From positions 1 through 48,610 of the IMG/VR virus record IMGVR_UViG_3300025109_002786: a stretch of 48,610 nucleotides of DNA. The stretch is one strand, 5' to 3'. This DNA is from a virus. The notes under the pieces were generated by a model. The model was not told where the DNA came from and made no database searches. It saw nothing but the letters and a program-made list of their open reading frames with translations. Each line of letters begins with the position of its first letter. The first letter of the stretch is position 1. A program made the position numbers and the translations under genes. Shown here in pieces: positions 1 to 48,610 of the stretch.

Positions 1-309
1 TGGGACTCTCGGCGAAAGGCCGAAAAGATAGTAACATATCAGTTAACCCTCTATAAACACTTTTTCTGTCAAAAACACAAAATTGACCCAAAAAATGTAG
101 AAACTCACTTTGCATTGTTAAAAAGAACGGCCAAAAAAGACCGCGTGGAGATATTTAGAGTAACGAGCGGAAAGAAAAAAACTGAAAACGCTCTTAAACT
201 TTTATACCAAGCGATTTATAATATCTCTAAAAGGATAAGTATTAAAAACAGGCTTTCTTGTTTTAAACCTTATCCTTGTAAGCTGTATAAAACCGAACAC
301 TGCCCGTAA
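1..309 (+). CDS. PD-(D/E)XK-type nuclease, C-terminal fragment (5' end outside window)
   Basis: Frame 1 is open from the first base to the TAA at 307-309, giving about 102 codons with no credible start, so this is the 3' end of a gene entering from the left. The internal TTG at 115 is not a convincing start because the frame continues upstream without a stop. The fragment is basic, reads like the end of a RecB/Cas4-like nuclease found in T4-like phages, and finishes with clustered cysteines (RLSCFKPYPC then EHCP). In Cas4/AddB-type nucleases a C-terminal cysteine trio helps hold a [4Fe-4S] cluster. The catalytic D/E-X-K core would lie outside the window, so the family call is from memory of related phage proteins plus the cysteine pattern. 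The small hairpin at 9-23 lies inside this frame and is probably not a terminator. Confidence 0.55.
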   Translation, partial: WDSRRKAEKIVTYQLTLYKHFFCQKHKIDPKNVETHFALLKRTAKKDRVEIFRVTSGKKKTENALKLLYQAIYNISKRISIKNRLSCFKPYPCKLYKTEHCP

Positions 310-318
310 AGGAATCAC

Positions 319-1569
319 ATGTCAGATAAAATTAAGATTTTCACCATTGGTGATCACCCCCTTTCTCCGTCTGGAGTTGGAACTCAGTCAAAATATATAA
401 TTGACGGAATGCTCAGGACTGGTAAATACCAGTTTGTTTCTTTTGGAGGAGCCGTCCAACATCCGAATCACGATCCACAAAAAACCGAAGAATGGGGAGA
501 GGATTGGGTTATATGGCCAATTGATGGATACGGTACCAGAGAACAAGTCCGAGCAATGGTACACCAACAGAAGCCCGATATTCTCTGGTTCATGACCGAT
601 CCACGTTTTTATGGATGGTTATGGGAGATAGAGAACGAAATAAGACCCCATGTTCCGATGGTTTACTATCATGTTTGGGATAATTACCCTTATCCCACTT
701 TTAACAGATCATATTACCTTTCGAATGATCATGTTGCTTGCATCTCAAAGGTAACTCACGATATAGTACAGACCGTAGCGCCCGAAGTAGACAGTTCTTA
801 CATTCCTCACGCTGTCGACGGTACTATCTTCAAACCACTAAATCCTCAACAAGTATCACAGATTAGAGCAGAGAAAGAAATGAGCGATAAATTTGTTTGT
901 TTTTGGAATAACCGAAACGCTAGGAGAAAGCAATCGGGCACCCTTATCTGGTGGTTTAAAAACTTTCTTGATAAAGTGGGGCACGATAAAGCAACATTAA
1001 TAATGCATACAGATGTTAAGGATGTGCACGGCCAGGATTTGGAAGCTATTATACACGAATTAAAATTAACTAATGGGGAAGTCCTTTTTTCGCGTGACAA
1101 AATTAACGCACCTGATCTTGCTATGGTTTATAACATAGCGGATTTAACAATTAATATATCTGATGCCGAGGGTTTCGGCCTTTCAACCTTGGAATCTCTG
1201 TCTTGTGCCACTCCAGTGTTAGTTAATATGACAGGAGGCCTCCAAGACCAAGTCACGGATGGAGAGAATTGGTTTGGTATCGGACTTGAGCCAAGTTCAA
1301 AGGTAGTAATTGGTTCACAACAGGTGCCTTTTATATATGAGGATCGCCTCAATGAAGAAGACTTTATCCAAGCTTTAACTAAATTATACGAGATGTCACC
1401 AAAAAACAGGACCCTTATGGGAATCGCTGGGCGCCAATGGACGCAAAAGCAATTTAATTTTGATGATTTTATTCAGCGCTGGGATGACCTTTTTACAAAA
1501 ATCTATGACGAAAAGGGCTCTTGGGATACCAGAATGAATTATCAACGATATGAAATAAGGGAATTTTAA
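319..1569 (+). CDS. Glycosyltransferase, GT4-like (GT-B fold)
   Basis: A 416-residue protein with the two-domain layout of retaining GT-B glycosyltransferases. The N-terminal part carries SPSGVGTQSKYI, the nucleotide-sugar-family glycine loop. The C-terminal part carries the GT4 E-x7-E region (DAEGFGLSTLESL followed by CATPVLVNMTGGLQD), which binds the donor nucleotide-sugar phosphates. AAAGGA sits about 6 bases before the ATG. It is the first gene of the island, directly after the nuclease fragment, and the next gene starts 2 bases after its stop, so they are probably translated together. It should act in the cytoplasm, moving a sugar onto a growing glycan; donor and acceptor cannot be inferred. 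Confidence 0.85.
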   Translation: MSDKIKIFTIGDHPLSPSGVGTQSKYIIDGMLRTGKYQFVSFGGAVQHPNHDPQKTEEWGEDWVIWPIDGYGTREQVRAMVHQQKPDILWFMTDPRFYGWLWEIENEIRPHVPMVYYHVWDNYPYPTFNRSYYLSNDHVACISKVTHDIVQTVAPEVDSSYIPHAVDGTIFKPLNPQQVSQIRAEKEMSDKFVCFWNNRNARRKQSGTLIWWFKNFLDKVGHDKATLIMHTDVKDVHGQDLEAIIHELKLTNGEVLFSRDKINAPDLAMVYNIADLTINISDAEGFGLSTLESLSCATPVLVNMTGGLQDQVTDGENWFGIGLEPSSKVVIGSQQVPFIYEDRLNEEDFIQALTKLYEMSPKNRTLMGIAGRQWTQKQFNFDDFIQRWDDLFTKIYDEKGSWDTRMNYQRYEIREF

Positions 1570-1571
1570 AA

Positions 1572-2825
1572 ATGAAAAAAAGAATTTTAGTAAGGGCCCC
1601 GGCTTTGTCGCGTTCAGGGTATGGAGAACAATCACGTTTTGCTCTGAGGGCTTTGAGATCGAGAGAAGATTTATTTGATATATTTCTCATTAATATTCCA
1701 TGGGGGAACACCGGGGAGATAAGTGGCAACGACAAAGATAGAAAGTGGATTGAAGAGTTGATATACAAGACCGTACCAAACACCAATATCCCACCTGATC
1801 TGTCTTTACAAATTACTATTCCGATCGAATTTGGAAAGATGGCACCAATAAATATTGGATATACGGCTGGTATTGAAACAACTAAAGTAGCTCCGGAGTG
1901 GTTATCTAAATCTAATGAAATGGTTGACAAAATTATTACAATCTCTAAGCATTCTAAAGCAGTTTTTGAAAATACAAAATACCGCGCGCAGAATGACCAA
2001 ACTGGAGAAGTTGTTGAAGATTATGGGCTTCAAGTTCCGATTGATGTTGTAAGCTATTCCGTTAGGAATTTTGAACCAGCTCCTGTTGATATTAAACTAT
2101 CGACTGACAAGAATTTTTTGGTTGTTTCTCAATGGGGCCCACGTAAAAATTTAGAAAACACTATCAAATGGTTTGTTGAGGAATTTAGAGAGGACGAAGA
2201 TGTTGGTTTAATATTAAAAACAAATACGGTGGCCGAGAGTATTATCGATCGCGAACTTACCACCAAACGATTGGATGGTTTACTTAGTCATTGTGGGGAG
2301 AAGAAATGTAAGGTATATTTGGTCCACGGAGATTTATCACCCGAAGAGTTAACGTGGTTCTATCAGCATCCCACGATGAAAGCTCTTATTAATATCGGCC
2401 ACGGCGAAGGCTTCGGGTTGCCACTTTTTGAGGCGGCCTATAACGGGCTTCCCCTTGTTACGATCACTTGGAGCGGACAAATGGATTTTATTTGCAAGCC
2501 AAATAAGAAAGGTAAGCAGGTTCCCCTTGTCGCTCGTGTAGATTATGATTTACAACCTGTACAAGAAGAGGCTGTTTGGCCCGGCGTTGTAATAAAAGAA
2601 TCGTCGTGGGCGTATGCCAGAGAGACTTCTTATAAGCGAGCAATTCGAGAGATATTAGAAAAAGAAACTCATTGCAAGAAGAGAGCGTTAGTACTACAGA
2701 AACATATTTTAAAAACTTTTACAGAAGAGGCCGCCATTAATACTTTTGTAGATTTGCTTTTTACTAAAGAAGAGTTAGATATAACCAACCAAATAGAAGA
2801 GATGTTTAAAGATCTAAGTGTTTAA
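1572..2825 (+). CDS. Glycosyltransferase, GT4-like
   Basis: A 417-residue GT-B enzyme related in layout to the preceding gene. It opens with ILVRAPALSRSGYGEQSRFA, a typical N-terminal glycine loop. It has VVSQWGPRKNLENTIKWF in the middle, the start of the donor-binding domain, and GHGEGFGLPLFEAAYNGLP as the E-x7-E donor motif. Length is normal for the family. Start chosen at the ATG just after the upstream stop. Two similar enzymes in tandem suggest two successive sugar additions or an old duplication, although they are clearly divergent. Specificity is unknown. Confidence 0.85.
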   Translation: MKKRILVRAPALSRSGYGEQSRFALRALRSREDLFDIFLINIPWGNTGEISGNDKDRKWIEELIYKTVPNTNIPPDLSLQITIPIEFGKMAPINIGYTAGIETTKVAPEWLSKSNEMVDKIITISKHSKAVFENTKYRAQNDQTGEVVEDYGLQVPIDVVSYSVRNFEPAPVDIKLSTDKNFLVVSQWGPRKNLENTIKWFVEEFREDEDVGLILKTNTVAESIIDRELTTKRLDGLLSHCGEKKCKVYLVHGDLSPEELTWFYQHPTMKALINIGHGEGFGLPLFEAAYNGLPLVTITWSGQMDFICKPNKKGKQVPLVARVDYDLQPVQEEAVWPGVVIKESSWAYARETSYKRAIREILEKETHCKKRALVLQKHILKTFTEEAAINTFVDLLFTKEELDITNQIEEMFKDLSV

Positions 2826-2828
2826 GGC

Positions 2829-3680
2829 ATGTTTTTTGTTTCTGACCTGTTTATAGATAAGCATACGGGGGGTGCCGAACTTACTTCCGAGGCGATAATC
2901 CAGGCATCGTATTGCGATGTTAAAAAAATTGAAAGTAGCACTGTAACAATTGAGTTGTTAGAAGCCAATAAAGATGAATATTGGATTTTTGGCAATATGA
3001 CAATGGTACCACGAGAAGCGCTGTTTTACGCCGCTGAACATTTGAATTATTCTGTTTTAGAATATGATTATAAGTACTGTAAATATCGCTCCCCTGAAAA
3101 ACATATCTTGGGTGGTGAAACGAAATGTGAGTGTCATACACAGTATTGTGGAAAATTTATTGCTGTATTTTATTCAAAAGCAAAATCTTTGTGGTTTATG
3201 TCTGAAAAACAAAAAGAACACTATGAAAAAATATTTCCATTTCTAGAAAATCAGAATTCTTTTGTATTAAGCTCTGTTTTTGATGGCGATACTTTAAACT
3301 TTATAAAGAACCTTAAAATAAAGAAAAATAACAAGTGGCTTATTGTGCATACGGGATCGTGGGTCAAAGGAACCGACGCAGCCATCAAATATGCGCAAGA
3401 GCACAATTTAAAATATTTTGTGGCCGAGAACCTGTCTTATGAAAAAATGTTAGAGGCGCTAGCTTCCTCTCGTGGTCTTATATTTTTACCGCTAGGAAAG
3501 GACACCTGTCCGAGACTTGTAACTGAGGCAAAGCTCTTGGGGTGTGAATTAATAATAAACGAAAAGGTACAACACGCTACAGAGGAGTGGTTTTCTACCA
3601 AAGAAAGTATTTATGAATATTTGGCTTCGCGCACGACATTTTTTTGGGATGAAATAAAGAGGAAAAACATAGGTGTATAG
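2829..3680 (+). CDS. Glycosyltransferase-like protein (short GT-B/GT4 type)
   Basis: A 283-residue protein starting MFFVSDLFIDKHTGGAE; the HTGGAE loop is typical of the N-terminus of GT4-type transferases. The later part has HTGSWVKGTDAAIKYA and LIFLPLGKDTCPRLVTEAKLLG, which matches the donor-binding end of short phage and capsule glycosyltransferases. It is about 100 residues shorter than the two genes before it. It contains a cysteine-rich middle (KYCKYRS, CECHTQYCGK near residues 82-110) that could bind a metal, an odd feature for this family. It overlaps the next gene by 8 bases. Likely adds a sugar during glycan assembly; the specificity is not visible. Confidence 0.65.
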   Translation: MFFVSDLFIDKHTGGAELTSEAIIQASYCDVKKIESSTVTIELLEANKDEYWIFGNMTMVPREALFYAAEHLNYSVLEYDYKYCKYRSPEKHILGGETKCECHTQYCGKFIAVFYSKAKSLWFMSEKQKEHYEKIFPFLENQNSFVLSSVFDGDTLNFIKNLKIKKNNKWLIVHTGSWVKGTDAAIKYAQEHNLKYFVAENLSYEKMLEALASSRGLIFLPLGKDTCPRLVTEAKLLGCELIINEKVQHATEEWFSTKESIYEYLASRTTFFWDEIKRKNIGV

Positions 3681-4614
3681 GATTTTAATTACGGGAGGAG
3701 GAGGGTTTTTAGGAAAGAGCTTGGTTAACTTTCTATTAAGAGAAACCAATTATGAAATAATATCGATGATTCGGTCTCCCCCTGGCGACCCTTTTGGTTC
3801 ACATAATAGAGTAAAAATTATATATCATGATTTAAGAGAGCCTATAGGAAAGAGTTGTTCTGAAAAAATTGGGAAAATTGATTATATAGTTCATTTTGCT
3901 GCAGCGACTGACGTTAAAAAAAGTGTAGCAGATCCTATGAGTTTTGTACTGGATAATGTTGTTGGAACAACAAACCTATTAGAATTCGCTTTAACCAACC
4001 TAGGACATCTGAAACAGTTTCTATATTTTAGTACTGCAGAAGTCTTCGGCAGAAACCCCCGTGGGGTTGTATCGAAAGAAGATGACACACCGACATCTTA
4101 TAGTCCCTATGCAGCTACAAAAATAGGCGCCCAAGAACTCTGTGCCTCTTATGAGAGAACTTTTAAATTACCAGTAGTGATTGCCTATGCAATGAATGTT
4201 TTCGGGCCCCATCAATCACAAGAAAAATTTATACCACTTATTATTGAAAAAATACAGAAAGAGGAAACAGTTCTGATACAATTAAATGCTGCGGGCACAA
4301 CTCCGAATAGGAGAAATTATTTACATGTTGATGACCTGTGTGACGCGATATTGTTTTTGAGTCGCAATGGTAGTTCGGGTGAAAAATATAATATTGCCGC
4401 AGCAGAAGAAAGTAATAATTTAAAGATTGCGCAGCTGATATCCAAACTGTTAGATAAGAAACTAAATTATCAGTTGGTAGAGCAAAAAGAAAATTCCCTT
4501 GCTTTGCCACAACTAAGCGGAGAAAAGTTGCAAAGCTTGGGGTGGCATCAGAAAAAAACTCTCGAAGGGGGCTTAAGAGAGTTAATAGAGTGGACACAAG
4601 GGGAAGCCATATGA
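3673..4614 (+). CDS. NAD-dependent sugar-nucleotide epimerase/dehydratase (extended SDR)
   Basis: A 313-residue extended short-chain dehydrogenase. The Rossmann glycine motif ITGGGGFLG is at residues 5-13. HFAAATDVKKS lies near the NAD-binding loop, STAEVFG is the catalytic Ser/Thr strand, and YSPYAATK supplies the YxxxK pair. The GTG start at 3673 lies inside the end of the previous gene and gives the expected N-terminus directly. STAE rather than STDE argues for an epimerase or decarboxylase rather than a classical 4,6-dehydratase, though it might still supply a 4-keto sugar for the RfbH-like enzyme at 6117. The substrate is probably an NDP-hexose; the exact sugar is not determined. Confidence 0.85.
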   Translation: MYRILITGGGGFLGKSLVNFLLRETNYEIISMIRSPPGDPFGSHNRVKIIYHDLREPIGKSCSEKIGKIDYIVHFAAATDVKKSVADPMSFVLDNVVGTTNLLEFALTNLGHLKQFLYFSTAEVFGRNPRGVVSKEDDTPTSYSPYAATKIGAQELCASYERTFKLPVVIAYAMNVFGPHQSQEKFIPLIIEKIQKEETVLIQLNAAGTTPNRRNYLHVDDLCDAILFLSRNGSSGEKYNIAAAEESNNLKIAQLISKLLDKKLNYQLVEQKENSLALPQLSGEKLQSLGWHQKKTLEGGLRELIEWTQGEAI

Positions 4615-5357
4615 TTCATTTTAAAATTATTGTTCCTTCGTACAATAATGAAAAGTGGTTGCGTGCATGTTTGGGGAGCGTCAAATTACAAAATTATGAT
4701 AACTATCAGTGCATAGTTGTGGATGATTGTTCGACAGATAAAAGTGTTGAAACAATAGAACAAGAAATTGGCGAAGATTCCAAATTTATGTTTATAAAGA
4801 ATGAAGAGCGGAAGTTGGCACTAAGAAATATCTATGAAGCGATTGAGCGCTCTAATCCCGATAAAGAGGATGTAATAATTACTTTGGATGGAGACGACTG
4901 GTTTGCTACCAAGAATACACTAGAAATATTAAATACTAGGTATGAAGAATCAGATTGTTGGCTAACTTATGGGAGCTACATGGAATATCCATCTAAAAAT
5001 CGAGGAAAGTTTTCTCGAGAAATACCAAAAGAAATAATTGATTCCAACACCTTTCGTGAATCAGAGTGGATGAGTTCTCACATGAGGACATTTAAATACA
5101 AGTTATGGAAAAAAATTAAAAAGGAAGACTTTTTGGAAGAAGACGGGAGATTCTGTGATGGGGCTTGGGACATGATATTCATGTTTCCAATGTTGGAGAT
5201 GGCGGCTCATCGAAGTAAATTCATCAAAGACATATTGTATGTATATAATAGGAATAACCCACTGAATGAAGATAAAGTGGACCACCCAAAGTTATACCGA
5301 TCCGAAATGAAAATAAGAAACAAAGTAAAATACGGGAAACTACATGATGATATCTAG
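4611..5357 (+). CDS. Glycosyltransferase family 2
   Basis: A 248-residue GT-A enzyme. It begins HFKIIVPSYNNEKWLRACL, the classic GT2 opening. It has VVDDCSTDKS for nucleotide binding, and TLDGDDWF supplies the metal-binding DxD-type motif. The frame can be extended upstream to 4542. However, the ATG at 4611 forms an ATGA overlap with the preceding stop and starts exactly at the domain, so it is preferred. It probably transfers a sugar in the cytoplasm as part of glycan assembly. The last residues overlap the fucosyltransferase-like gene that follows, which suggests coupled translation. Confidence 0.85.
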   Translation: MIHFKIIVPSYNNEKWLRACLGSVKLQNYDNYQCIVVDDCSTDKSVETIEQEIGEDSKFMFIKNEERKLALRNIYEAIERSNPDKEDVIITLDGDDWFATKNTLEILNTRYEESDCWLTYGSYMEYPSKNRGKFSREIPKEIIDSNTFRESEWMSSHMRTFKYKLWKKIKKEDFLEEDGRFCDGAWDMIFMFPMLEMAAHRSKFIKDILYVYNRNNPLNEDKVDHPKLYRSEMKIRNKVKYGKLHDDI

Positions 5358-6120
5358 CTATTTGCAAGGAGGTCTCGGAAATCAGCTATTCCAAATAGCA
5401 GCTGCAATCTCTACCGGGATTGATAACAATACTGCGCCCGCGTTTAATGTGGAAAATCATCATTTACCAAACCAAGGGAGAGAGTGTCACAATTATTTGG
5501 AAACAATTTTTAGGAATCTTTATTTTTCTTCCAGTTTACCTATAAAGAATCTTTATCAAGAACCATATTTTCATCATACTCCAATAGAATATGTACCCGA
5601 CATGTGCTTGGTTGGATATTTTCAATCAGAGAAATATTTTGAAAAAAATGGAGATGTCATTAGGGAGTTATTTGCTATTGACGAGAAAACTAAAGCCTCT
5701 ATAAATGAAAAATACGGAGAACTATTGAAGAATGAAACCGTTGCAGTACATGTTCGACGAGGGGACTACCTAAAATATAGTCATATGCATCCTCCGTGCG
5801 AGCTTGATTATTATAAGCAGGCGATGGATAATTTTTCAAAAGACGCCACTTACTTATTCTTCAGTGATGACATTGGCTGGTGCAAAGAAAATTTTATTCA
5901 TGAAAACTATATTTTTATAGAAGGAAATGAAGATATTTTAGATTTCTATTTGATATCTGAGTGTAAAAATGTTATACTTTCAAATAGCAGCTTTAGTTGG
6001 TGGGGAGCGTGGTTAAACGAAGGGGGTAAAAATTTGATTATTGCTCCTAAAAAATGGTTTGGCCCAGAAAGTATCCATGATACAAAAGATTTAATTCCCG
6101 CAAGGTGGAAAGTAATATGA
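5344..6120 (+). CDS. Alpha-1,2-fucosyltransferase-like protein (GT11)
   Basis: A 258-residue protein with the GT11 signatures in order: LQGGLGNQLFQIAAA at the N-terminus, VAVHVRRGDYLK in the middle (the HxRRxDY box that binds GDP-fucose), YLFFSDDIGWCK, and ILSNSSFSWWGAWL near the C-terminus. Family members transfer L-fucose from GDP-fucose, usually in alpha-1,2 linkage. This fits the presence of Gmd and Fcl at 23136-25027, which would make that donor. Length is slightly short but complete. It overlaps genes on both sides. The linkage and the acceptor are inferred from the family only. Confidence 0.85.
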   Translation: MMISSYLQGGLGNQLFQIAAAISTGIDNNTAPAFNVENHHLPNQGRECHNYLETIFRNLYFSSSLPIKNLYQEPYFHHTPIEYVPDMCLVGYFQSEKYFEKNGDVIRELFAIDEKTKASINEKYGELLKNETVAVHVRRGDYLKYSHMHPPCELDYYKQAMDNFSKDATYLFFSDDIGWCKENFIHENYIFIEGNEDILDFYLISECKNVILSNSSFSWWGAWLNEGGKNLIIAPKKWFGPESIHDTKDLIPARWKVI

Positions 6121-7457
6121 TAGATGATGAATTAGAAGAAATATTATCTTTAGTTGACAAATATATTAAAAATAAGGATGCGGCTAAAACGTGGACTGCG
6201 GGCAAAGACTGGATATATTACGCCGGCCCGTATTTTAATAGTGATGAGTATACTAGCGGAATTAGGACATTTTTGAAGGGCTGGCTCGTTCTGGGAAAAG
6301 AGGGCGCCCAATTTGAGAAAAGATTTTCTAAAATCTTAGGAAAGGAATATGGCTTACTAACCAATAGTGGTTCAAGCGCTAATCTGCTTATGATGGCGGC
6401 CCTCAAGTCTAAAAAACTTAATAACTTTCCAGAAGGGACAAAAGTACTTACTCCTATAGCGGGGTTTCCCACCACAATCAACCCCATTTTTCAGACAGGT
6501 TTCGAACCGGTTTTTGTTGATGTGGAACTCCCAAGTCTCAACTTGAATATCGACCAGGCTGAAGAAGCTTTGCGGAAGCATGATATTAAAATCATAACGT
6601 TTGCCCACGTTTTAGGAAATCCTCCGAATATGGATCGAATAATGGAGCTCGTTAAAAAATATAATTTGATTCTTTTGGAGGATTGTTGTGACGCCATGGC
6701 TGGCACCTATGATAATCAGCCGCTAGGATCTTTTGGCGATATGGCTACTTGTTCTTTTTATCCTGCACACCATATTACGATGGGAGAGGGAGGATTTATT
6801 GCGGTGAAAGACAAGCTCCAAGAAAAAGTAGTCAGAAGCTTCAGAGATTGGGGGCGCGGCTGCTATTGTGTAGGGGAAAAGGCCAGCATAAGTAAGTGTG
6901 GCGCCTGTGGTAAGAGGTTCTCGTGCTGGTTAAAATCTTTGCCAACTAAAGTTTTTGATCACAAGTATGTTTACGAAGAGATAGGGTATAATCTAAAGCC
7001 GATTGAGTTCCAGGCCGCCCTCGGCCTGGCACAGTTAGGGAAAATTGATACTATCAAAACTTTACGTAATAATAACTTTAACAATCTATACAATATTTTT
7101 AAAAAGTATGAGGAGTTTTTCTATCTGCCAGAGGCAACTCCAAAATCGGATCCTAACTGGTTTGCATTTCCTTTGACGATTAGGGATAACAGATTATTTA
7201 CTCGAGAAGAGATTACTACATTTTTAGAATCTAAAAAGATACAAACTAGAACTTATTTTGCAGGCAACATTATGCTTCAACCGGCCTATTCCCATTTAAT
7301 TGATACTGAAAAAATTATTAAAGAATATCCTGTAGCGGGGAAAGTTACGACCGATACTTTTTTCCTTGGCACGGCGCCGGTTATAACCGAAGAGAAGATT
7401 AATTATATTGGAGAGATGGTAGATCTGTTCATGGGAGGCAAAGAAGGATGTTCGTGA
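6117..7457 (+). CDS. rfbH: RfbH/E1-type NDP-4-keto-6-deoxyhexose 3-dehydrase (PLP, [2Fe-2S])
   Basis: A 446-residue DegT/DnrJ/EryC1/StrS-fold enzyme. In ordinary aminotransferases of this fold a lysine holds PLP. Here the box reads FYPAHHITMGEGG with His218 in that place, the hallmark of the 3-dehydrases E1 (RfbH/DdhC) and ColD. Cys191, Cys249 and Cys251 reproduce the C-x57-C-x-C spacing of the E1 iron-sulfur site, and Cys264 (in ACGKRF) fits as the fourth ligand after a short insertion. E1 removes the 3-hydroxyl on the way to 3,6-dideoxyhexoses, needing electrons from a reductase. The ATG at 6117 overlaps the upstream stop (ATGA) and is preferred to the GTG at 6105. No obvious CDP-glucose 4,6-dehydratase or E3 reductase is nearby; the ferredoxin at 9725 could be involved. 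Confidence 0.85.
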   Translation: MIDDELEEILSLVDKYIKNKDAAKTWTAGKDWIYYAGPYFNSDEYTSGIRTFLKGWLVLGKEGAQFEKRFSKILGKEYGLLTNSGSSANLLMMAALKSKKLNNFPEGTKVLTPIAGFPTTINPIFQTGFEPVFVDVELPSLNLNIDQAEEALRKHDIKIITFAHVLGNPPNMDRIMELVKKYNLILLEDCCDAMAGTYDNQPLGSFGDMATCSFYPAHHITMGEGGFIAVKDKLQEKVVRSFRDWGRGCYCVGEKASISKCGACGKRFSCWLKSLPTKVFDHKYVYEEIGYNLKPIEFQAALGLAQLGKIDTIKTLRNNNFNNLYNIFKKYEEFFYLPEATPKSDPNWFAFPLTIRDNRLFTREEITTFLESKKIQTRTYFAGNIMLQPAYSHLIDTEKIIKEYPVAGKVTTDTFFLGTAPVITEEKINYIGEMVDLFMGGKEGCS

Positions 7458-8149
7458 TACCGTGTAAATACACCTCAGCGCCGGCAGACATTAAGGAGAG
7501 TTACGTAGTTAAAAGCGTGGCATCAATAAGACTTCACCACCCAGACGAAAAGATATTGGTGGTTGATTCGGATTCTGATGATGTATCGTATTTAGAGCAT
7601 TTAAAGAAAATACCAAATGTAATAGCCGCAGACGCAAAGAATAAAAATTGGCTAGACGGCGCTTTATGGTATGCATACGAAAATTATCCTGCCGAAGCTT
7701 GGTATTGTGTGTTACAAGATTCAATAACCATAAAATATTCCTTTGATGAGTTTATAAATGGCGAAGAGCCTTTTTATTCACTAATGTGGTTTCCGGAAAC
7801 TATTCTTGGTCCTCGAGAATTGGAGTATTTAGACAAATTATTTGACGGGCATTTAAAAAAATATAAACCAATGCGAAGTAATTCAATTATTGGTTGTTGG
7901 GGCCCCTGCTTTCTGGCAAAGAGAGAAATTCTAGAGCGTCTTCGGGCGAATAACTTGCATTTATGTATGCCATATGATAAATTTACCTCCAATGTTAGTG
8001 AGCGCGTGTGGGGTATGTGTGTTGCATATGAGGGGATTGATATAGAACAACACACCATTGACGGCAATTTTTTAGCAATTGCTCTGCCAAGAGAGCTTTT
8101 TAATACAAAATCCAAGTATCATAATAAAATTTATGGCGGGAGGCAGTAA
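7448..8149 (+). CDS. Unknown glycan-cluster protein, possibly GT-A-like
   Basis: A 233-residue soluble protein I do not recognise with confidence. It begins MFVIPCKYTSAP and soon has ILVVDSDSDDVSYL, which resembles the nucleotide-binding strand and DxD-type acidic motif of GT-A glycosyltransferases. A later WYCVLQDSITI segment resembles the core strand of the same fold. No other diagnostic motif is visible. It overlaps the RfbH-like gene by 10 bases and touches the radical SAM gene (TAA then ATG), so it is in the same transcription unit. A sugar transferase or modifying role is an inference from fold-like motifs and context. Confidence 0.5.
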   Translation: MFVIPCKYTSAPADIKESYVVKSVASIRLHHPDEKILVVDSDSDDVSYLEHLKKIPNVIAADAKNKNWLDGALWYAYENYPAEAWYCVLQDSITIKYSFDEFINGEEPFYSLMWFPETILGPRELEYLDKLFDGHLKKYKPMRSNSIIGCWGPCFLAKREILERLRANNLHLCMPYDKFTSNVSERVWGMCVAYEGIDIEQHTIDGNFLAIALPRELFNTKSKYHNKIYGGRQ

Positions 8150-9709
8150 ATGAAGAAAAAAATATTATTATTTTGGCCCAATACTTCAAATCGTGGAAGG
8201 ATTCACATGGTTATTCCTATTTTAAGTGCAGTGTCTAAAAAATTAGGATGGGAAGTAAAATATTTTGATACTTCTTTTTACGAAAAAGAAGATGACTCGG
8301 TTCTAGAAAAAGAAAAGACAGGCGCATTTAAACCAACCAAAGAAAACTCTTTACCCGACACAAAATCACAGAGCTTAGTTGTTCCAGATTTTCAAAAAAT
8401 TATTGATGATTTTAAGCCAGATGTAATAGCGATATCAGGGATGACAAGTGATTTTCAATATATGATGACCTTCTTTCCAGAGTTGAAAATTCCACAAGAT
8501 ACTGTTGTCGCTTTTGGTGGAACACACTCATTACATATGTCTGAAGAAATACTCAATACTGGCATGATTGACATATCATGTTTCGGCCAAGGAGAAGGTA
8601 TACTCCCCGAGATTCTAAAAAGAGTAGAAAATGGTGATGGACTGGAAGGTATCCCGGGAACGGCCCATCTTGACAAGCGCTTCGGCACGATGATCAAAAA
8701 TCCTGTCGCGCCGGCCATGGATGCGGATGAGCTTTGGAACCTTGAGCCTGATTATTCATTTTATGATCAAAGATATTACACTTATCCGTTTGATGGAGGT
8801 GTGGTTAATATGTTTTGGCTCGAGGTAGGCCGGGGATGTCCCTACTCGTGCACGTATTGCGAAGCGCCGCAGATTAGAAATCTTTTTAAGGGTCAGGGAA
8901 AATATGTCATTTCCAGACCAATGGACAATATTTTTGATACGATAAAAAAGCTTCAAGAAAAATATGAGATTGATGTGTTTAATATAACACACGAATGTTT
9001 TCTTTCACAACGAAAAGCGTGGATTAAAGAATTCTGCGAACGCTGGGGCCGCGAGGTTAAAAAGAGCTTTCTAATACAGACGCGGATGGAAACGTGCGAT
9101 ATAGAAAAACTCGATCTCTTGCGACTCTCTAACGCGCCGGTAATTCAAATAGGACAAGGAATAGAGTCCGGAAATGAAAGGGTTTTAGCTGAAATATGTA
9201 ATAGAAGAATGAAACTAGAGCCAGTCATAGAATCATACAAAATTATGAACCAACGCGGGTTTAGAACTAATGCTTACTATATGATAGGGTTTCCAACTGA
9301 GACACGAGAAGAAATATTCGAATCTATAGAACTCTGCAGGCAAGTTAATTCCGATATAGACTCAGTAAGCATATTTCAACCATTCCCGGGGCTCCCCTTA
9401 ACAAGAACTTGTATGGAAAATGGCTGGATAAATGGATCCGAGACGTTTCCCACATTTACTGAAAAATCTATTATCAACCAGCCTTCGATTTCTGCAGAAG
9501 AGGTTACAAATTTAAGAAGAGTCTTTCTGCTTTATGCAAAACTACCAAAGAAATATTGGCCTGATATAGAAAAATGTGAAAATAATTATTTTGAAAACCA
9601 AGAGCTCTTTAAACAACTAGTTGATCTGCGCTGGCGCCTGCACGGCGAAGACACATCTGCAGAAGACCCGCTTAGCGGGGTTAGATTGGAACCTCTATCC
9701 TCATGTTAA
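8150..9709 (+). CDS. B12-binding-domain radical SAM enzyme
   Basis: A 519-residue protein. Residues 1-190 look like a cobalamin-binding Rossmann domain (DVIAISGMTSDFQYMM, VAFGGTHSLHMSEEIL, ISCFGQGEG). A radical SAM barrel follows, with Cys230-x3-Cys234-x2-Cys237 (GRGCPYSCTYC), which binds [4Fe-4S] and SAM. GQGIESGNE and YYMIGFPTETREE are typical later strands. Class B radical SAM enzymes often methylate unreactive carbons, and sugar-cluster members can modify the sugar ring or chain. The gene abuts its upstream neighbour. A ferredoxin gene 15 bases downstream is a possible electron donor. The reaction is not determined. Confidence 0.85.
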   Translation: MKKKILLFWPNTSNRGRIHMVIPILSAVSKKLGWEVKYFDTSFYEKEDDSVLEKEKTGAFKPTKENSLPDTKSQSLVVPDFQKIIDDFKPDVIAISGMTSDFQYMMTFFPELKIPQDTVVAFGGTHSLHMSEEILNTGMIDISCFGQGEGILPEILKRVENGDGLEGIPGTAHLDKRFGTMIKNPVAPAMDADELWNLEPDYSFYDQRYYTYPFDGGVVNMFWLEVGRGCPYSCTYCEAPQIRNLFKGQGKYVISRPMDNIFDTIKKLQEKYEIDVFNITHECFLSQRKAWIKEFCERWGREVKKSFLIQTRMETCDIEKLDLLRLSNAPVIQIGQGIESGNERVLAEICNRRMKLEPVIESYKIMNQRGFRTNAYYMIGFPTETREEIFESIELCRQVNSDIDSVSIFQPFPGLPLTRTCMENGWINGSETFPTFTEKSIINQPSISAEEVTNLRRVFLLYAKLPKKYWPDIEKCENNYFENQELFKQLVDLRWRLHGEDTSAEDPLSGVRLEPLSSC

Positions 9710-9724
9710 CAATAAGAGAACAAT

Positions 9725-10015
9725 ATGTCAGCGCCTGGTGATAAATGGTATGATAACCTCGAAGAAAAAACCGTAATAAATGGAAAGACTTATTCATTTT
9801 ACTGTGATCACGCATGTATTCACTGTTTCATGTGTCAGGAAAGTGCGCCGGATAGCTTCAAAACTTCTGAAGATGAAGACCACAATATTGTATATAATCA
9901 GCCAAAGACGGCTGAAGAGTTAGAAAAATGTTTACAGGCAATGGAAGAATGCCCAGTTGAGGCTATAGGTTGCGATGGACATATGTCTACAGATAAGAAA
10001 TACAAGCGAGAATAG
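9725..10015 (+). CDS. Small ferredoxin-like [4Fe-4S] protein
   Basis: A 96-residue acidic protein. Cys31, Cys34 and Cys37 (ACIHCFMCQ) together with Cys76 (EECPVEAI) form the C-x2-C-x2-C…CP pattern of a single-cluster [4Fe-4S] ferredoxin. Extra cysteines at 27, 69 and 83 leave open a second or modified cluster. It lies straight after one radical SAM gene and within a block that also has a second radical SAM gene, and it is close to the Fe-S 3-dehydrase. Its likely job is to pass electrons to these enzymes. The Shine-Dalgarno sequence is weak (purine-rich AAGAGAA). Confidence 0.85.
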   Translation: MSAPGDKWYDNLEEKTVINGKTYSFYCDHACIHCFMCQESAPDSFKTSEDEDHNIVYNQPKTAEELEKCLQAMEECPVEAIGCDGHMSTDKKYKRE

Positions 10016-10052
10016 GGAAGCTGCTTTAACGCAGGCACGCAAGGAAAAAATA

Positions 10053-10412
10053 ATGAAAATAAGGCCGAAAACGATATTTTGCGATATTGACGGAACACTC
10101 ATAAAACACCATGGAGCCGTTTCGAAACAAATAGCCCATAAGCCCGAAATTTTGGATGGAATTTTAGAAAAACTTGATAGTTGGGATCGATCGTGTTATA
10201 ATATTATTCTGACCACAGGTAGGAAAGAGAGTCTTCGAGATATGACCGAGAAACAGCTAAATAGCTTGGGAATAATATATGATCAGCTGATAATGGGCTT
10301 GGGCGGCGGAACTCGAATATTAATAAATGATTTAAAACCAGATAGTGATGAGCCAACTGCGATCGCGATTAATCTGAAAAGAAACAAAGGAATAAAAAAT
10401 GTCGACATTTGA
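10053..10412 (+). CDS. HAD-superfamily phosphatase-like protein
   Basis: A 119-residue protein with the HAD nucleophile motif DIDGT (Asp11, Asp13), ILTTGRKE as motif II, and ILINDLKP as the late acidic motif. There is no cap domain, so it resembles the small phosphatases of capsule and heptose clusters. The frame opens upstream at 9975, but AAGGA before the ATG at 10053, and the start of the family fold there, support 10053. It overlaps the cupin gene by 14 bases. With the GmhA-like isomerase downstream, it could remove a phosphate from a sugar bisphosphate, as GmhB does; this is inference. Confidence 0.75.
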   Translation: MKIRPKTIFCDIDGTLIKHHGAVSKQIAHKPEILDGILEKLDSWDRSCYNIILTTGRKESLRDMTEKQLNSLGIIYDQLIMGLGGGTRILINDLKPDSDEPTAIAINLKRNKGIKNVDI

Positions 10413-10869
10413 TGATGTAACCGATCCCTTCATAAGAAAAGCCCTAGATGACTATAAAGATAAAATAGATGATAAAAAAGAACATGCTTTAGACTTAAGT
10501 AAGTATAGAGTTGAAAAGCCTTGGGGATATGAGTTGTGGCTAGAATTAAATGAATTTTACGCTTTTAAATTAATTCACATGAAAAAGGGAAACAAATCGA
10601 GTCTCCAGTGGCACGATAGAAAAATAGAAGCAAACTATGTCATCGAGGGCGAGGCTGAAGTGCTTTTGGAGGATGATGAGAAAAATCTTCAGTCACACAT
10701 ATTTAAGGCAGGTTCCGGGTGGGTGGTTCCCGTACAAAGAAAACACAGAGTTATAGCATTAACAGACTACACTGCTTTAGAGGTTTCAACGCCACATCTG
10801 GACGATGTAGTAAGATTTCAGGATGATGCGAAACGACCTAGCGGCAAAATAGACTCTGAACATGAATGA
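10399..10869 (+). CDS. Cupin, mannose-6-phosphate isomerase type II-like
   Basis: A 156-residue single-cupin protein. It has EKPWGYELW near residue 38, the W-G-x-E opening seen in the isomerase domain of ManC/AlgA-type enzymes. LQWHDRKIEANYVIEGEAEV contains the cupin metal-binding His/Glu motif, and KHRV supplies the later histidine. DVVRFQDDAKRP ends it much as ManC ends with its RxQDDYGR tail. It may isomerise a sugar phosphate or bind a sugar substrate. It is translationally coupled to genes on both sides, between the HAD phosphatase and the nucleotidyltransferase-kinase. Confidence 0.75.
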   Translation: MSTFDDVTDPFIRKALDDYKDKIDDKKEHALDLSKYRVEKPWGYELWLELNEFYAFKLIHMKKGNKSSLQWHDRKIEANYVIEGEAEVLLEDDEKNLQSHIFKAGSGWVVPVQRKHRVIALTDYTALEVSTPHLDDVVRFQDDAKRPSGKIDSEHE

Positions 10870-12445
10870 TACTTATAAATTTTGTATTCTCGCAGCTGGC
10901 GAAGGTACTCGAAACAACTCTTTTAGAGGGCTTCATAAAGCACTCTTACCCGTAAATAATAGGCCCGTTATTTCAATTATAATTGATAAGGTGCCAAAAA
11001 CGGTACCAATTGTTGTGGCCCTAGGGCACAAAGGAGAACAAGTAAAAACGTATTTACAGAACGTATATCCGAATCGTATATTTGAGTTTATTGATGTTGA
11101 AAACTACTCTGGCCCAGGTTCTGGCCCAGGTCTTAGTTTACTAAAGTGCGAAAGCGCCATGCAATGCCCGTTCATTTTTACATCGGCTGATACAATCATT
11201 GATGATGACTTTCAGTTTTTAACAGTGGATAAAAATTGGGTAGGGGTCAGCCAAGTGTCCAATACAGAGTCACATGAATATTGCCTTGTTAAAATAAATG
11301 GTGAATTGGTGGAAGAATATTTTTATGGGAATAATCAAAATGCTTATGCTTTTACCGGGATTGCGGGTGTTTTAGATTATGAAGATTTTTGGAAGGGGTT
11401 GCGCCAAAAGAATGTCATAAAGCGGGAACACCAAGTGTTGGATGGATTGAGGTTTCTCACAAATACTCACAAGTTTAATATGAGTTGGTTTGATACCGGG
11501 AATGTCAGGGCCTATACACGGACTAAATCTTATTACCCCAACAATCTTGCTGTAGAAAAAGATAATGAAGCAATATTCGTGGATAATGGCTACGTTATCA
11601 AATATTTTGAAGATCCATCGCGGGCACAAAGAAGAGTCGAAAGATCCGCCGCGCTATCGGGTATCACCCCTCCGGTTACAAAAATAAATGAGAATATGTA
11701 TTCTTATCCTTATGTGGAGGGCAGATGCTTATCAAACGTATATGATGAAACAATTCTTTATAATTTTTTAAACAACTATCATCAAAAATTTCGCCACGAC
11801 ACTTATACAAAAAACAACATATTTTTGGATAACTGTAAAAAAATGTATCAAGACAAAACTCGCGAAAGGGTTAAAGTTTTCCACGGAACAGAGTTAGATA
11901 ATATTAAAGTAATTAATGGGGTGGTAGTTAGGCCCATTGATGAACTTCTGGATGAATTAGATTGGGCATCGATCTATGAAAAGGCCATCCCCTCTAAATT
12001 TCATGGAGACTTGCAGCCCGAAAATTTATTGGTACTTCCTGGTGGAGGTTATCTTTATATAGACTGGCGTGAAAGCTTTGGAGAAGACCTTACTGTAGGA
12101 GACGCGTATTATGATTTGGGGAAGCTCTACCACGCGTTGGTAATTAGTAATAATTTAATTTTAAGCGGCGCGTACGAGGTTAGCAAGACAGTCGATCAAG
12201 CTGAAATTAAGTATACCTTGAAAAATAATCTCTATCAATTTTTGGAGATCTTAAAAGACTTCTGTGCAAGATGGGAGTATGAATATGAACACGTACAATT
12301 ACTTGGGGTCTTAAATTACTTAAATATTGCAAGCCTATATGGTAAATTTGAAGATGGGAAGTATCAGGAATTCTTATTTCTGTTGGGGAAGAAGCTATTG
12401 GTTCAGTATTTGGAGGGATGTAATGGAAACAAGCGCGTGGGTTGA
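10862..12445 (+). CDS. Sugar nucleotidyltransferase-kinase fusion
   Basis: A 527-residue two-domain protein. Residues 1-220 form a nucleotidyltransferase: ILAAGEGTR is the phosphate-binding signature, followed by HKALLPV and TSADTIID (metal site). Residues 250-527 resemble aminoglycoside phosphotransferase/choline kinases: HGDLQPEN at 381-388 is the catalytic HxDxxxxN loop, and Asp401 in YIDWRESFG is the metal-binding Asp. Such a pair could phosphorylate a sugar at C1 and then activate it with a nucleotide. A GPGSGPG loop is encoded by a perfect 12-bp tandem repeat. It overlaps the SIS-isomerase gene by 23 bases. Sugar and nucleotide are unknown. Confidence 0.8.
   Translation: MNDTYKFCILAAGEGTRNNSFRGLHKALLPVNNRPVISIIIDKVPKTVPIVVALGHKGEQVKTYLQNVYPNRIFEFIDVENYSGPGSGPGLSLLKCESAMQCPFIFTSADTIIDDDFQFLTVDKNWVGVSQVSNTESHEYCLVKINGELVEEYFYGNNQNAYAFTGIAGVLDYEDFWKGLRQKNVIKREHQVLDGLRFLTNTHKFNMSWFDTGNVRAYTRTKSYYPNNLAVEKDNEAIFVDNGYVIKYFEDPSRAQRRVERSAALSGITPPVTKINENMYSYPYVEGRCLSNVYDETILYNFLNNYHQKFRHDTYTKNNIFLDNCKKMYQDKTRERVKVFHGTELDNIKVINGVVVRPIDELLDELDWASIYEKAIPSKFHGDLQPENLLVLPGGGYLYIDWRESFGEDLTVGDAYYDLGKLYHALVISNNLILSGAYEVSKTVDQAEIKYTLKNNLYQFLEILKDFCARWEYEYEHVQLLGVLNYLNIASLYGKFEDGKYQEFLFLLGKKLLVQYLEGCNGNKRVG
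11108..11131 (+). repeat. Perfect 12-bp tandem repeat inside the nucleotidyltransferase domain
   Basis: The unit TCTGGCCCAGGT occurs twice without mismatch and encodes the GPGSGPG loop. Slippage here would change the loop by four residues. Related nucleotidyltransferases appear to share a glycine-proline loop, so the repeat may be functional rather than accidental. Confidence 0.8.
12412..12417 (+). promoter_or_regulatory. Ribosome binding site of the SIS isomerase gene
   Basis: GGAGGG lies inside the end of the upstream gene. It is followed by ATG-TA-ATG: the first ATG (12418) is immediately closed by TAA, and the second (12423) opens the isomerase. This supports 12423 as the true start instead of the upstream extension to 12327. 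Confidence 0.6.
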
Positions 12446-13049
12446 CCTCTATAAACAGGAATCAACCTCAGTAGTGAATAATCTGTCAAATGAAGAGCTA
12501 GCCTCCTTTGTTGATATAATTCTAGAAGCTCACGATAGAGAATCCATCGTTTTTGCTTGCGGAAACGGAGGAAATGTGGCGTATGTGGGAAATCTTGTTG
12601 TTGATTTAAACATGCATCCGTTTGTATCAGAGGATAAAGGTGCCCGAGTAGCAAAGAGAAATAAGTTCCATTGTGTCAATCTGTGCGATTGTGCCGCCAC
12701 AATAACAGGAATATCTAATGATTTGGGATATGAGCATATTTTTAGTGAGCAATTATTGTATCAAGCAAAAAAGGACGATGTATTCTTTGGAATTACTGGA
12801 TCGGGCAACTCTAAAAATGTAATTAAAGCTCTAGAATATGCTGAGCAAATCGGCATGAAATCGGTCGTTGTTACCAGAAATGAAGAATGTCGGGCAAAAG
12901 AGCTTGCAGATTTGTTGATTGTAGTGAGAGGAGAGTCAACCTTTCCAGGCCAGACCGGTAAAAACAACAATAATTTTCATTTTGAAGATTGCATATCTAA
13001 AATAACTCACATTGCGGTAGGAATGCTTAAAAAGAAAGTCTCGCAATGA
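12423..13049 (+). CDS. SIS-domain phosphosugar isomerase, GmhA-like
   Basis: A 208-residue sugar isomerase fold. ACGNGGNVAYVGNLVVDL (about residues 45-62) matches the GmhA CGNGGS…A loop, and GITGSGNSKNVIKALE matches its second phosphate-binding loop. GmhA converts sedoheptulose 7-phosphate to heptose 7-phosphate. The transketolase pair directly downstream can make sedoheptulose 7-phosphate, so a heptose-like route is attractive. The usual GmhA serine after GNGG is replaced by Asn here, so the substrate may differ. Start by RBS as noted at 12412; ATGA coupling to the next gene. Confidence 0.8.
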   Translation: METSAWVDLYKQESTSVVNNLSNEELASFVDIILEAHDRESIVFACGNGGNVAYVGNLVVDLNMHPFVSEDKGARVAKRNKFHCVNLCDCAATITGISNDLGYEHIFSEQLLYQAKKDDVFFGITGSGNSKNVIKALEYAEQIGMKSVVVTRNEECRAKELADLLIVVRGESTFPGQTGKNNNNFHFEDCISKITHIAVGMLKKKVSQ

Positions 13050-13831
13050 AAATAAAAGCGAATAGATTGAGGGAACATGTGTTGAAAATGGTTTATGACA
13101 AACAATCTGGCCATATTGGTGGAAGCTTTTCTTTGGCCGAAGTGGTGGCACATCTGTATTCAACGTACGATATCGCATCAGATAAGATTGGTTCTTGCCG
13201 CCTCATCTTGTCGAAGGGTCATGCGGTACCCATTATTTATGCGGCCTTATATGAGCTCGGTATTCTGACTGAAAATGATATTAACACTTTTCGAGAAGTT
13301 GATTCTCTTTTACAAGGCCACCCGGATAAGCTGAGGCTCCCCTATCTGCACGCTACTACTGGATCGCTTGGTCAAGGGCTGAGTATCGCCATAGGACACT
13401 CCTTGGCCATGAAACTAAAAAACTTAAATAAGCAATGTTTTTGTATAATTGGTGATGGCGAGATTCAGGAGGGTCAAATTTGGGAAGGATTAATGCTCGC
13501 GCCAAAATTTAACTTAGATAATTTGATTTGCTTGATTGATTGTAACAAATCACAAAATGATGGTCTTGTTGAAGATATTTTGCCAATCGGTCCACTCGGG
13601 GAAAAAATTAAAACTTTTAATTGGGATGTCGTGGAGATTGATGGCAATGATGAGACTTCCGTGGCCGCGGCCATTTCAGAAGCTTGCAGTAATCATAATG
13701 GTAAACCAAAGTGTATTATTTTAAATACACAAAAGGGGAGTGGTGTTTCCTTTATGAATGATCCAGTTTGGCATGCGAAGGCACCAAACAAAGAAGAGTA
13801 TGAAAGAGCGATAAAGGAATTAAGATGTTAG
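13046..13831 (+). CDS. Transketolase, N-terminal (ThDP-binding) subunit
   Basis: A 261-residue protein matching the first third of transketolase. It has HIGGSFSLAEV, SKGHAVP, GSLGQGLSIAIG, and GDGEIQEGQIWE followed by IDCNK, the GDG…N motif that holds thiamine diphosphate and Mg. Lengths of this and the next gene fit the split (two-subunit) transketolases. It moves a two-carbon ketol unit between sugars. The gene starts in an ATGA overlap with the SIS isomerase and overlaps the second subunit by 7 bases, giving balanced expression. Its use in a glycan cluster rather than central metabolism is implied by context. Confidence 0.9.
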   Translation: MKIKANRLREHVLKMVYDKQSGHIGGSFSLAEVVAHLYSTYDIASDKIGSCRLILSKGHAVPIIYAALYELGILTENDINTFREVDSLLQGHPDKLRLPYLHATTGSLGQGLSIAIGHSLAMKLKNLNKQCFCIIGDGEIQEGQIWEGLMLAPKFNLDNLICLIDCNKSQNDGLVEDILPIGPLGEKIKTFNWDVVEIDGNDETSVAAAISEACSNHNGKPKCIILNTQKGSGVSFMNDPVWHAKAPNKEEYERAIKELRC

Positions 13832-14769
13832 CCACCAGAGATGCTTTCGGCGCGCAGCTGGTTGAGTCAGCGAGGGAAAATAACAATATTGTAGCTGTGA
13901 GTGCCGATCTGGCCAGTGCGACCAGGTTATCAAAATTCCAACAAGAGATTCCCGATAGGTTTTTTGAAGTCGGAATAGCAGAATGCAACATGATCGGGTT
14001 AAGTTCGGGCCTTTCTGAATATGGTTATAAAGTTTTTATGGCCTCCTTTGCATCTTTTTTAACCGGCAAGTATGATGTTATAAGGGTTTCTATATGTTAT
14101 GCCGAAGCTCCTGTGGTTCTGGTGGGAACACACACTGGAATGGCAATTGGAAAGGACGGGGTAACACAGATGGGCCTTGAAGACATCAGCTTAATGAGGG
14201 CACTACCAAACATGTCAATCATAAATCCAGCCACTTATTCAGAAGCCAAATCAGTTGTAAAATTTTTATGTGAGAATGATATTAAAGGCCCACAGTATTT
14301 AAGACTTGGGCGCCAGCCGGTTAAAGATATATTAGAGGTGCACTATACCAAGAATCAATTTGAATTTGGTAAGGCGCTTACCGTGAAGGAGGGAGAAGGC
14401 TTGACCATTTTTTCTACTGGGTGTACGTTGCCAGATGTTCTGGAGGCCGCACTCCAAATAGAAAACACTTCACACCAAACAGTTAGAGTAGTAAACATTC
14501 ACACCATAAAGCCCATTGATAAAGAAACAATTATTAAATGTGCGAAAGAAACCAAACATCTTTTTTCTGTTGAAGATCATACAATAGTTGGTGGTTTTGG
14601 TTCTTCCATATCGGAGGTTTTGACGGACGCATACCCCAAAAAATTAGTAAGGATAGGGCTTAACGATAGATTCCCAGAATCGGGCCCTCCGAAAGACCTA
14701 TATGAGAAATATGGCTTAAGCGCTGCGCAAATTTCGAAGAGAATTTTAAATGAAATCCTGGATAAATAA
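13825..14769 (+). CDS. Transketolase, C-terminal (pyrimidine-binding) subunit
   Basis: A 314-residue partner of the preceding gene. It begins ATRDAFGAQLVESARE and has EVGIAECNMIGLSSGLS, the conserved region with the catalytic Glu (IAECN) that activates thiamine diphosphate. VGTHTGMAIGKDGVTQMGLED and VEDHTIVGGFGS are further family segments. The C-terminal nucleotide-fold domain is present, so this is a complete subunit. Start at ATG 13825 overlaps the upstream stop. Together with 13046 it would form an active transketolase or a ketol-transfer enzyme with a changed acceptor. Confidence 0.9.
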   Translation: MLATRDAFGAQLVESARENNNIVAVSADLASATRLSKFQQEIPDRFFEVGIAECNMIGLSSGLSEYGYKVFMASFASFLTGKYDVIRVSICYAEAPVVLVGTHTGMAIGKDGVTQMGLEDISLMRALPNMSIINPATYSEAKSVVKFLCENDIKGPQYLRLGRQPVKDILEVHYTKNQFEFGKALTVKEGEGLTIFSTGCTLPDVLEAALQIENTSHQTVRVVNIHTIKPIDKETIIKCAKETKHLFSVEDHTIVGGFGSSISEVLTDAYPKKLVRIGLNDRFPESGPPKDLYEKYGLSAAQISKRILNEILDK

Positions 14770-15397
14770 AGATACCGAAATATATTGTTCTTTTGCGCAG
14801 ACAGCCGGGAATACTGGATGCCAAATGATGAATACTGCCTTTTATTATTATGGGCTGAATAAAATATACAAATCATTTTCTGTAGAAAATATCGAGTTGG
14901 CGGTAGAGGCTGTTAAAACATTAGATATTAAAGGATTCGCAGTCACAATGCCCTATAAAGTCGAGGTATTAAACTATGTTGACGAAATGGAAGACTCGGT
15001 TAAAGAAATAGGCGCCGCGAATACAGTGGTAAATTCTGATGGAAAGCTCCGGGCCTATAACACAGATGCTTTTTCGGCATCAACCTTTTTACGAAACCAC
15101 GACAACGAAAAGGTTTTGTATATTATCGGAAACGGCGGTTACGCAAAGGCAGTTAAATGGGCCGCGGCAAACCGCGGCTTTAATATTGAACAGATAACAA
15201 GAAACACGTGGAACTATATAGAAGGAGTACAATCTTCTATAGTTTATAATTGTACGCCGGTTAATATTCGTGATCTTGTTAATACCTCAAATGTTTTTAT
15301 TGACTGCTTGACTGAAAGCAATACCGGTAAAAAGTTAGCAGCGCTGCAGGCATCAAAACAATTTAAGTTGTACACAAATTTGGAGTGGCCACTATGA
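14750..15397 (+). CDS. Shikimate/quinate dehydrogenase-like protein (AroE family), short
   Basis: A 215-residue protein with several AroE landmarks. AVTMPYK ends at Lys70 (the catalytic lysine of VT-x-P-x-K), GAANTVV follows, NTDAF gives Asp106 (the partner aspartate), and IIGNGGYAKA near residues 125-134 is the NADP-binding glycine loop. Usual AroE is about 270 residues, and the C-terminal helix pair seems to be missing. The N-terminal substrate serine motif (SxS) is weak. It overlaps the transketolase gene by 20 bases. A phage-borne AroE relative in a sugar block suggests reduction of a keto-cyclitol or keto-sugar acid; this is inference. Confidence 0.75.
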   Translation: MKSWINKDTEIYCSFAQTAGNTGCQMMNTAFYYYGLNKIYKSFSVENIELAVEAVKTLDIKGFAVTMPYKVEVLNYVDEMEDSVKEIGAANTVVNSDGKLRAYNTDAFSASTFLRNHDNEKVLYIIGNGGYAKAVKWAAANRGFNIEQITRNTWNYIEGVQSSIVYNCTPVNIRDLVNTSNVFIDCLTESNTGKKLAALQASKQFKLYTNLEWPL

Positions 15398-17145
15398 CAA
15401 AAACAAAATTGAATATATTATCTAAGGATGCAATTATTAAGGATGAACTTGCAACCGCCGCCGCCGAGAGGCTTGCCGCAGATACTAAAGAAAAATTTAA
15501 AGTATTATTTTTTTACCCCAACGAACCAATGGTGGGCCTCCCCCCTAGTAATATGGCAATACTGTCTGCTTGTTTAAAGAAAGCCGGCTTTGATGTTAAG
15601 TTGTTTGACTGTACTTTATACAAGTCGATTAAATACGTCGCCAACGCCGATCTTCCGTATCATTCACCTACCCAAGACGAAATAAGGGATTCATTAGGAC
15701 ACACAAAGAAATCGGCGATTAAAGACTATGTCCAACTTAAAGAAAGTAATGTTTATAGTGACTTTGCTGATATGGTAGAAGATTATAAACCAGATCTTAT
15801 AGCTATATCAATAGTTGATAGTACAATACACTTTTCGTATAAATTTTTAGATCAGATTAGAGGTAAAAGGCCTCCGATACTTATGGGGGGCACCGGCGCC
15901 ACATTTGGAGCTGATAAAATATTAAATTCTGGTTATGTAGACTTTGTGTGTGCTGGCGAAGGCGAAGGGGCCTTGGTGGAATTGTGTGAAAGATTATCTA
16001 GAAATGAAGATTGCACAAATGTAAAAAATATATACTTAAAAGACAAAAATGGAGAAATTATAAAAAATCCCCAGAGGCCTGTCACTGATCTCGATGCTCT
16101 TCCAATGCCAGATTTTTCCATTTACGACAACCAACGATTCTATAGACCCTTTATGGGCAAAGTTGTTAGGGGGATGTGGATCGATTGGGATAGAGGTTGC
16201 CCCTATCAGTGTTCATATTGCGCGGCGCCAGCTTTGCTACGCAATGCTCGAGAACAAAAGATCGGAAAATATTATAGAGTCAAGAGCGAAGAAACAATTT
16301 TCAGAGAAATGAAGTTTTTAGTTAAAGAATACAAACTAGATTTTATCTATCTTAGTTCCGAAACACTATTGATTATCAAGTTGGAGAAATTTAAAAGAAT
16401 TATGAAAAGATATAAAGAGGAAATTAATCTTCCTTTTTGGTGTCAAAGCAGGTTAGACAGTTTTACGGAGGAAAGAACAAAATTGCTAAAAGAGGCAGGG
16501 TGCCAGTCAACTTCTGTTGGCCTAGAACACGGGAACGAACAGATGAGGACGAAATTACTGCGCAAGATGCTGAAGAATGACAAAGTATATGAGGGTTTTA
16601 AGGTTCTAGCAAAGTATAACATTCGTCCAACTATTAATAGTATGTTGGGGATGCCCGATGAAACCCGCGAGCATGTTTTTGATACGTTTGAAATGAATCG
16701 AAATATTTCAAAAATATTAAAAGGTAACCACAATATGAACGTCTTTACCTTTGTACCTTTTTCTGGTACCGAGTTAAGAAGGCTGTCGATCGAGAAAGGA
16801 TACGTCGACCCAGACGAGCCAGTTTCATTTTCCTTTTATAAAGAAAGTATGCTAACTATGCCTTCAATGTCGAAAAAAGAAATTGCCGGATTAGAAAAAA
16901 CAGCGCACCTTTACATCTTTTTACCCAAATCTCGTTATCCTGAAATAAAAATAGCAGAGCAAGATGATGAAGAGGGCAAAGAAATGTTTAACAAATTAAT
17001 GGTCGACATGAAAGCTATAAAGGCAGAATACGACGCTCTTCCGGGCTCACTAACTGCGGGAGACACCGGTGCACCGGGGGGCCTGCCTGAACGTGCTGCG
17101 CAAGGAAGAGATCATTTAGCAAAACCAGGAAAAGATAGCCTATAA
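15394..17145 (+). CDS. B12-binding-domain radical SAM enzyme (second)
   Basis: A 583-residue protein. An N-terminal cobalamin-type domain has VLFFYPNEPMVGLPPSNMA and ILMGGTGATFGADKIL, then CAGEGEGALVEL. The radical SAM motif is Cys269-x3-Cys273-x2-Cys276 (RGCPYQCSYC). Later elements are SVGLEHGNEQMR and MLGMPDETREH. It resembles the enzyme at 8150 in layout but is clearly divergent, so two separate radical steps are likely. The ATG at 15394 forms ATGA with the previous stop and is preferred to GTG 15385. The last 35 residues are a GC-rich, Gly/Pro-rich tail unlike the rest of the gene. Confidence 0.85.
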   Translation: MTKTKLNILSKDAIIKDELATAAAERLAADTKEKFKVLFFYPNEPMVGLPPSNMAILSACLKKAGFDVKLFDCTLYKSIKYVANADLPYHSPTQDEIRDSLGHTKKSAIKDYVQLKESNVYSDFADMVEDYKPDLIAISIVDSTIHFSYKFLDQIRGKRPPILMGGTGATFGADKILNSGYVDFVCAGEGEGALVELCERLSRNEDCTNVKNIYLKDKNGEIIKNPQRPVTDLDALPMPDFSIYDNQRFYRPFMGKVVRGMWIDWDRGCPYQCSYCAAPALLRNAREQKIGKYYRVKSEETIFREMKFLVKEYKLDFIYLSSETLLIIKLEKFKRIMKRYKEEINLPFWCQSRLDSFTEERTKLLKEAGCQSTSVGLEHGNEQMRTKLLRKMLKNDKVYEGFKVLAKYNIRPTINSMLGMPDETREHVFDTFEMNRNISKILKGNHNMNVFTFVPFSGTELRRLSIEKGYVDPDEPVSFSFYKESMLTMPSMSKKEIAGLEKTAHLYIFLPKSRYPEIKIAEQDDEEGKEMFNKLMVDMKAIKAEYDALPGSLTAGDTGAPGGLPERAAQGRDHLAKPGKDSL

Positions 17146-17835
17146 GTGATCTCCGTCGCTATCCCCACCTATGAATCTAAAGGTCGAGCCGCCGAGTTCG
17201 CACACTTTCAGTTTAAAAGACTTTTGGAACAAACTTATAAAGATTTTGAAGTCGTAATATCAGACCACAGTAAAGATGACGTCATTAAAAATATTTGCGA
17301 GGAGTATGAAGATAGGTTAAATATTATATATCTCAGAAATGAAGAGGGCCGCGGCCTCAGTTCTTATAACATCAACAATGCCATTAAATATTGCAAGGGC
17401 GACATCATTAAATTTTTATGGTTTGACGATTTTTTGTGGAATAAACACAGCCTTCAGTATATTAATGAAGCTTTTGACGGAGGCACCAACTGGCTTGTTA
17501 GTGCATGTGAACACACTAGGGATGACGGGAAAACCTTCTATCGAACCTTCTATCCTAGGTATAACGACCAGTTACACCTAGGTAACAATACGATTAGCGG
17601 CCCAAGCGTGCTTACTATCAGAAATACTGAAGATAAAATATATTTTGATGATAGACTTATTTGGCTAATGGACGTCGACTATTATCGAAGACTGCATGAC
17701 AAATACGGAGCCCCTAAAATTTTGAATAAGATTACTGTTGTCAATCGAGACCATGCAGGTCAGTTATCTCACATTATGGATCCAAAGATTAAAGAGAAAG
17801 AATTTCATATGATGGTGGAGAAGTTCGACAAGTGA
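17146..17835 (+). CDS. Glycosyltransferase family 2
   Basis: A 229-residue GT-A enzyme starting with GTG right after the upstream TAA. It opens SVAIPTYESKGRA, has FEVVISDHSKDD (nucleotide-binding acidic strand) and FLWFDDFLW as the DxD-like metal site, then MDVDYYRRLHDKYG toward the end. Features fit an inverting family-2 transferase. Adjacent genes belong to glycan-related families, so it likely adds one sugar of the glycan. The gene overlaps the next by 4 bases (GTGA). Confidence 0.8.
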   Translation: MISVAIPTYESKGRAAEFAHFQFKRLLEQTYKDFEVVISDHSKDDVIKNICEEYEDRLNIIYLRNEEGRGLSSYNINNAIKYCKGDIIKFLWFDDFLWNKHSLQYINEAFDGGTNWLVSACEHTRDDGKTFYRTFYPRYNDQLHLGNNTISGPSVLTIRNTEDKIYFDDRLIWLMDVDYYRRLHDKYGAPKILNKITVVNRDHAGQLSHIMDPKIKEKEFHMMVEKFDK

Positions 17836-18545
17836 CAAAAATGAAGTTGGACAACATAACCTTATTAGCGCTGGGGTCCACCCAAGTGAGGGAAAATTTA
17901 ATGGCGCTAAAGTATAGTACGAAAGACATAGATTTCGGAGCAGTTAAATTTATATCTCATGAACGTCCCGCCAAATTACCAGAAGGCATTCAATATGAAA
18001 AGTTCCACGACTTTGACAGCATTAGCTATAAAGAATTTAGCTATTATTGTATTTACAAGCTCGTTGAACATGTTGATACCGAGTTTATGCTAATGATCCA
18101 CCCAGATGGATTTGTCATAAATCCTGATTCTTGGACAGATGAGTTTTTAGAGTGGGATTATCTGGGGGCGCCATGGCCCATCCGCGAGGATGCCTATATT
18201 GATCCGTTCGGTAATCATCAAAGAGTTGGGAATGGCGGTTTTACTCTGAGAAGCAGGAAGATTTTGGAAACCCCTCAAGTTGAGGAAATACCTTTTGAGG
18301 TGAACGAAGGCACTTTTTATAAACACATGAATGCTGGAGCATATAACGAAGATGGAAATATCTGTGTTCACAATCGGCATCTTTTTGAAAAACACGGTGC
18401 TCGGTTCGCTCCCGTGGAATTAGCCGCAAGGTTCTCTCAAGAGCTGCCCGTTCAAGAAGCAGAAGGCATCAAGCCTTTCGGATTTCATAGGTATCTTCCT
18501 GGCACAAGACATCGATTTGATTTTAAGAATTATGGGCCAAAGTGA
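17832..18545 (+). CDS. DUF5672-family protein (probable glycosyltransferase-like)
   Basis: A 237-residue protein with MLMIHPDGFVINPDSW, WDYLGAPWPI and RVGNGGFTLRSRKIL, the conserved path of DUF5672 proteins, which sit in surface-glycan clusters of bacteria and large viruses. The HPDGF motif resembles a metal-binding DxD-like site of GT-A folds. GTG at 17832 overlaps the upstream stop; ATG at 17841 is an equally possible start. The function is not established; transfer of a sugar or another group during glycan building is the likely role. Confidence 0.65.
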   Translation: MTKMKLDNITLLALGSTQVRENLMALKYSTKDIDFGAVKFISHERPAKLPEGIQYEKFHDFDSISYKEFSYYCIYKLVEHVDTEFMLMIHPDGFVINPDSWTDEFLEWDYLGAPWPIREDAYIDPFGNHQRVGNGGFTLRSRKILETPQVEEIPFEVNEGTFYKHMNAGAYNEDGNICVHNRHLFEKHGARFAPVELAARFSQELPVQEAEGIKPFGFHRYLPGTRHRFDFKNYGPK

Positions 18546-19243
18546 GCATCATCAAAGATAATTTTTTAGTCGTTAATCAATACCATTATGATATTTCGTG
18601 GATTGAAGATTATACGGACAACTACGTTGTTTATGACAAAGGGGGAACTGAGACGCCCGGCGACAAAGTGGTTGAGCTTCCCAATGTGGGACACAATATT
18701 CATACATACTTCCATCATATTATAGAAAATTATGATAACTTAGCTGACGTAACCATCTTTGTAAAAGGAGACGTATTTCCGCGGCACTGCAAAGAAGAAA
18801 AATTTTTGAGACTTGTTAACAACACAGAGTTTACGCCATTAGAGTCGTATGAAGATGTTGACACGTCCCCAACAAGCGCAATGAGACTAACTAGCGATGG
18901 TGGCTATATGGAAATAAATAACAGCTGGTATGTTCCACATCATGTTAGCAGATATTTTAGGACTTACCACGATTTTATGGAGACGATTTTTGCCAATCCG
19001 CCAATCCCTCAGTGGGTGCGCTTTGCGCCGGCAGCAAACTACATTGTTCCAAAAGAAAATATTTTAAAATATGAAAAAAGGTTTTATGAAAAATTGAATA
19101 GTTTTATAGACTATGACGCATCTCCCGAAGAGTGTGCGGGGCGCCAGAAAATCCCGGCCGAGTGTCATATTATAGAGCGCGCGCTATACACAATTTGGAC
19201 TTGTGATTATGAAGTTAATGGAGGACTCTATGATAATAAATGA
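18542..19243 (+). CDS. DUF3431-family protein
   Basis: A 233-residue protein with VVNQYHYDISWIEDY, NVGHNIHTYFHHII and TIFVKGDVFPRH, matching the DUF3431 pattern as I remember it. That family is known mainly from fungi and some bacteria and has no well-defined activity; it resembles glycan-processing transferases. The GTG start overlaps the DUF5672 gene by 4 bases. The presence of three less common families in a row (DUF5672, DUF3431, and GT17 downstream) points to specialised glycan modification. Confidence 0.65.
   Translation: MSIIKDNFLVVNQYHYDISWIEDYTDNYVVYDKGGTETPGDKVVELPNVGHNIHTYFHHIIENYDNLADVTIFVKGDVFPRHCKEEKFLRLVNNTEFTPLESYEDVDTSPTSAMRLTSDGGYMEINNSWYVPHHVSRYFRTYHDFMETIFANPPIPQWVRFAPAANYIVPKENILKYEKRFYEKLNSFIDYDASPEECAGRQKIPAECHIIERALYTIWTCDYEVNGGLYDNK
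19220..19224 (+). promoter_or_regulatory. Ribosome binding site of the second GT11 gene
   Basis: GGAGG lies five bases before the ATG at 19230. The frame stays open back to 19203 (GTG), but this site fixes the start at 19230 and leaves only a 14-base overlap with the previous gene. Confidence 0.65.
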
Positions 19244-20141
19244 ATTATACAATGGATCAGGGTTAGGTAATCAGTTGTGGCGTTATGCCGTAACCAGAGT
19301 AATAGCTCTAAATAATGGCTATGAATTTGGTATAATGAACCCACATAAGTTTAAAGCCGGAAGGATATTGAACCTAGATTTTGGTAAAGAAGTTGTAGGT
19401 GGCGCCGGACCCGAAGGGGGACCTCCTACTGCGTTGCCAGAAGGGATTGAGAGATATTACCAAGAAAAATCACTTATGCATCCTGTTTACAATTGTGATT
19501 GTCGCCTTTACGACCCAGATTTGGCCAATATTCCAGATAATACTAAAATAGATGGAAATATGGAATCAGAGAAATATTTGGAAGGCAGAAAAGATGACGT
19601 TAGAAAATGGTTAGAAATTAATGAAGATAAACAAATTTATAACTTTAAGAAAGATGATATCTGCATTCTTGCATTTCGTGGAGGAGAATACCGAGGTATT
19701 TCGGATTTATTTTTGCCGGCGACCTATTGGAGAAATGCTATGAAAATTATGACGCAAAAAAATCCAAATATGCAATTTAAGGTGATCACGGATGATGTAG
19801 GCACAGCAAAAGGGATGTTCCCCGAAGTGCCGGCATATCATTTTAATGCAGAGGCAGATTGGGTGTTGGTTAGAAATGCCAAAAATATCATTATGTCAAA
19901 TTCTAGTTTTGCGTGGATTCCGACTTGGATTAATGATGAAATAATAAATGTTATTGCCCCAAAATATTGGGGTAAGCATAATGTTTCAGACGGTTTCTGG
20001 GCGCAGGGAGACTCTCTGACTAAGGGGTGGGATTATCTGGACCGAGATGGTAGTCTTTTCACTTATGATGAGTGTAAAAAAGAAAAGGATCAGTATGAAC
20101 TCGATAATTCCCAACTATATGAAAGCTACGGAGGGGAGTGA
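19230..20141 (+). CDS. GT11-like fucosyltransferase (second copy)
   Basis: A 303-residue protein with the GT11 path: NGSGLGNQLWRYAV at the start, ICILAFRGGEYRG where family members have HxRRGDY, FKVITDDVGTAKG, and IIMSNSSFAWIPTWI near the end. The usual histidine before R is replaced (AFRGGEY), so the donor site differs from the enzyme at 5344. It may accept another sugar or have another linkage. A Gly/Pro-rich, GC-rich segment at about 19400-19442 looks like an insert. The start is set by the GGAGG at 19220. Confidence 0.75.
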   Translation: MIINELYNGSGLGNQLWRYAVTRVIALNNGYEFGIMNPHKFKAGRILNLDFGKEVVGGAGPEGGPPTALPEGIERYYQEKSLMHPVYNCDCRLYDPDLANIPDNTKIDGNMESEKYLEGRKDDVRKWLEINEDKQIYNFKKDDICILAFRGGEYRGISDLFLPATYWRNAMKIMTQKNPNMQFKVITDDVGTAKGMFPEVPAYHFNAEADWVLVRNAKNIIMSNSSFAWIPTWINDEIINVIAPKYWGKHNVSDGFWAQGDSLTKGWDYLDRDGSLFTYDECKKEKDQYELDNSQLYESYGGE

Positions 20142-21001
20142 TGGAACCAAAGATTTATGATTGTTTTCCATTCTTTAACGAGCTTGACTTATTAGAGATT
20201 AGGCTAAACTATCTTGATCCATATGTTGATTATTTTGTGCTATGTGAAGCGGCTGTCACATTTTCGGGAATCTCTAAAAAGCTTTTTTATGCAGAAAACA
20301 AAGATCTTTTTAAAAAATTCGAACATAAGATAATACATGTAGTTGTCGATGATACACCATCTGAATTAATTGGCGTCGATCCTTTTCGGACGGACCAACA
20401 TCAAAGAAATTCGGTTATCAAGGGACTTGACAATTGTTCTGACGATGATATAATTATCACGAGCGATTTGGACGAGTTTCCCAATATTGAGAGGATTAAA
20501 AATCTTAAGGAGTTTTACGAGCCAAATGTTTTATTTCACTTAGCTCAAGAAATGCATTATTATTATTTCAATCTTAGAGAAACATCTGGTAAACTATTGT
20601 CTCATAGCGGAGAATTTCAGGGGGTAAAGAATAAAAAGTGGCTTGGAACAAAGATTTGTAATTATGGATTTTTAAAAGGCCCGGGCATCGATCAATTAAG
20701 ACACCCTTCTATGAGGGATGCTGGTCGCCGCATCGACGATGGTGGCTGGCACTTTACATATGTGGGGGGCCATAAAAAAACCACAGCTCAAGAGAGGGTC
20801 TTATTAAAAATTGAATGCGCGGCACACCAGGAATTTAATAACTCATATTATAAATTGAACGTTAATAAAAACATAGAAGATAACAAAGATGTATTCTTTA
20901 GAGATTCTAAATTTGAAGTCGTTGAATTGGATAATAGTTTCCCTGATTATATTGTCAATAACAGGGAACGATTTGCACACTTGATAAAAGAGATAGAATA
21001 A
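20141..21001 (+). CDS. GT17-like glycosyltransferase
   Basis: A 286-residue protein resembling family 17 (eukaryotic beta-1,4-mannosyl-glycoprotein GlcNAc-transferase III relatives and many viral or bacterial homologues). It opens KIYDCFPFFNELDLLEIRL and has YFVLCEAAVTFSG, DQHQRNSVIKGL and IIITSDLDEFPN, where the DLDE supplies the metal-binding acid pair. GAGGGG precedes both GTG 20138 and ATG 20141; the ATG is chosen, with TGATG overlap. It should transfer a sugar, perhaps GlcNAc; acceptor unknown. Confidence 0.85.
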   Translation: MEPKIYDCFPFFNELDLLEIRLNYLDPYVDYFVLCEAAVTFSGISKKLFYAENKDLFKKFEHKIIHVVVDDTPSELIGVDPFRTDQHQRNSVIKGLDNCSDDDIIITSDLDEFPNIERIKNLKEFYEPNVLFHLAQEMHYYYFNLRETSGKLLSHSGEFQGVKNKKWLGTKICNYGFLKGPGIDQLRHPSMRDAGRRIDDGGWHFTYVGGHKKTTAQERVLLKIECAAHQEFNNSYYKLNVNKNIEDNKDVFFRDSKFEVVELDNSFPDYIVNNRERFAHLIKEIE

Positions 21002-21002
21002 G

Positions 21003-21557
21003 ATGAAAACCTTTTTTAATGATGTGATGGTATTCACACCTGAAGTTTTTGAAGACCATCGAGGTTTCTTTTTCCAATCTTATGATGAGAAAATAGCAGC
21101 CCACATTGAGGAAGAGTTTGTACAGGACAATCATTCATATTCGAACAAAAATGTAATAAGAGGCCTCCATTATCAGTGGGATCAGCCCATGGGAAAGCTT
21201 GTTCGGGTGGTTAGAGGGTCAGCAATTGATTATTTTGTCGATATTAGAGCGGAGTCGCCAACATTTGGACAGTACGATAGTGTTGTGCTCAGCACTAAAA
21301 CTCACAAGATGATATGGATTCCACCAGGCTTTGCTCATGGTTTTTTGAGTCTTGAAGATCATACAACTGTTTTGTATAAATGTACGTCTTATTATAACAA
21401 ATTTGGAGAGGCTGGTATCAACCCCTTTGACTTAGAAATCAATATTGACTGGGCGATTGATAAAGAAGACGCAGTGATTTCTGAAAAGGATACAGATTCC
21501 CAGTCGTTTTTAGAATACTCTAAAGATATAAAATTTAATTTACTGGAGCAAAAATGA
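21003..21557 (+). CDS. rmlC: dTDP-4-dehydrorhamnose 3,5-epimerase-like (RmlC)
   Basis: A 184-residue cupin-fold protein of normal family length. DHRGFFFQSYD, FVQDNHSYSNKNVIRGLHYQ (with the catalytic His in LHYQ), LVRVVRGSAIDYFVDIR, IPPGFAHGFLSL and VLYKCTSYY are all family hallmarks. It epimerises dTDP-4-keto-6-deoxyglucose toward dTDP-rhamnose. RmlB and RmlD follow in order, so a dTDP-L-rhamnose-type pathway is encoded. ATGA overlap joins it to rmlB. Confidence 0.92.
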   Translation: MKTFFNDVMVFTPEVFEDHRGFFFQSYDEKIAAHIEEEFVQDNHSYSNKNVIRGLHYQWDQPMGKLVRVVRGSAIDYFVDIRAESPTFGQYDSVVLSTKTHKMIWIPPGFAHGFLSLEDHTTVLYKCTSYYNKFGEAGINPFDLEINIDWAIDKEDAVISEKDTDSQSFLEYSKDIKFNLLEQK

Positions 21558-22444
21558 AGTATATAGTTACTGGCGGCAGAGGCTTTATAGGGAGCCACTT
21601 TGTAGAAGAGGCATTAAAAAGAGGAGATGTTGTAGTCGATATAGACAAAATGAACTATGCTTCTCACGAAATTCTTCCGTGGGACGACCATCCAAATTAT
21701 ACTTTTCTCAAGGCCGACATAAGTGACATAACTCACTTACCTTCTTGTGATGTGCTGGTTAATTTTGCTGCCGAAAGCCATGTCGATAATTCCATTAATG
21801 ATACTAGTCCCTTTATCAAAAGCAATGTTTTGGGGGTTCACAATCTTTTAGAACTCATTAGGGGCAAGCCTTCGTATGCGAGACCTTTATTTTTCCACAT
21901 TAGTACTGATGAGGTTTATGGCGATAGATTGGAAGGATTTTTTAAGGAAAATGATAAACTAACTCCAAGCAATCCATATTCGGCCACAAAGGCAGCCGCC
22001 GAAATGTTGATATTGGCATATGCCCGGACGTATGAAGTAGATTTTATTATTACTAGGAGTGCCAACAACTATGGCCCCAGACAATACGAAGAGAAATTAA
22101 TTTCAAAATCGATTAGCAGCTTGAAGGAAGATAAGAAAATCCCCATCCATGGCGATGGAAGTTATATCAGAGATTGGACTTATGTTAAAGACAATGTGGA
22201 TGGCATTTTGGCTATTATTGATGCTGGAATAAAAAACGAGATTTACAATATTGCATCCGAAAATCATATGACCAACTTAGAGGTTGTTTCTTCCGTTTTG
22301 GATTGGTTTGATAAAGATAAAAATAGTTTAATGTTTGTAGAAAATCGTTGGGGTCAAGACTTAAGATATTCGATTAGTTCTGAAAAGTTAAGAAATCTCG
22401 GGTGGCTCCCAAAGCATCCCAAGGGGTTATATAAATGGTTTTAG
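21554..22444 (+). CDS. rmlB: dTDP-glucose 4,6-dehydratase-like (RmlB)
   Basis: A 296-residue extended SDR. GGRGFIG at the start binds NAD. STDEVYG gives Thr118, Asp119 and Glu120, the dehydratase acids, and YSATK gives Tyr142 and Lys146. RSANNYGPRQYEEKLI is a strong RmlB segment. It oxidises and dehydrates dTDP-glucose to the 4-keto-6-deoxy sugar used by RmlC and RmlD next to it. It is a little shorter than the roughly 330-360 residues of most RmlB proteins, mainly at the C-terminus. RmlA, which makes dTDP-glucose, is not seen here. Confidence 0.9.
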   Translation: MKYIVTGGRGFIGSHFVEEALKRGDVVVDIDKMNYASHEILPWDDHPNYTFLKADISDITHLPSCDVLVNFAAESHVDNSINDTSPFIKSNVLGVHNLLELIRGKPSYARPLFFHISTDEVYGDRLEGFFKENDKLTPSNPYSATKAAAEMLILAYARTYEVDFIITRSANNYGPRQYEEKLISKSISSLKEDKKIPIHGDGSYIRDWTYVKDNVDGILAIIDAGIKNEIYNIASENHMTNLEVVSSVLDWFDKDKNSLMFVENRWGQDLRYSISSEKLRNLGWLPKHPKGLYKWF

Positions 22445-23139
22445 AAGACATCTTTTTAACTGGAGGCTCTGGAACGCTGGGTACTGAACTGATAAAACAG
22501 TCACACAAATTTAATATTCGTTTTATCGCACCTTCCTCCAAAAGTTGCGATATAACTGACGAGCAGTCGGTTCGCGAGAACCTAATGAAATTTAAGGGAG
22601 ATAGGGTCTTGCATGCCGCGGCCATAACTGATGTTAAAGGAGCTCAACTCGCGCCAATGGAGGCAATTGATGTTAACGTTCTCGGGACAGTAAACTTTAT
22701 AAAAGTCTGCCAGCAGCTTAATAAAAAATTAGTGTTTATTTCTACTGATTATGTTTTTGATGGAAACAAGGGGAACTATGGTATAAATGATCCCATTAAT
22801 CCCATATCAAAATATGCTAAAACCAAGGCAGCTGCCGAGCTATTAGTTAGAACAATCGAAGAAACTCTTGTCATTCGAACTAGTTTTTTTGGTTATGACT
22901 TCCCATATGACAAGGCTGCCGTAGATCAGTGGAGCTCAAAAGACTATGTTGATGTTATAGCTCCATTAATTTTAGAAGTTCTAAAAAAGGGCAAAACTGG
23001 AATTGTGCATGTAGGCACCGAGAGAACTACCACCTACGAGAAAGCGGCCAGAAGAAAACCCTATGTGGAAAGGGTCTATCTTCGAGACATCGGATTTGGA
23101 ATCCCAAGAGATATCAGTCTGAGCGGGGTAGATAAATGA
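22435..23139 (+). CDS. rmlD: dTDP-4-dehydrorhamnose reductase-like (RmlD)
   Basis: A 234-residue SDR. It has LTGGSGTLGTELIKQ (cofactor loop), VLHAAAITDVKGA, FISTDYVFDG (the STDYVFDG box typical of RmlD) and YAKTKAAAE for YxxxK. It is about 50 residues shorter than standard RmlD, and the C-terminal substrate part is reduced, so it may reduce a different 4-keto sugar or be a compact variant. It starts inside the end of rmlB (10-base overlap) and is coupled to the fucose-synthase gene by ATGA. Confidence 0.85.
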   Translation: MVLEDIFLTGGSGTLGTELIKQSHKFNIRFIAPSSKSCDITDEQSVRENLMKFKGDRVLHAAAITDVKGAQLAPMEAIDVNVLGTVNFIKVCQQLNKKLVFISTDYVFDGNKGNYGINDPINPISKYAKTKAAAELLVRTIEETLVIRTSFFGYDFPYDKAAVDQWSSKDYVDVIAPLILEVLKKGKTGIVHVGTERTTTYEKAARRKPYVERVYLRDIGFGIPRDISLSGVDK

Positions 23140-24053
23140 TTTTAGTTACTGGTGGGACCGGCATGGTCGGGAGTGCTTTAAAGAGCCTGATACCTTCTGA
23201 ACATTTTACCTCAACAACAGAATGTGATTTACGAAACTCACTAGAAACAGAACGTCTTTTTTCTCATTATCGCCCTTCGGAAGTTATACATTTAGCCGCA
23301 CGCGTAGGTGGTATCAAGGCCAATATGGAGAACTTAGGAGAATTTTATTACGACAACATAATGATAAATACTAACGTCTTGGAGGCGTCCAGAAAATATG
23401 AAGTTAAGAAAGTGGTGTCGCTGCTTAGTACGTGTATCTATCCGGATGAGGTTACCTACCCTCTGATGGAAGAACAAATACATGCCGGCACACCCCATGA
23501 ATCAAATTTTTCTTATGCGTATGCCAAAAGAATGTTGGATGTCCAATCGCGGGCTTATCGCAAGCAATATGGTTGTAATTTTATAACAGCAGTCCCAAAT
23601 AATCTATTCGGCGAAAACGACAACTTTGATCTAGAAGACAGCCATGTTATTCCAGCCATGATACGAAAAATATATCACGCTAGTTTAACCAACGAAGATG
23701 TACCTCTGTGGGGTGACGGTTCTCCTTTGAGAGAATTTACCTATTCAAAGGATTTAGCAACAATTTTAATGTTTCTTTTAAAAGAATATGATGGTGAATA
23801 TCCCATTAATATCGGCAATACAAAGGAGTATTCGATTAAAGAGGTAGCACAAACGATTGCCAAAATAATGAGATTTAATGGAAAGATTATTTGGCAAACA
23901 GAGATGCCCAGCGGCCAACATAAGAAACCGTCTGACAGTTCCAAATTTAAATCGATTTGTGATACAAACTATACTGATTTTGAAAAGGCTTTAAGAAACA
24001 CTTGCAATTGGTTTATAATGAATTATCCCAGCATAAGGGGGATCACCACATGA
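23136..24053 (+). CDS. fcl: GDP-L-fucose synthase (Fcl/WcaG)
   Basis: A 305-residue SDR of normal family length. GGTGMVGSAL binds NADP. HLAARVGGIKANMEN and LLSTCIYPD are GDP-fucose-synthase signatures, and SYAYAKRMLD carries the YxxxK pair. PNNLFGENDNFD follows as in the family. It converts GDP-4-keto-6-deoxymannose (from the next gene) to GDP-L-fucose by 3,5-epimerisation and reduction. Product use by the two GT11-like transferases in the same island is likely. Confidence 0.92.
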   Translation: MILVTGGTGMVGSALKSLIPSEHFTSTTECDLRNSLETERLFSHYRPSEVIHLAARVGGIKANMENLGEFYYDNIMINTNVLEASRKYEVKKVVSLLSTCIYPDEVTYPLMEEQIHAGTPHESNFSYAYAKRMLDVQSRAYRKQYGCNFITAVPNNLFGENDNFDLEDSHVIPAMIRKIYHASLTNEDVPLWGDGSPLREFTYSKDLATILMFLLKEYDGEYPINIGNTKEYSIKEVAQTIAKIMRFNGKIIWQTEMPSGQHKKPSDSSKFKSICDTNYTDFEKALRNTCNWFIMNYPSIRGITT

Positions 24054-25027
24054 AAACAGCATTAGTTACCGGCATTACGGGCCAAGATGGTTCGTATTTA
24101 GCAGAATTTTTATTATCCAAAGGATATAAAGTAGTTGGGGTGAAGCGCCGAACTTCTCTTATTAATACTGCTCGGGTCGACCCGGTGTATAATGACGTAA
24201 ATTTTGTAATGGAATATGGTAGTTTGCACGATGCAGGTTGCTTTTGGAAGCTTTTGATTAAGTATCACCCAGAAGAAATTTATCATCTCGCAGCCCAGTC
24301 TCACGTAAGGGTATCCTTTGAGGTGCCCGAAGAAACTGTTGATTCTGTAGCTATGGGTACATTGCGTTTGCTTAATGCGTATAAGCAGATCTGCCCGGAT
24401 GCTAAGTTTTATCAAGCATCATCTTCTGAGATGTATGGAGATAATCCGCTACCGCCATTTAACGAGGAGTCTTTGATGACTCCGGCGTCGCCCTATGCAT
24501 GCGCCAAGTTATTTGCTCATAACCTGGTTAGAAACTACAGAGAAAGCTATAACTTACATGCTTCTAGCGGTATTTTGTTTAATCATGAATCACCTCGCCG
24601 CGGCGAAACATTTGTGACCCGTAAGATTACTCTTGCCGCGGCGCGCATTAAACTGGGATTGCAAGATGTCTTGCATCTCGGAAATTTAGATGCCCGACGT
24701 GATTGGGGATTTGCTGGTGATTACGTAGAGGCAATGTGGCTAATGCTTCAACAAAAAACACCAGATGATTATGTAATAGCTACGGGCGAGTCCCACACAG
24801 TCAAAGAGTTTTTGGAGTGTGTGTTTGACTGTGCTGGCTTGGGAAACTATGAAAAGTATGTGAGGATTAATGGGCGCTATTTTAGGCCTCATGAGGTGCC
24901 TTATTTATTGGGCGACCCGACCAAAGCAAAAAAAGTATTAAAATGGGAACCGACAGTATCATTTGAAAAACTTGCATCTATGATGTATGATGCAGATTTA
25001 GAATTAATTAAAGGAGAATTAAAATGA
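24050..25027 (+). CDS. gmd: GDP-mannose 4,6-dehydratase (Gmd)
   Basis: A 325-residue SDR. ALVTGITGQDGSYLAEFLL is the classic opening, then VVGVKRRTS, HLAAQSHVRVSFEVPEETV, QASSSEMYGD, SPYACAKLFAH for the catalytic tyrosine-lysine pair, and FNHESPRRGETFVTRKI, diagnostic for Gmd. The frame extends upstream to 24002 inside fcl, but ATG 24050, with AAGGGGGA before it and an ATGA overlap with the previous stop, begins at the fold. It makes GDP-4-keto-6-deoxy-D-mannose. It is the last glycan gene of the island. Confidence 0.95.
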   Translation: MKTALVTGITGQDGSYLAEFLLSKGYKVVGVKRRTSLINTARVDPVYNDVNFVMEYGSLHDAGCFWKLLIKYHPEEIYHLAAQSHVRVSFEVPEETVDSVAMGTLRLLNAYKQICPDAKFYQASSSEMYGDNPLPPFNEESLMTPASPYACAKLFAHNLVRNYRESYNLHASSGILFNHESPRRGETFVTRKITLAAARIKLGLQDVLHLGNLDARRDWGFAGDYVEAMWLMLQQKTPDDYVIATGESHTVKEFLECVFDCAGLGNYEKYVRINGRYFRPHEVPYLLGDPTKAKKVLKWEPTVSFEKLASMMYDADLELIKGELK

Positions 25028-25242
25028 AATTATCCAATCAAGCGATTGGGGCTTTAATGATGGCCCTTCAAAAATCATTAATGGAACAAAGCGATATTGT
25101 TCCTATGTTATCAGAAATGGACTTTGACAAGTCTCCTGACGTAAAGCGCTGGGGGACCAAGAGCGGCGAGCTAGTTGTTAATAATCCACCTGTGGTCTCG
25201 CTTGAAGGGATTACACCCCCCTTCACCATCGAAGAAGAATAA
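25024..25242 (+). CDS. Small protein of unknown function
   Basis: A 72-residue protein overlapping gmd by 4 bases (ATGA). The N-terminal half is predicted helical and methionine-rich (GALMMALQKSLMEQ). The second half is Asp/Lys-rich and ends in proline and acidic residues. No motif or membrane segment is recognised. Its tight coupling with the zinc-ribbon and membrane genes downstream, and with the gp55-like gene, suggests it belongs to the phage core rather than the sugar island. Confidence 0.6.
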   Translation: MKLSNQAIGALMMALQKSLMEQSDIVPMLSEMDFDKSPDVKRWGTKSGELVVNNPPVVSLEGITPPFTIEEE

Positions 25243-25488
25243 GTGCCACGATATACATATCGTTGCATAGAATGTTCTGAACAGTCGATAGTCTCTCATC
25301 TATCTAATGAGACGATATCAGAGTGCCCTAAATGTACCTCTCCTAACGTAGTAAAATTATTAAATACCTTTACTACTCCTACCAAAAGGACGACAAAACA
25401 AAAAGTCGGCGAGGTAACAGAAGAATTCATTCAGGATGCTCGCAAAGAATTAAAACAACAAAAACACAAATTAGATAAGGATAGATAA
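25243..25488 (+). CDS. Small zinc-ribbon protein (FmdB-like)
   Basis: An 81-residue protein starting with GTG directly after the previous stop. It has YRCIEC and, 17 residues on, CPKCTSPNV: two CxxC knuckles forming a single zinc ribbon like the FmdB-type regulatory proteins. The C-terminal half is basic and glutamine/lysine-rich, predicted helical. Small zinc-ribbon genes of this sort are common in T4-like aquatic phages; the role is unknown. TAATG overlap leads to the next gene. Confidence 0.75.
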   Translation: MPRYTYRCIECSEQSIVSHLSNETISECPKCTSPNVVKLLNTFTTPTKRTTKQKVGEVTEEFIQDARKELKQQKHKLDKDR

Positions 25489-25817
25489 TGTTGTTATATA
25501 GTACGATAATAGTATCAATTATAATTAATATTTTATTAACTTGGTATGTTATCGGATTATTAAAGAAATTTGTTTTTATTTCCGAGAATATGTCAGATTT
25601 ATTTCTTATAACGAAAGCATTTCAGGTATTTGTTAAATCATTATATAGTATGGATAGTTATCATGGGGAACCAATGATACAAGAACTCGTGTTTAGAACA
25701 AAAGAAATGAACGATGAAATAGAAAATTTTAGAGACATCTTTGAACCTACACTGGATGAAGAAATAGAGGAAGAATTAAATGCAGCCGAAGAAGAAGCGC
25801 CGCTCGCGCCGCTCTAA
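25488..25817 (+). CDS. Small membrane protein with acidic tail
   Basis: A 109-residue protein with one hydrophobic N-terminal segment (about residues 4-26, IIVSIIINILLTWYVIGLL), an amphipathic middle, and a glutamate-rich C-terminus. The last 38 bases also encode the basic start of the gp55-like gene in another frame. It is likely anchored in the inner membrane of the infected cell with the tail in the cytoplasm, but topology and function are not known. Confidence 0.7.
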   Translation: MLLYSTIIVSIIINILLTWYVIGLLKKFVFISENMSDLFLITKAFQVFVKSLYSMDSYHGEPMIQELVFRTKEMNDEIENFRDIFEPTLDEEIEEELNAAEEEAPLAPL

Positions 25818-26484
25818 AAAAAATTATTATTTTACACAAGTACATGAAGATGCAATTGTAAAATATGCCGCTACTAACGATTTAGGCTTAAGAACACAAC
25901 TTTATATTGAGTATATTCAGCCAGCCTTCGATCAAATGGTTGATAAAATAATTTATACTTATCGATTCACAAGCCTGCCCAATATTGATTATCTGAAAGA
26001 CGATTGCAAGGTGTGGCTTACTACTATATTAAACAAATATGATCCCAATAAAGGTTCTAAGGCATTTTCTTATTTTTCTGTAGTTACCAAAAACTGGTTT
26101 ATTCATAAAGTTAAAAGGACCCAAAAACGAAATCGTACAGAAGTTTTCATGGAAGACATGCTTAACGAGTTAGAAGAAGATCTAATATCAGACGAGCCGA
26201 CCTACGAACAAAAGAGATCTGAACTAGAGTTTTGGCAATCATTAAATAATGAAATTGATACTTGGAACTCTTTTATGCTTAAAGAAAACGAGAAAAAGGT
26301 GCTTATGGCTGTTCGAATCCTACTAGATTCAGCCGACACAATTGAAATTTTTAATAAAAAGGCTATTTATTTATATCTACGAGAGATCACCGGGCTTAAT
26401 ACAAAACAAGTTGTTAATAACTTAAATAAATTAAGAAAAAGGTATAAGGTATTCAAGGACAAATGGGAAAGCGGCGAAATTTAA
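25780..26484 (+). CDS. 55: Late-transcription sigma factor, T4 gp55-like
   Basis: A 234-residue protein. After a basic head (KKKRRSRRSKKN) comes a stretch resembling sigma region 2: VWLTTILNKYDPNKGSKAFSY followed by FSVVTKNWFIHKVK, as in T4-like gp55. A helical acidic middle and a basic C-terminal stretch follow. T4 gp55 directs host RNA polymerase to TATAAATA-type late promoters with the sliding clamp. Length is slightly above T4 gp55 (185). It overlaps its neighbours on both sides. It is a strong marker that the window belongs to a T4-like phage. Confidence 0.75.
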   Translation: MQPKKKRRSRRSKKNYYFTQVHEDAIVKYAATNDLGLRTQLYIEYIQPAFDQMVDKIIYTYRFTSLPNIDYLKDDCKVWLTTILNKYDPNKGSKAFSYFSVVTKNWFIHKVKRTQKRNRTEVFMEDMLNELEEDLISDEPTYEQKRSELEFWQSLNNEIDTWNSFMLKENEKKVLMAVRILLDSADTIEIFNKKAIYLYLREITGLNTKQVVNNLNKLRKRYKVFKDKWESGEI

Positions 26485-26768
26485 ATTTAGACGATTATAT
26501 AGAAGAGTCGACCACTAACATACGCGAGGATCGTGCCATGGCAAAGTCCCTTCTCATGGATGCCATAGGTGACATGAAGTTGTCAGACTCTGCCCGAAAA
26601 GAACTTGGGCCTATCGCCGCAAAATATGTAGAGAATCTCCAACGCTCAAACGAACAAATGGTTAAGTTGGCATCGTTATTACAAAAGCAAAAAGCCCAAC
26701 ATCTTGGTCTTTCGGCTGATGATAAAGAACAATTATTTGACTTGTTGAATGAAAAAGGGGAACAATAA
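26463..26768 (+). CDS. Small helical protein next to the gp55-like gene
   Basis: A 101-residue, mostly charged and helical protein that begins inside the end of the sigma-factor gene (22-base overlap). Its C-terminus contains DKEQLFDLLNE, where QLFDLL resembles sliding-clamp-binding peptides. In T4, the co-activator gp33 also binds the clamp with its C-terminus, so a gp33-like role is conceivable. There is no sequence match I can defend, and it could equally be another small phage protein. Confidence 0.5.
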   Translation: MGKRRNLNLDDYIEESTTNIREDRAMAKSLLMDAIGDMKLSDSARKELGPIAAKYVENLQRSNEQMVKLASLLQKQKAQHLGLSADDKEQLFDLLNEKGEQ

Positions 26769-26770
26769 AA

Positions 26771-27988
26771 ATGGCAGGAGAAAAATTTACATTTAATGAC
26801 CTTAAGTGGGAGGCTAATGCTCCGGCTGAAACTACGCTCACGTTTGCTGGTGATCCAAGGCGTGACACTGCACGAGATTATTTAAGAAATGCTGTCGTGA
26901 TGGCATATGAAAAAAACCGTATACCACAATTGTGGCCATGTATCGTTGTTAGTCGACGCGTGGCTAATAGTTTGAGTATAATAAATCAAAACGTCATCTC
27001 AGCTGGGATCGCCGGCGTAACCCAGACGCAGCGCGACAATTATGACACTGACGGAACGGTCGCTACCTATTATATATACAAGGTTGTTAATGTTCTAAAC
27101 AACCCGCTTCCCTACCCTTTTGATGCGTGCGATCCCATTCTTTTACATTACCCCGATGTTCAAGCGAGTTCGAATATTACTGAAGACATTCCTCTTGGCA
27201 CATTCGTTAAATTAACGTATGAGGATCCAGATCATCTTAAAGGTGGGACCATTGTAGAACTGGGGGGACATATCGAGATAGGTTTCGGCGATCAGGAAGC
27301 TAGCTTAAAAGACCTGTGGCTCGATCGCGCTAGCGGGGGAATGACCAACTGGGATAGTAGAGAGACTCAATTAAAGATTGAGTGGACAGCCACCGATACT
27401 GAGGGCCTCCCGGCCGGAACAGAGATGTTCAATGGAGAGATTTCCGATTTTTTGCTGGATACATACCAGGGCGCCAAACTCCTCCCCCCGGCTATGGCAG
27501 ATTACAAAAAATTGGTAGCAGCATATGAAGAGAGGTTTCCTGGGAAGAAGCTCATGGCCTTCGGCTATAGGACATACCAGAGCCAAGTTGATGTACGTGT
27601 CATTCGCGAAGAGGGTGACAGGTGTCCAGAGAACAAGGGCGAACCTACCAACGGCGCCGGCGAATATGATAAAAATTGTAAATTTGTTGGTAAGGCTGCT
27701 ACGCCTGGCACATCTAATCATGGCTGGGGCGCTGCAGTCGACTTAGTGGGCTTAGAATTTCGAGATGCCAGGAACAATGGCACGGCGCCTCACAGTGAAG
27801 AGTTTAGATGGATAAATCAATATGCGTCCGAATACAATTTTGTTTTTGGTGTTCCCAACGAGCATTGGCATCTGGACTGGATGCCGTTTAGCTCCAAGGT
27901 CACCGGCCTTTCGAGAGCAACTGCGCAGCAATCGTGGACCGCATCTACGACGATTAACCGCGAGAGGACGGTGGGAGCACCAACCTAA
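26771..27988 (+). CDS. Tail-associated M15 (VanY-type) peptidase
   Basis: A 405-residue protein. The C-terminal domain (about residues 240-385) has the M15 zinc site: HGWGAAVD gives His317 and Asp324 (H-x6-D), and EHWHLDW gives Glu364 as catalytic base and His367 as third ligand. Such enzymes cut D-Ala-D-Ala or L-Ala-D-Glu bonds in peptidoglycan. The N-terminal 200 residues have no protease motif; PLGTFVKLTYEDPDHLKGG could be part of an OB-like hub domain, so it may be a baseplate-hub lysin that opens the cell wall. The virion genes directly downstream fit this role. Good RBS-like purines (GGGGAAC) lie upstream. Confidence 0.8.
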   Translation: MAGEKFTFNDLKWEANAPAETTLTFAGDPRRDTARDYLRNAVVMAYEKNRIPQLWPCIVVSRRVANSLSIINQNVISAGIAGVTQTQRDNYDTDGTVATYYIYKVVNVLNNPLPYPFDACDPILLHYPDVQASSNITEDIPLGTFVKLTYEDPDHLKGGTIVELGGHIEIGFGDQEASLKDLWLDRASGGMTNWDSRETQLKIEWTATDTEGLPAGTEMFNGEISDFLLDTYQGAKLLPPAMADYKKLVAAYEERFPGKKLMAFGYRTYQSQVDVRVIREEGDRCPENKGEPTNGAGEYDKNCKFVGKAATPGTSNHGWGAAVDLVGLEFRDARNNGTAPHSEEFRWINQYASEYNFVFGVPNEHWHLDWMPFSSKVTGLSRATAQQSWTASTTINRERTVGAPT

Positions 27989-28012
27989 CAACCTCCTAGA
28001 TCCTCAACAAGA

Positions 28013-28020
28013 AAGAAGGA
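28013..28020 (+). promoter_or_regulatory. Ribosome binding site deciding the start of the 339-residue tail gene
   Basis: AAGAAGGA lies 8 bases before ATG 28029. The frame is open back to 27822 inside the peptidase gene, but that stretch overlaps real coding sequence in another frame. The 28029 start is therefore preferred. Confidence 0.65.
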
Positions 28021-28028
28021 CTTTATAC

Positions 28029-29048
28029 ATGACTGACCCTGTACCACAAAAAAATAGACCCCTTATCGATTTATCGGCATTATGCAACAGAGAAAAGGAA
28101 CTCTTTGATGCACTTTCGGAATCTCAACAAGCGCAGTTTTTAGGATTTGGTCCGGGACGACGTCCCACATTTGATGTGCCAGATTACGATCAGCTCCCGT
28201 GGGAAAAGGTTCTTAAGAAGGGAAATGCTTTTGTTGTCCTAGGCTGCGATCGCAACGGCGGCCCAACTTCTGGCTTCGGCGGCCAAATGGCTACTCACTG
28301 TGGTGCTGTTGATATTGTCGCCGGCCGCAACGGCTTCTATGCCGCGAAGAAGACGAAGGCTCGCTGCAAGATTGAAAAGAAGGGCCCCGATTTTGTTGGG
28401 GACGCTGCGCGAGTATACGTCAGCCAAAGAGCCGATCCGGATGCATATTTTAGGATTGCCCCGGGAGTGGTGGGTAACACCAGTTTCAACAGTCCGCGTT
28501 CGACTGTGGTGGCTAAAGCAGACACTATAAGGATTATTGCTCGTGAAAACATTAAGCTCGTAACAAAAACAGATAATATGAATTCTCAGGGCGCCACCTT
28601 GAGAGACGGTATGAAGGCTATATATGGAATAGATCTGATGGCTATGAACGGCGCAGGGGGTCAGCAGTCATTAGTAAAGGGACAACAGTTGGTAAAATTA
28701 TTAATCGATATTGTAGAAGGGATATCAGGGCTACAATCGACTTTCCTGACGTATGTTGCTCAAACTAGAAAATTTCATATGTCGTTAGTTACACACAATC
28801 ATCACGGCTCCTTTTTTGGCATTCCTGACGCACCAGACTTTAAAGGGGCTATTCCAGATGGTGTTATGGCCATGATTAATAATGTTTGTAACGTCGATGT
28901 GGGCCTTTTGATGAGTCAAGTGGGCTGGACCGGACTAAAATTTGAGTATTTGCACGCCGCAGGCGGGATCAAGACTACAGAACGAGATGAATATACTGGT
29001 GAGGTCGGTACCAAGTATATTTTAAGTGATTATAATACGACTAATTAA
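28029..29048 (+). CDS. Tail/baseplate structural protein, possibly spike-like
   Basis: A 339-residue protein not assigned to a named family. The middle has STVVAKADTIRIIARENIKL, a pattern of short alternating strands like the beta-helix stalks of gp5/VgrG-type spikes. The C-terminal region has VTHNHHGSFFG and SQVGWTGLKFEYLH. It sits between a tail peptidase and a giant virion gene, as hub or spike genes do. The histidine pair could bind metal at a spike tip, but that is speculative. Function is inferred from position and strand pattern only. Confidence 0.5.
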   Translation: MTDPVPQKNRPLIDLSALCNREKELFDALSESQQAQFLGFGPGRRPTFDVPDYDQLPWEKVLKKGNAFVVLGCDRNGGPTSGFGGQMATHCGAVDIVAGRNGFYAAKKTKARCKIEKKGPDFVGDAARVYVSQRADPDAYFRIAPGVVGNTSFNSPRSTVVAKADTIRIIARENIKLVTKTDNMNSQGATLRDGMKAIYGIDLMAMNGAGGQQSLVKGQQLVKLLIDIVEGISGLQSTFLTYVAQTRKFHMSLVTHNHHGSFFGIPDAPDFKGAIPDGVMAMINNVCNVDVGLLMSQVGWTGLKFEYLHAAGGIKTTERDEYTGEVGTKYILSDYNTTN

Positions 29049-29060
29049 GGAATTTCATGA

Positions 29061-32000
29061 ATGAGTAAACCACCTCGCAATTTACCAGCACCCGCCGGAC
29101 CCCCTAATCCGAATGCTGAGCCAGGCATTATCCAAGCGCGCCAACCGAAACCAGTACAGAGCTATTCTTTGGCCGGCGCAGTTGATGAGCGCACCGGATT
29201 TCGTAATAGAAAAATGGATATTCCATTTTATAATGCGGGCGATGATTCGATAAAAACAAAAATAACTTACGATAAAATTATTGATGATGCAGATCTTAGC
29301 TCTAAATCTACTGCAATTGGTGAAATATTAACCGATCGTCTTATTCTTCATTATTACCCCGAGTTTTATGAATATTTGCCCGCACCTGACTTCCCAGGCG
29401 TCGTTGACTTAAGTGCAGACTCATATACGGCTTATGAACATGTTCGAACGATGTTCGGTGATGCTTTAACCATAGGCTATTATACACCGGTCGATCCTCT
29501 TTTGGTAGCTGCGGGTAAGAGCGTTCTTATAGGAAATATTAGCTCTTTAGAATTTCCGCTCGATAATAATCAGGTAAGTGCACTAAAAAATGAAGTAACC
29601 GCGAAAGATAAAATTTCTGGAAAGGTCGAAGCGCTGGAATCGACTTCCACCTCAATAAGTGTTATAAGTCCTGCCGAAATAAGAGAGGTTCTGGAGATCT
29701 TGAATGTGCTGCCGCCTTTTGGAGATGCCCTGCGTCTTTTTAATCAAAACGAAGAAATCAGTATTTATGGTGACGAGACGACTCTCCCTATGATAACTTA
29801 TTTGAGCAACAGCCTTATTGTAAATGATGTCCTTAAGGCCTTCGCAGCACAAGAGACCCTCCTGGGCCCGAATGTTCTTCCGGTAAGCATAGATTTTGAA
29901 TCAGTGCGTACAGCTCTTCCTGAACTTTTAAATTCAGTTATATTAGAGTCTATTTTGGAAGAACTCCAAGGCGCCAAACAAACAGCCGGGAATCCGATAT
30001 CAGAAGAATCAACATTTCTTGAATTTAACGCCACCCCCGAGGGTCCTCCCACTGGTGTGGTTTTTATATCATTCGGAATGAAAACTCCGGCTGGGTATGA
30101 TTCCACAACAGTATCTCAACCCGGGGAACCTCAAAAATCTTTAGCTATCGCTGGAATTAGTTATTTTGCCATCGGCGATCGATTGCCGTTAAAAACGGGA
30201 TATATGACAAACTCTAAGTATAATCATGAATTTCAAGATATGAATACGTTAGTCATACTTAAATCTTTTAATTCTCTCGTAACCATGCATCGCGAAGATG
30301 AAGCGAAGCGCCGCGGCGATGAGATGGCGGTTAATTTTTTCGGTGCGTTACGTTCGTTATATGACGGCCCATCTGCAGACTGGACCGATGCATCAGGTTA
30401 CTCGTTTACAGATTGGATGAGCGAGACCAATCCGGCCGATTTCGGCATCGAAAATCCAGATAATTGGACTATTCCGGATATCCCAAGTCCGGCAGAATTA
30501 AATATAAATAACGAGTTTATTGTTGCCGCGGCTCAAATGGGTCTTATCGATCTGGCGGACACCGAAAAACTAGAAAAAGGTTTTGTTGCATCCTTATCCC
30601 CAGAAGAATTGCGTAAATATAAAGCCGAAGTAATGGAAAACCCGGAAGTTTATCGAAAGGTAATGCTTGCCAATAAGAAGAAATCCCTAAAGGCCGGCGT
30701 GCAAACGGCAGAAGCAGTTGCATCTTTCTTTAATGGTAGCATTCCCGGACTAAAGAAGGGCTCAAAGATGGATTTGTTATTAAAATCTATTGGCATGGAT
30801 GCGCTCGTAAAAGAAGCATTAATCTGCGCTACTTTTGGACTTATGCCCGCTTTAGGAAGAATTGCAACCGCTGTAGCAAATGCTATTAAAACAGCGGGCC
30901 AACAAATTTATATTGAGCCGCGGCCACCCGGACTTGGTATTACGATACCGGCAGCGCCCGCCTTTATAAAACAATTAAAAGCAATCTTTACTATCGATGG
31001 CGAACTATGGAGAATGATGCTGAAAGTTATGCTCGAAACCCTTCAGTCTGCCGTCATGGAGATTGTTAAAGGTTTGGCTAAATTATTGAAGGAATTATGT
31101 GAACTTAAGAACCCGCGCGCAGAAGATTTCGGAGAGACTGACATAGCTGACTTGATTAATAAGAATAAGATAGATTACCCTGATATAGTGGGGCCCGGGC
31201 CACTAGAAACTATAGCCGCCAAAAAAGGGCTTACCATGGAACAGATGATGAAATATTTCCAGCACGTGTCTGCTATCTTAAGTTCAATGGAAATTTGCTT
31301 TTTGTTTACAAATCGTTCTGAGTTAACCTATGAGACAATGAGTAAGATCCTTACATTTAATTTATCGTATGAAGATTTGCAAGTCAGAAATGCTCTTAAT
31401 AGTTTTGGCGCCATTAAAGGATTCTTTGCAGAGCTGTCTCGTTTTGTTGATGCGACGCCTTTCTGCAACGAGATAGCCAACGAGGTGTACGCCCTAAATA
31501 TTGATAATATTTGTTTATTAGAGGAAGAAGCCCCAGATGCGATAAATCAAATTTTACAGGATATGGTAGAAAATGGCATTGTTCTTGAAAATCCACTTGA
31601 TAGTATTAATTTGGATTGTCCTCTTCGCGATGATTATATGAGCAATCCGCTGGTTAGTGACACAATCCCTGGACTTTTAGACTTCATAATGGAGGTGGTC
31701 GAGGGAGAGTTTGCCAATTCTCTTAGCTCTCTCACCTCTATTATGAAAGAACCCTCTTTACAATCAACTCCAGGTGGCAAGGCCATCCAGGACGCCGTCG
31801 CAGCTGGTCGAGATTATGAAAATGATACTAGCGAAAGTGGGTGGAGCGATGATATTAGCGGCGTCGCGAAAGATGTTATGAAGAAGGTTGCCAAAGCACT
31901 TAAGTCCGTCGGCGACACCATGGATGAGATTGATCAATGTAACCTAGACTTGGAAGGGATTCTTGGCACTGAAGCAGAAACCGTTGACGAAGTATTTACG

Positions 32001-35000
32001 CAGGTTATAGGTATCTTAACAGACTTAGTAAATGATCCCGAGATGATGGGAGGTATTAATGATATTGCCACCGCCTTAGAGAGTATGTCAGACGGAACTG
32101 ATGAAAATGGCAATCCATCGACGCCAGTCGTTACATATCAATTTCCGCCTTCCTTTAAAAGAAAGTTTCGTTCTTATCTCCCGAATGGGGGGGACTTCAG
32201 CTCCGGCCACGATAACAAGTTTTCGGCCGGCTCAAACCTAACTTCCCAAGCGAGCAATGGGGGAGTGGGGATGACTTTTCTGCTTGGCGAAGGTGCGAAT
32301 GCCACGCCTGGCACCCCCCGTGGTATGGTATGGGATCGCTACCAACCAGGAGACGCTGGATACTACCGTCCAGTTGGGTCATGGCCTCCCAATCTTTCTA
32401 CGTACCTTGCGATGTCCGCCACCGCCCGCCAGGCCCAGAACATCACTCGGTCGGACATTGCATATCAATCAAAAACCGCCATGACTGAGTTTCAGAACGG
32501 CGGCAATCCTGCACCAGCGGACCAACCCCATTGGGACAGCGCCCTGGAGGAGGACCCCGACAGCCCGTGTTACGGCATGCCCAAGATGGACCCTCCGTGC
32601 GAATTGGCCGGCCAGGAATGGGGAGGAGGCTTAGCACTTGATAGGCTTCGAGAGATTATGGAAATCCCCCCGGCCTCCCTGACCCAGGCCGAACGCGACG
32701 AGTTCGCGGCCCTAAACAGGTCCCGCGGGAGATGGTATCAACAATCGGCTGCTAATATGTATTTGCGACCCTTGCGTCCCGAGGAAAGGGACTCTCTAAC
32801 AATCAACTACCCCTCCTATACTACTTCACCAACAGACTTTGTAGATATCCGTTTGACATCAAATTTGTTGGCAGAAGAAGATATTGCTGTTGATTATAAT
32901 GATGATGCTGCCTCTATACCTACAGGTTATGATGATACGAGAGGGGTTAATCCGTATGTTAGTTTATTTTCGGACAGCTTAAGAAATCAGATTGAATTCG
33001 TAATCCACACTGCGGACTCGATGCAGACCGGGCAACCCGTGCAGACTCCTGTCCACCCAGGCACCGACCTAAGAGATAAAATGGTTCGAGAGATAGAAAA
33101 TGTCTTATTTCCGGCGGCCTATGCAGGCTTGGTTGAATCAACTTTTGATTATATCCAACAAAATGGTATTTTTACGACAGAGAAATTAAATTCTGTTCAA
33201 CTTTTCCACGATAACGCAAATTGCTTACCGGCTGATGTCGCCGATTTCTTAGATGCCGATGGGATTCTGGCGCAGCTACAGGACGAAATGCTGGACGCCC
33301 TTTGCTATGATCCTGTGACTCCAGGTGAGATGAATCCGATGGGTGCCAAGATAAGAGATGTTATTAAGTATGGCCTTTTCATGCTGTTGATACAAATCCA
33401 TATAGCACAATTTGTAATTAAAAATATATTTGTTTTGTCGGCATTTGAAATAGACCAGTACATGGAGAAAAAGGCCGTAAAGAGCTTGTTAGCGGCAACA
33501 ATAGGGAACCAGATGGCCGATTTATTGAGCCGAGAACCAATTGTAAGCCAGGAAATGGTTAAGTATTTTAATAAAAAGATTAAAAGAACGTCGACTATCG
33601 ACGCCGGGGGACTTAAAGATAGAGCTGGAAATATAGTTTTCCCGGCCGGCACAGACTTTAGTATAGGTTCTGGAGGGAGCCCCCTCTCAGCAATTGTTGC
33701 ATATCTAGTTAAAATGCGTATTTATGATTCAAAGACTGTTGTATCAAATGCTATGAAAAAGGTTACGCCAGACTCTACAGCAAAACCTTTGGATCGAGCA
33801 TTTATAGAAGATGTCCTCACGGTGCAACCGATGTGGTTGGGGGGTATAAACCTTAGAGACAAGATTTTTTTTAAGAGTAACATTGGACCGGCAGCGCGCC
33901 AGATCATCGTCCCGACCCCGTTGCCCGATATCACAGTCAATGTCGAGCACCCTCTCCCTCCCCCATCCAGCGCCACCTTGACACTACCTGCGGTTGGGGC
34001 GCCGGTGACTACACGCACCATAAAGCAACAACGAGATCAACTCCGCGCCTTTTCCAATAGACTACGAAAAGGCGAAAGCAACATGAACCTGGGATATGGT
34101 AAGCTTGTTTTAGAACGCTGGGTAACTTGGGATAGTCTTACTCCAAGCCCCGGGGCTTCCGGCGGCTACACGACCAAACTCAACACCCTCTCCGGGCAAG
34201 ACTATGGTATGGAGATAAGTCTTTTCCAGAGACTTATGGGGGACGCCGATCGGGGCGATAACGTCACCAATGCGATGATTGCGTTGGGCCTCAATCCGTT
34301 GGCAATCCCCAATATAACATTTCATGGCGTTGGGATAAAATATAAGATTGTATATTATTTACCGAGCAACGAACTTCGTAATCCCCGAGAAATCGCGCGG
34401 AAAAAACGTCTTACAAAGGAGCAATGGAATAGAGACTTTGAAGAGTGGCTTGCCACTATCGGCACGCAGGGGCTCAATAATATGTGGAATCCGCCGGCCT
34501 CGGGCGCCCTCTCTGGTCCATCTCCGCCCCCCGATCCCGCCGCCGCGGAGGTCTTCAGGAGGATCAACCTCGTCGGTATCGATGGAGTCGTCGCCGCGTG
34601 GAAGATGCGCGAAGAGGAGGGTCCCCCTACAGAAGCCCAGATCATCGCCGCCATGGCCGCCGGCCCCGAGGCCTCGCAGGAACTCCTCGCCCGCGCCGAG
34701 GCCATCCTAACCTATGAGATACTAGGTAGCACCGATCTGGACCCCATGACTGGGACACAGCCCTGGAGGACCGCGATGGCCGACAGCCTCGGGGTCGCCG
34801 TCGCCGACATTCCGAGCGCTTTTACAGGCCGTGCAAGCGTGTGGGATATCTGGAAAGCCCATATGGATCGCGCCGCCGGCCCAATCCCCTTCGTCTTCCC
34901 CGGCAATTTCTTCGGCGACGGCATGTTTTATGACGGTCTATATGATGCAGCTAATCCTGGTTTAAGATTCAAGGAGGAGAACTGGTTTGATTTAGGGACT

Positions 35001-35969
35001 GGTAACGGAACATTGTATAGATTTGTTTTGAAAGATTTAGATACGAGAGTTTCGATAGGAAGCAACCTGAAGCGGACGACCGAATCCGCCATTGCTCAAA
35101 TAGCTGCCTACAATAGTCCCACTTTAACAGAGATCGAGCTCGTAGCCATCACCGACGATCCCGTCTACCAAGACTTCTTTGGAAAAGCTTTTAGTTCTGA
35201 TTTGATTACCTTTATTCCTGTGTTATATAATTTTTATCTTACAAGTGCCCAATTTCCCAAAGTCGATGGCCGATTCGCCGCGCCCAAGGAACGTTGTTTG
35301 CAAATATTTAGAGATACCGTAAATAGCTCCGATACAGTACCCAAAAGAAGCCGTCGCCGCGGGGTGCCCCCACAAGATATGGCGGGTTCAGCAGATCTCC
35401 TGGATAAGCTGGGGCTATCCGCAAGAGATTTTGTATTAAAGATGCTGCTGGAAACGCCAATAGAAATTCTTCGGGGTATTTGCGAACTTATCGATCCGCA
35501 CATTGCGCTCTCTAAACTTGTTAGAGATGTCACCGGAGAAGCGTTCAACCAAATAGGAAAAGCTATCGATATGTCTCCAGCGTTGCTTCCCTTAACTGGC
35601 CCCCTTCCAGATCCTCGCCCAGATGCCCCGGAGGGCTCTGAGATTCTAGGCATTGCGCCTGGCCTTACCGGAGAAGGAGTGATCGACATATTAACTTGTA
35701 TACTTTCAATATCATTGAAAAAGGCTGTCAGGCGCGCCCCACACCCGCCGGGGATGGATGATATAAAGCTTGTTCCCCATATTGATTATAAGGGCGTCGA
35801 CTTTAAGGGCACTGTGCCTGGCATATTTATGTTTTTTCTTAGTCCCTTTGGGTTCATCTATTTGTTATTGATGCTACTTAAGAGAGATGTTGAAGATCTA
35901 TTAGATATGGAAGACGATGAAGATGATGTCATAGACGTCACAGAGGATGAAGGAGCTGGCTCGTGCTAA
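29061..35969 (+). CDS. Giant virion structural protein of unknown role
   Basis: A 2302-residue protein with AAGGAA before the ATG. The N-terminus is proline-rich. The centre has long helical stretches such as LWRMMLKVMLETLQSAVMEIV and YGLFMLLIQIHIAQFVIKNIF. A hydrophobic stretch near residues 2250-2275 (GIFMFFLSPFGFIYLLLMLL) is followed by a very acidic tail. It does not look like a classic tape measure (no long uniform coiled coil), and no enzymatic motif is seen. It is followed by gp25 and gp6, so it is most likely a tail or baseplate component. GC-rich, Gly/Pro/Ala-rich blocks at about 32150-32760 and 34480-34920 differ from the AT-rich rest. Confidence 0.7.
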   Translation: MSKPPRNLPAPAGPPNPNAEPGIIQARQPKPVQSYSLAGAVDERTGFRNRKMDIPFYNAGDDSIKTKITYDKIIDDADLSSKSTAIGEILTDRLILHYYPEFYEYLPAPDFPGVVDLSADSYTAYEHVRTMFGDALTIGYYTPVDPLLVAAGKSVLIGNISSLEFPLDNNQVSALKNEVTAKDKISGKVEALESTSTSISVISPAEIREVLEILNVLPPFGDALRLFNQNEEISIYGDETTLPMITYLSNSLIVNDVLKAFAAQETLLGPNVLPVSIDFESVRTALPELLNSVILESILEELQGAKQTAGNPISEESTFLEFNATPEGPPTGVVFISFGMKTPAGYDSTTVSQPGEPQKSLAIAGISYFAIGDRLPLKTGYMTNSKYNHEFQDMNTLVILKSFNSLVTMHREDEAKRRGDEMAVNFFGALRSLYDGPSADWTDASGYSFTDWMSETNPADFGIENPDNWTIPDIPSPAELNINNEFIVAAAQMGLIDLADTEKLEKGFVASLSPEELRKYKAEVMENPEVYRKVMLANKKKSLKAGVQTAEAVASFFNGSIPGLKKGSKMDLLLKSIGMDALVKEALICATFGLMPALGRIATAVANAIKTAGQQIYIEPRPPGLGITIPAAPAFIKQLKAIFTIDGELWRMMLKVMLETLQSAVMEIVKGLAKLLKELCELKNPRAEDFGETDIADLINKNKIDYPDIVGPGPLETIAAKKGLTMEQMMKYFQHVSAILSSMEICFLFTNRSELTYETMSKILTFNLSYEDLQVRNALNSFGAIKGFFAELSRFVDATPFCNEIANEVYALNIDNICLLEEEAPDAINQILQDMVENGIVLENPLDSINLDCPLRDDYMSNPLVSDTIPGLLDFIMEVVEGEFANSLSSLTSIMKEPSLQSTPGGKAIQDAVAAGRDYENDTSESGWSDDISGVAKDVMKKVAKALKSVGDTMDEIDQCNLDLEGILGTEAETVDEVFTQVIGILTDLVNDPEMMGGINDIATALESMSDGTDENGNPSTPVVTYQFPPSFKRKFRSYLPNGGDFSSGHDNKFSAGSNLTSQASNGGVGMTFLLGEGANATPGTPRGMVWDRYQPGDAGYYRPVGSWPPNLSTYLAMSATARQAQNITRSDIAYQSKTAMTEFQNGGNPAPADQPHWDSALEEDPDSPCYGMPKMDPPCELAGQEWGGGLALDRLREIMEIPPASLTQAERDEFAALNRSRGRWYQQSAANMYLRPLRPEERDSLTINYPSYTTSPTDFVDIRLTSNLLAEEDIAVDYNDDAASIPTGYDDTRGVNPYVSLFSDSLRNQIEFVIHTADSMQTGQPVQTPVHPGTDLRDKMVREIENVLFPAAYAGLVESTFDYIQQNGIFTTEKLNSVQLFHDNANCLPADVADFLDADGILAQLQDEMLDALCYDPVTPGEMNPMGAKIRDVIKYGLFMLLIQIHIAQFVIKNIFVLSAFEIDQYMEKKAVKSLLAATIGNQMADLLSREPIVSQEMVKYFNKKIKRTSTIDAGGLKDRAGNIVFPAGTDFSIGSGGSPLSAIVAYLVKMRIYDSKTVVSNAMKKVTPDSTAKPLDRAFIEDVLTVQPMWLGGINLRDKIFFKSNIGPAARQIIVPTPLPDITVNVEHPLPPPSSATLTLPAVGAPVTTRTIKQQRDQLRAFSNRLRKGESNMNLGYGKLVLERWVTWDSLTPSPGASGGYTTKLNTLSGQDYGMEISLFQRLMGDADRGDNVTNAMIALGLNPLAIPNITFHGVGIKYKIVYYLPSNELRNPREIARKKRLTKEQWNRDFEEWLATIGTQGLNNMWNPPASGALSGPSPPPDPAAAEVFRRINLVGIDGVVAAWKMREEEGPPTEAQIIAAMAAGPEASQELLARAEAILTYEILGSTDLDPMTGTQPWRTAMADSLGVAVADIPSAFTGRASVWDIWKAHMDRAAGPIPFVFPGNFFGDGMFYDGLYDAANPGLRFKEENWFDLGTGNGTLYRFVLKDLDTRVSIGSNLKRTTESAIAQIAAYNSPTLTEIELVAITDDPVYQDFFGKAFSSDLITFIPVLYNFYLTSAQFPKVDGRFAAPKERCLQIFRDTVNSSDTVPKRSRRRGVPPQDMAGSADLLDKLGLSARDFVLKMLLETPIEILRGICELIDPHIALSKLVRDVTGEAFNQIGKAIDMSPALLPLTGPLPDPRPDAPEGSEILGIAPGLTGEGVIDILTCILSISLKKAVRRAPHPPGMDDIKLVPHIDYKGVDFKGTVPGIFMFFLSPFGFIYLLLMLLKRDVEDLLDMEDDEDDVIDVTEDEGAGSC

Positions 35970-35993
35970 TTATGGTAAAGAGGATATAATACG

Positions 35994-36380
35994 ATGGCAT
36001 CAGGACTAGCAGTCAAATTACCACTTACGGTAGATAAACAATTTGGGCCATATGGTTTAATAACCGACTATGCTGATCTGGTAAGACAAAATTTTAAAAT
36101 GCTTATCTTAACCATACCTGGCGAAAGGGTAATGAATCCGGATTTTGGTGTGGGCCTTAAGAAGTATTTATTTGAAATGGATGCTCACTCAACTTACGCA
36201 GAAATTAATGATAGAATCTATTCACAAACTAAGCGCTATATGAACTATATTCAACTTAACAAAATCGATTTTAAAAAACCAGAAAACAATCCGGATCTTT
36301 TTCCACATGCACTGGCGGTGACAATACATTATACAATTGTTCCGCTCCAGGTGTCGACAATGCTTCAAATTGATTTTTGA
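35994..36380 (+). CDS. 25: Baseplate wedge protein, gp25-like
   Basis: A 128-residue protein typical of the GPW/gp25 family. It has ADLVRQNFKMLILTIPGERVM, NPDFGVGLKKYLFE and IYSQTKRYMNY, the region that forms the small wedge subunit common to contractile tails. In T4, gp25 joins the wedge to the inner baseplate and sheath initiation. Length is normal. A TATAAT-like stretch (35982-35987) precedes the gene, but the gap is short and I do not call it a promoter. Confidence 0.9.
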   Translation: MASGLAVKLPLTVDKQFGPYGLITDYADLVRQNFKMLILTIPGERVMNPDFGVGLKKYLFEMDAHSTYAEINDRIYSQTKRYMNYIQLNKIDFKKPENNPDLFPHALAVTIHYTIVPLQVSTMLQIDF

Positions 36381-36407
36381 TAACTAATTATTATTGGAGC
36401 CACCTTT

Positions 36408-38204
36408 ATGCCCAAGAAACAACAATCAATAAATTATACAAGTCGCGACTTTGATTCAATCCGCCGCGACCTTGAAATTTATGCTAAAAGATATTATCCC
36501 GACACTTATCAGGATTTTGGCGAAGCCTCTTTTGGGTCACTAATGCTTGATACGGTGTCGTATATTGGTGATATTTTATCATTTTATGTCGATTACCAAG
36601 CCAATGAGAGTTTTTTGGACTCGGCAATTCAATATGACAATGTCATTAAACTTGCAAGGCAATTCGGCTTTCGTCTTCCCGCTAGCCCGGCTTCATTTGG
36701 TACCTTAACTTTCTATATTAAGGTCCCAGCCTCTTCAACTGGCGGCGGGCCTAATTTAGATTTTGCTCCCACTCTTCGTGCAGGTTCTGGTTTCGGCTCT
36801 GCAGGAGGGGGCTCTTATACTCTTATCGATGATGTCAATTTTGGCGCCACCACTAATCAGATTGTCGTTGCTTCTGCCAATTCAACTACGGGCACCCCTC
36901 AATTCTACATAATTCGTGCCCTCGGGCGAGCCATCTCCGGCCGCACCAATATAGAGGAGATCCGGGTGGGAGAGTTTCAAAGATTTTTAAAGGTCCCTCT
37001 TACAAACACAAACATCACAGATATATTAAGTGTCACTGACACCGAGGGGCATACATATTATCAAGTTGACAATCTATCACAAAATGTAATCTACAAAGCC
37101 ATTAGGAACGGCGGCGCCGATAGTTCAACTGTTCCAAACCTATTAAAAGCAGTCCCGGTCGCAAGAAGGTTTGTGATGGAGACCCGCGGCATTGATACGT
37201 ATTTACAATTTGGATATGGATCAGATTCAGAGTTGTTAGGCAACTCAGTATTAGAACCATCGGAACTAATGCTTGATTTAAATGGTAAAAATTATATTAC
37301 TGATTTAGATTTTGATCCGGTTAAGCTCATAAGTTCAGATAAATTTGGCGTTGCGCCCGCCAACACTAGCCTCCGGGTATCGTATCGTTATAATACCGGC
37401 CGAGATGTTAATGCAGCAATTGGTACCGTGACAACCGCTAGATCTCCATCGTTTAAGTTTTCTCAGCAAGCGGAGCTGGATCAGCCGAGCAGAACAGCCG
37501 TAGTTAATTCGCTCGAGCTCACGAATGAACAGCCTTTTGTGGGCAATATATCTCTACCTTCTTCAGAGGAAGTCAAACAACGTACTATGTCGTATTTCGC
37601 GACACAGAATCGTGCCGTAACAGCTCAAGATTATCAATCTATTGTATATGGGATGCCTGCCCGCTTCGGTGCCGTTCATCGTGCACAAATAGTTAAAGAC
37701 TTTGATGAATTTAAAAGAAATCTAAATCTTTATGTTATTTCAAAAAATACAAGCGACAAGTTAACTACCGCAAACGTAATATTGAAAGGTAATGTTAAAA
37801 CTTGGTTAACGCAGTATAAGATGATAAATGATACTGTCGACATTCTGGATGCTGAAATCGTTAATTTTGGAATTAAATATCAAGTTACATTGGGTTCTGC
37901 CGCTAATAGATATTCAGTTATTAGTGAGGCCAACAGAAGGCTTAATTCTTACTATTATAAAAATCCATTTGATATTGGAGAAAGTATTCAATTAATGGAG
38001 ATCTATCGTGAGCTGCAAAAGGTCAAAGGTATTCTGGATGTTTATGACGTACGGGTTGTAGAAAAAAATGGGGGCCTTTATTCTAATAGTAATTATGATA
38101 TTTTTGGTAATACATCTGCTGATGGAAATACGGTGTATGCAAATGAGAGGATTATATTTGAGCTTAAGTTTCCGAACGTCGACATTCAGGGAACCATTAG
38201 ATAA
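36408..38204 (+). CDS. 6: Baseplate wedge protein, gp6-like (baseplate J family)
   Basis: A 598-residue protein starting NYTSRDFDSIRRDLEIYAKR, then FGEASFGSLMLDTVSYIGDIL and YDNVIKLARQFGF, the expected N-terminal domain of T4-like gp6. SYFATQNRAVTAQDYQSIVY and the C-terminal IYRELQKVKGILDVYDVRV match the J-family core. It forms the wedge ring of the baseplate. TAATG overlap joins it to the next gene. Length is close to the T4 protein (660). Confidence 0.9.
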   Translation: MPKKQQSINYTSRDFDSIRRDLEIYAKRYYPDTYQDFGEASFGSLMLDTVSYIGDILSFYVDYQANESFLDSAIQYDNVIKLARQFGFRLPASPASFGTLTFYIKVPASSTGGGPNLDFAPTLRAGSGFGSAGGGSYTLIDDVNFGATTNQIVVASANSTTGTPQFYIIRALGRAISGRTNIEEIRVGEFQRFLKVPLTNTNITDILSVTDTEGHTYYQVDNLSQNVIYKAIRNGGADSSTVPNLLKAVPVARRFVMETRGIDTYLQFGYGSDSELLGNSVLEPSELMLDLNGKNYITDLDFDPVKLISSDKFGVAPANTSLRVSYRYNTGRDVNAAIGTVTTARSPSFKFSQQAELDQPSRTAVVNSLELTNEQPFVGNISLPSSEEVKQRTMSYFATQNRAVTAQDYQSIVYGMPARFGAVHRAQIVKDFDEFKRNLNLYVISKNTSDKLTTANVILKGNVKTWLTQYKMINDTVDILDAEIVNFGIKYQVTLGSAANRYSVISEANRRLNSYYYKNPFDIGESIQLMEIYRELQKVKGILDVYDVRVVEKNGGLYSNSNYDIFGNTSADGNTVYANERIIFELKFPNVDIQGTIR

Positions 38205-39697
38205 TGGCAATTGCAAGATATACCGCCAGCGCTGATACTACCATAACCAACGCTTTTGAGGCAGACCTCAGTGATCGTGGCACCGGATCCAATATGGGTT
38301 ACGCTGACGCAGTAGAGATATTTTCGATTTATGGGCAGGAATCTGGCTCTACAACCGGACAATCTCAGGAGCTTTCCCGCGCGCTCATTAAATTTCCTAT
38401 TACCACGATTAGTGCTGATCGCGCAGCTAGCCGGATTCCTGCTAGTGGTAGTGTATCTTTTTATCTTAGGCTGCATAATGCCAAACATCCCTTCACGCTG
38501 CCACAAAACTTTAATTTAGTTGTCGCCCCAGTATCGCGGTCGTGGACAGAAGGCGAGGGTCTTGATATGGATGAATATCAAGATTTAGGGTCTGCCAACT
38601 GGATGCAATCGGATAGTAGCACAACTTGGACTTCAATTGGGGGAGATTATTTAACGGCCTCAAATTATAATGTTCTTTTTGATAAGGGCTATGAAGACAT
38701 GGAGATAAATGTATCACAAATTGTCGAAGAATGGATCGCCGGCACGTTTAACAATTATGGATTTGGCGTTCATTTAACCGCCAGTCAAGAAGCATATTTT
38801 TCAAGTTCCACAGGCCAAGATACTACGGTTTTAATTAATAATACCGTCGGCGCGCTGCAATCATATTATACAAAGAAATTTTTCTCACGTTCTACGGAGT
38901 TCTTCTTTAAGCGACCGGTTATTGAGGCACGTTGGGATTCTCGTATTAGCGACGATAGAGATAGCTTTTTCTACTCTAGTTCATTGGCGCCGGCTGCTGA
39001 CAATCTTAATCAGCTATATTATTACAACTATATCCGCGGCCGCCTCGTTAATATACCCGACATCGGAACGGGCAGTATTTTAGTATCTTTATATTCTGGA
39101 TCCACGGCTCCGGCGGGATCAAAGCTGACGCTATATAACGGGGATACGAACATAACTGGTGGCTATGTAAGCACTGGAATTTATTCGGCTTCTATGGCTA
39201 TAACTGCGGCCACCACCCCCCTACAAGTTGTTTATGATGTTTGGCACAGTTCGAGTACGGAGTATTTTACGGGGTCGATTTATCCCGAAAAGATGCCGAC
39301 CTATTCCTTTGCTCCGGATTTTTCAAGGGTTACAAGTTGCAAGAATCTTAAAAAATCGTATTCGGCGGGCGACAAGACAAGATTTAGATTTTTTGTTCGC
39401 AATAGAAACTGGACTCCAACAATTTATAGTAAAGCAAAACTGAATAACCCAACGGAGATAATAACTAGCGCTTCTTATTCTATCCAACGTGTAAGGGATA
39501 ATTATACTGCCATTGCTTATGGGACTGGTTCCAATTATAGTACTTATCTGTCTTATGATAGAGAAGGTAATTATTTTGATGTGGATATGTCGCTGCTGGA
39601 GGCGGGATATATGTATGAGATAAAATTATCTTATTATAATGATAGTATAGGCGACTGGCAAGAACAACCACAAACGTTTAAATTTAGAGTTGAATGA
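38204..39697 (+). CDS. Virion protein with DNRLRE-like N-terminal domain
   Basis: A 497-residue protein. The first 200 residues (ADTTITNAF, RALIKFPI, SVSFYLRLHN, INVSQIVEEWIAGT, NNYGFGVHL) match the pattern of DNRLRE jelly-roll domains known from cell-surface proteins. The rest is rich in tyrosine, serine and threonine, with no recognised domain. It occupies the position of wedge genes after gp6, so it is probably a baseplate or fibre-attachment part. Start overlaps the gp6 stop. Confidence 0.65.
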   Translation: MAIARYTASADTTITNAFEADLSDRGTGSNMGYADAVEIFSIYGQESGSTTGQSQELSRALIKFPITTISADRAASRIPASGSVSFYLRLHNAKHPFTLPQNFNLVVAPVSRSWTEGEGLDMDEYQDLGSANWMQSDSSTTWTSIGGDYLTASNYNVLFDKGYEDMEINVSQIVEEWIAGTFNNYGFGVHLTASQEAYFSSSTGQDTTVLINNTVGALQSYYTKKFFSRSTEFFFKRPVIEARWDSRISDDRDSFFYSSSLAPAADNLNQLYYYNYIRGRLVNIPDIGTGSILVSLYSGSTAPAGSKLTLYNGDTNITGGYVSTGIYSASMAITAATTPLQVVYDVWHSSSTEYFTGSIYPEKMPTYSFAPDFSRVTSCKNLKKSYSAGDKTRFRFFVRNRNWTPTIYSKAKLNNPTEIITSASYSIQRVRDNYTAIAYGTGSNYSTYLSYDREGNYFDVDMSLLEAGYMYEIKLSYYNDSIGDWQEQPQTFKFRVE

Positions 39698-39707
39698 TAA
39701 TTAGGAT

Positions 39708-42700
39708 ATGGCATTTAAAGATTACTTTGATAAAGCAAAGTCTATTCAGGCGTTAGCCAACAAATCCGCTGCCGACATAGGCAACGAAGTTGAGTCTGTT
39801 GGGTACCACCAAGAAGACATAATTCGTGAAGAGAGATTTATCCCTAGGGTTGATTATGAGTACCCGGATAATTTTGCTCATTATGGATCGGCGGAAGAGT
39901 ATTACGACCAAAGCTTAAAAAGAATATATGAAGACTATCCATATGATGGTTCTTTAAGAGAAAGAGCTAAGTGGGAAAATGAATCAACCTATTTAGATCT
40001 CCATATATTTAATAAATCATATCCTCGCACCAATGGATATGTTGTTCTAACAGCAGATGGTTATGGGACTTCTACGATAACTGACGGTTACGGCCTTTCA
40101 TCGCAGCCGGAATACATTTATTTTAAAGGTGGTCCCCACCCAAGTCTTGACACGACACTCTCTTATGCTTCCCAATTTACTGGGTCAAACGTTTATGAAA
40201 CAACCAAAAATCGTGAAAATAACTTAAAATGTGATTTGCAGGATGAAGGGGTGTCTGTTGAATTTTGGTTAAAAAAAGATGCGTTCTTGTCGACCGGGGG
40301 CGGCGACGTGGCCTCGACGTGGATAGAGATGTACGGCGATGCCGGCCCCGGAGAAGGCCAAATTATCACCCTTATTTCAACGGACGGCACCACCATAACG
40401 TATACTGGCGCCGCAAGCGAAAACACATCAGCAAATGAATTTGATGCTTCCGGTACTGATCTTACTGTAAAAGCGACGTCTTTAAAGGATTGCATCGAGG
40501 CCTCCGCGGGCCATAATGGAAAAATATTAGTGACCCAAGCCGCCGGCACTCTGTATTTAACACAAGCTATCAAAGGCACCGCCGGAAATACTGTTGTAAC
40601 AGAAACTCTCTATTGGGCCCACACTCCGAACTTCAGCGGCGGCGCAGGACTACCCGACTCGTCCCCCACCATCACCAATAAAGAAGTTATTTTCGATCTT
40701 TGGAACGGCGAAGACTCCTCGTCAGTTTCGTATGGGCGCTTTAGGATTGAGCTATCTGGCAGCGATGCCGCCACCGCCGACGCCGGCGCCGATCCCTTTC
40801 TGATTACTATGATGTCGGGAACTAGCGGGTTTGCTAGCGCTTCCGTGGCGCCCAGCACCGTTACTACATCTTCTGTTGCAGATGGTAACTGGCATCACTA
40901 TGCATTTACTTTTAGGTCTGCTTCTGCTGGCACTCTCTCTAAATTCTATGTTGATGGAACTCTCAGCAACGAGACAACGATAGCTACCGTTGGACCAGAT
41001 GGATGGGCCTCGCCATGGCCGCTTAATGAACTCCCCAGCTCGGGACTTAGAGCATATATCGGAGCGCTAATAGAGCCCCCCAGCGGATCCGCAGCTTCTG
41101 CCACCGCCGGTAAGCTTTCTGGCTCCCTAGATGAATTTAGATATTGGAAGACAGAAAGAACAGGCCAACAGATCGGGCGCCATTGGTTTACTCAAGTAGG
41201 CGGCGGCGTTAACACAGATCCGACTCCTTTTGTAGAGACAACCGAAGAAGCCAATACAAACTTGGGCGTTTACTTTAAGTTCAATGAGGGGATCACGGGA
41301 GCCGAGGCAACTGATTCCGTGGTGCTTGATTATTCCGGGCGCCTCTCCAATGGTGCGTGGACAGGATACACCACAAATTCGAGAAATACAAATTCGGCCA
41401 TCGTTGAATCAGCCGCGGCAATAAAAGAGTTTAAAGATCCAATTATTTATCCATTCCATCCCGAGGTTACCACTCTCGCCAAAAGATTGCAGTTAACGGG
41501 CTCGAATTATGATGTAAATAACAATGCATCTATGTATAATCTTATGCCTAGCTGGATCTCCGAGGAGGATGCCGAGGGGCAAAAGAATTTAAAATATCTG
41601 ACTCAGATAATGTCTAGTTATTTTGATACCTTACAGATCCAAATTAAATCTCTGACGGATATCAAGGATATAACCTACAATACGGGTAGTAACAAGCCAT
41701 TGCCATTCGCTGAAAGGCTCGTGTCGTCTGCCGGAATGGTGTCACCCAATATTTTCATTGATGCGGATGTGTTAGAAAAGTTGGCCGATAGAAGCGAAAA
41801 CAGAGTATATGAGAAACCCCTTGAAGAAGTAAAGAATGCAATATATCAGAATATTTACAACAATTTAATTTATATCTACAAGACAAAGGGCACTGAAAAA
41901 TCTTTCAGAAACTTACTGAGGTGTTTCGGAATTGACGATGATCTAGTAAAGTTAAACATGTATGCCGATAATATCGAATATGAAATAAAAGATAATCGTC
42001 GTAATGTGGTAGTAGCAGATAGATTTGTTAATTTTAATACACTAGACAATACAAGCGCGACTGTATTCCAGTTTCAGAATCCCGGAGATACAACAGATAC
42101 AGCTGGTTATTTCCCTGCTCAGACTCGCTTAACGGGCGGCTATGCACAAACTTTTGAAGCCGATATATTGTTCCCTCAAAAGGCAGATGAGGCTGCCTCC
42201 TTTTATGTTGATACTAATGTTGTAAGCGCATCTTTGTTCGGTCTCCACGGCGCCGCGCCGTCAGAAACAGATACGGCTTGGGATCCCAATGATCGATCAA
42301 ACTTCCAGGTATATGCCGTACGAGATGAAATAACTTCGGATAATGTTCGATTTGTATTGACCGGGACTGCAGGAGGCTTTGTTCCCGCGCTTGAGTCAAA
42401 TTTGTTTGAAGATGTTTATGAAAACACACACTGGAACTTGGCGGTTAGGATTAGGCCCCAAGCTTATCAAAGTACCCGTTCCCGCGCCACGGGGTTTATC
42501 GATAATTATGTTGTAGAACTCCATGGCATCCAAATTGATAGCGGCGATATACGTAATGAATTTACTGTAAGTGGCACGATCGCCACTCCGCATGCCGGGT
42601 TTGTAACAGGCAGCAAGAGAGTCTATATCGGTGCTCATAGGACAAACTTCTCTGGAACTTTGTTGCAGCGCAGTGACGTTAAAGTTAATGCTTGTAGATA

Positions 42701-45700
42701 TTGGTATGATTACTTAGAGGACGCAACACTTAGGGGACACGCATACGATACACAGAATTATGGATCTCTGAAACCCCATTTTTATGCTTTTCCGTTTAAC
42801 CCGAGAGCAAGTGGTTCGCTGGAACTTTTAAAGATGGATACTCTTGCATTAAATTGGGAATTCTCTGAAAATACTGGATCGAACGTTGCGGGCGAGTTTA
42901 CTGTTGCCGATCAGTCTTCTGGCTCTGCCACTGCTGCCACATCTCATGGATGGATCGGGCCGCTTGTGGCCAAACAGTATACCGCAAAGGGCGCCGGTTT
43001 TGCGACTTCCTCTATTCAGGCGGTCGATAAAGATTTTCTTGTTTCTTCAAAGCTGCAATTGCCAGAAAATATCCAATCAAGCGAGATGGTTACCATACTT
43101 GGTGCTCAAGAGCAAAACGTATTTACCAGGGATTCTCGGCCAATAAATTACTTCTTTGCTTTCGAAAAGAGCATGGCGCAGGCTGTCTCGACAGAGATGA
43201 TCAATTATTTTGCAACCCTTAAGGACATTAACACCCTTATTGGAGAGCCAGTTAATCGTTATCGCCCAGAATACAAGGGGCTGAAGAAACTAAGACATCG
43301 ATTTTTTCAAAGAGTTAGTAACAATGAGATTGACTTTGAGAAGTTTTATGAATTTTACAAATGGTTTGATTCTTCCTTAACAGTAATGCTGCAACAGCTT
43401 GTTCCTGCATCGGCTGATTTTGCAGAAAATGTGAGAACAGTTATTGAAAGTCACATGCTCGAAAGAAGCAAGTATCAGCATAAGTTTCAGAATGTTAAGA
43501 AGCAGGGACGAGACCCGGAGGGCTCAGCGCGCGGTAACTGGGATACTGCAGATGATGCTACATCTCCCGAAGATGATCCGACCGGTACTGGCTTTTATTC
43601 TGCCAACGCTACCACAAGGAGGCAAATTGGTACTTCTCAGACGCGTAAGTTAACGCGTTGGAGTTGGCAGTCCGCACCAATTGGAACTGTTACAGAACTC
43701 CCTCGCGGTGATTCGTTGCTATTTGACGGGGATGATCAGTATGTGCGGATCGATAGCGACTCTGGTGCTACATGGGAAGCGCTTATTGGTGGCTCCGGGG
43801 CCGCTGCCAAGGCTTATAGTTATTCCCTCTGGGTAAATCCAAGTGCCATGGATGATACTTATCCTCGTTTGATTTCTTTCGGGAATGCCGACCGGTCGCT
43901 CATGATTAACTATAGCGCTCTTGGGGCCCACTCCAAGCTGAAAGCGGCAAACAATACCGGCGCGACATCAAGAGTCCAATCCACAACAGCACTAGCGGCT
44001 GATACATGGTATCATATTGTTGTTACATATGCCGGCGGCTCCCATTCCGCTGGGGATTTTAAAATATATCTTAACGGAGCCGATGATTCTACCGCCGAGA
44101 ACACCGCGGCTCCAGATACCATTACGGGAGCAAACTCTGCTATTGGGTGCTATGGCTCGGCCAACAACAATTTTGCCGGCAATATGTGCGATGTTGCTGT
44201 GTGGGATAAGGAGTTGTCCAGTGCCGAAGTGACGGAAATTTATGCTAGCGGCGAAAGGATAAAATTAACCACCACCAGTTGCCAGGGGAATTTATTGTCG
44301 TGGTGGAAACTTGGTGGCGACCCTCGTGATACCTATAATGGCACGATGTACGATCAGGTCGGCGGCAGAGACGGAACTCCAACCAATTTTGACTCCGCTG
44401 CAGATATTGAGGCTAAGTCGCCGTCTTTTGTATCTCCTTACAGCACATACCTCGGAAATACACAAAATAAGAACAGTCTTTGGTGGCAAGATCAGGTTGA
44501 AAGATGGGCGCCGGCGCTATCCCAGAGCATCGGTGCCATCAATAATACTAAGCAGCTTTATTTAAATTCTATTAGAGCGGCCAATAGCCGGGCACAGATC
44601 AGTCCTGTTAAATTTACTTGGGATGGAGTCGCAACTTTCGGCGGTGTTGGGTTTAATCTAAATAAAAAGGTGGGCTATGTTTATGATGCCACAAGGCCCT
44701 TTGGTCCACTGGCAGAGGGCACGAGTGCTCCAACAAATATAATGCTGGCTAGTGGCTCCGGTATCGAATTATTGATGAATACAACTGACGTTTATCACCC
44801 AGCAATGCGCCAGAGACTTGGATTTGTTGTCGATCCCGATGTTAACAGAAGCAATGATAATAAAGACAGAAACGACGGCAATTTGTTGGCTCCATTTAGT
44901 ATTTACTCATCTTCGGTAACCACGGGACAAAACAAGCAACTTGTGGAGAATTATGCTACTGGTGTGGTGATCACAAATCTCCATCACGATTTAGTGTATG
45001 ATAATGACATACCTTTACAGGGTCCGTTTCCGGAGCAATATGTCGGCGGTCGACAGAATCGTCATATACAGCTTAATATGGGGACTGATACCGCCACAAA
45101 TAGAGCCGAAGGTTGGAAACTTCTGTTTAATGGTGTTTCTTCTTCGGCTGGCGGCGAATTTTCAAATGCTTTTGCTCTGGTCTCTCCAAACTATGATAAA
45201 ACTGTTGCAGTGGGATATAATAAAGACATCCCAACCGCCAATCGATTGCGTAATGTTGGAACAAAGCGCCCAGTAAATATTAGAAATATTCAGATGAAAA
45301 CCGGCTCTACGGCTTTCTCTACGATTTTGGGGAATTATCAGAAGAACTATCAGGTTGTTCAGTCTTCAGCACGCGAAAAGAATGATCCATTTTTCAACGA
45401 TCAGTCGTTTGATTTTGCATTGTATCCCGAGACGTTGGCCACTAGAGGGCGCCCTCCACTCACTTCTTTACCACGTAAGTCATTATATTTTGATGGGTCG
45501 AATCAAGTGGTCTATTGGGGTACAACTTCTATAACCCCATGGGATACTTATATCGGTGGCTCTGGGGCCGGTGCCCTCCCTGTAAGTTTTTCATTTTGGA
45601 TGAAGGCCGCTACCGGAGGCGACGCGTGGCCACAATTGATACGCTTCGGCTCCAGCCAGGAGCGCAACATTCAAATTTGGGACAGTGATGGTTCTTTCAC

Positions 45701-48610
45701 GACTTTTCGGATGGAGTGGAGGATCAATGCAAATACAACAATTGGCGTCGTCCGAAGCACAGCAGATGGAATGACGGCAGGAACGTGGTACCATGTGGTG
45801 GCTACTTTTGCGGGGGGGAACACCGGCGCGCAGAATTTATATATCAATGGAACGCTCGATAATGCCTACGTGACTCCGGTCGAGGACCCCATGGATTTAA
45901 CGAGCGGAAACCCGTTCATTGGCGGCCAGGGATCGAGCAATAGTTATAAAGGTGCCATCTGCGACACCGCCGTTTGGGCCCGCGAACTAACGGCGGCAGA
46001 GGTTAAAAGTCTATACGGAGGAGGGTTTAGGGTCAATCCTGCAATGACAGTCCCAGATCAGCTGTTGTCGTGGCTGCCGCTTGGTGCTGGCCCGGACGAC
46101 GACGGTGACGCTAGCGGTGCCGATACACTTCCTGATCAAGCTTATAACGTCAAAAAATGGAACGGCGACCCGGCCAATAGTCCCACAATCATAAGCGACT
46201 CCCCTCCTTTTGGTGGGTACGGCTCTTATACTCAAAATCCCGGCGGAGATTTGGATTATGAATTGCCTAACAGAACCGGCACAAACTCTAACAAATCCAT
46301 CATTGTTAATCGCTTCGGCTCCCCCGGTGGCTATGAGATCCAGTCACGAGGTTATATGGATCCGGCGCACGAAGAGCTCTCGGTTTATAATGCTCTCCCC
46401 TACCGAAATCGTGACGTTATAAATTATGGATTTTCGAATTCGGCGTCTGTTGATCCCACAGAAACCATTGTGGTTGTTGACCAAATTAGCAAGAACCGCG
46501 GCCTTGACCAGCGCTCTACCCTCCACTGCGGGCCCTTTGGTACAGACGCTGCCTACGGCTCTGTAACACCTACTAGCACCCGCGCAGACGGGGAGCTGGG
46601 ATACTCAGTAACACCTTCTTGGCACAAGACCAATCGAAATGCCTCTGTGAGGCCCACGCAGGTTACTGGAAGTGCAGTCGGCGCGCCCGGAGCGCCCGTC
46701 GACTTTCAGCTTCAATTTGGTACCGCGGCCGCCTGGGAGACTGCGATAGGAGGAGTTGGTCAGGACCTGGCCAAGCCTTATACTATTTCGGCGTGGTTCA
46801 ATATAAACGACTCGGACAGCTCCGGTACCTTTCTTTGGAACATAGGGGCGCTTAAGCGCGCGGCATACGTCATCGGGGGTACTCTATACGTCCAACCCTA
46901 TGGCTCGCTGGGAGGGTCGGTGACCATCTCCGACGATCGTTGGTATCATATCGTTGTTACATATGACGGCGGCAGGGAGGTCGGTGGTACCAATTTCCTG
47001 GCGATTTATGTAGATGGAACTCGGCGCGCCTCCAACAGCTACAAGACTCACGCTGCAACCGCCACGTACCCCCTCCAGCTTGGCTTCTACTATGGCGGCA
47101 CCACAATTTATTCTCTTGATGGCCAGATGGCACAATTTGGGGTTTGGAACCGCGCACTGGGGCTTGGGGAGATATTAGAACTATATCATGCGGGAGAACC
47201 TTTTGACAATATTGGAACGAACGTTTATCGAGATGGACAGAGGGAGCCGTGGGTTGCTAATGGATTGATTGCATGGTATCGGTTCGATCCAGAATATGGA
47301 GACACTCCCACCTCGATTATTAATCAAGCCCCCACAGCACGCGTTAATAATGATAACACTTTTAATAGTGTAGCTGCGACCGACCTGAGCCTCGGGCGTC
47401 CTTCTGGTTCCCTATTATTCTGGGATTATCTCCCAACTTATGACAACTATTACGTTCAACATGCGATCCCGAGATCCACACAGCAATATTCTTGGGTGAC
47501 TGCTTCTTTGGCCGAGAATCATGTGATATATGGACTTGAGAAACCAACTTGTGTGAGTGCTTCGAGCCTCGATATGTTGACATCAGGAACATTGTATTCT
47601 TATTATGGCGGACAAACCGCCAGTAATTTTGCTGGCTATGGCGGACCATTTGTTATAGATAGCGTTGATACAGAGGCTCGTCTTTTATATGCTCCTGCTG
47701 ATTCTGCCCTTGATGCTGAGGACTGGTCATATTCTGGCAAGTTTGATGGGAGCACTACACACGTCCTCTGCGGGGACAGTACTGCGTGGAATTCGCAAAT
47801 CGGCGAAAGTGGTAATGATGCTCTTCCGTTCAGTATCTCCGCGTGGATATGTCCTACTGGCCCCAACTATGGCTTTGTAGTTGGGCTTAGCACAGCCCGG
47901 TTTATTGAGGCTGGCGTCGGCAATGCTGTTGGCGCGCGGTTCAACAACGGCTCGGGGCTCAATGCCTATGGCACGACAGTTCTCGAAGCCAACAAGTGGT
48001 ATCACATGGTTGTAACTTTTGATGGGGGCAGTAATGAGGGGGGCACTAAAACAGGCACAGTATATCTTAATGGCATTGACGAGACGTCGAGCAGGGATAC
48101 ATCGGGTAGCCCCAGCACCTTCGGTACCGGCCAACTCTCTATTGGGTCAAAGTACTGGACGAGTCCCTCCGACTTCTTCGAGGGCTATATAGCGGATGTA
48201 GCGGTTTGGTCTGATGACCTGAGTGCTGCTGAAGTCCTAGCATTATATAATGGCGGCCGCCCCTCAAATATAGGCGCCGGCGGCCCAGACCTGACGGAAT
48301 TAAAAGCATGGTATCGTATGGGGTATCGTGGCGATACCCCAAGCGTTATCCCAAATCGCGCAGCGAGCCCGCCAGCCGACACTAACGGAACAGGAACCGG
48401 GATGGAGCTAGTACGCTTCAGCCCCAATAGTGTCGATGGTCTCAATATTCTCTTAAATAACCGCAATGGCCCCTATGGATATCCTTCTTGGAAGCAGATT
48501 CGTACTGGTGATCACAAGGTGGCCCGCAAGTTAAGAAAAGAAAACATAATTACTACATTGATTGCCCCTCCATGGATCCAGGGTGGGGTTGCCGCCGGCG
48601 GTGGCCCGGG
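39708..48610 (+). CDS. Giant LamG-array virion protein on a baseplate-wedge-like backbone (3' end outside window)
   Basis: I translated this frame across the region and found no stop before the window ends, so at least 2967 codons. A TAG lies just upstream, making ATG 39708 the first possible start, although AGGA lies only one base before it. Five LamG/concanavalin-like modules occur, each with a WYH-VVTF-type strand and DVAVW…LSAAEV…LY ending. Between modules is an AT-rich backbone; around residues 720-750, YKTKGTEKSFRNLLRCFG resembles the core of tail protein I/gp7-like wedge proteins. LamG modules bind sugars, so the protein may be a baseplate part bearing host-binding domains. Repeats and GC-rich modules suggest shuffling. 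Confidence 0.75.
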   Translation, partial: MAFKDYFDKAKSIQALANKSAADIGNEVESVGYHQEDIIREERFIPRVDYEYPDNFAHYGSAEEYYDQSLKRIYEDYPYDGSLRERAKWENESTYLDLHIFNKSYPRTNGYVVLTADGYGTSTITDGYGLSSQPEYIYFKGGPHPSLDTTLSYASQFTGSNVYETTKNRENNLKCDLQDEGVSVEFWLKKDAFLSTGGGDVASTWIEMYGDAGPGEGQIITLISTDGTTITYTGAASENTSANEFDASGTDLTVKATSLKDCIEASAGHNGKILVTQAAGTLYLTQAIKGTAGNTVVTETLYWAHTPNFSGGAGLPDSSPTITNKEVIFDLWNGEDSSSVSYGRFRIELSGSDAATADAGADPFLITMMSGTSGFASASVAPSTVTTSSVADGNWHHYAFTFRSASAGTLSKFYVDGTLSNETTIATVGPDGWASPWPLNELPSSGLRAYIGALIEPPSGSAASATAGKLSGSLDEFRYWKTERTGQQIGRHWFTQVGGGVNTDPTPFVETTEEANTNLGVYFKFNEGITGAEATDSVVLDYSGRLSNGAWTGYTTNSRNTNSAIVESAAAIKEFKDPIIYPFHPEVTTLAKRLQLTGSNYDVNNNASMYNLMPSWISEEDAEGQKNLKYLTQIMSSYFDTLQIQIKSLTDIKDITYNTGSNKPLPFAERLVSSAGMVSPNIFIDADVLEKLADRSENRVYEKPLEEVKNAIYQNIYNNLIYIYKTKGTEKSFRNLLRCFGIDDDLVKLNMYADNIEYEIKDNRRNVVVADRFVNFNTLDNTSATVFQFQNPGDTTDTAGYFPAQTRLTGGYAQTFEADILFPQKADEAASFYVDTNVVSASLFGLHGAAPSETDTAWDPNDRSNFQVYAVRDEITSDNVRFVLTGTAGGFVPALESNLFEDVYENTHWNLAVRIRPQAYQSTRSRATGFIDNYVVELHGIQIDSGDIRNEFTVSGTIATPHAGFVTGSKRVYIGAHRTNFSGTLLQRSDVKVNACRYWYDYLEDATLRGHAYDTQNYGSLKPHFYAFPFNPRASGSLELLKMDTLALNWEFSENTGSNVAGEFTVADQSSGSATAATSHGWIGPLVAKQYTAKGAGFATSSIQAVDKDFLVSSKLQLPENIQSSEMVTILGAQEQNVFTRDSRPINYFFAFEKSMAQAVSTEMINYFATLKDINTLIGEPVNRYRPEYKGLKKLRHRFFQRVSNNEIDFEKFYEFYKWFDSSLTVMLQQLVPASADFAENVRTVIESHMLERSKYQHKFQNVKKQGRDPEGSARGNWDTADDATSPEDDPTGTGFYSANATTRRQIGTSQTRKLTRWSWQSAPIGTVTELPRGDSLLFDGDDQYVRIDSDSGATWEALIGGSGAAAKAYSYSLWVNPSAMDDTYPRLISFGNADRSLMINYSALGAHSKLKAANNTGATSRVQSTTALAADTWYHIVVTYAGGSHSAGDFKIYLNGADDSTAENTAAPDTITGANSAIGCYGSANNNFAGNMCDVAVWDKELSSAEVTEIYASGERIKLTTTSCQGNLLSWWKLGGDPRDTYNGTMYDQVGGRDGTPTNFDSAADIEAKSPSFVSPYSTYLGNTQNKNSLWWQDQVERWAPALSQSIGAINNTKQLYLNSIRAANSRAQISPVKFTWDGVATFGGVGFNLNKKVGYVYDATRPFGPLAEGTSAPTNIMLASGSGIELLMNTTDVYHPAMRQRLGFVVDPDVNRSNDNKDRNDGNLLAPFSIYSSSVTTGQNKQLVENYATGVVITNLHHDLVYDNDIPLQGPFPEQYVGGRQNRHIQLNMGTDTATNRAEGWKLLFNGVSSSAGGEFSNAFALVSPNYDKTVAVGYNKDIPTANRLRNVGTKRPVNIRNIQMKTGSTAFSTILGNYQKNYQVVQSSAREKNDPFFNDQSFDFALYPETLATRGRPPLTSLPRKSLYFDGSNQVVYWGTTSITPWDTYIGGSGAGALPVSFSFWMKAATGGDAWPQLIRFGSSQERNIQIWDSDGSFTTFRMEWRINANTTIGVVRSTADGMTAGTWYHVVATFAGGNTGAQNLYINGTLDNAYVTPVEDPMDLTSGNPFIGGQGSSNSYKGAICDTAVWARELTAAEVKSLYGGGFRVNPAMTVPDQLLSWLPLGAGPDDDGDASGADTLPDQAYNVKKWNGDPANSPTIISDSPPFGGYGSYTQNPGGDLDYELPNRTGTNSNKSIIVNRFGSPGGYEIQSRGYMDPAHEELSVYNALPYRNRDVINYGFSNSASVDPTETIVVVDQISKNRGLDQRSTLHCGPFGTDAAYGSVTPTSTRADGELGYSVTPSWHKTNRNASVRPTQVTGSAVGAPGAPVDFQLQFGTAAAWETAIGGVGQDLAKPYTISAWFNINDSDSSGTFLWNIGALKRAAYVIGGTLYVQPYGSLGGSVTISDDRWYHIVVTYDGGREVGGTNFLAIYVDGTRRASNSYKTHAATATYPLQLGFYYGGTTIYSLDGQMAQFGVWNRALGLGEILELYHAGEPFDNIGTNVYRDGQREPWVANGLIAWYRFDPEYGDTPTSIINQAPTARVNNDNTFNSVAATDLSLGRPSGSLLFWDYLPTYDNYYVQHAIPRSTQQYSWVTASLAENHVIYGLEKPTCVSASSLDMLTSGTLYSYYGGQTASNFAGYGGPFVIDSVDTEARLLYAPADSALDAEDWSYSGKFDGSTTHVLCGDSTAWNSQIGESGNDALPFSISAWICPTGPNYGFVVGLSTARFIEAGVGNAVGARFNNGSGLNAYGTTVLEANKWYHMVVTFDGGSNEGGTKTGTVYLNGIDETSSRDTSGSPSTFGTGQLSIGSKYWTSPSDFFEGYIADVAVWSDDLSAAEVLALYNGGRPSNIGAGGPDLTELKAWYRMGYRGDTPSVIPNRAASPPADTNGTGTGMELVRFSPNSVDGLNILLNNRNGPYGYPSWKQIRTGDHKVARKLRKENIITTLIAPPWIQGGVAAGGGP
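40250..41190 (+). repeat. LamG module 1 (divergent)
   Basis: Begins SVEFWLKKDAF and contains ADGNWHHYAFTF and KFYVDGTLS, then closes with LSGSLDEFRYWKTERTG. It is larger and more divergent than the later modules, with a GC-rich insertion near 40290-40860. Confidence 0.7.
43700..44330 (+). repeat. LamG module 2
   Basis: Runs from LLFDGDDQYVRI to LLSWWKLGG. It has DTWYHIVVTYAGG, a KIYLNGADD strand and MCDVAVWDKELSSAEV. The bases at 44007-44038 are nearly the same as 46941-46972 in module 4. Confidence 0.8.
45480..46100 (+). repeat. LamG module 3
   Basis: Runs from SLYFDGSNQVVYW to LLSWLPLGAG, with GTWYHVVATFAGG, LYINGTLDN, and ICDTAVWARELTAAEV. Its GC content is visibly higher than that of the backbone after it. 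Confidence 0.8.
46690..47300 (+). repeat. LamG module 4
   Basis: Runs from VDFQLQFGTAAAW to LIAWYRFDPEYG, with DRWYHIVVTYDGG, AIYVDGTRR and MAQFGVWNRALGLGEI. GC-rich compared with the linker at 47300-47700. Confidence 0.8.
47720..48350 (+). repeat. LamG module 5
   Basis: Runs from SGKFDGSTTHVLCGD to LKAWYRMGYRGD, with NKWYHMVVTFDGG, TVYLNGIDE and IADVAVWSDDLSAAEV. It is followed by a further linker that runs off the window. Confidence 0.8.

Follow-up and report, generated by a model that had tools for sequence, protein, structure and literature searches.

What could a phage make with a run of ten genes in which a transketolase, a GmhA-like isomerase, and a sugar-activating enzyme are bounded by two B12-binding radical SAM proteins? 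Phages are known to carry sugar genes, but most of these encode isolated enzymes or belong to characterized pathways. In the literature searched, we found no description of this combination, in line with the preliminary description, which did not recognize it from any phage; that impression needs narrowing, as radical SAM cassettes and LPS genes have both been described from T4-type phages (PMC7029224).

The window (the whole 48.6-kb stretch of DNA that was analyzed) is a virus record in the form of an incomplete contig. We regard it as phage DNA because it carries homologues of T4-type core genes, namely, the late sigma factor and the baseplate wedge proteins gp25 and gp6. The gp23 and prohead protease genes are absent from this incomplete window and present in four contigs that carry the same cassette. 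No tRNA genes were found in the window.

The ten-gene block and its surroundings

All ten genes at positions 8150 to 17145 are intact, lie on the plus strand, and overlap or are separated by short gaps, as first reported. Pfam and NCBIfam profile searches returned the gene families originally named, and the expected motifs are intact: DxDGT in the HAD phosphatase, GDG-N in the N-terminal transketolase subunit (TktN), GIAE in the C-terminal subunit (TktC), and CxxxCxxC in both radical SAM proteins (rSAM1 and rSAM2). The gene starts of the HAD and SIS proteins were revised to about 10053 and to 12423, respectively. The features are as follows.

319..25027, plus strand: surrounding glycosyltransferase/nucleotide-sugar region, an unbroken run of such genes that encloses the ten-gene block
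8150..9709, plus strand: rSAM1, B12-binding radical SAM protein, 519 aa, optional partner (Pfam radical SAM and B12-binding)
9725..10015, plus strand: single-cluster ferredoxin, 96 aa (Fer4_13, 1.2e-13)
10053..10412, plus strand: small HAD phosphatase, 119 aa, core (DIDGT motif; PNKP/GmhB-like profile matches)
10399..10869, plus strand: cupin, sugar isomerase/epimerase-like, core (Cupin_2, MannoseP_isomer)
10862..12445, plus strand: bifunctional nucleotidyltransferase-APH kinase (NTase-APH), 527 aa, core (Pfam NTP_transf_3 and APH)
12423..13049, plus strand: GmhA-like SIS isomerase of a separate subfamily, 208 aa, core (SIS_2)
13046..13831, plus strand: TktN, transketolase N-terminal (ThDP-binding) subunit, core (Transketolase_N, 4.4e-35; GDG-N motif)
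13825..14769, plus strand: TktC, transketolase C-terminal subunit, core (Transket_pyr, Transketolase_C; GIAE motif)
14750..15397, plus strand: short AroE-like dehydrogenase, 215 aa, core (Shikimate_dh_N, 3.6e-17)
15385..17145, plus strand: rSAM2, B12-binding radical SAM protein, 586 aa, optional partner (Pfam radical SAM and B12-binding)

The block is compact but not self-contained, being embedded in the sugar-gene run, where its neighbors include glycosyltransferases, Gmd, Fcl, and RfbH.

The conserved core and its aldolase version

We scanned a viral sequence collection three times, with the SIS, AroE-like, and TktC proteins as separate queries; the scans used degenerate peptide patterns, which miss relatives, so the counts are lower bounds. 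Every viral contig from the SIS scan also carried the cupin, NTase-APH, and TktN (16/16 each), while TktC and the AroE-like gene were each present in 15/16 and the small HAD gene was present in 13/16 loci. Judged by this distribution, the conserved unit is seven genes (HAD, cupin, NTase-APH, SIS, TktN, TktC, and AroE-like). The block of ten first proposed is thus retained in part: seven genes are conserved together, but most cassette carriers lack both radical SAM genes, and no ferredoxin relative was found in viral contigs in a narrow scan with close-relative patterns.

Independent occurrence of the homologues had been set beforehand as the result that would speak against a unit, and the three scans did not bear it out. 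The sugar region around the cassette varies strongly between phages, and the order of the core itself changes, with AroE before SIS in one locus (L004) and the transketolase on the opposite strand in another (L130). Such variation could suggest that the genes were acquired independently into a hypervariable sugar region and serve unrelated steps. We consider this highly improbable: although reordered and widely diverged, the core genes keep each other's company, and without a joint function this is hard to account for. The cassette is also found in a few archaeal and bacterial genomes, ocean microbes included, where it lies in polysaccharide-type loci; among 200 Nitrosopumilaceae genomes there was a single carrier.

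A second version of the cassette has a GatZ-like aldolase in place of SIS and transketolase. It keeps the cupin, NTase-APH, and often AroE. Among the 80 AroE-scan loci, 64 had the aldolase, 11 had SIS plus transketolase, and one had both; overall, 76 of the 80 paired NTase-APH with SIS/transketolase or the aldolase, bar one with NTase-APH alone. Since the aldolase version has neither SIS nor transketolase, the shared enzymes do not by themselves imply heptose chemistry. We tentatively suggest, at somewhat short of even confidence, that these loci represent an undescribed nucleotide-sugar pathway of phages, archaea, and bacteria, in which an activation core (cupin, NTase-APH, AroE-like protein, and phosphatase) is combined with interchangeable skeleton modules (transketolase plus SIS or GatZ-like aldolase) and yields surface sugars of a new class, open to further alteration by the B12 radical SAM pair.

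Radical SAM genes and ferredoxin

Both radical SAM proteins contain a B12-binding domain in addition to the CxxxCxxC motif. No function could be assigned to either, because both scored far under the cutoffs of the named NCBIfam families. In four further viral contigs and one archaeon, close relatives again accompany the cassette. Those of rSAM1 (41 to 43%) adjoin the cassette in L175/L234 and L235 and lie near NTase-APH in archaeal locus L011, and those of rSAM2 (50 to 66%) occur in L040, in L235, and three times in L200. In the SIS-scan loci, rSAM1 was absent and a close rSAM2 was found in one locus only; searching with an rSAM1 profile built from two sequences gave no relatives. On this distribution, rSAM1 and rSAM2 are recurrent optional add-ons and not part of the core. 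The radical-chemistry modification proposed in the preliminary description is retained in that reduced form.

Two simpler views were discarded. That the radical SAM genes are unrelated to the cassette was overturned by the close relatives adjoining it in L175/L234, L235, and L200 (AroE and TktC scans). That such relatives are a general mark of the cassette was also rejected: 3 of the 200 Nitrosopumilaceae have one, the cassette carrier included, in which it shares a contig with SIS at a distance of ~17 kb. In the order of the L011 archaeon (288 genomes), more distant relatives (34 to 38%) occur in cassette-free loci, some with phosphonate genes. The ferredoxin is a possible electron donor.

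Proposed pathway and comparison with known systems

From gene content, intact motifs, two protein folds, and co-conservation, we infer every substrate, the order of steps, the product, and its use. The two-gene transketolase would supply a ketose phosphate, e.g., sedoheptulose 7-phosphate, which the SIS protein would isomerize. The APH domain would place a phosphate on a hydroxyl, most likely at C1, the small HAD protein would remove the terminal phosphate, and the nucleotidyltransferase domain would form the NDP-sugar. The AroE-like dehydrogenase may alter one carbonyl or hydroxyl, the cupin may isomerize or epimerize, and an optional modification such as C-methylation or deoxygenation could come from the B12 radical SAM enzymes, possibly assisted by the ferredoxin. 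The families fit the activated-sugar pathway originally envisaged, with transketolase feeding a GmhA-like step, and we regard that general scheme as probable. GDP-heptose synthesis is known to run in this order, from isomerase through kinase and phosphatase to nucleotidyltransferase (PMC10680097).

A true heptose as the product is more doubtful. The AlphaFold model of the SIS protein (pLDDT, 94) has the GmhA fold and matched GmhA structures at an E value of 1e-13 and a TM score of 0.8. His180 of the GmhA active site is kept, but in the phage forms Glu65 is replaced by Asp and His61 by Asn; the protein has two inserts relative to GmhA and scores 80 bits against the gmhA model (cutoff, 209). Asp61, His65, Glu188, and His196 of the SIS protein are conserved and may form a site. 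The active-site residues rule out a plain GmhA. With an SIS protein that differs from true GmhA and with an aldolase version in existence, the evidence falls short of a plain heptose product. We know of no heptose route in which an AroE-like protein takes part. The small HAD protein matches the Pfam PNKP phosphatase at a score under the cutoff, and its PDB profile matches are PNKP and heptose bisphosphate phosphatase.

The cassette might instead yield a CDP-activated polyol or ketose derivative. Transketolase or aldolase would make a ketose phosphate, the phosphatase would free it, AroE would reduce the ketone, APH would rephosphorylate, and the nucleotidyltransferase would form a CDP-alditol or similar product. 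This route suits shared enzymes that occur with either skeleton module, and an AroE-fold 5-ketofructose reductase exists. The best PDB sequence matches of the nucleotidyltransferase are CTP:inositol-1-phosphate and glucose-1-phosphate cytidylyltransferases, but they are weak (3.5e-6 and below), and by fold RmlA, MurU, HddC, and LicC match the model at similar scores. With its NTP_transf_3 match and with HddC among the fold matches, the domain is predicted to belong to the sugar-1-phosphate nucleotidyltransferase family. The full NTase-APH model has a pLDDT of 93, and HGD and DxR of its kinase domain are invariant in 54 homologues. The polyol route leaves no clear role for SIS, and we judge it unlikely.

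Our main reading, with a probability of a little under 0.6, is that the product of the core cassette is a nucleotide-activated sugar, probably of the C7 type, and that phage glycosyltransferases attach it to the infected cell's surface polysaccharide. The cassette lies among glycosyltransferases, which favors this reading. In support of the surface role, related T4-type phages have glycosyltransferases that are thought to modify the host O-chain (PMC7029224). The co-conserved enzyme set is definable by sequence, and its two alternating backbone modules make the chemistry testable. If the cassette does make a new activated sugar, this would account for some of the surface chemistry of microbes in the ocean and in groundwater and for the way their phages remodel it during infection.

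The NDP-heptose pathway shares with the cassette a GmhA-fold isomerase, a sugar kinase, an HAD phosphatase, and a nucleotidyltransferase, and transketolase could supply its sedoheptulose 7-phosphate. In that pathway the HddA kinase is separate, whereas the cassette's APH-type kinase is fused to the nucleotidyltransferase; no GHMP (HddA) or HldE-type heptose C1 kinase was found among the sugar genes of the window. The altered SIS active site, dedicated split transketolase, AroE-like protein, cupin, and aldolase version also set the cassette apart.

Phage RB69 likewise has a nucleotidyltransferase-kinase fusion with SIS and small HAD genes close by; ORF53_52c and ORF055c are presumed UDP-arabinose genes (PMC6024577). 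In hhalign comparisons, NTase-APH is a distant homologue of ORF53_52c (kinase half, 95.9%; NTase half, 89.7%), but the SIS proteins are not of the same subfamily (probability, 1.5%), and the RB69 stretch examined lacks transketolase, AroE, and cupin. The RB69 product goes to DNA, although that function is itself presumed. The relation to ORF053c/052c, tied to DNA arabinosylation (PMC6024577), raises the idea of an activated sugar destined for hypermodified phage DNA bases, as in RB69 arabinosyl-hmC. We find this very improbable: PF00303 (thymidylate synthase/dCMP hydroxymethylase) was not found in the window or in 13 carrier contigs, including those of 165 and 186 kb, in records that are possibly incomplete, and the cassette also occurs in the cellular polysaccharide-type loci.

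T4-type pelagimyophages resemble this phage in that a hypervariable LPS/radical SAM region, linked to the tail fiber module, contains sugar genes, glycosyltransferase genes, and radical SAM cassettes; the main text of that study mentions no transketolase, aldolase, isomerase, nucleotidyltransferase, or seven-gene unit (PMC7029224). Finally, the AroE-like protein has its closest solved relative in E. coli/H. influenzae AroE/SdhL (HI0607). The catalytic Lys/Asp pair is kept (Lys70/Asp106, invariant with GxG in 42 homologues), but the phage form is ~55 residues shorter than AroE/SdhL, with full-length forms in cells, and is tied to a sugar-activation unit rather than to the shikimate pathway.

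Genomic setting of the cassette

The record is a single incomplete virus sequence of 48,610 bases with all of its main genes on the + strand. From ~25.8 kb on, it carries homologues of a late sigma factor and of the baseplate wedge proteins gp25 and gp6, and these genes point to a T4-type myophage as its source. Families of the T4 capsid protein gp23 and of the prohead protease were detected in 4 of 14 records (the window and 13 carrier contigs) and were absent from the window, an incomplete record. The ten-gene block lies inside an unbroken series of sugar genes.

319-25027, +: sugar region (several glycosyltransferases, RmlC/RmlB/RmlD-like genes, Fcl, Gmd, RfbH-type dehydrase)
6120-7454, +: DegT-family protein
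7448-8149: protein with no match to Pfam or PHROG
8150-9709, +: rSAM1, B12-binding radical SAM protein
15385-17145, +: rSAM2, B12-binding radical SAM protein
24047-25024, +: Gmd

The DegT-family protein scored 469 bits against an RfbH NCBIfam cut-off of 423. RfbH is the 3-dehydrase of CDP-4-keto-6-deoxyglucose; despite the match, the window showed no CDP-glucose genes. The Gmd protein likewise scored above its NCBIfam cut-off. Relatives of the 7448-8149 protein recur close to the cassette in contigs L040, L129, and L175.

A conserved core in two versions

Pfam and NCBIfam confirmed the families named for all ten genes in the preliminary description, which had treated them as one unit. To test whether they form one, the viral collection was searched with SIS (GmhA-like isomerase), AroE, and TktC (transketolase half) as separate queries. 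The SIS query returned 16 contigs (~14 distinct, since two pairs look near-identical at the locus), and cupin, NTase-APH (nucleotidyltransferase-kinase fusion), and TktN lay <10 kb away in all 16. TktC and AroE were present in 15, the exception being a contig that ends 1.2 kb past the SIS start; the small HAD was present in 13, and a KdsC-like HAD took its place in 2 of the remaining 3. Among 80 AroE-query loci, NTase-APH occurred with a GatZ-like aldolase in 64, with SIS and transketolase in 11, with both versions in 1, and alone, at a contig edge, in 1; the other 3 comprised one contig edge and two weak matches of ~30%. With TktC, 21/22 loci were cassette loci or truncated fragments of such a locus. 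The core unit comprises fewer than ten genes, but its conservation is strong.

The aldolase, AldoZ, is a 310- to 400-residue protein that substitutes for SIS and transketolase. By profile, AldoZ matches GatZ/KbaZ as well as class II ketose-bisphosphate aldolases; no Pfam model detects this family in the phage member tested. It was found at L059:12137-13081 and ~85 further loci, almost always adjoining NTase-APH; the carriers are viruses of marine and fresh water as well as Pelagibacter, Prochlorococcus, and DPANN archaea. By family, both modules are expected to form C-C bonds and so yield ketose phosphates, and this suggests a ketose-derived sugar as the substrate of the enzymes common to both versions.

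The transketolase version is rare in cells. Six loci of the cellular scan carried it, titled Nitrosopelagicus, archaeon, Pacearchaeon, alphaproteobacterium, flavobacterium, and MAG contig L007; the last, with a gene order like that of viral contig L002, may itself be viral. Only 1/200 genomes of the Nitrosopelagicus family and 1/385 of the alphaproteobacterial class were carriers, both already found in the cellular scan. Cellular loci often carry a KdsC-like phosphatase instead of the small HAD.

Virus contig L238 (IMGVR_UViG_3300007512_002803) carries phosphonate genes near a transketolase cassette, at 12222-15180: a cytidylyltransferase-PEP mutase fusion that scored above its NCBIfam cut-off, two genes that resemble a split ThDP decarboxylase, and an alcohol dehydrogenase of the Fe type.

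Radical SAM enzymes as recurrent partners

rSAM1 and rSAM2 share ~30% identity. Close rSAM1 relatives (41-43%) are found immediately after HAD in L175/L234, which form a single contig, and behind TktC in L235; in archaeal locus L011, one such relative lies ~2 kb from NTase and NTase-APH plus AldoZ genes. Close relatives of rSAM2 (50-66%) occur in L040 and in L235, a contig with relatives of both; L200 has three, placed immediately behind cupin-NTase-APH, AroE, and HAD. No close relative was found among 50,697 phage records. The two enzymes had been proposed to bound the unit; relatives do recur beside the cassette, but most carriers have neither, and we therefore call the pair optional modifiers, recurrent rather than defining. 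Most of these loci were retrieved via cassette genes, so the association carries ascertainment bias, for which archaeal genome searches are a partial control: among 288 genomes, the L011 locus was best and the next best relatives (34-38%) lay at other loci. In both L040 and the window, rSAM2 adjoins the same GT2 gene (GT2b), and it may equally serve another glycan residue. More distant rSAM2 relatives (35-38%) in archaeal genomes L257, L258, and L260 lie in clusters with PEP mutase (checked in L257) and apparent phosphonopyruvate decarboxylase and AEP transaminase genes; the family may therefore act on phosphonates too.

Core enzymes and comparison with known pathways

The SIS protein has a GmhA fold yet forms a separate subfamily: Glu65 is replaced by Asp and His61 by Asn, and two inserts, HPFVSEDK and FPGQTGxNNNNFHFED, are conserved. 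For the AroE-like dehydrogenase, the nearest solved protein is HI0607, and the fold has a sugar-acting member, 5-ketofructose reductase. Lys70 and Asp106 are invariant among homologues; because the phage form is ~55 residues shorter than full-length forms, cofactor binding is only putative. The NTase-APH AlphaFold model is confident (pLDDT 93), a fold search placed its NTase domain near RmlA, MurU, LicC, and HddC, and its key residues are invariant in 54 homologues. NTase-APH of L007, L040, and L048 has an extra cysteine-rich, zinc-ribbon-like N terminus of ~35 to 45 residues that the window protein lacks.

The original observation of the block was right, and its interpretation holds in part. 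The cassette resembles a heptose-type nucleotide-sugar pathway in its working, with product, nucleotide, and biological role predicted, but two tests that define the heptose family were negative, and we therefore do not assign it there. The order of isomerase, kinase, phosphatase, and nucleotidyltransferase is established for Campylobacter heptoses (PMC10680097). Viral fold matches of NTase-APH, also compared by hhalign, include RB69 ORF053c and ORF052c, really one gene with a presumed role in UDP-arabinose synthesis (PMC6024577). RB69p051 (L141:1209-1595), annotated as a phosphoheptose isomerase, resembles a small HAD phosphatase (DVDD motif) in sequence. With SIS and small HAD genes close to its NTase-kinase gene, RB69 provides a phage precedent for the isomerase/kinase/phosphatase/nucleotidyltransferase set.
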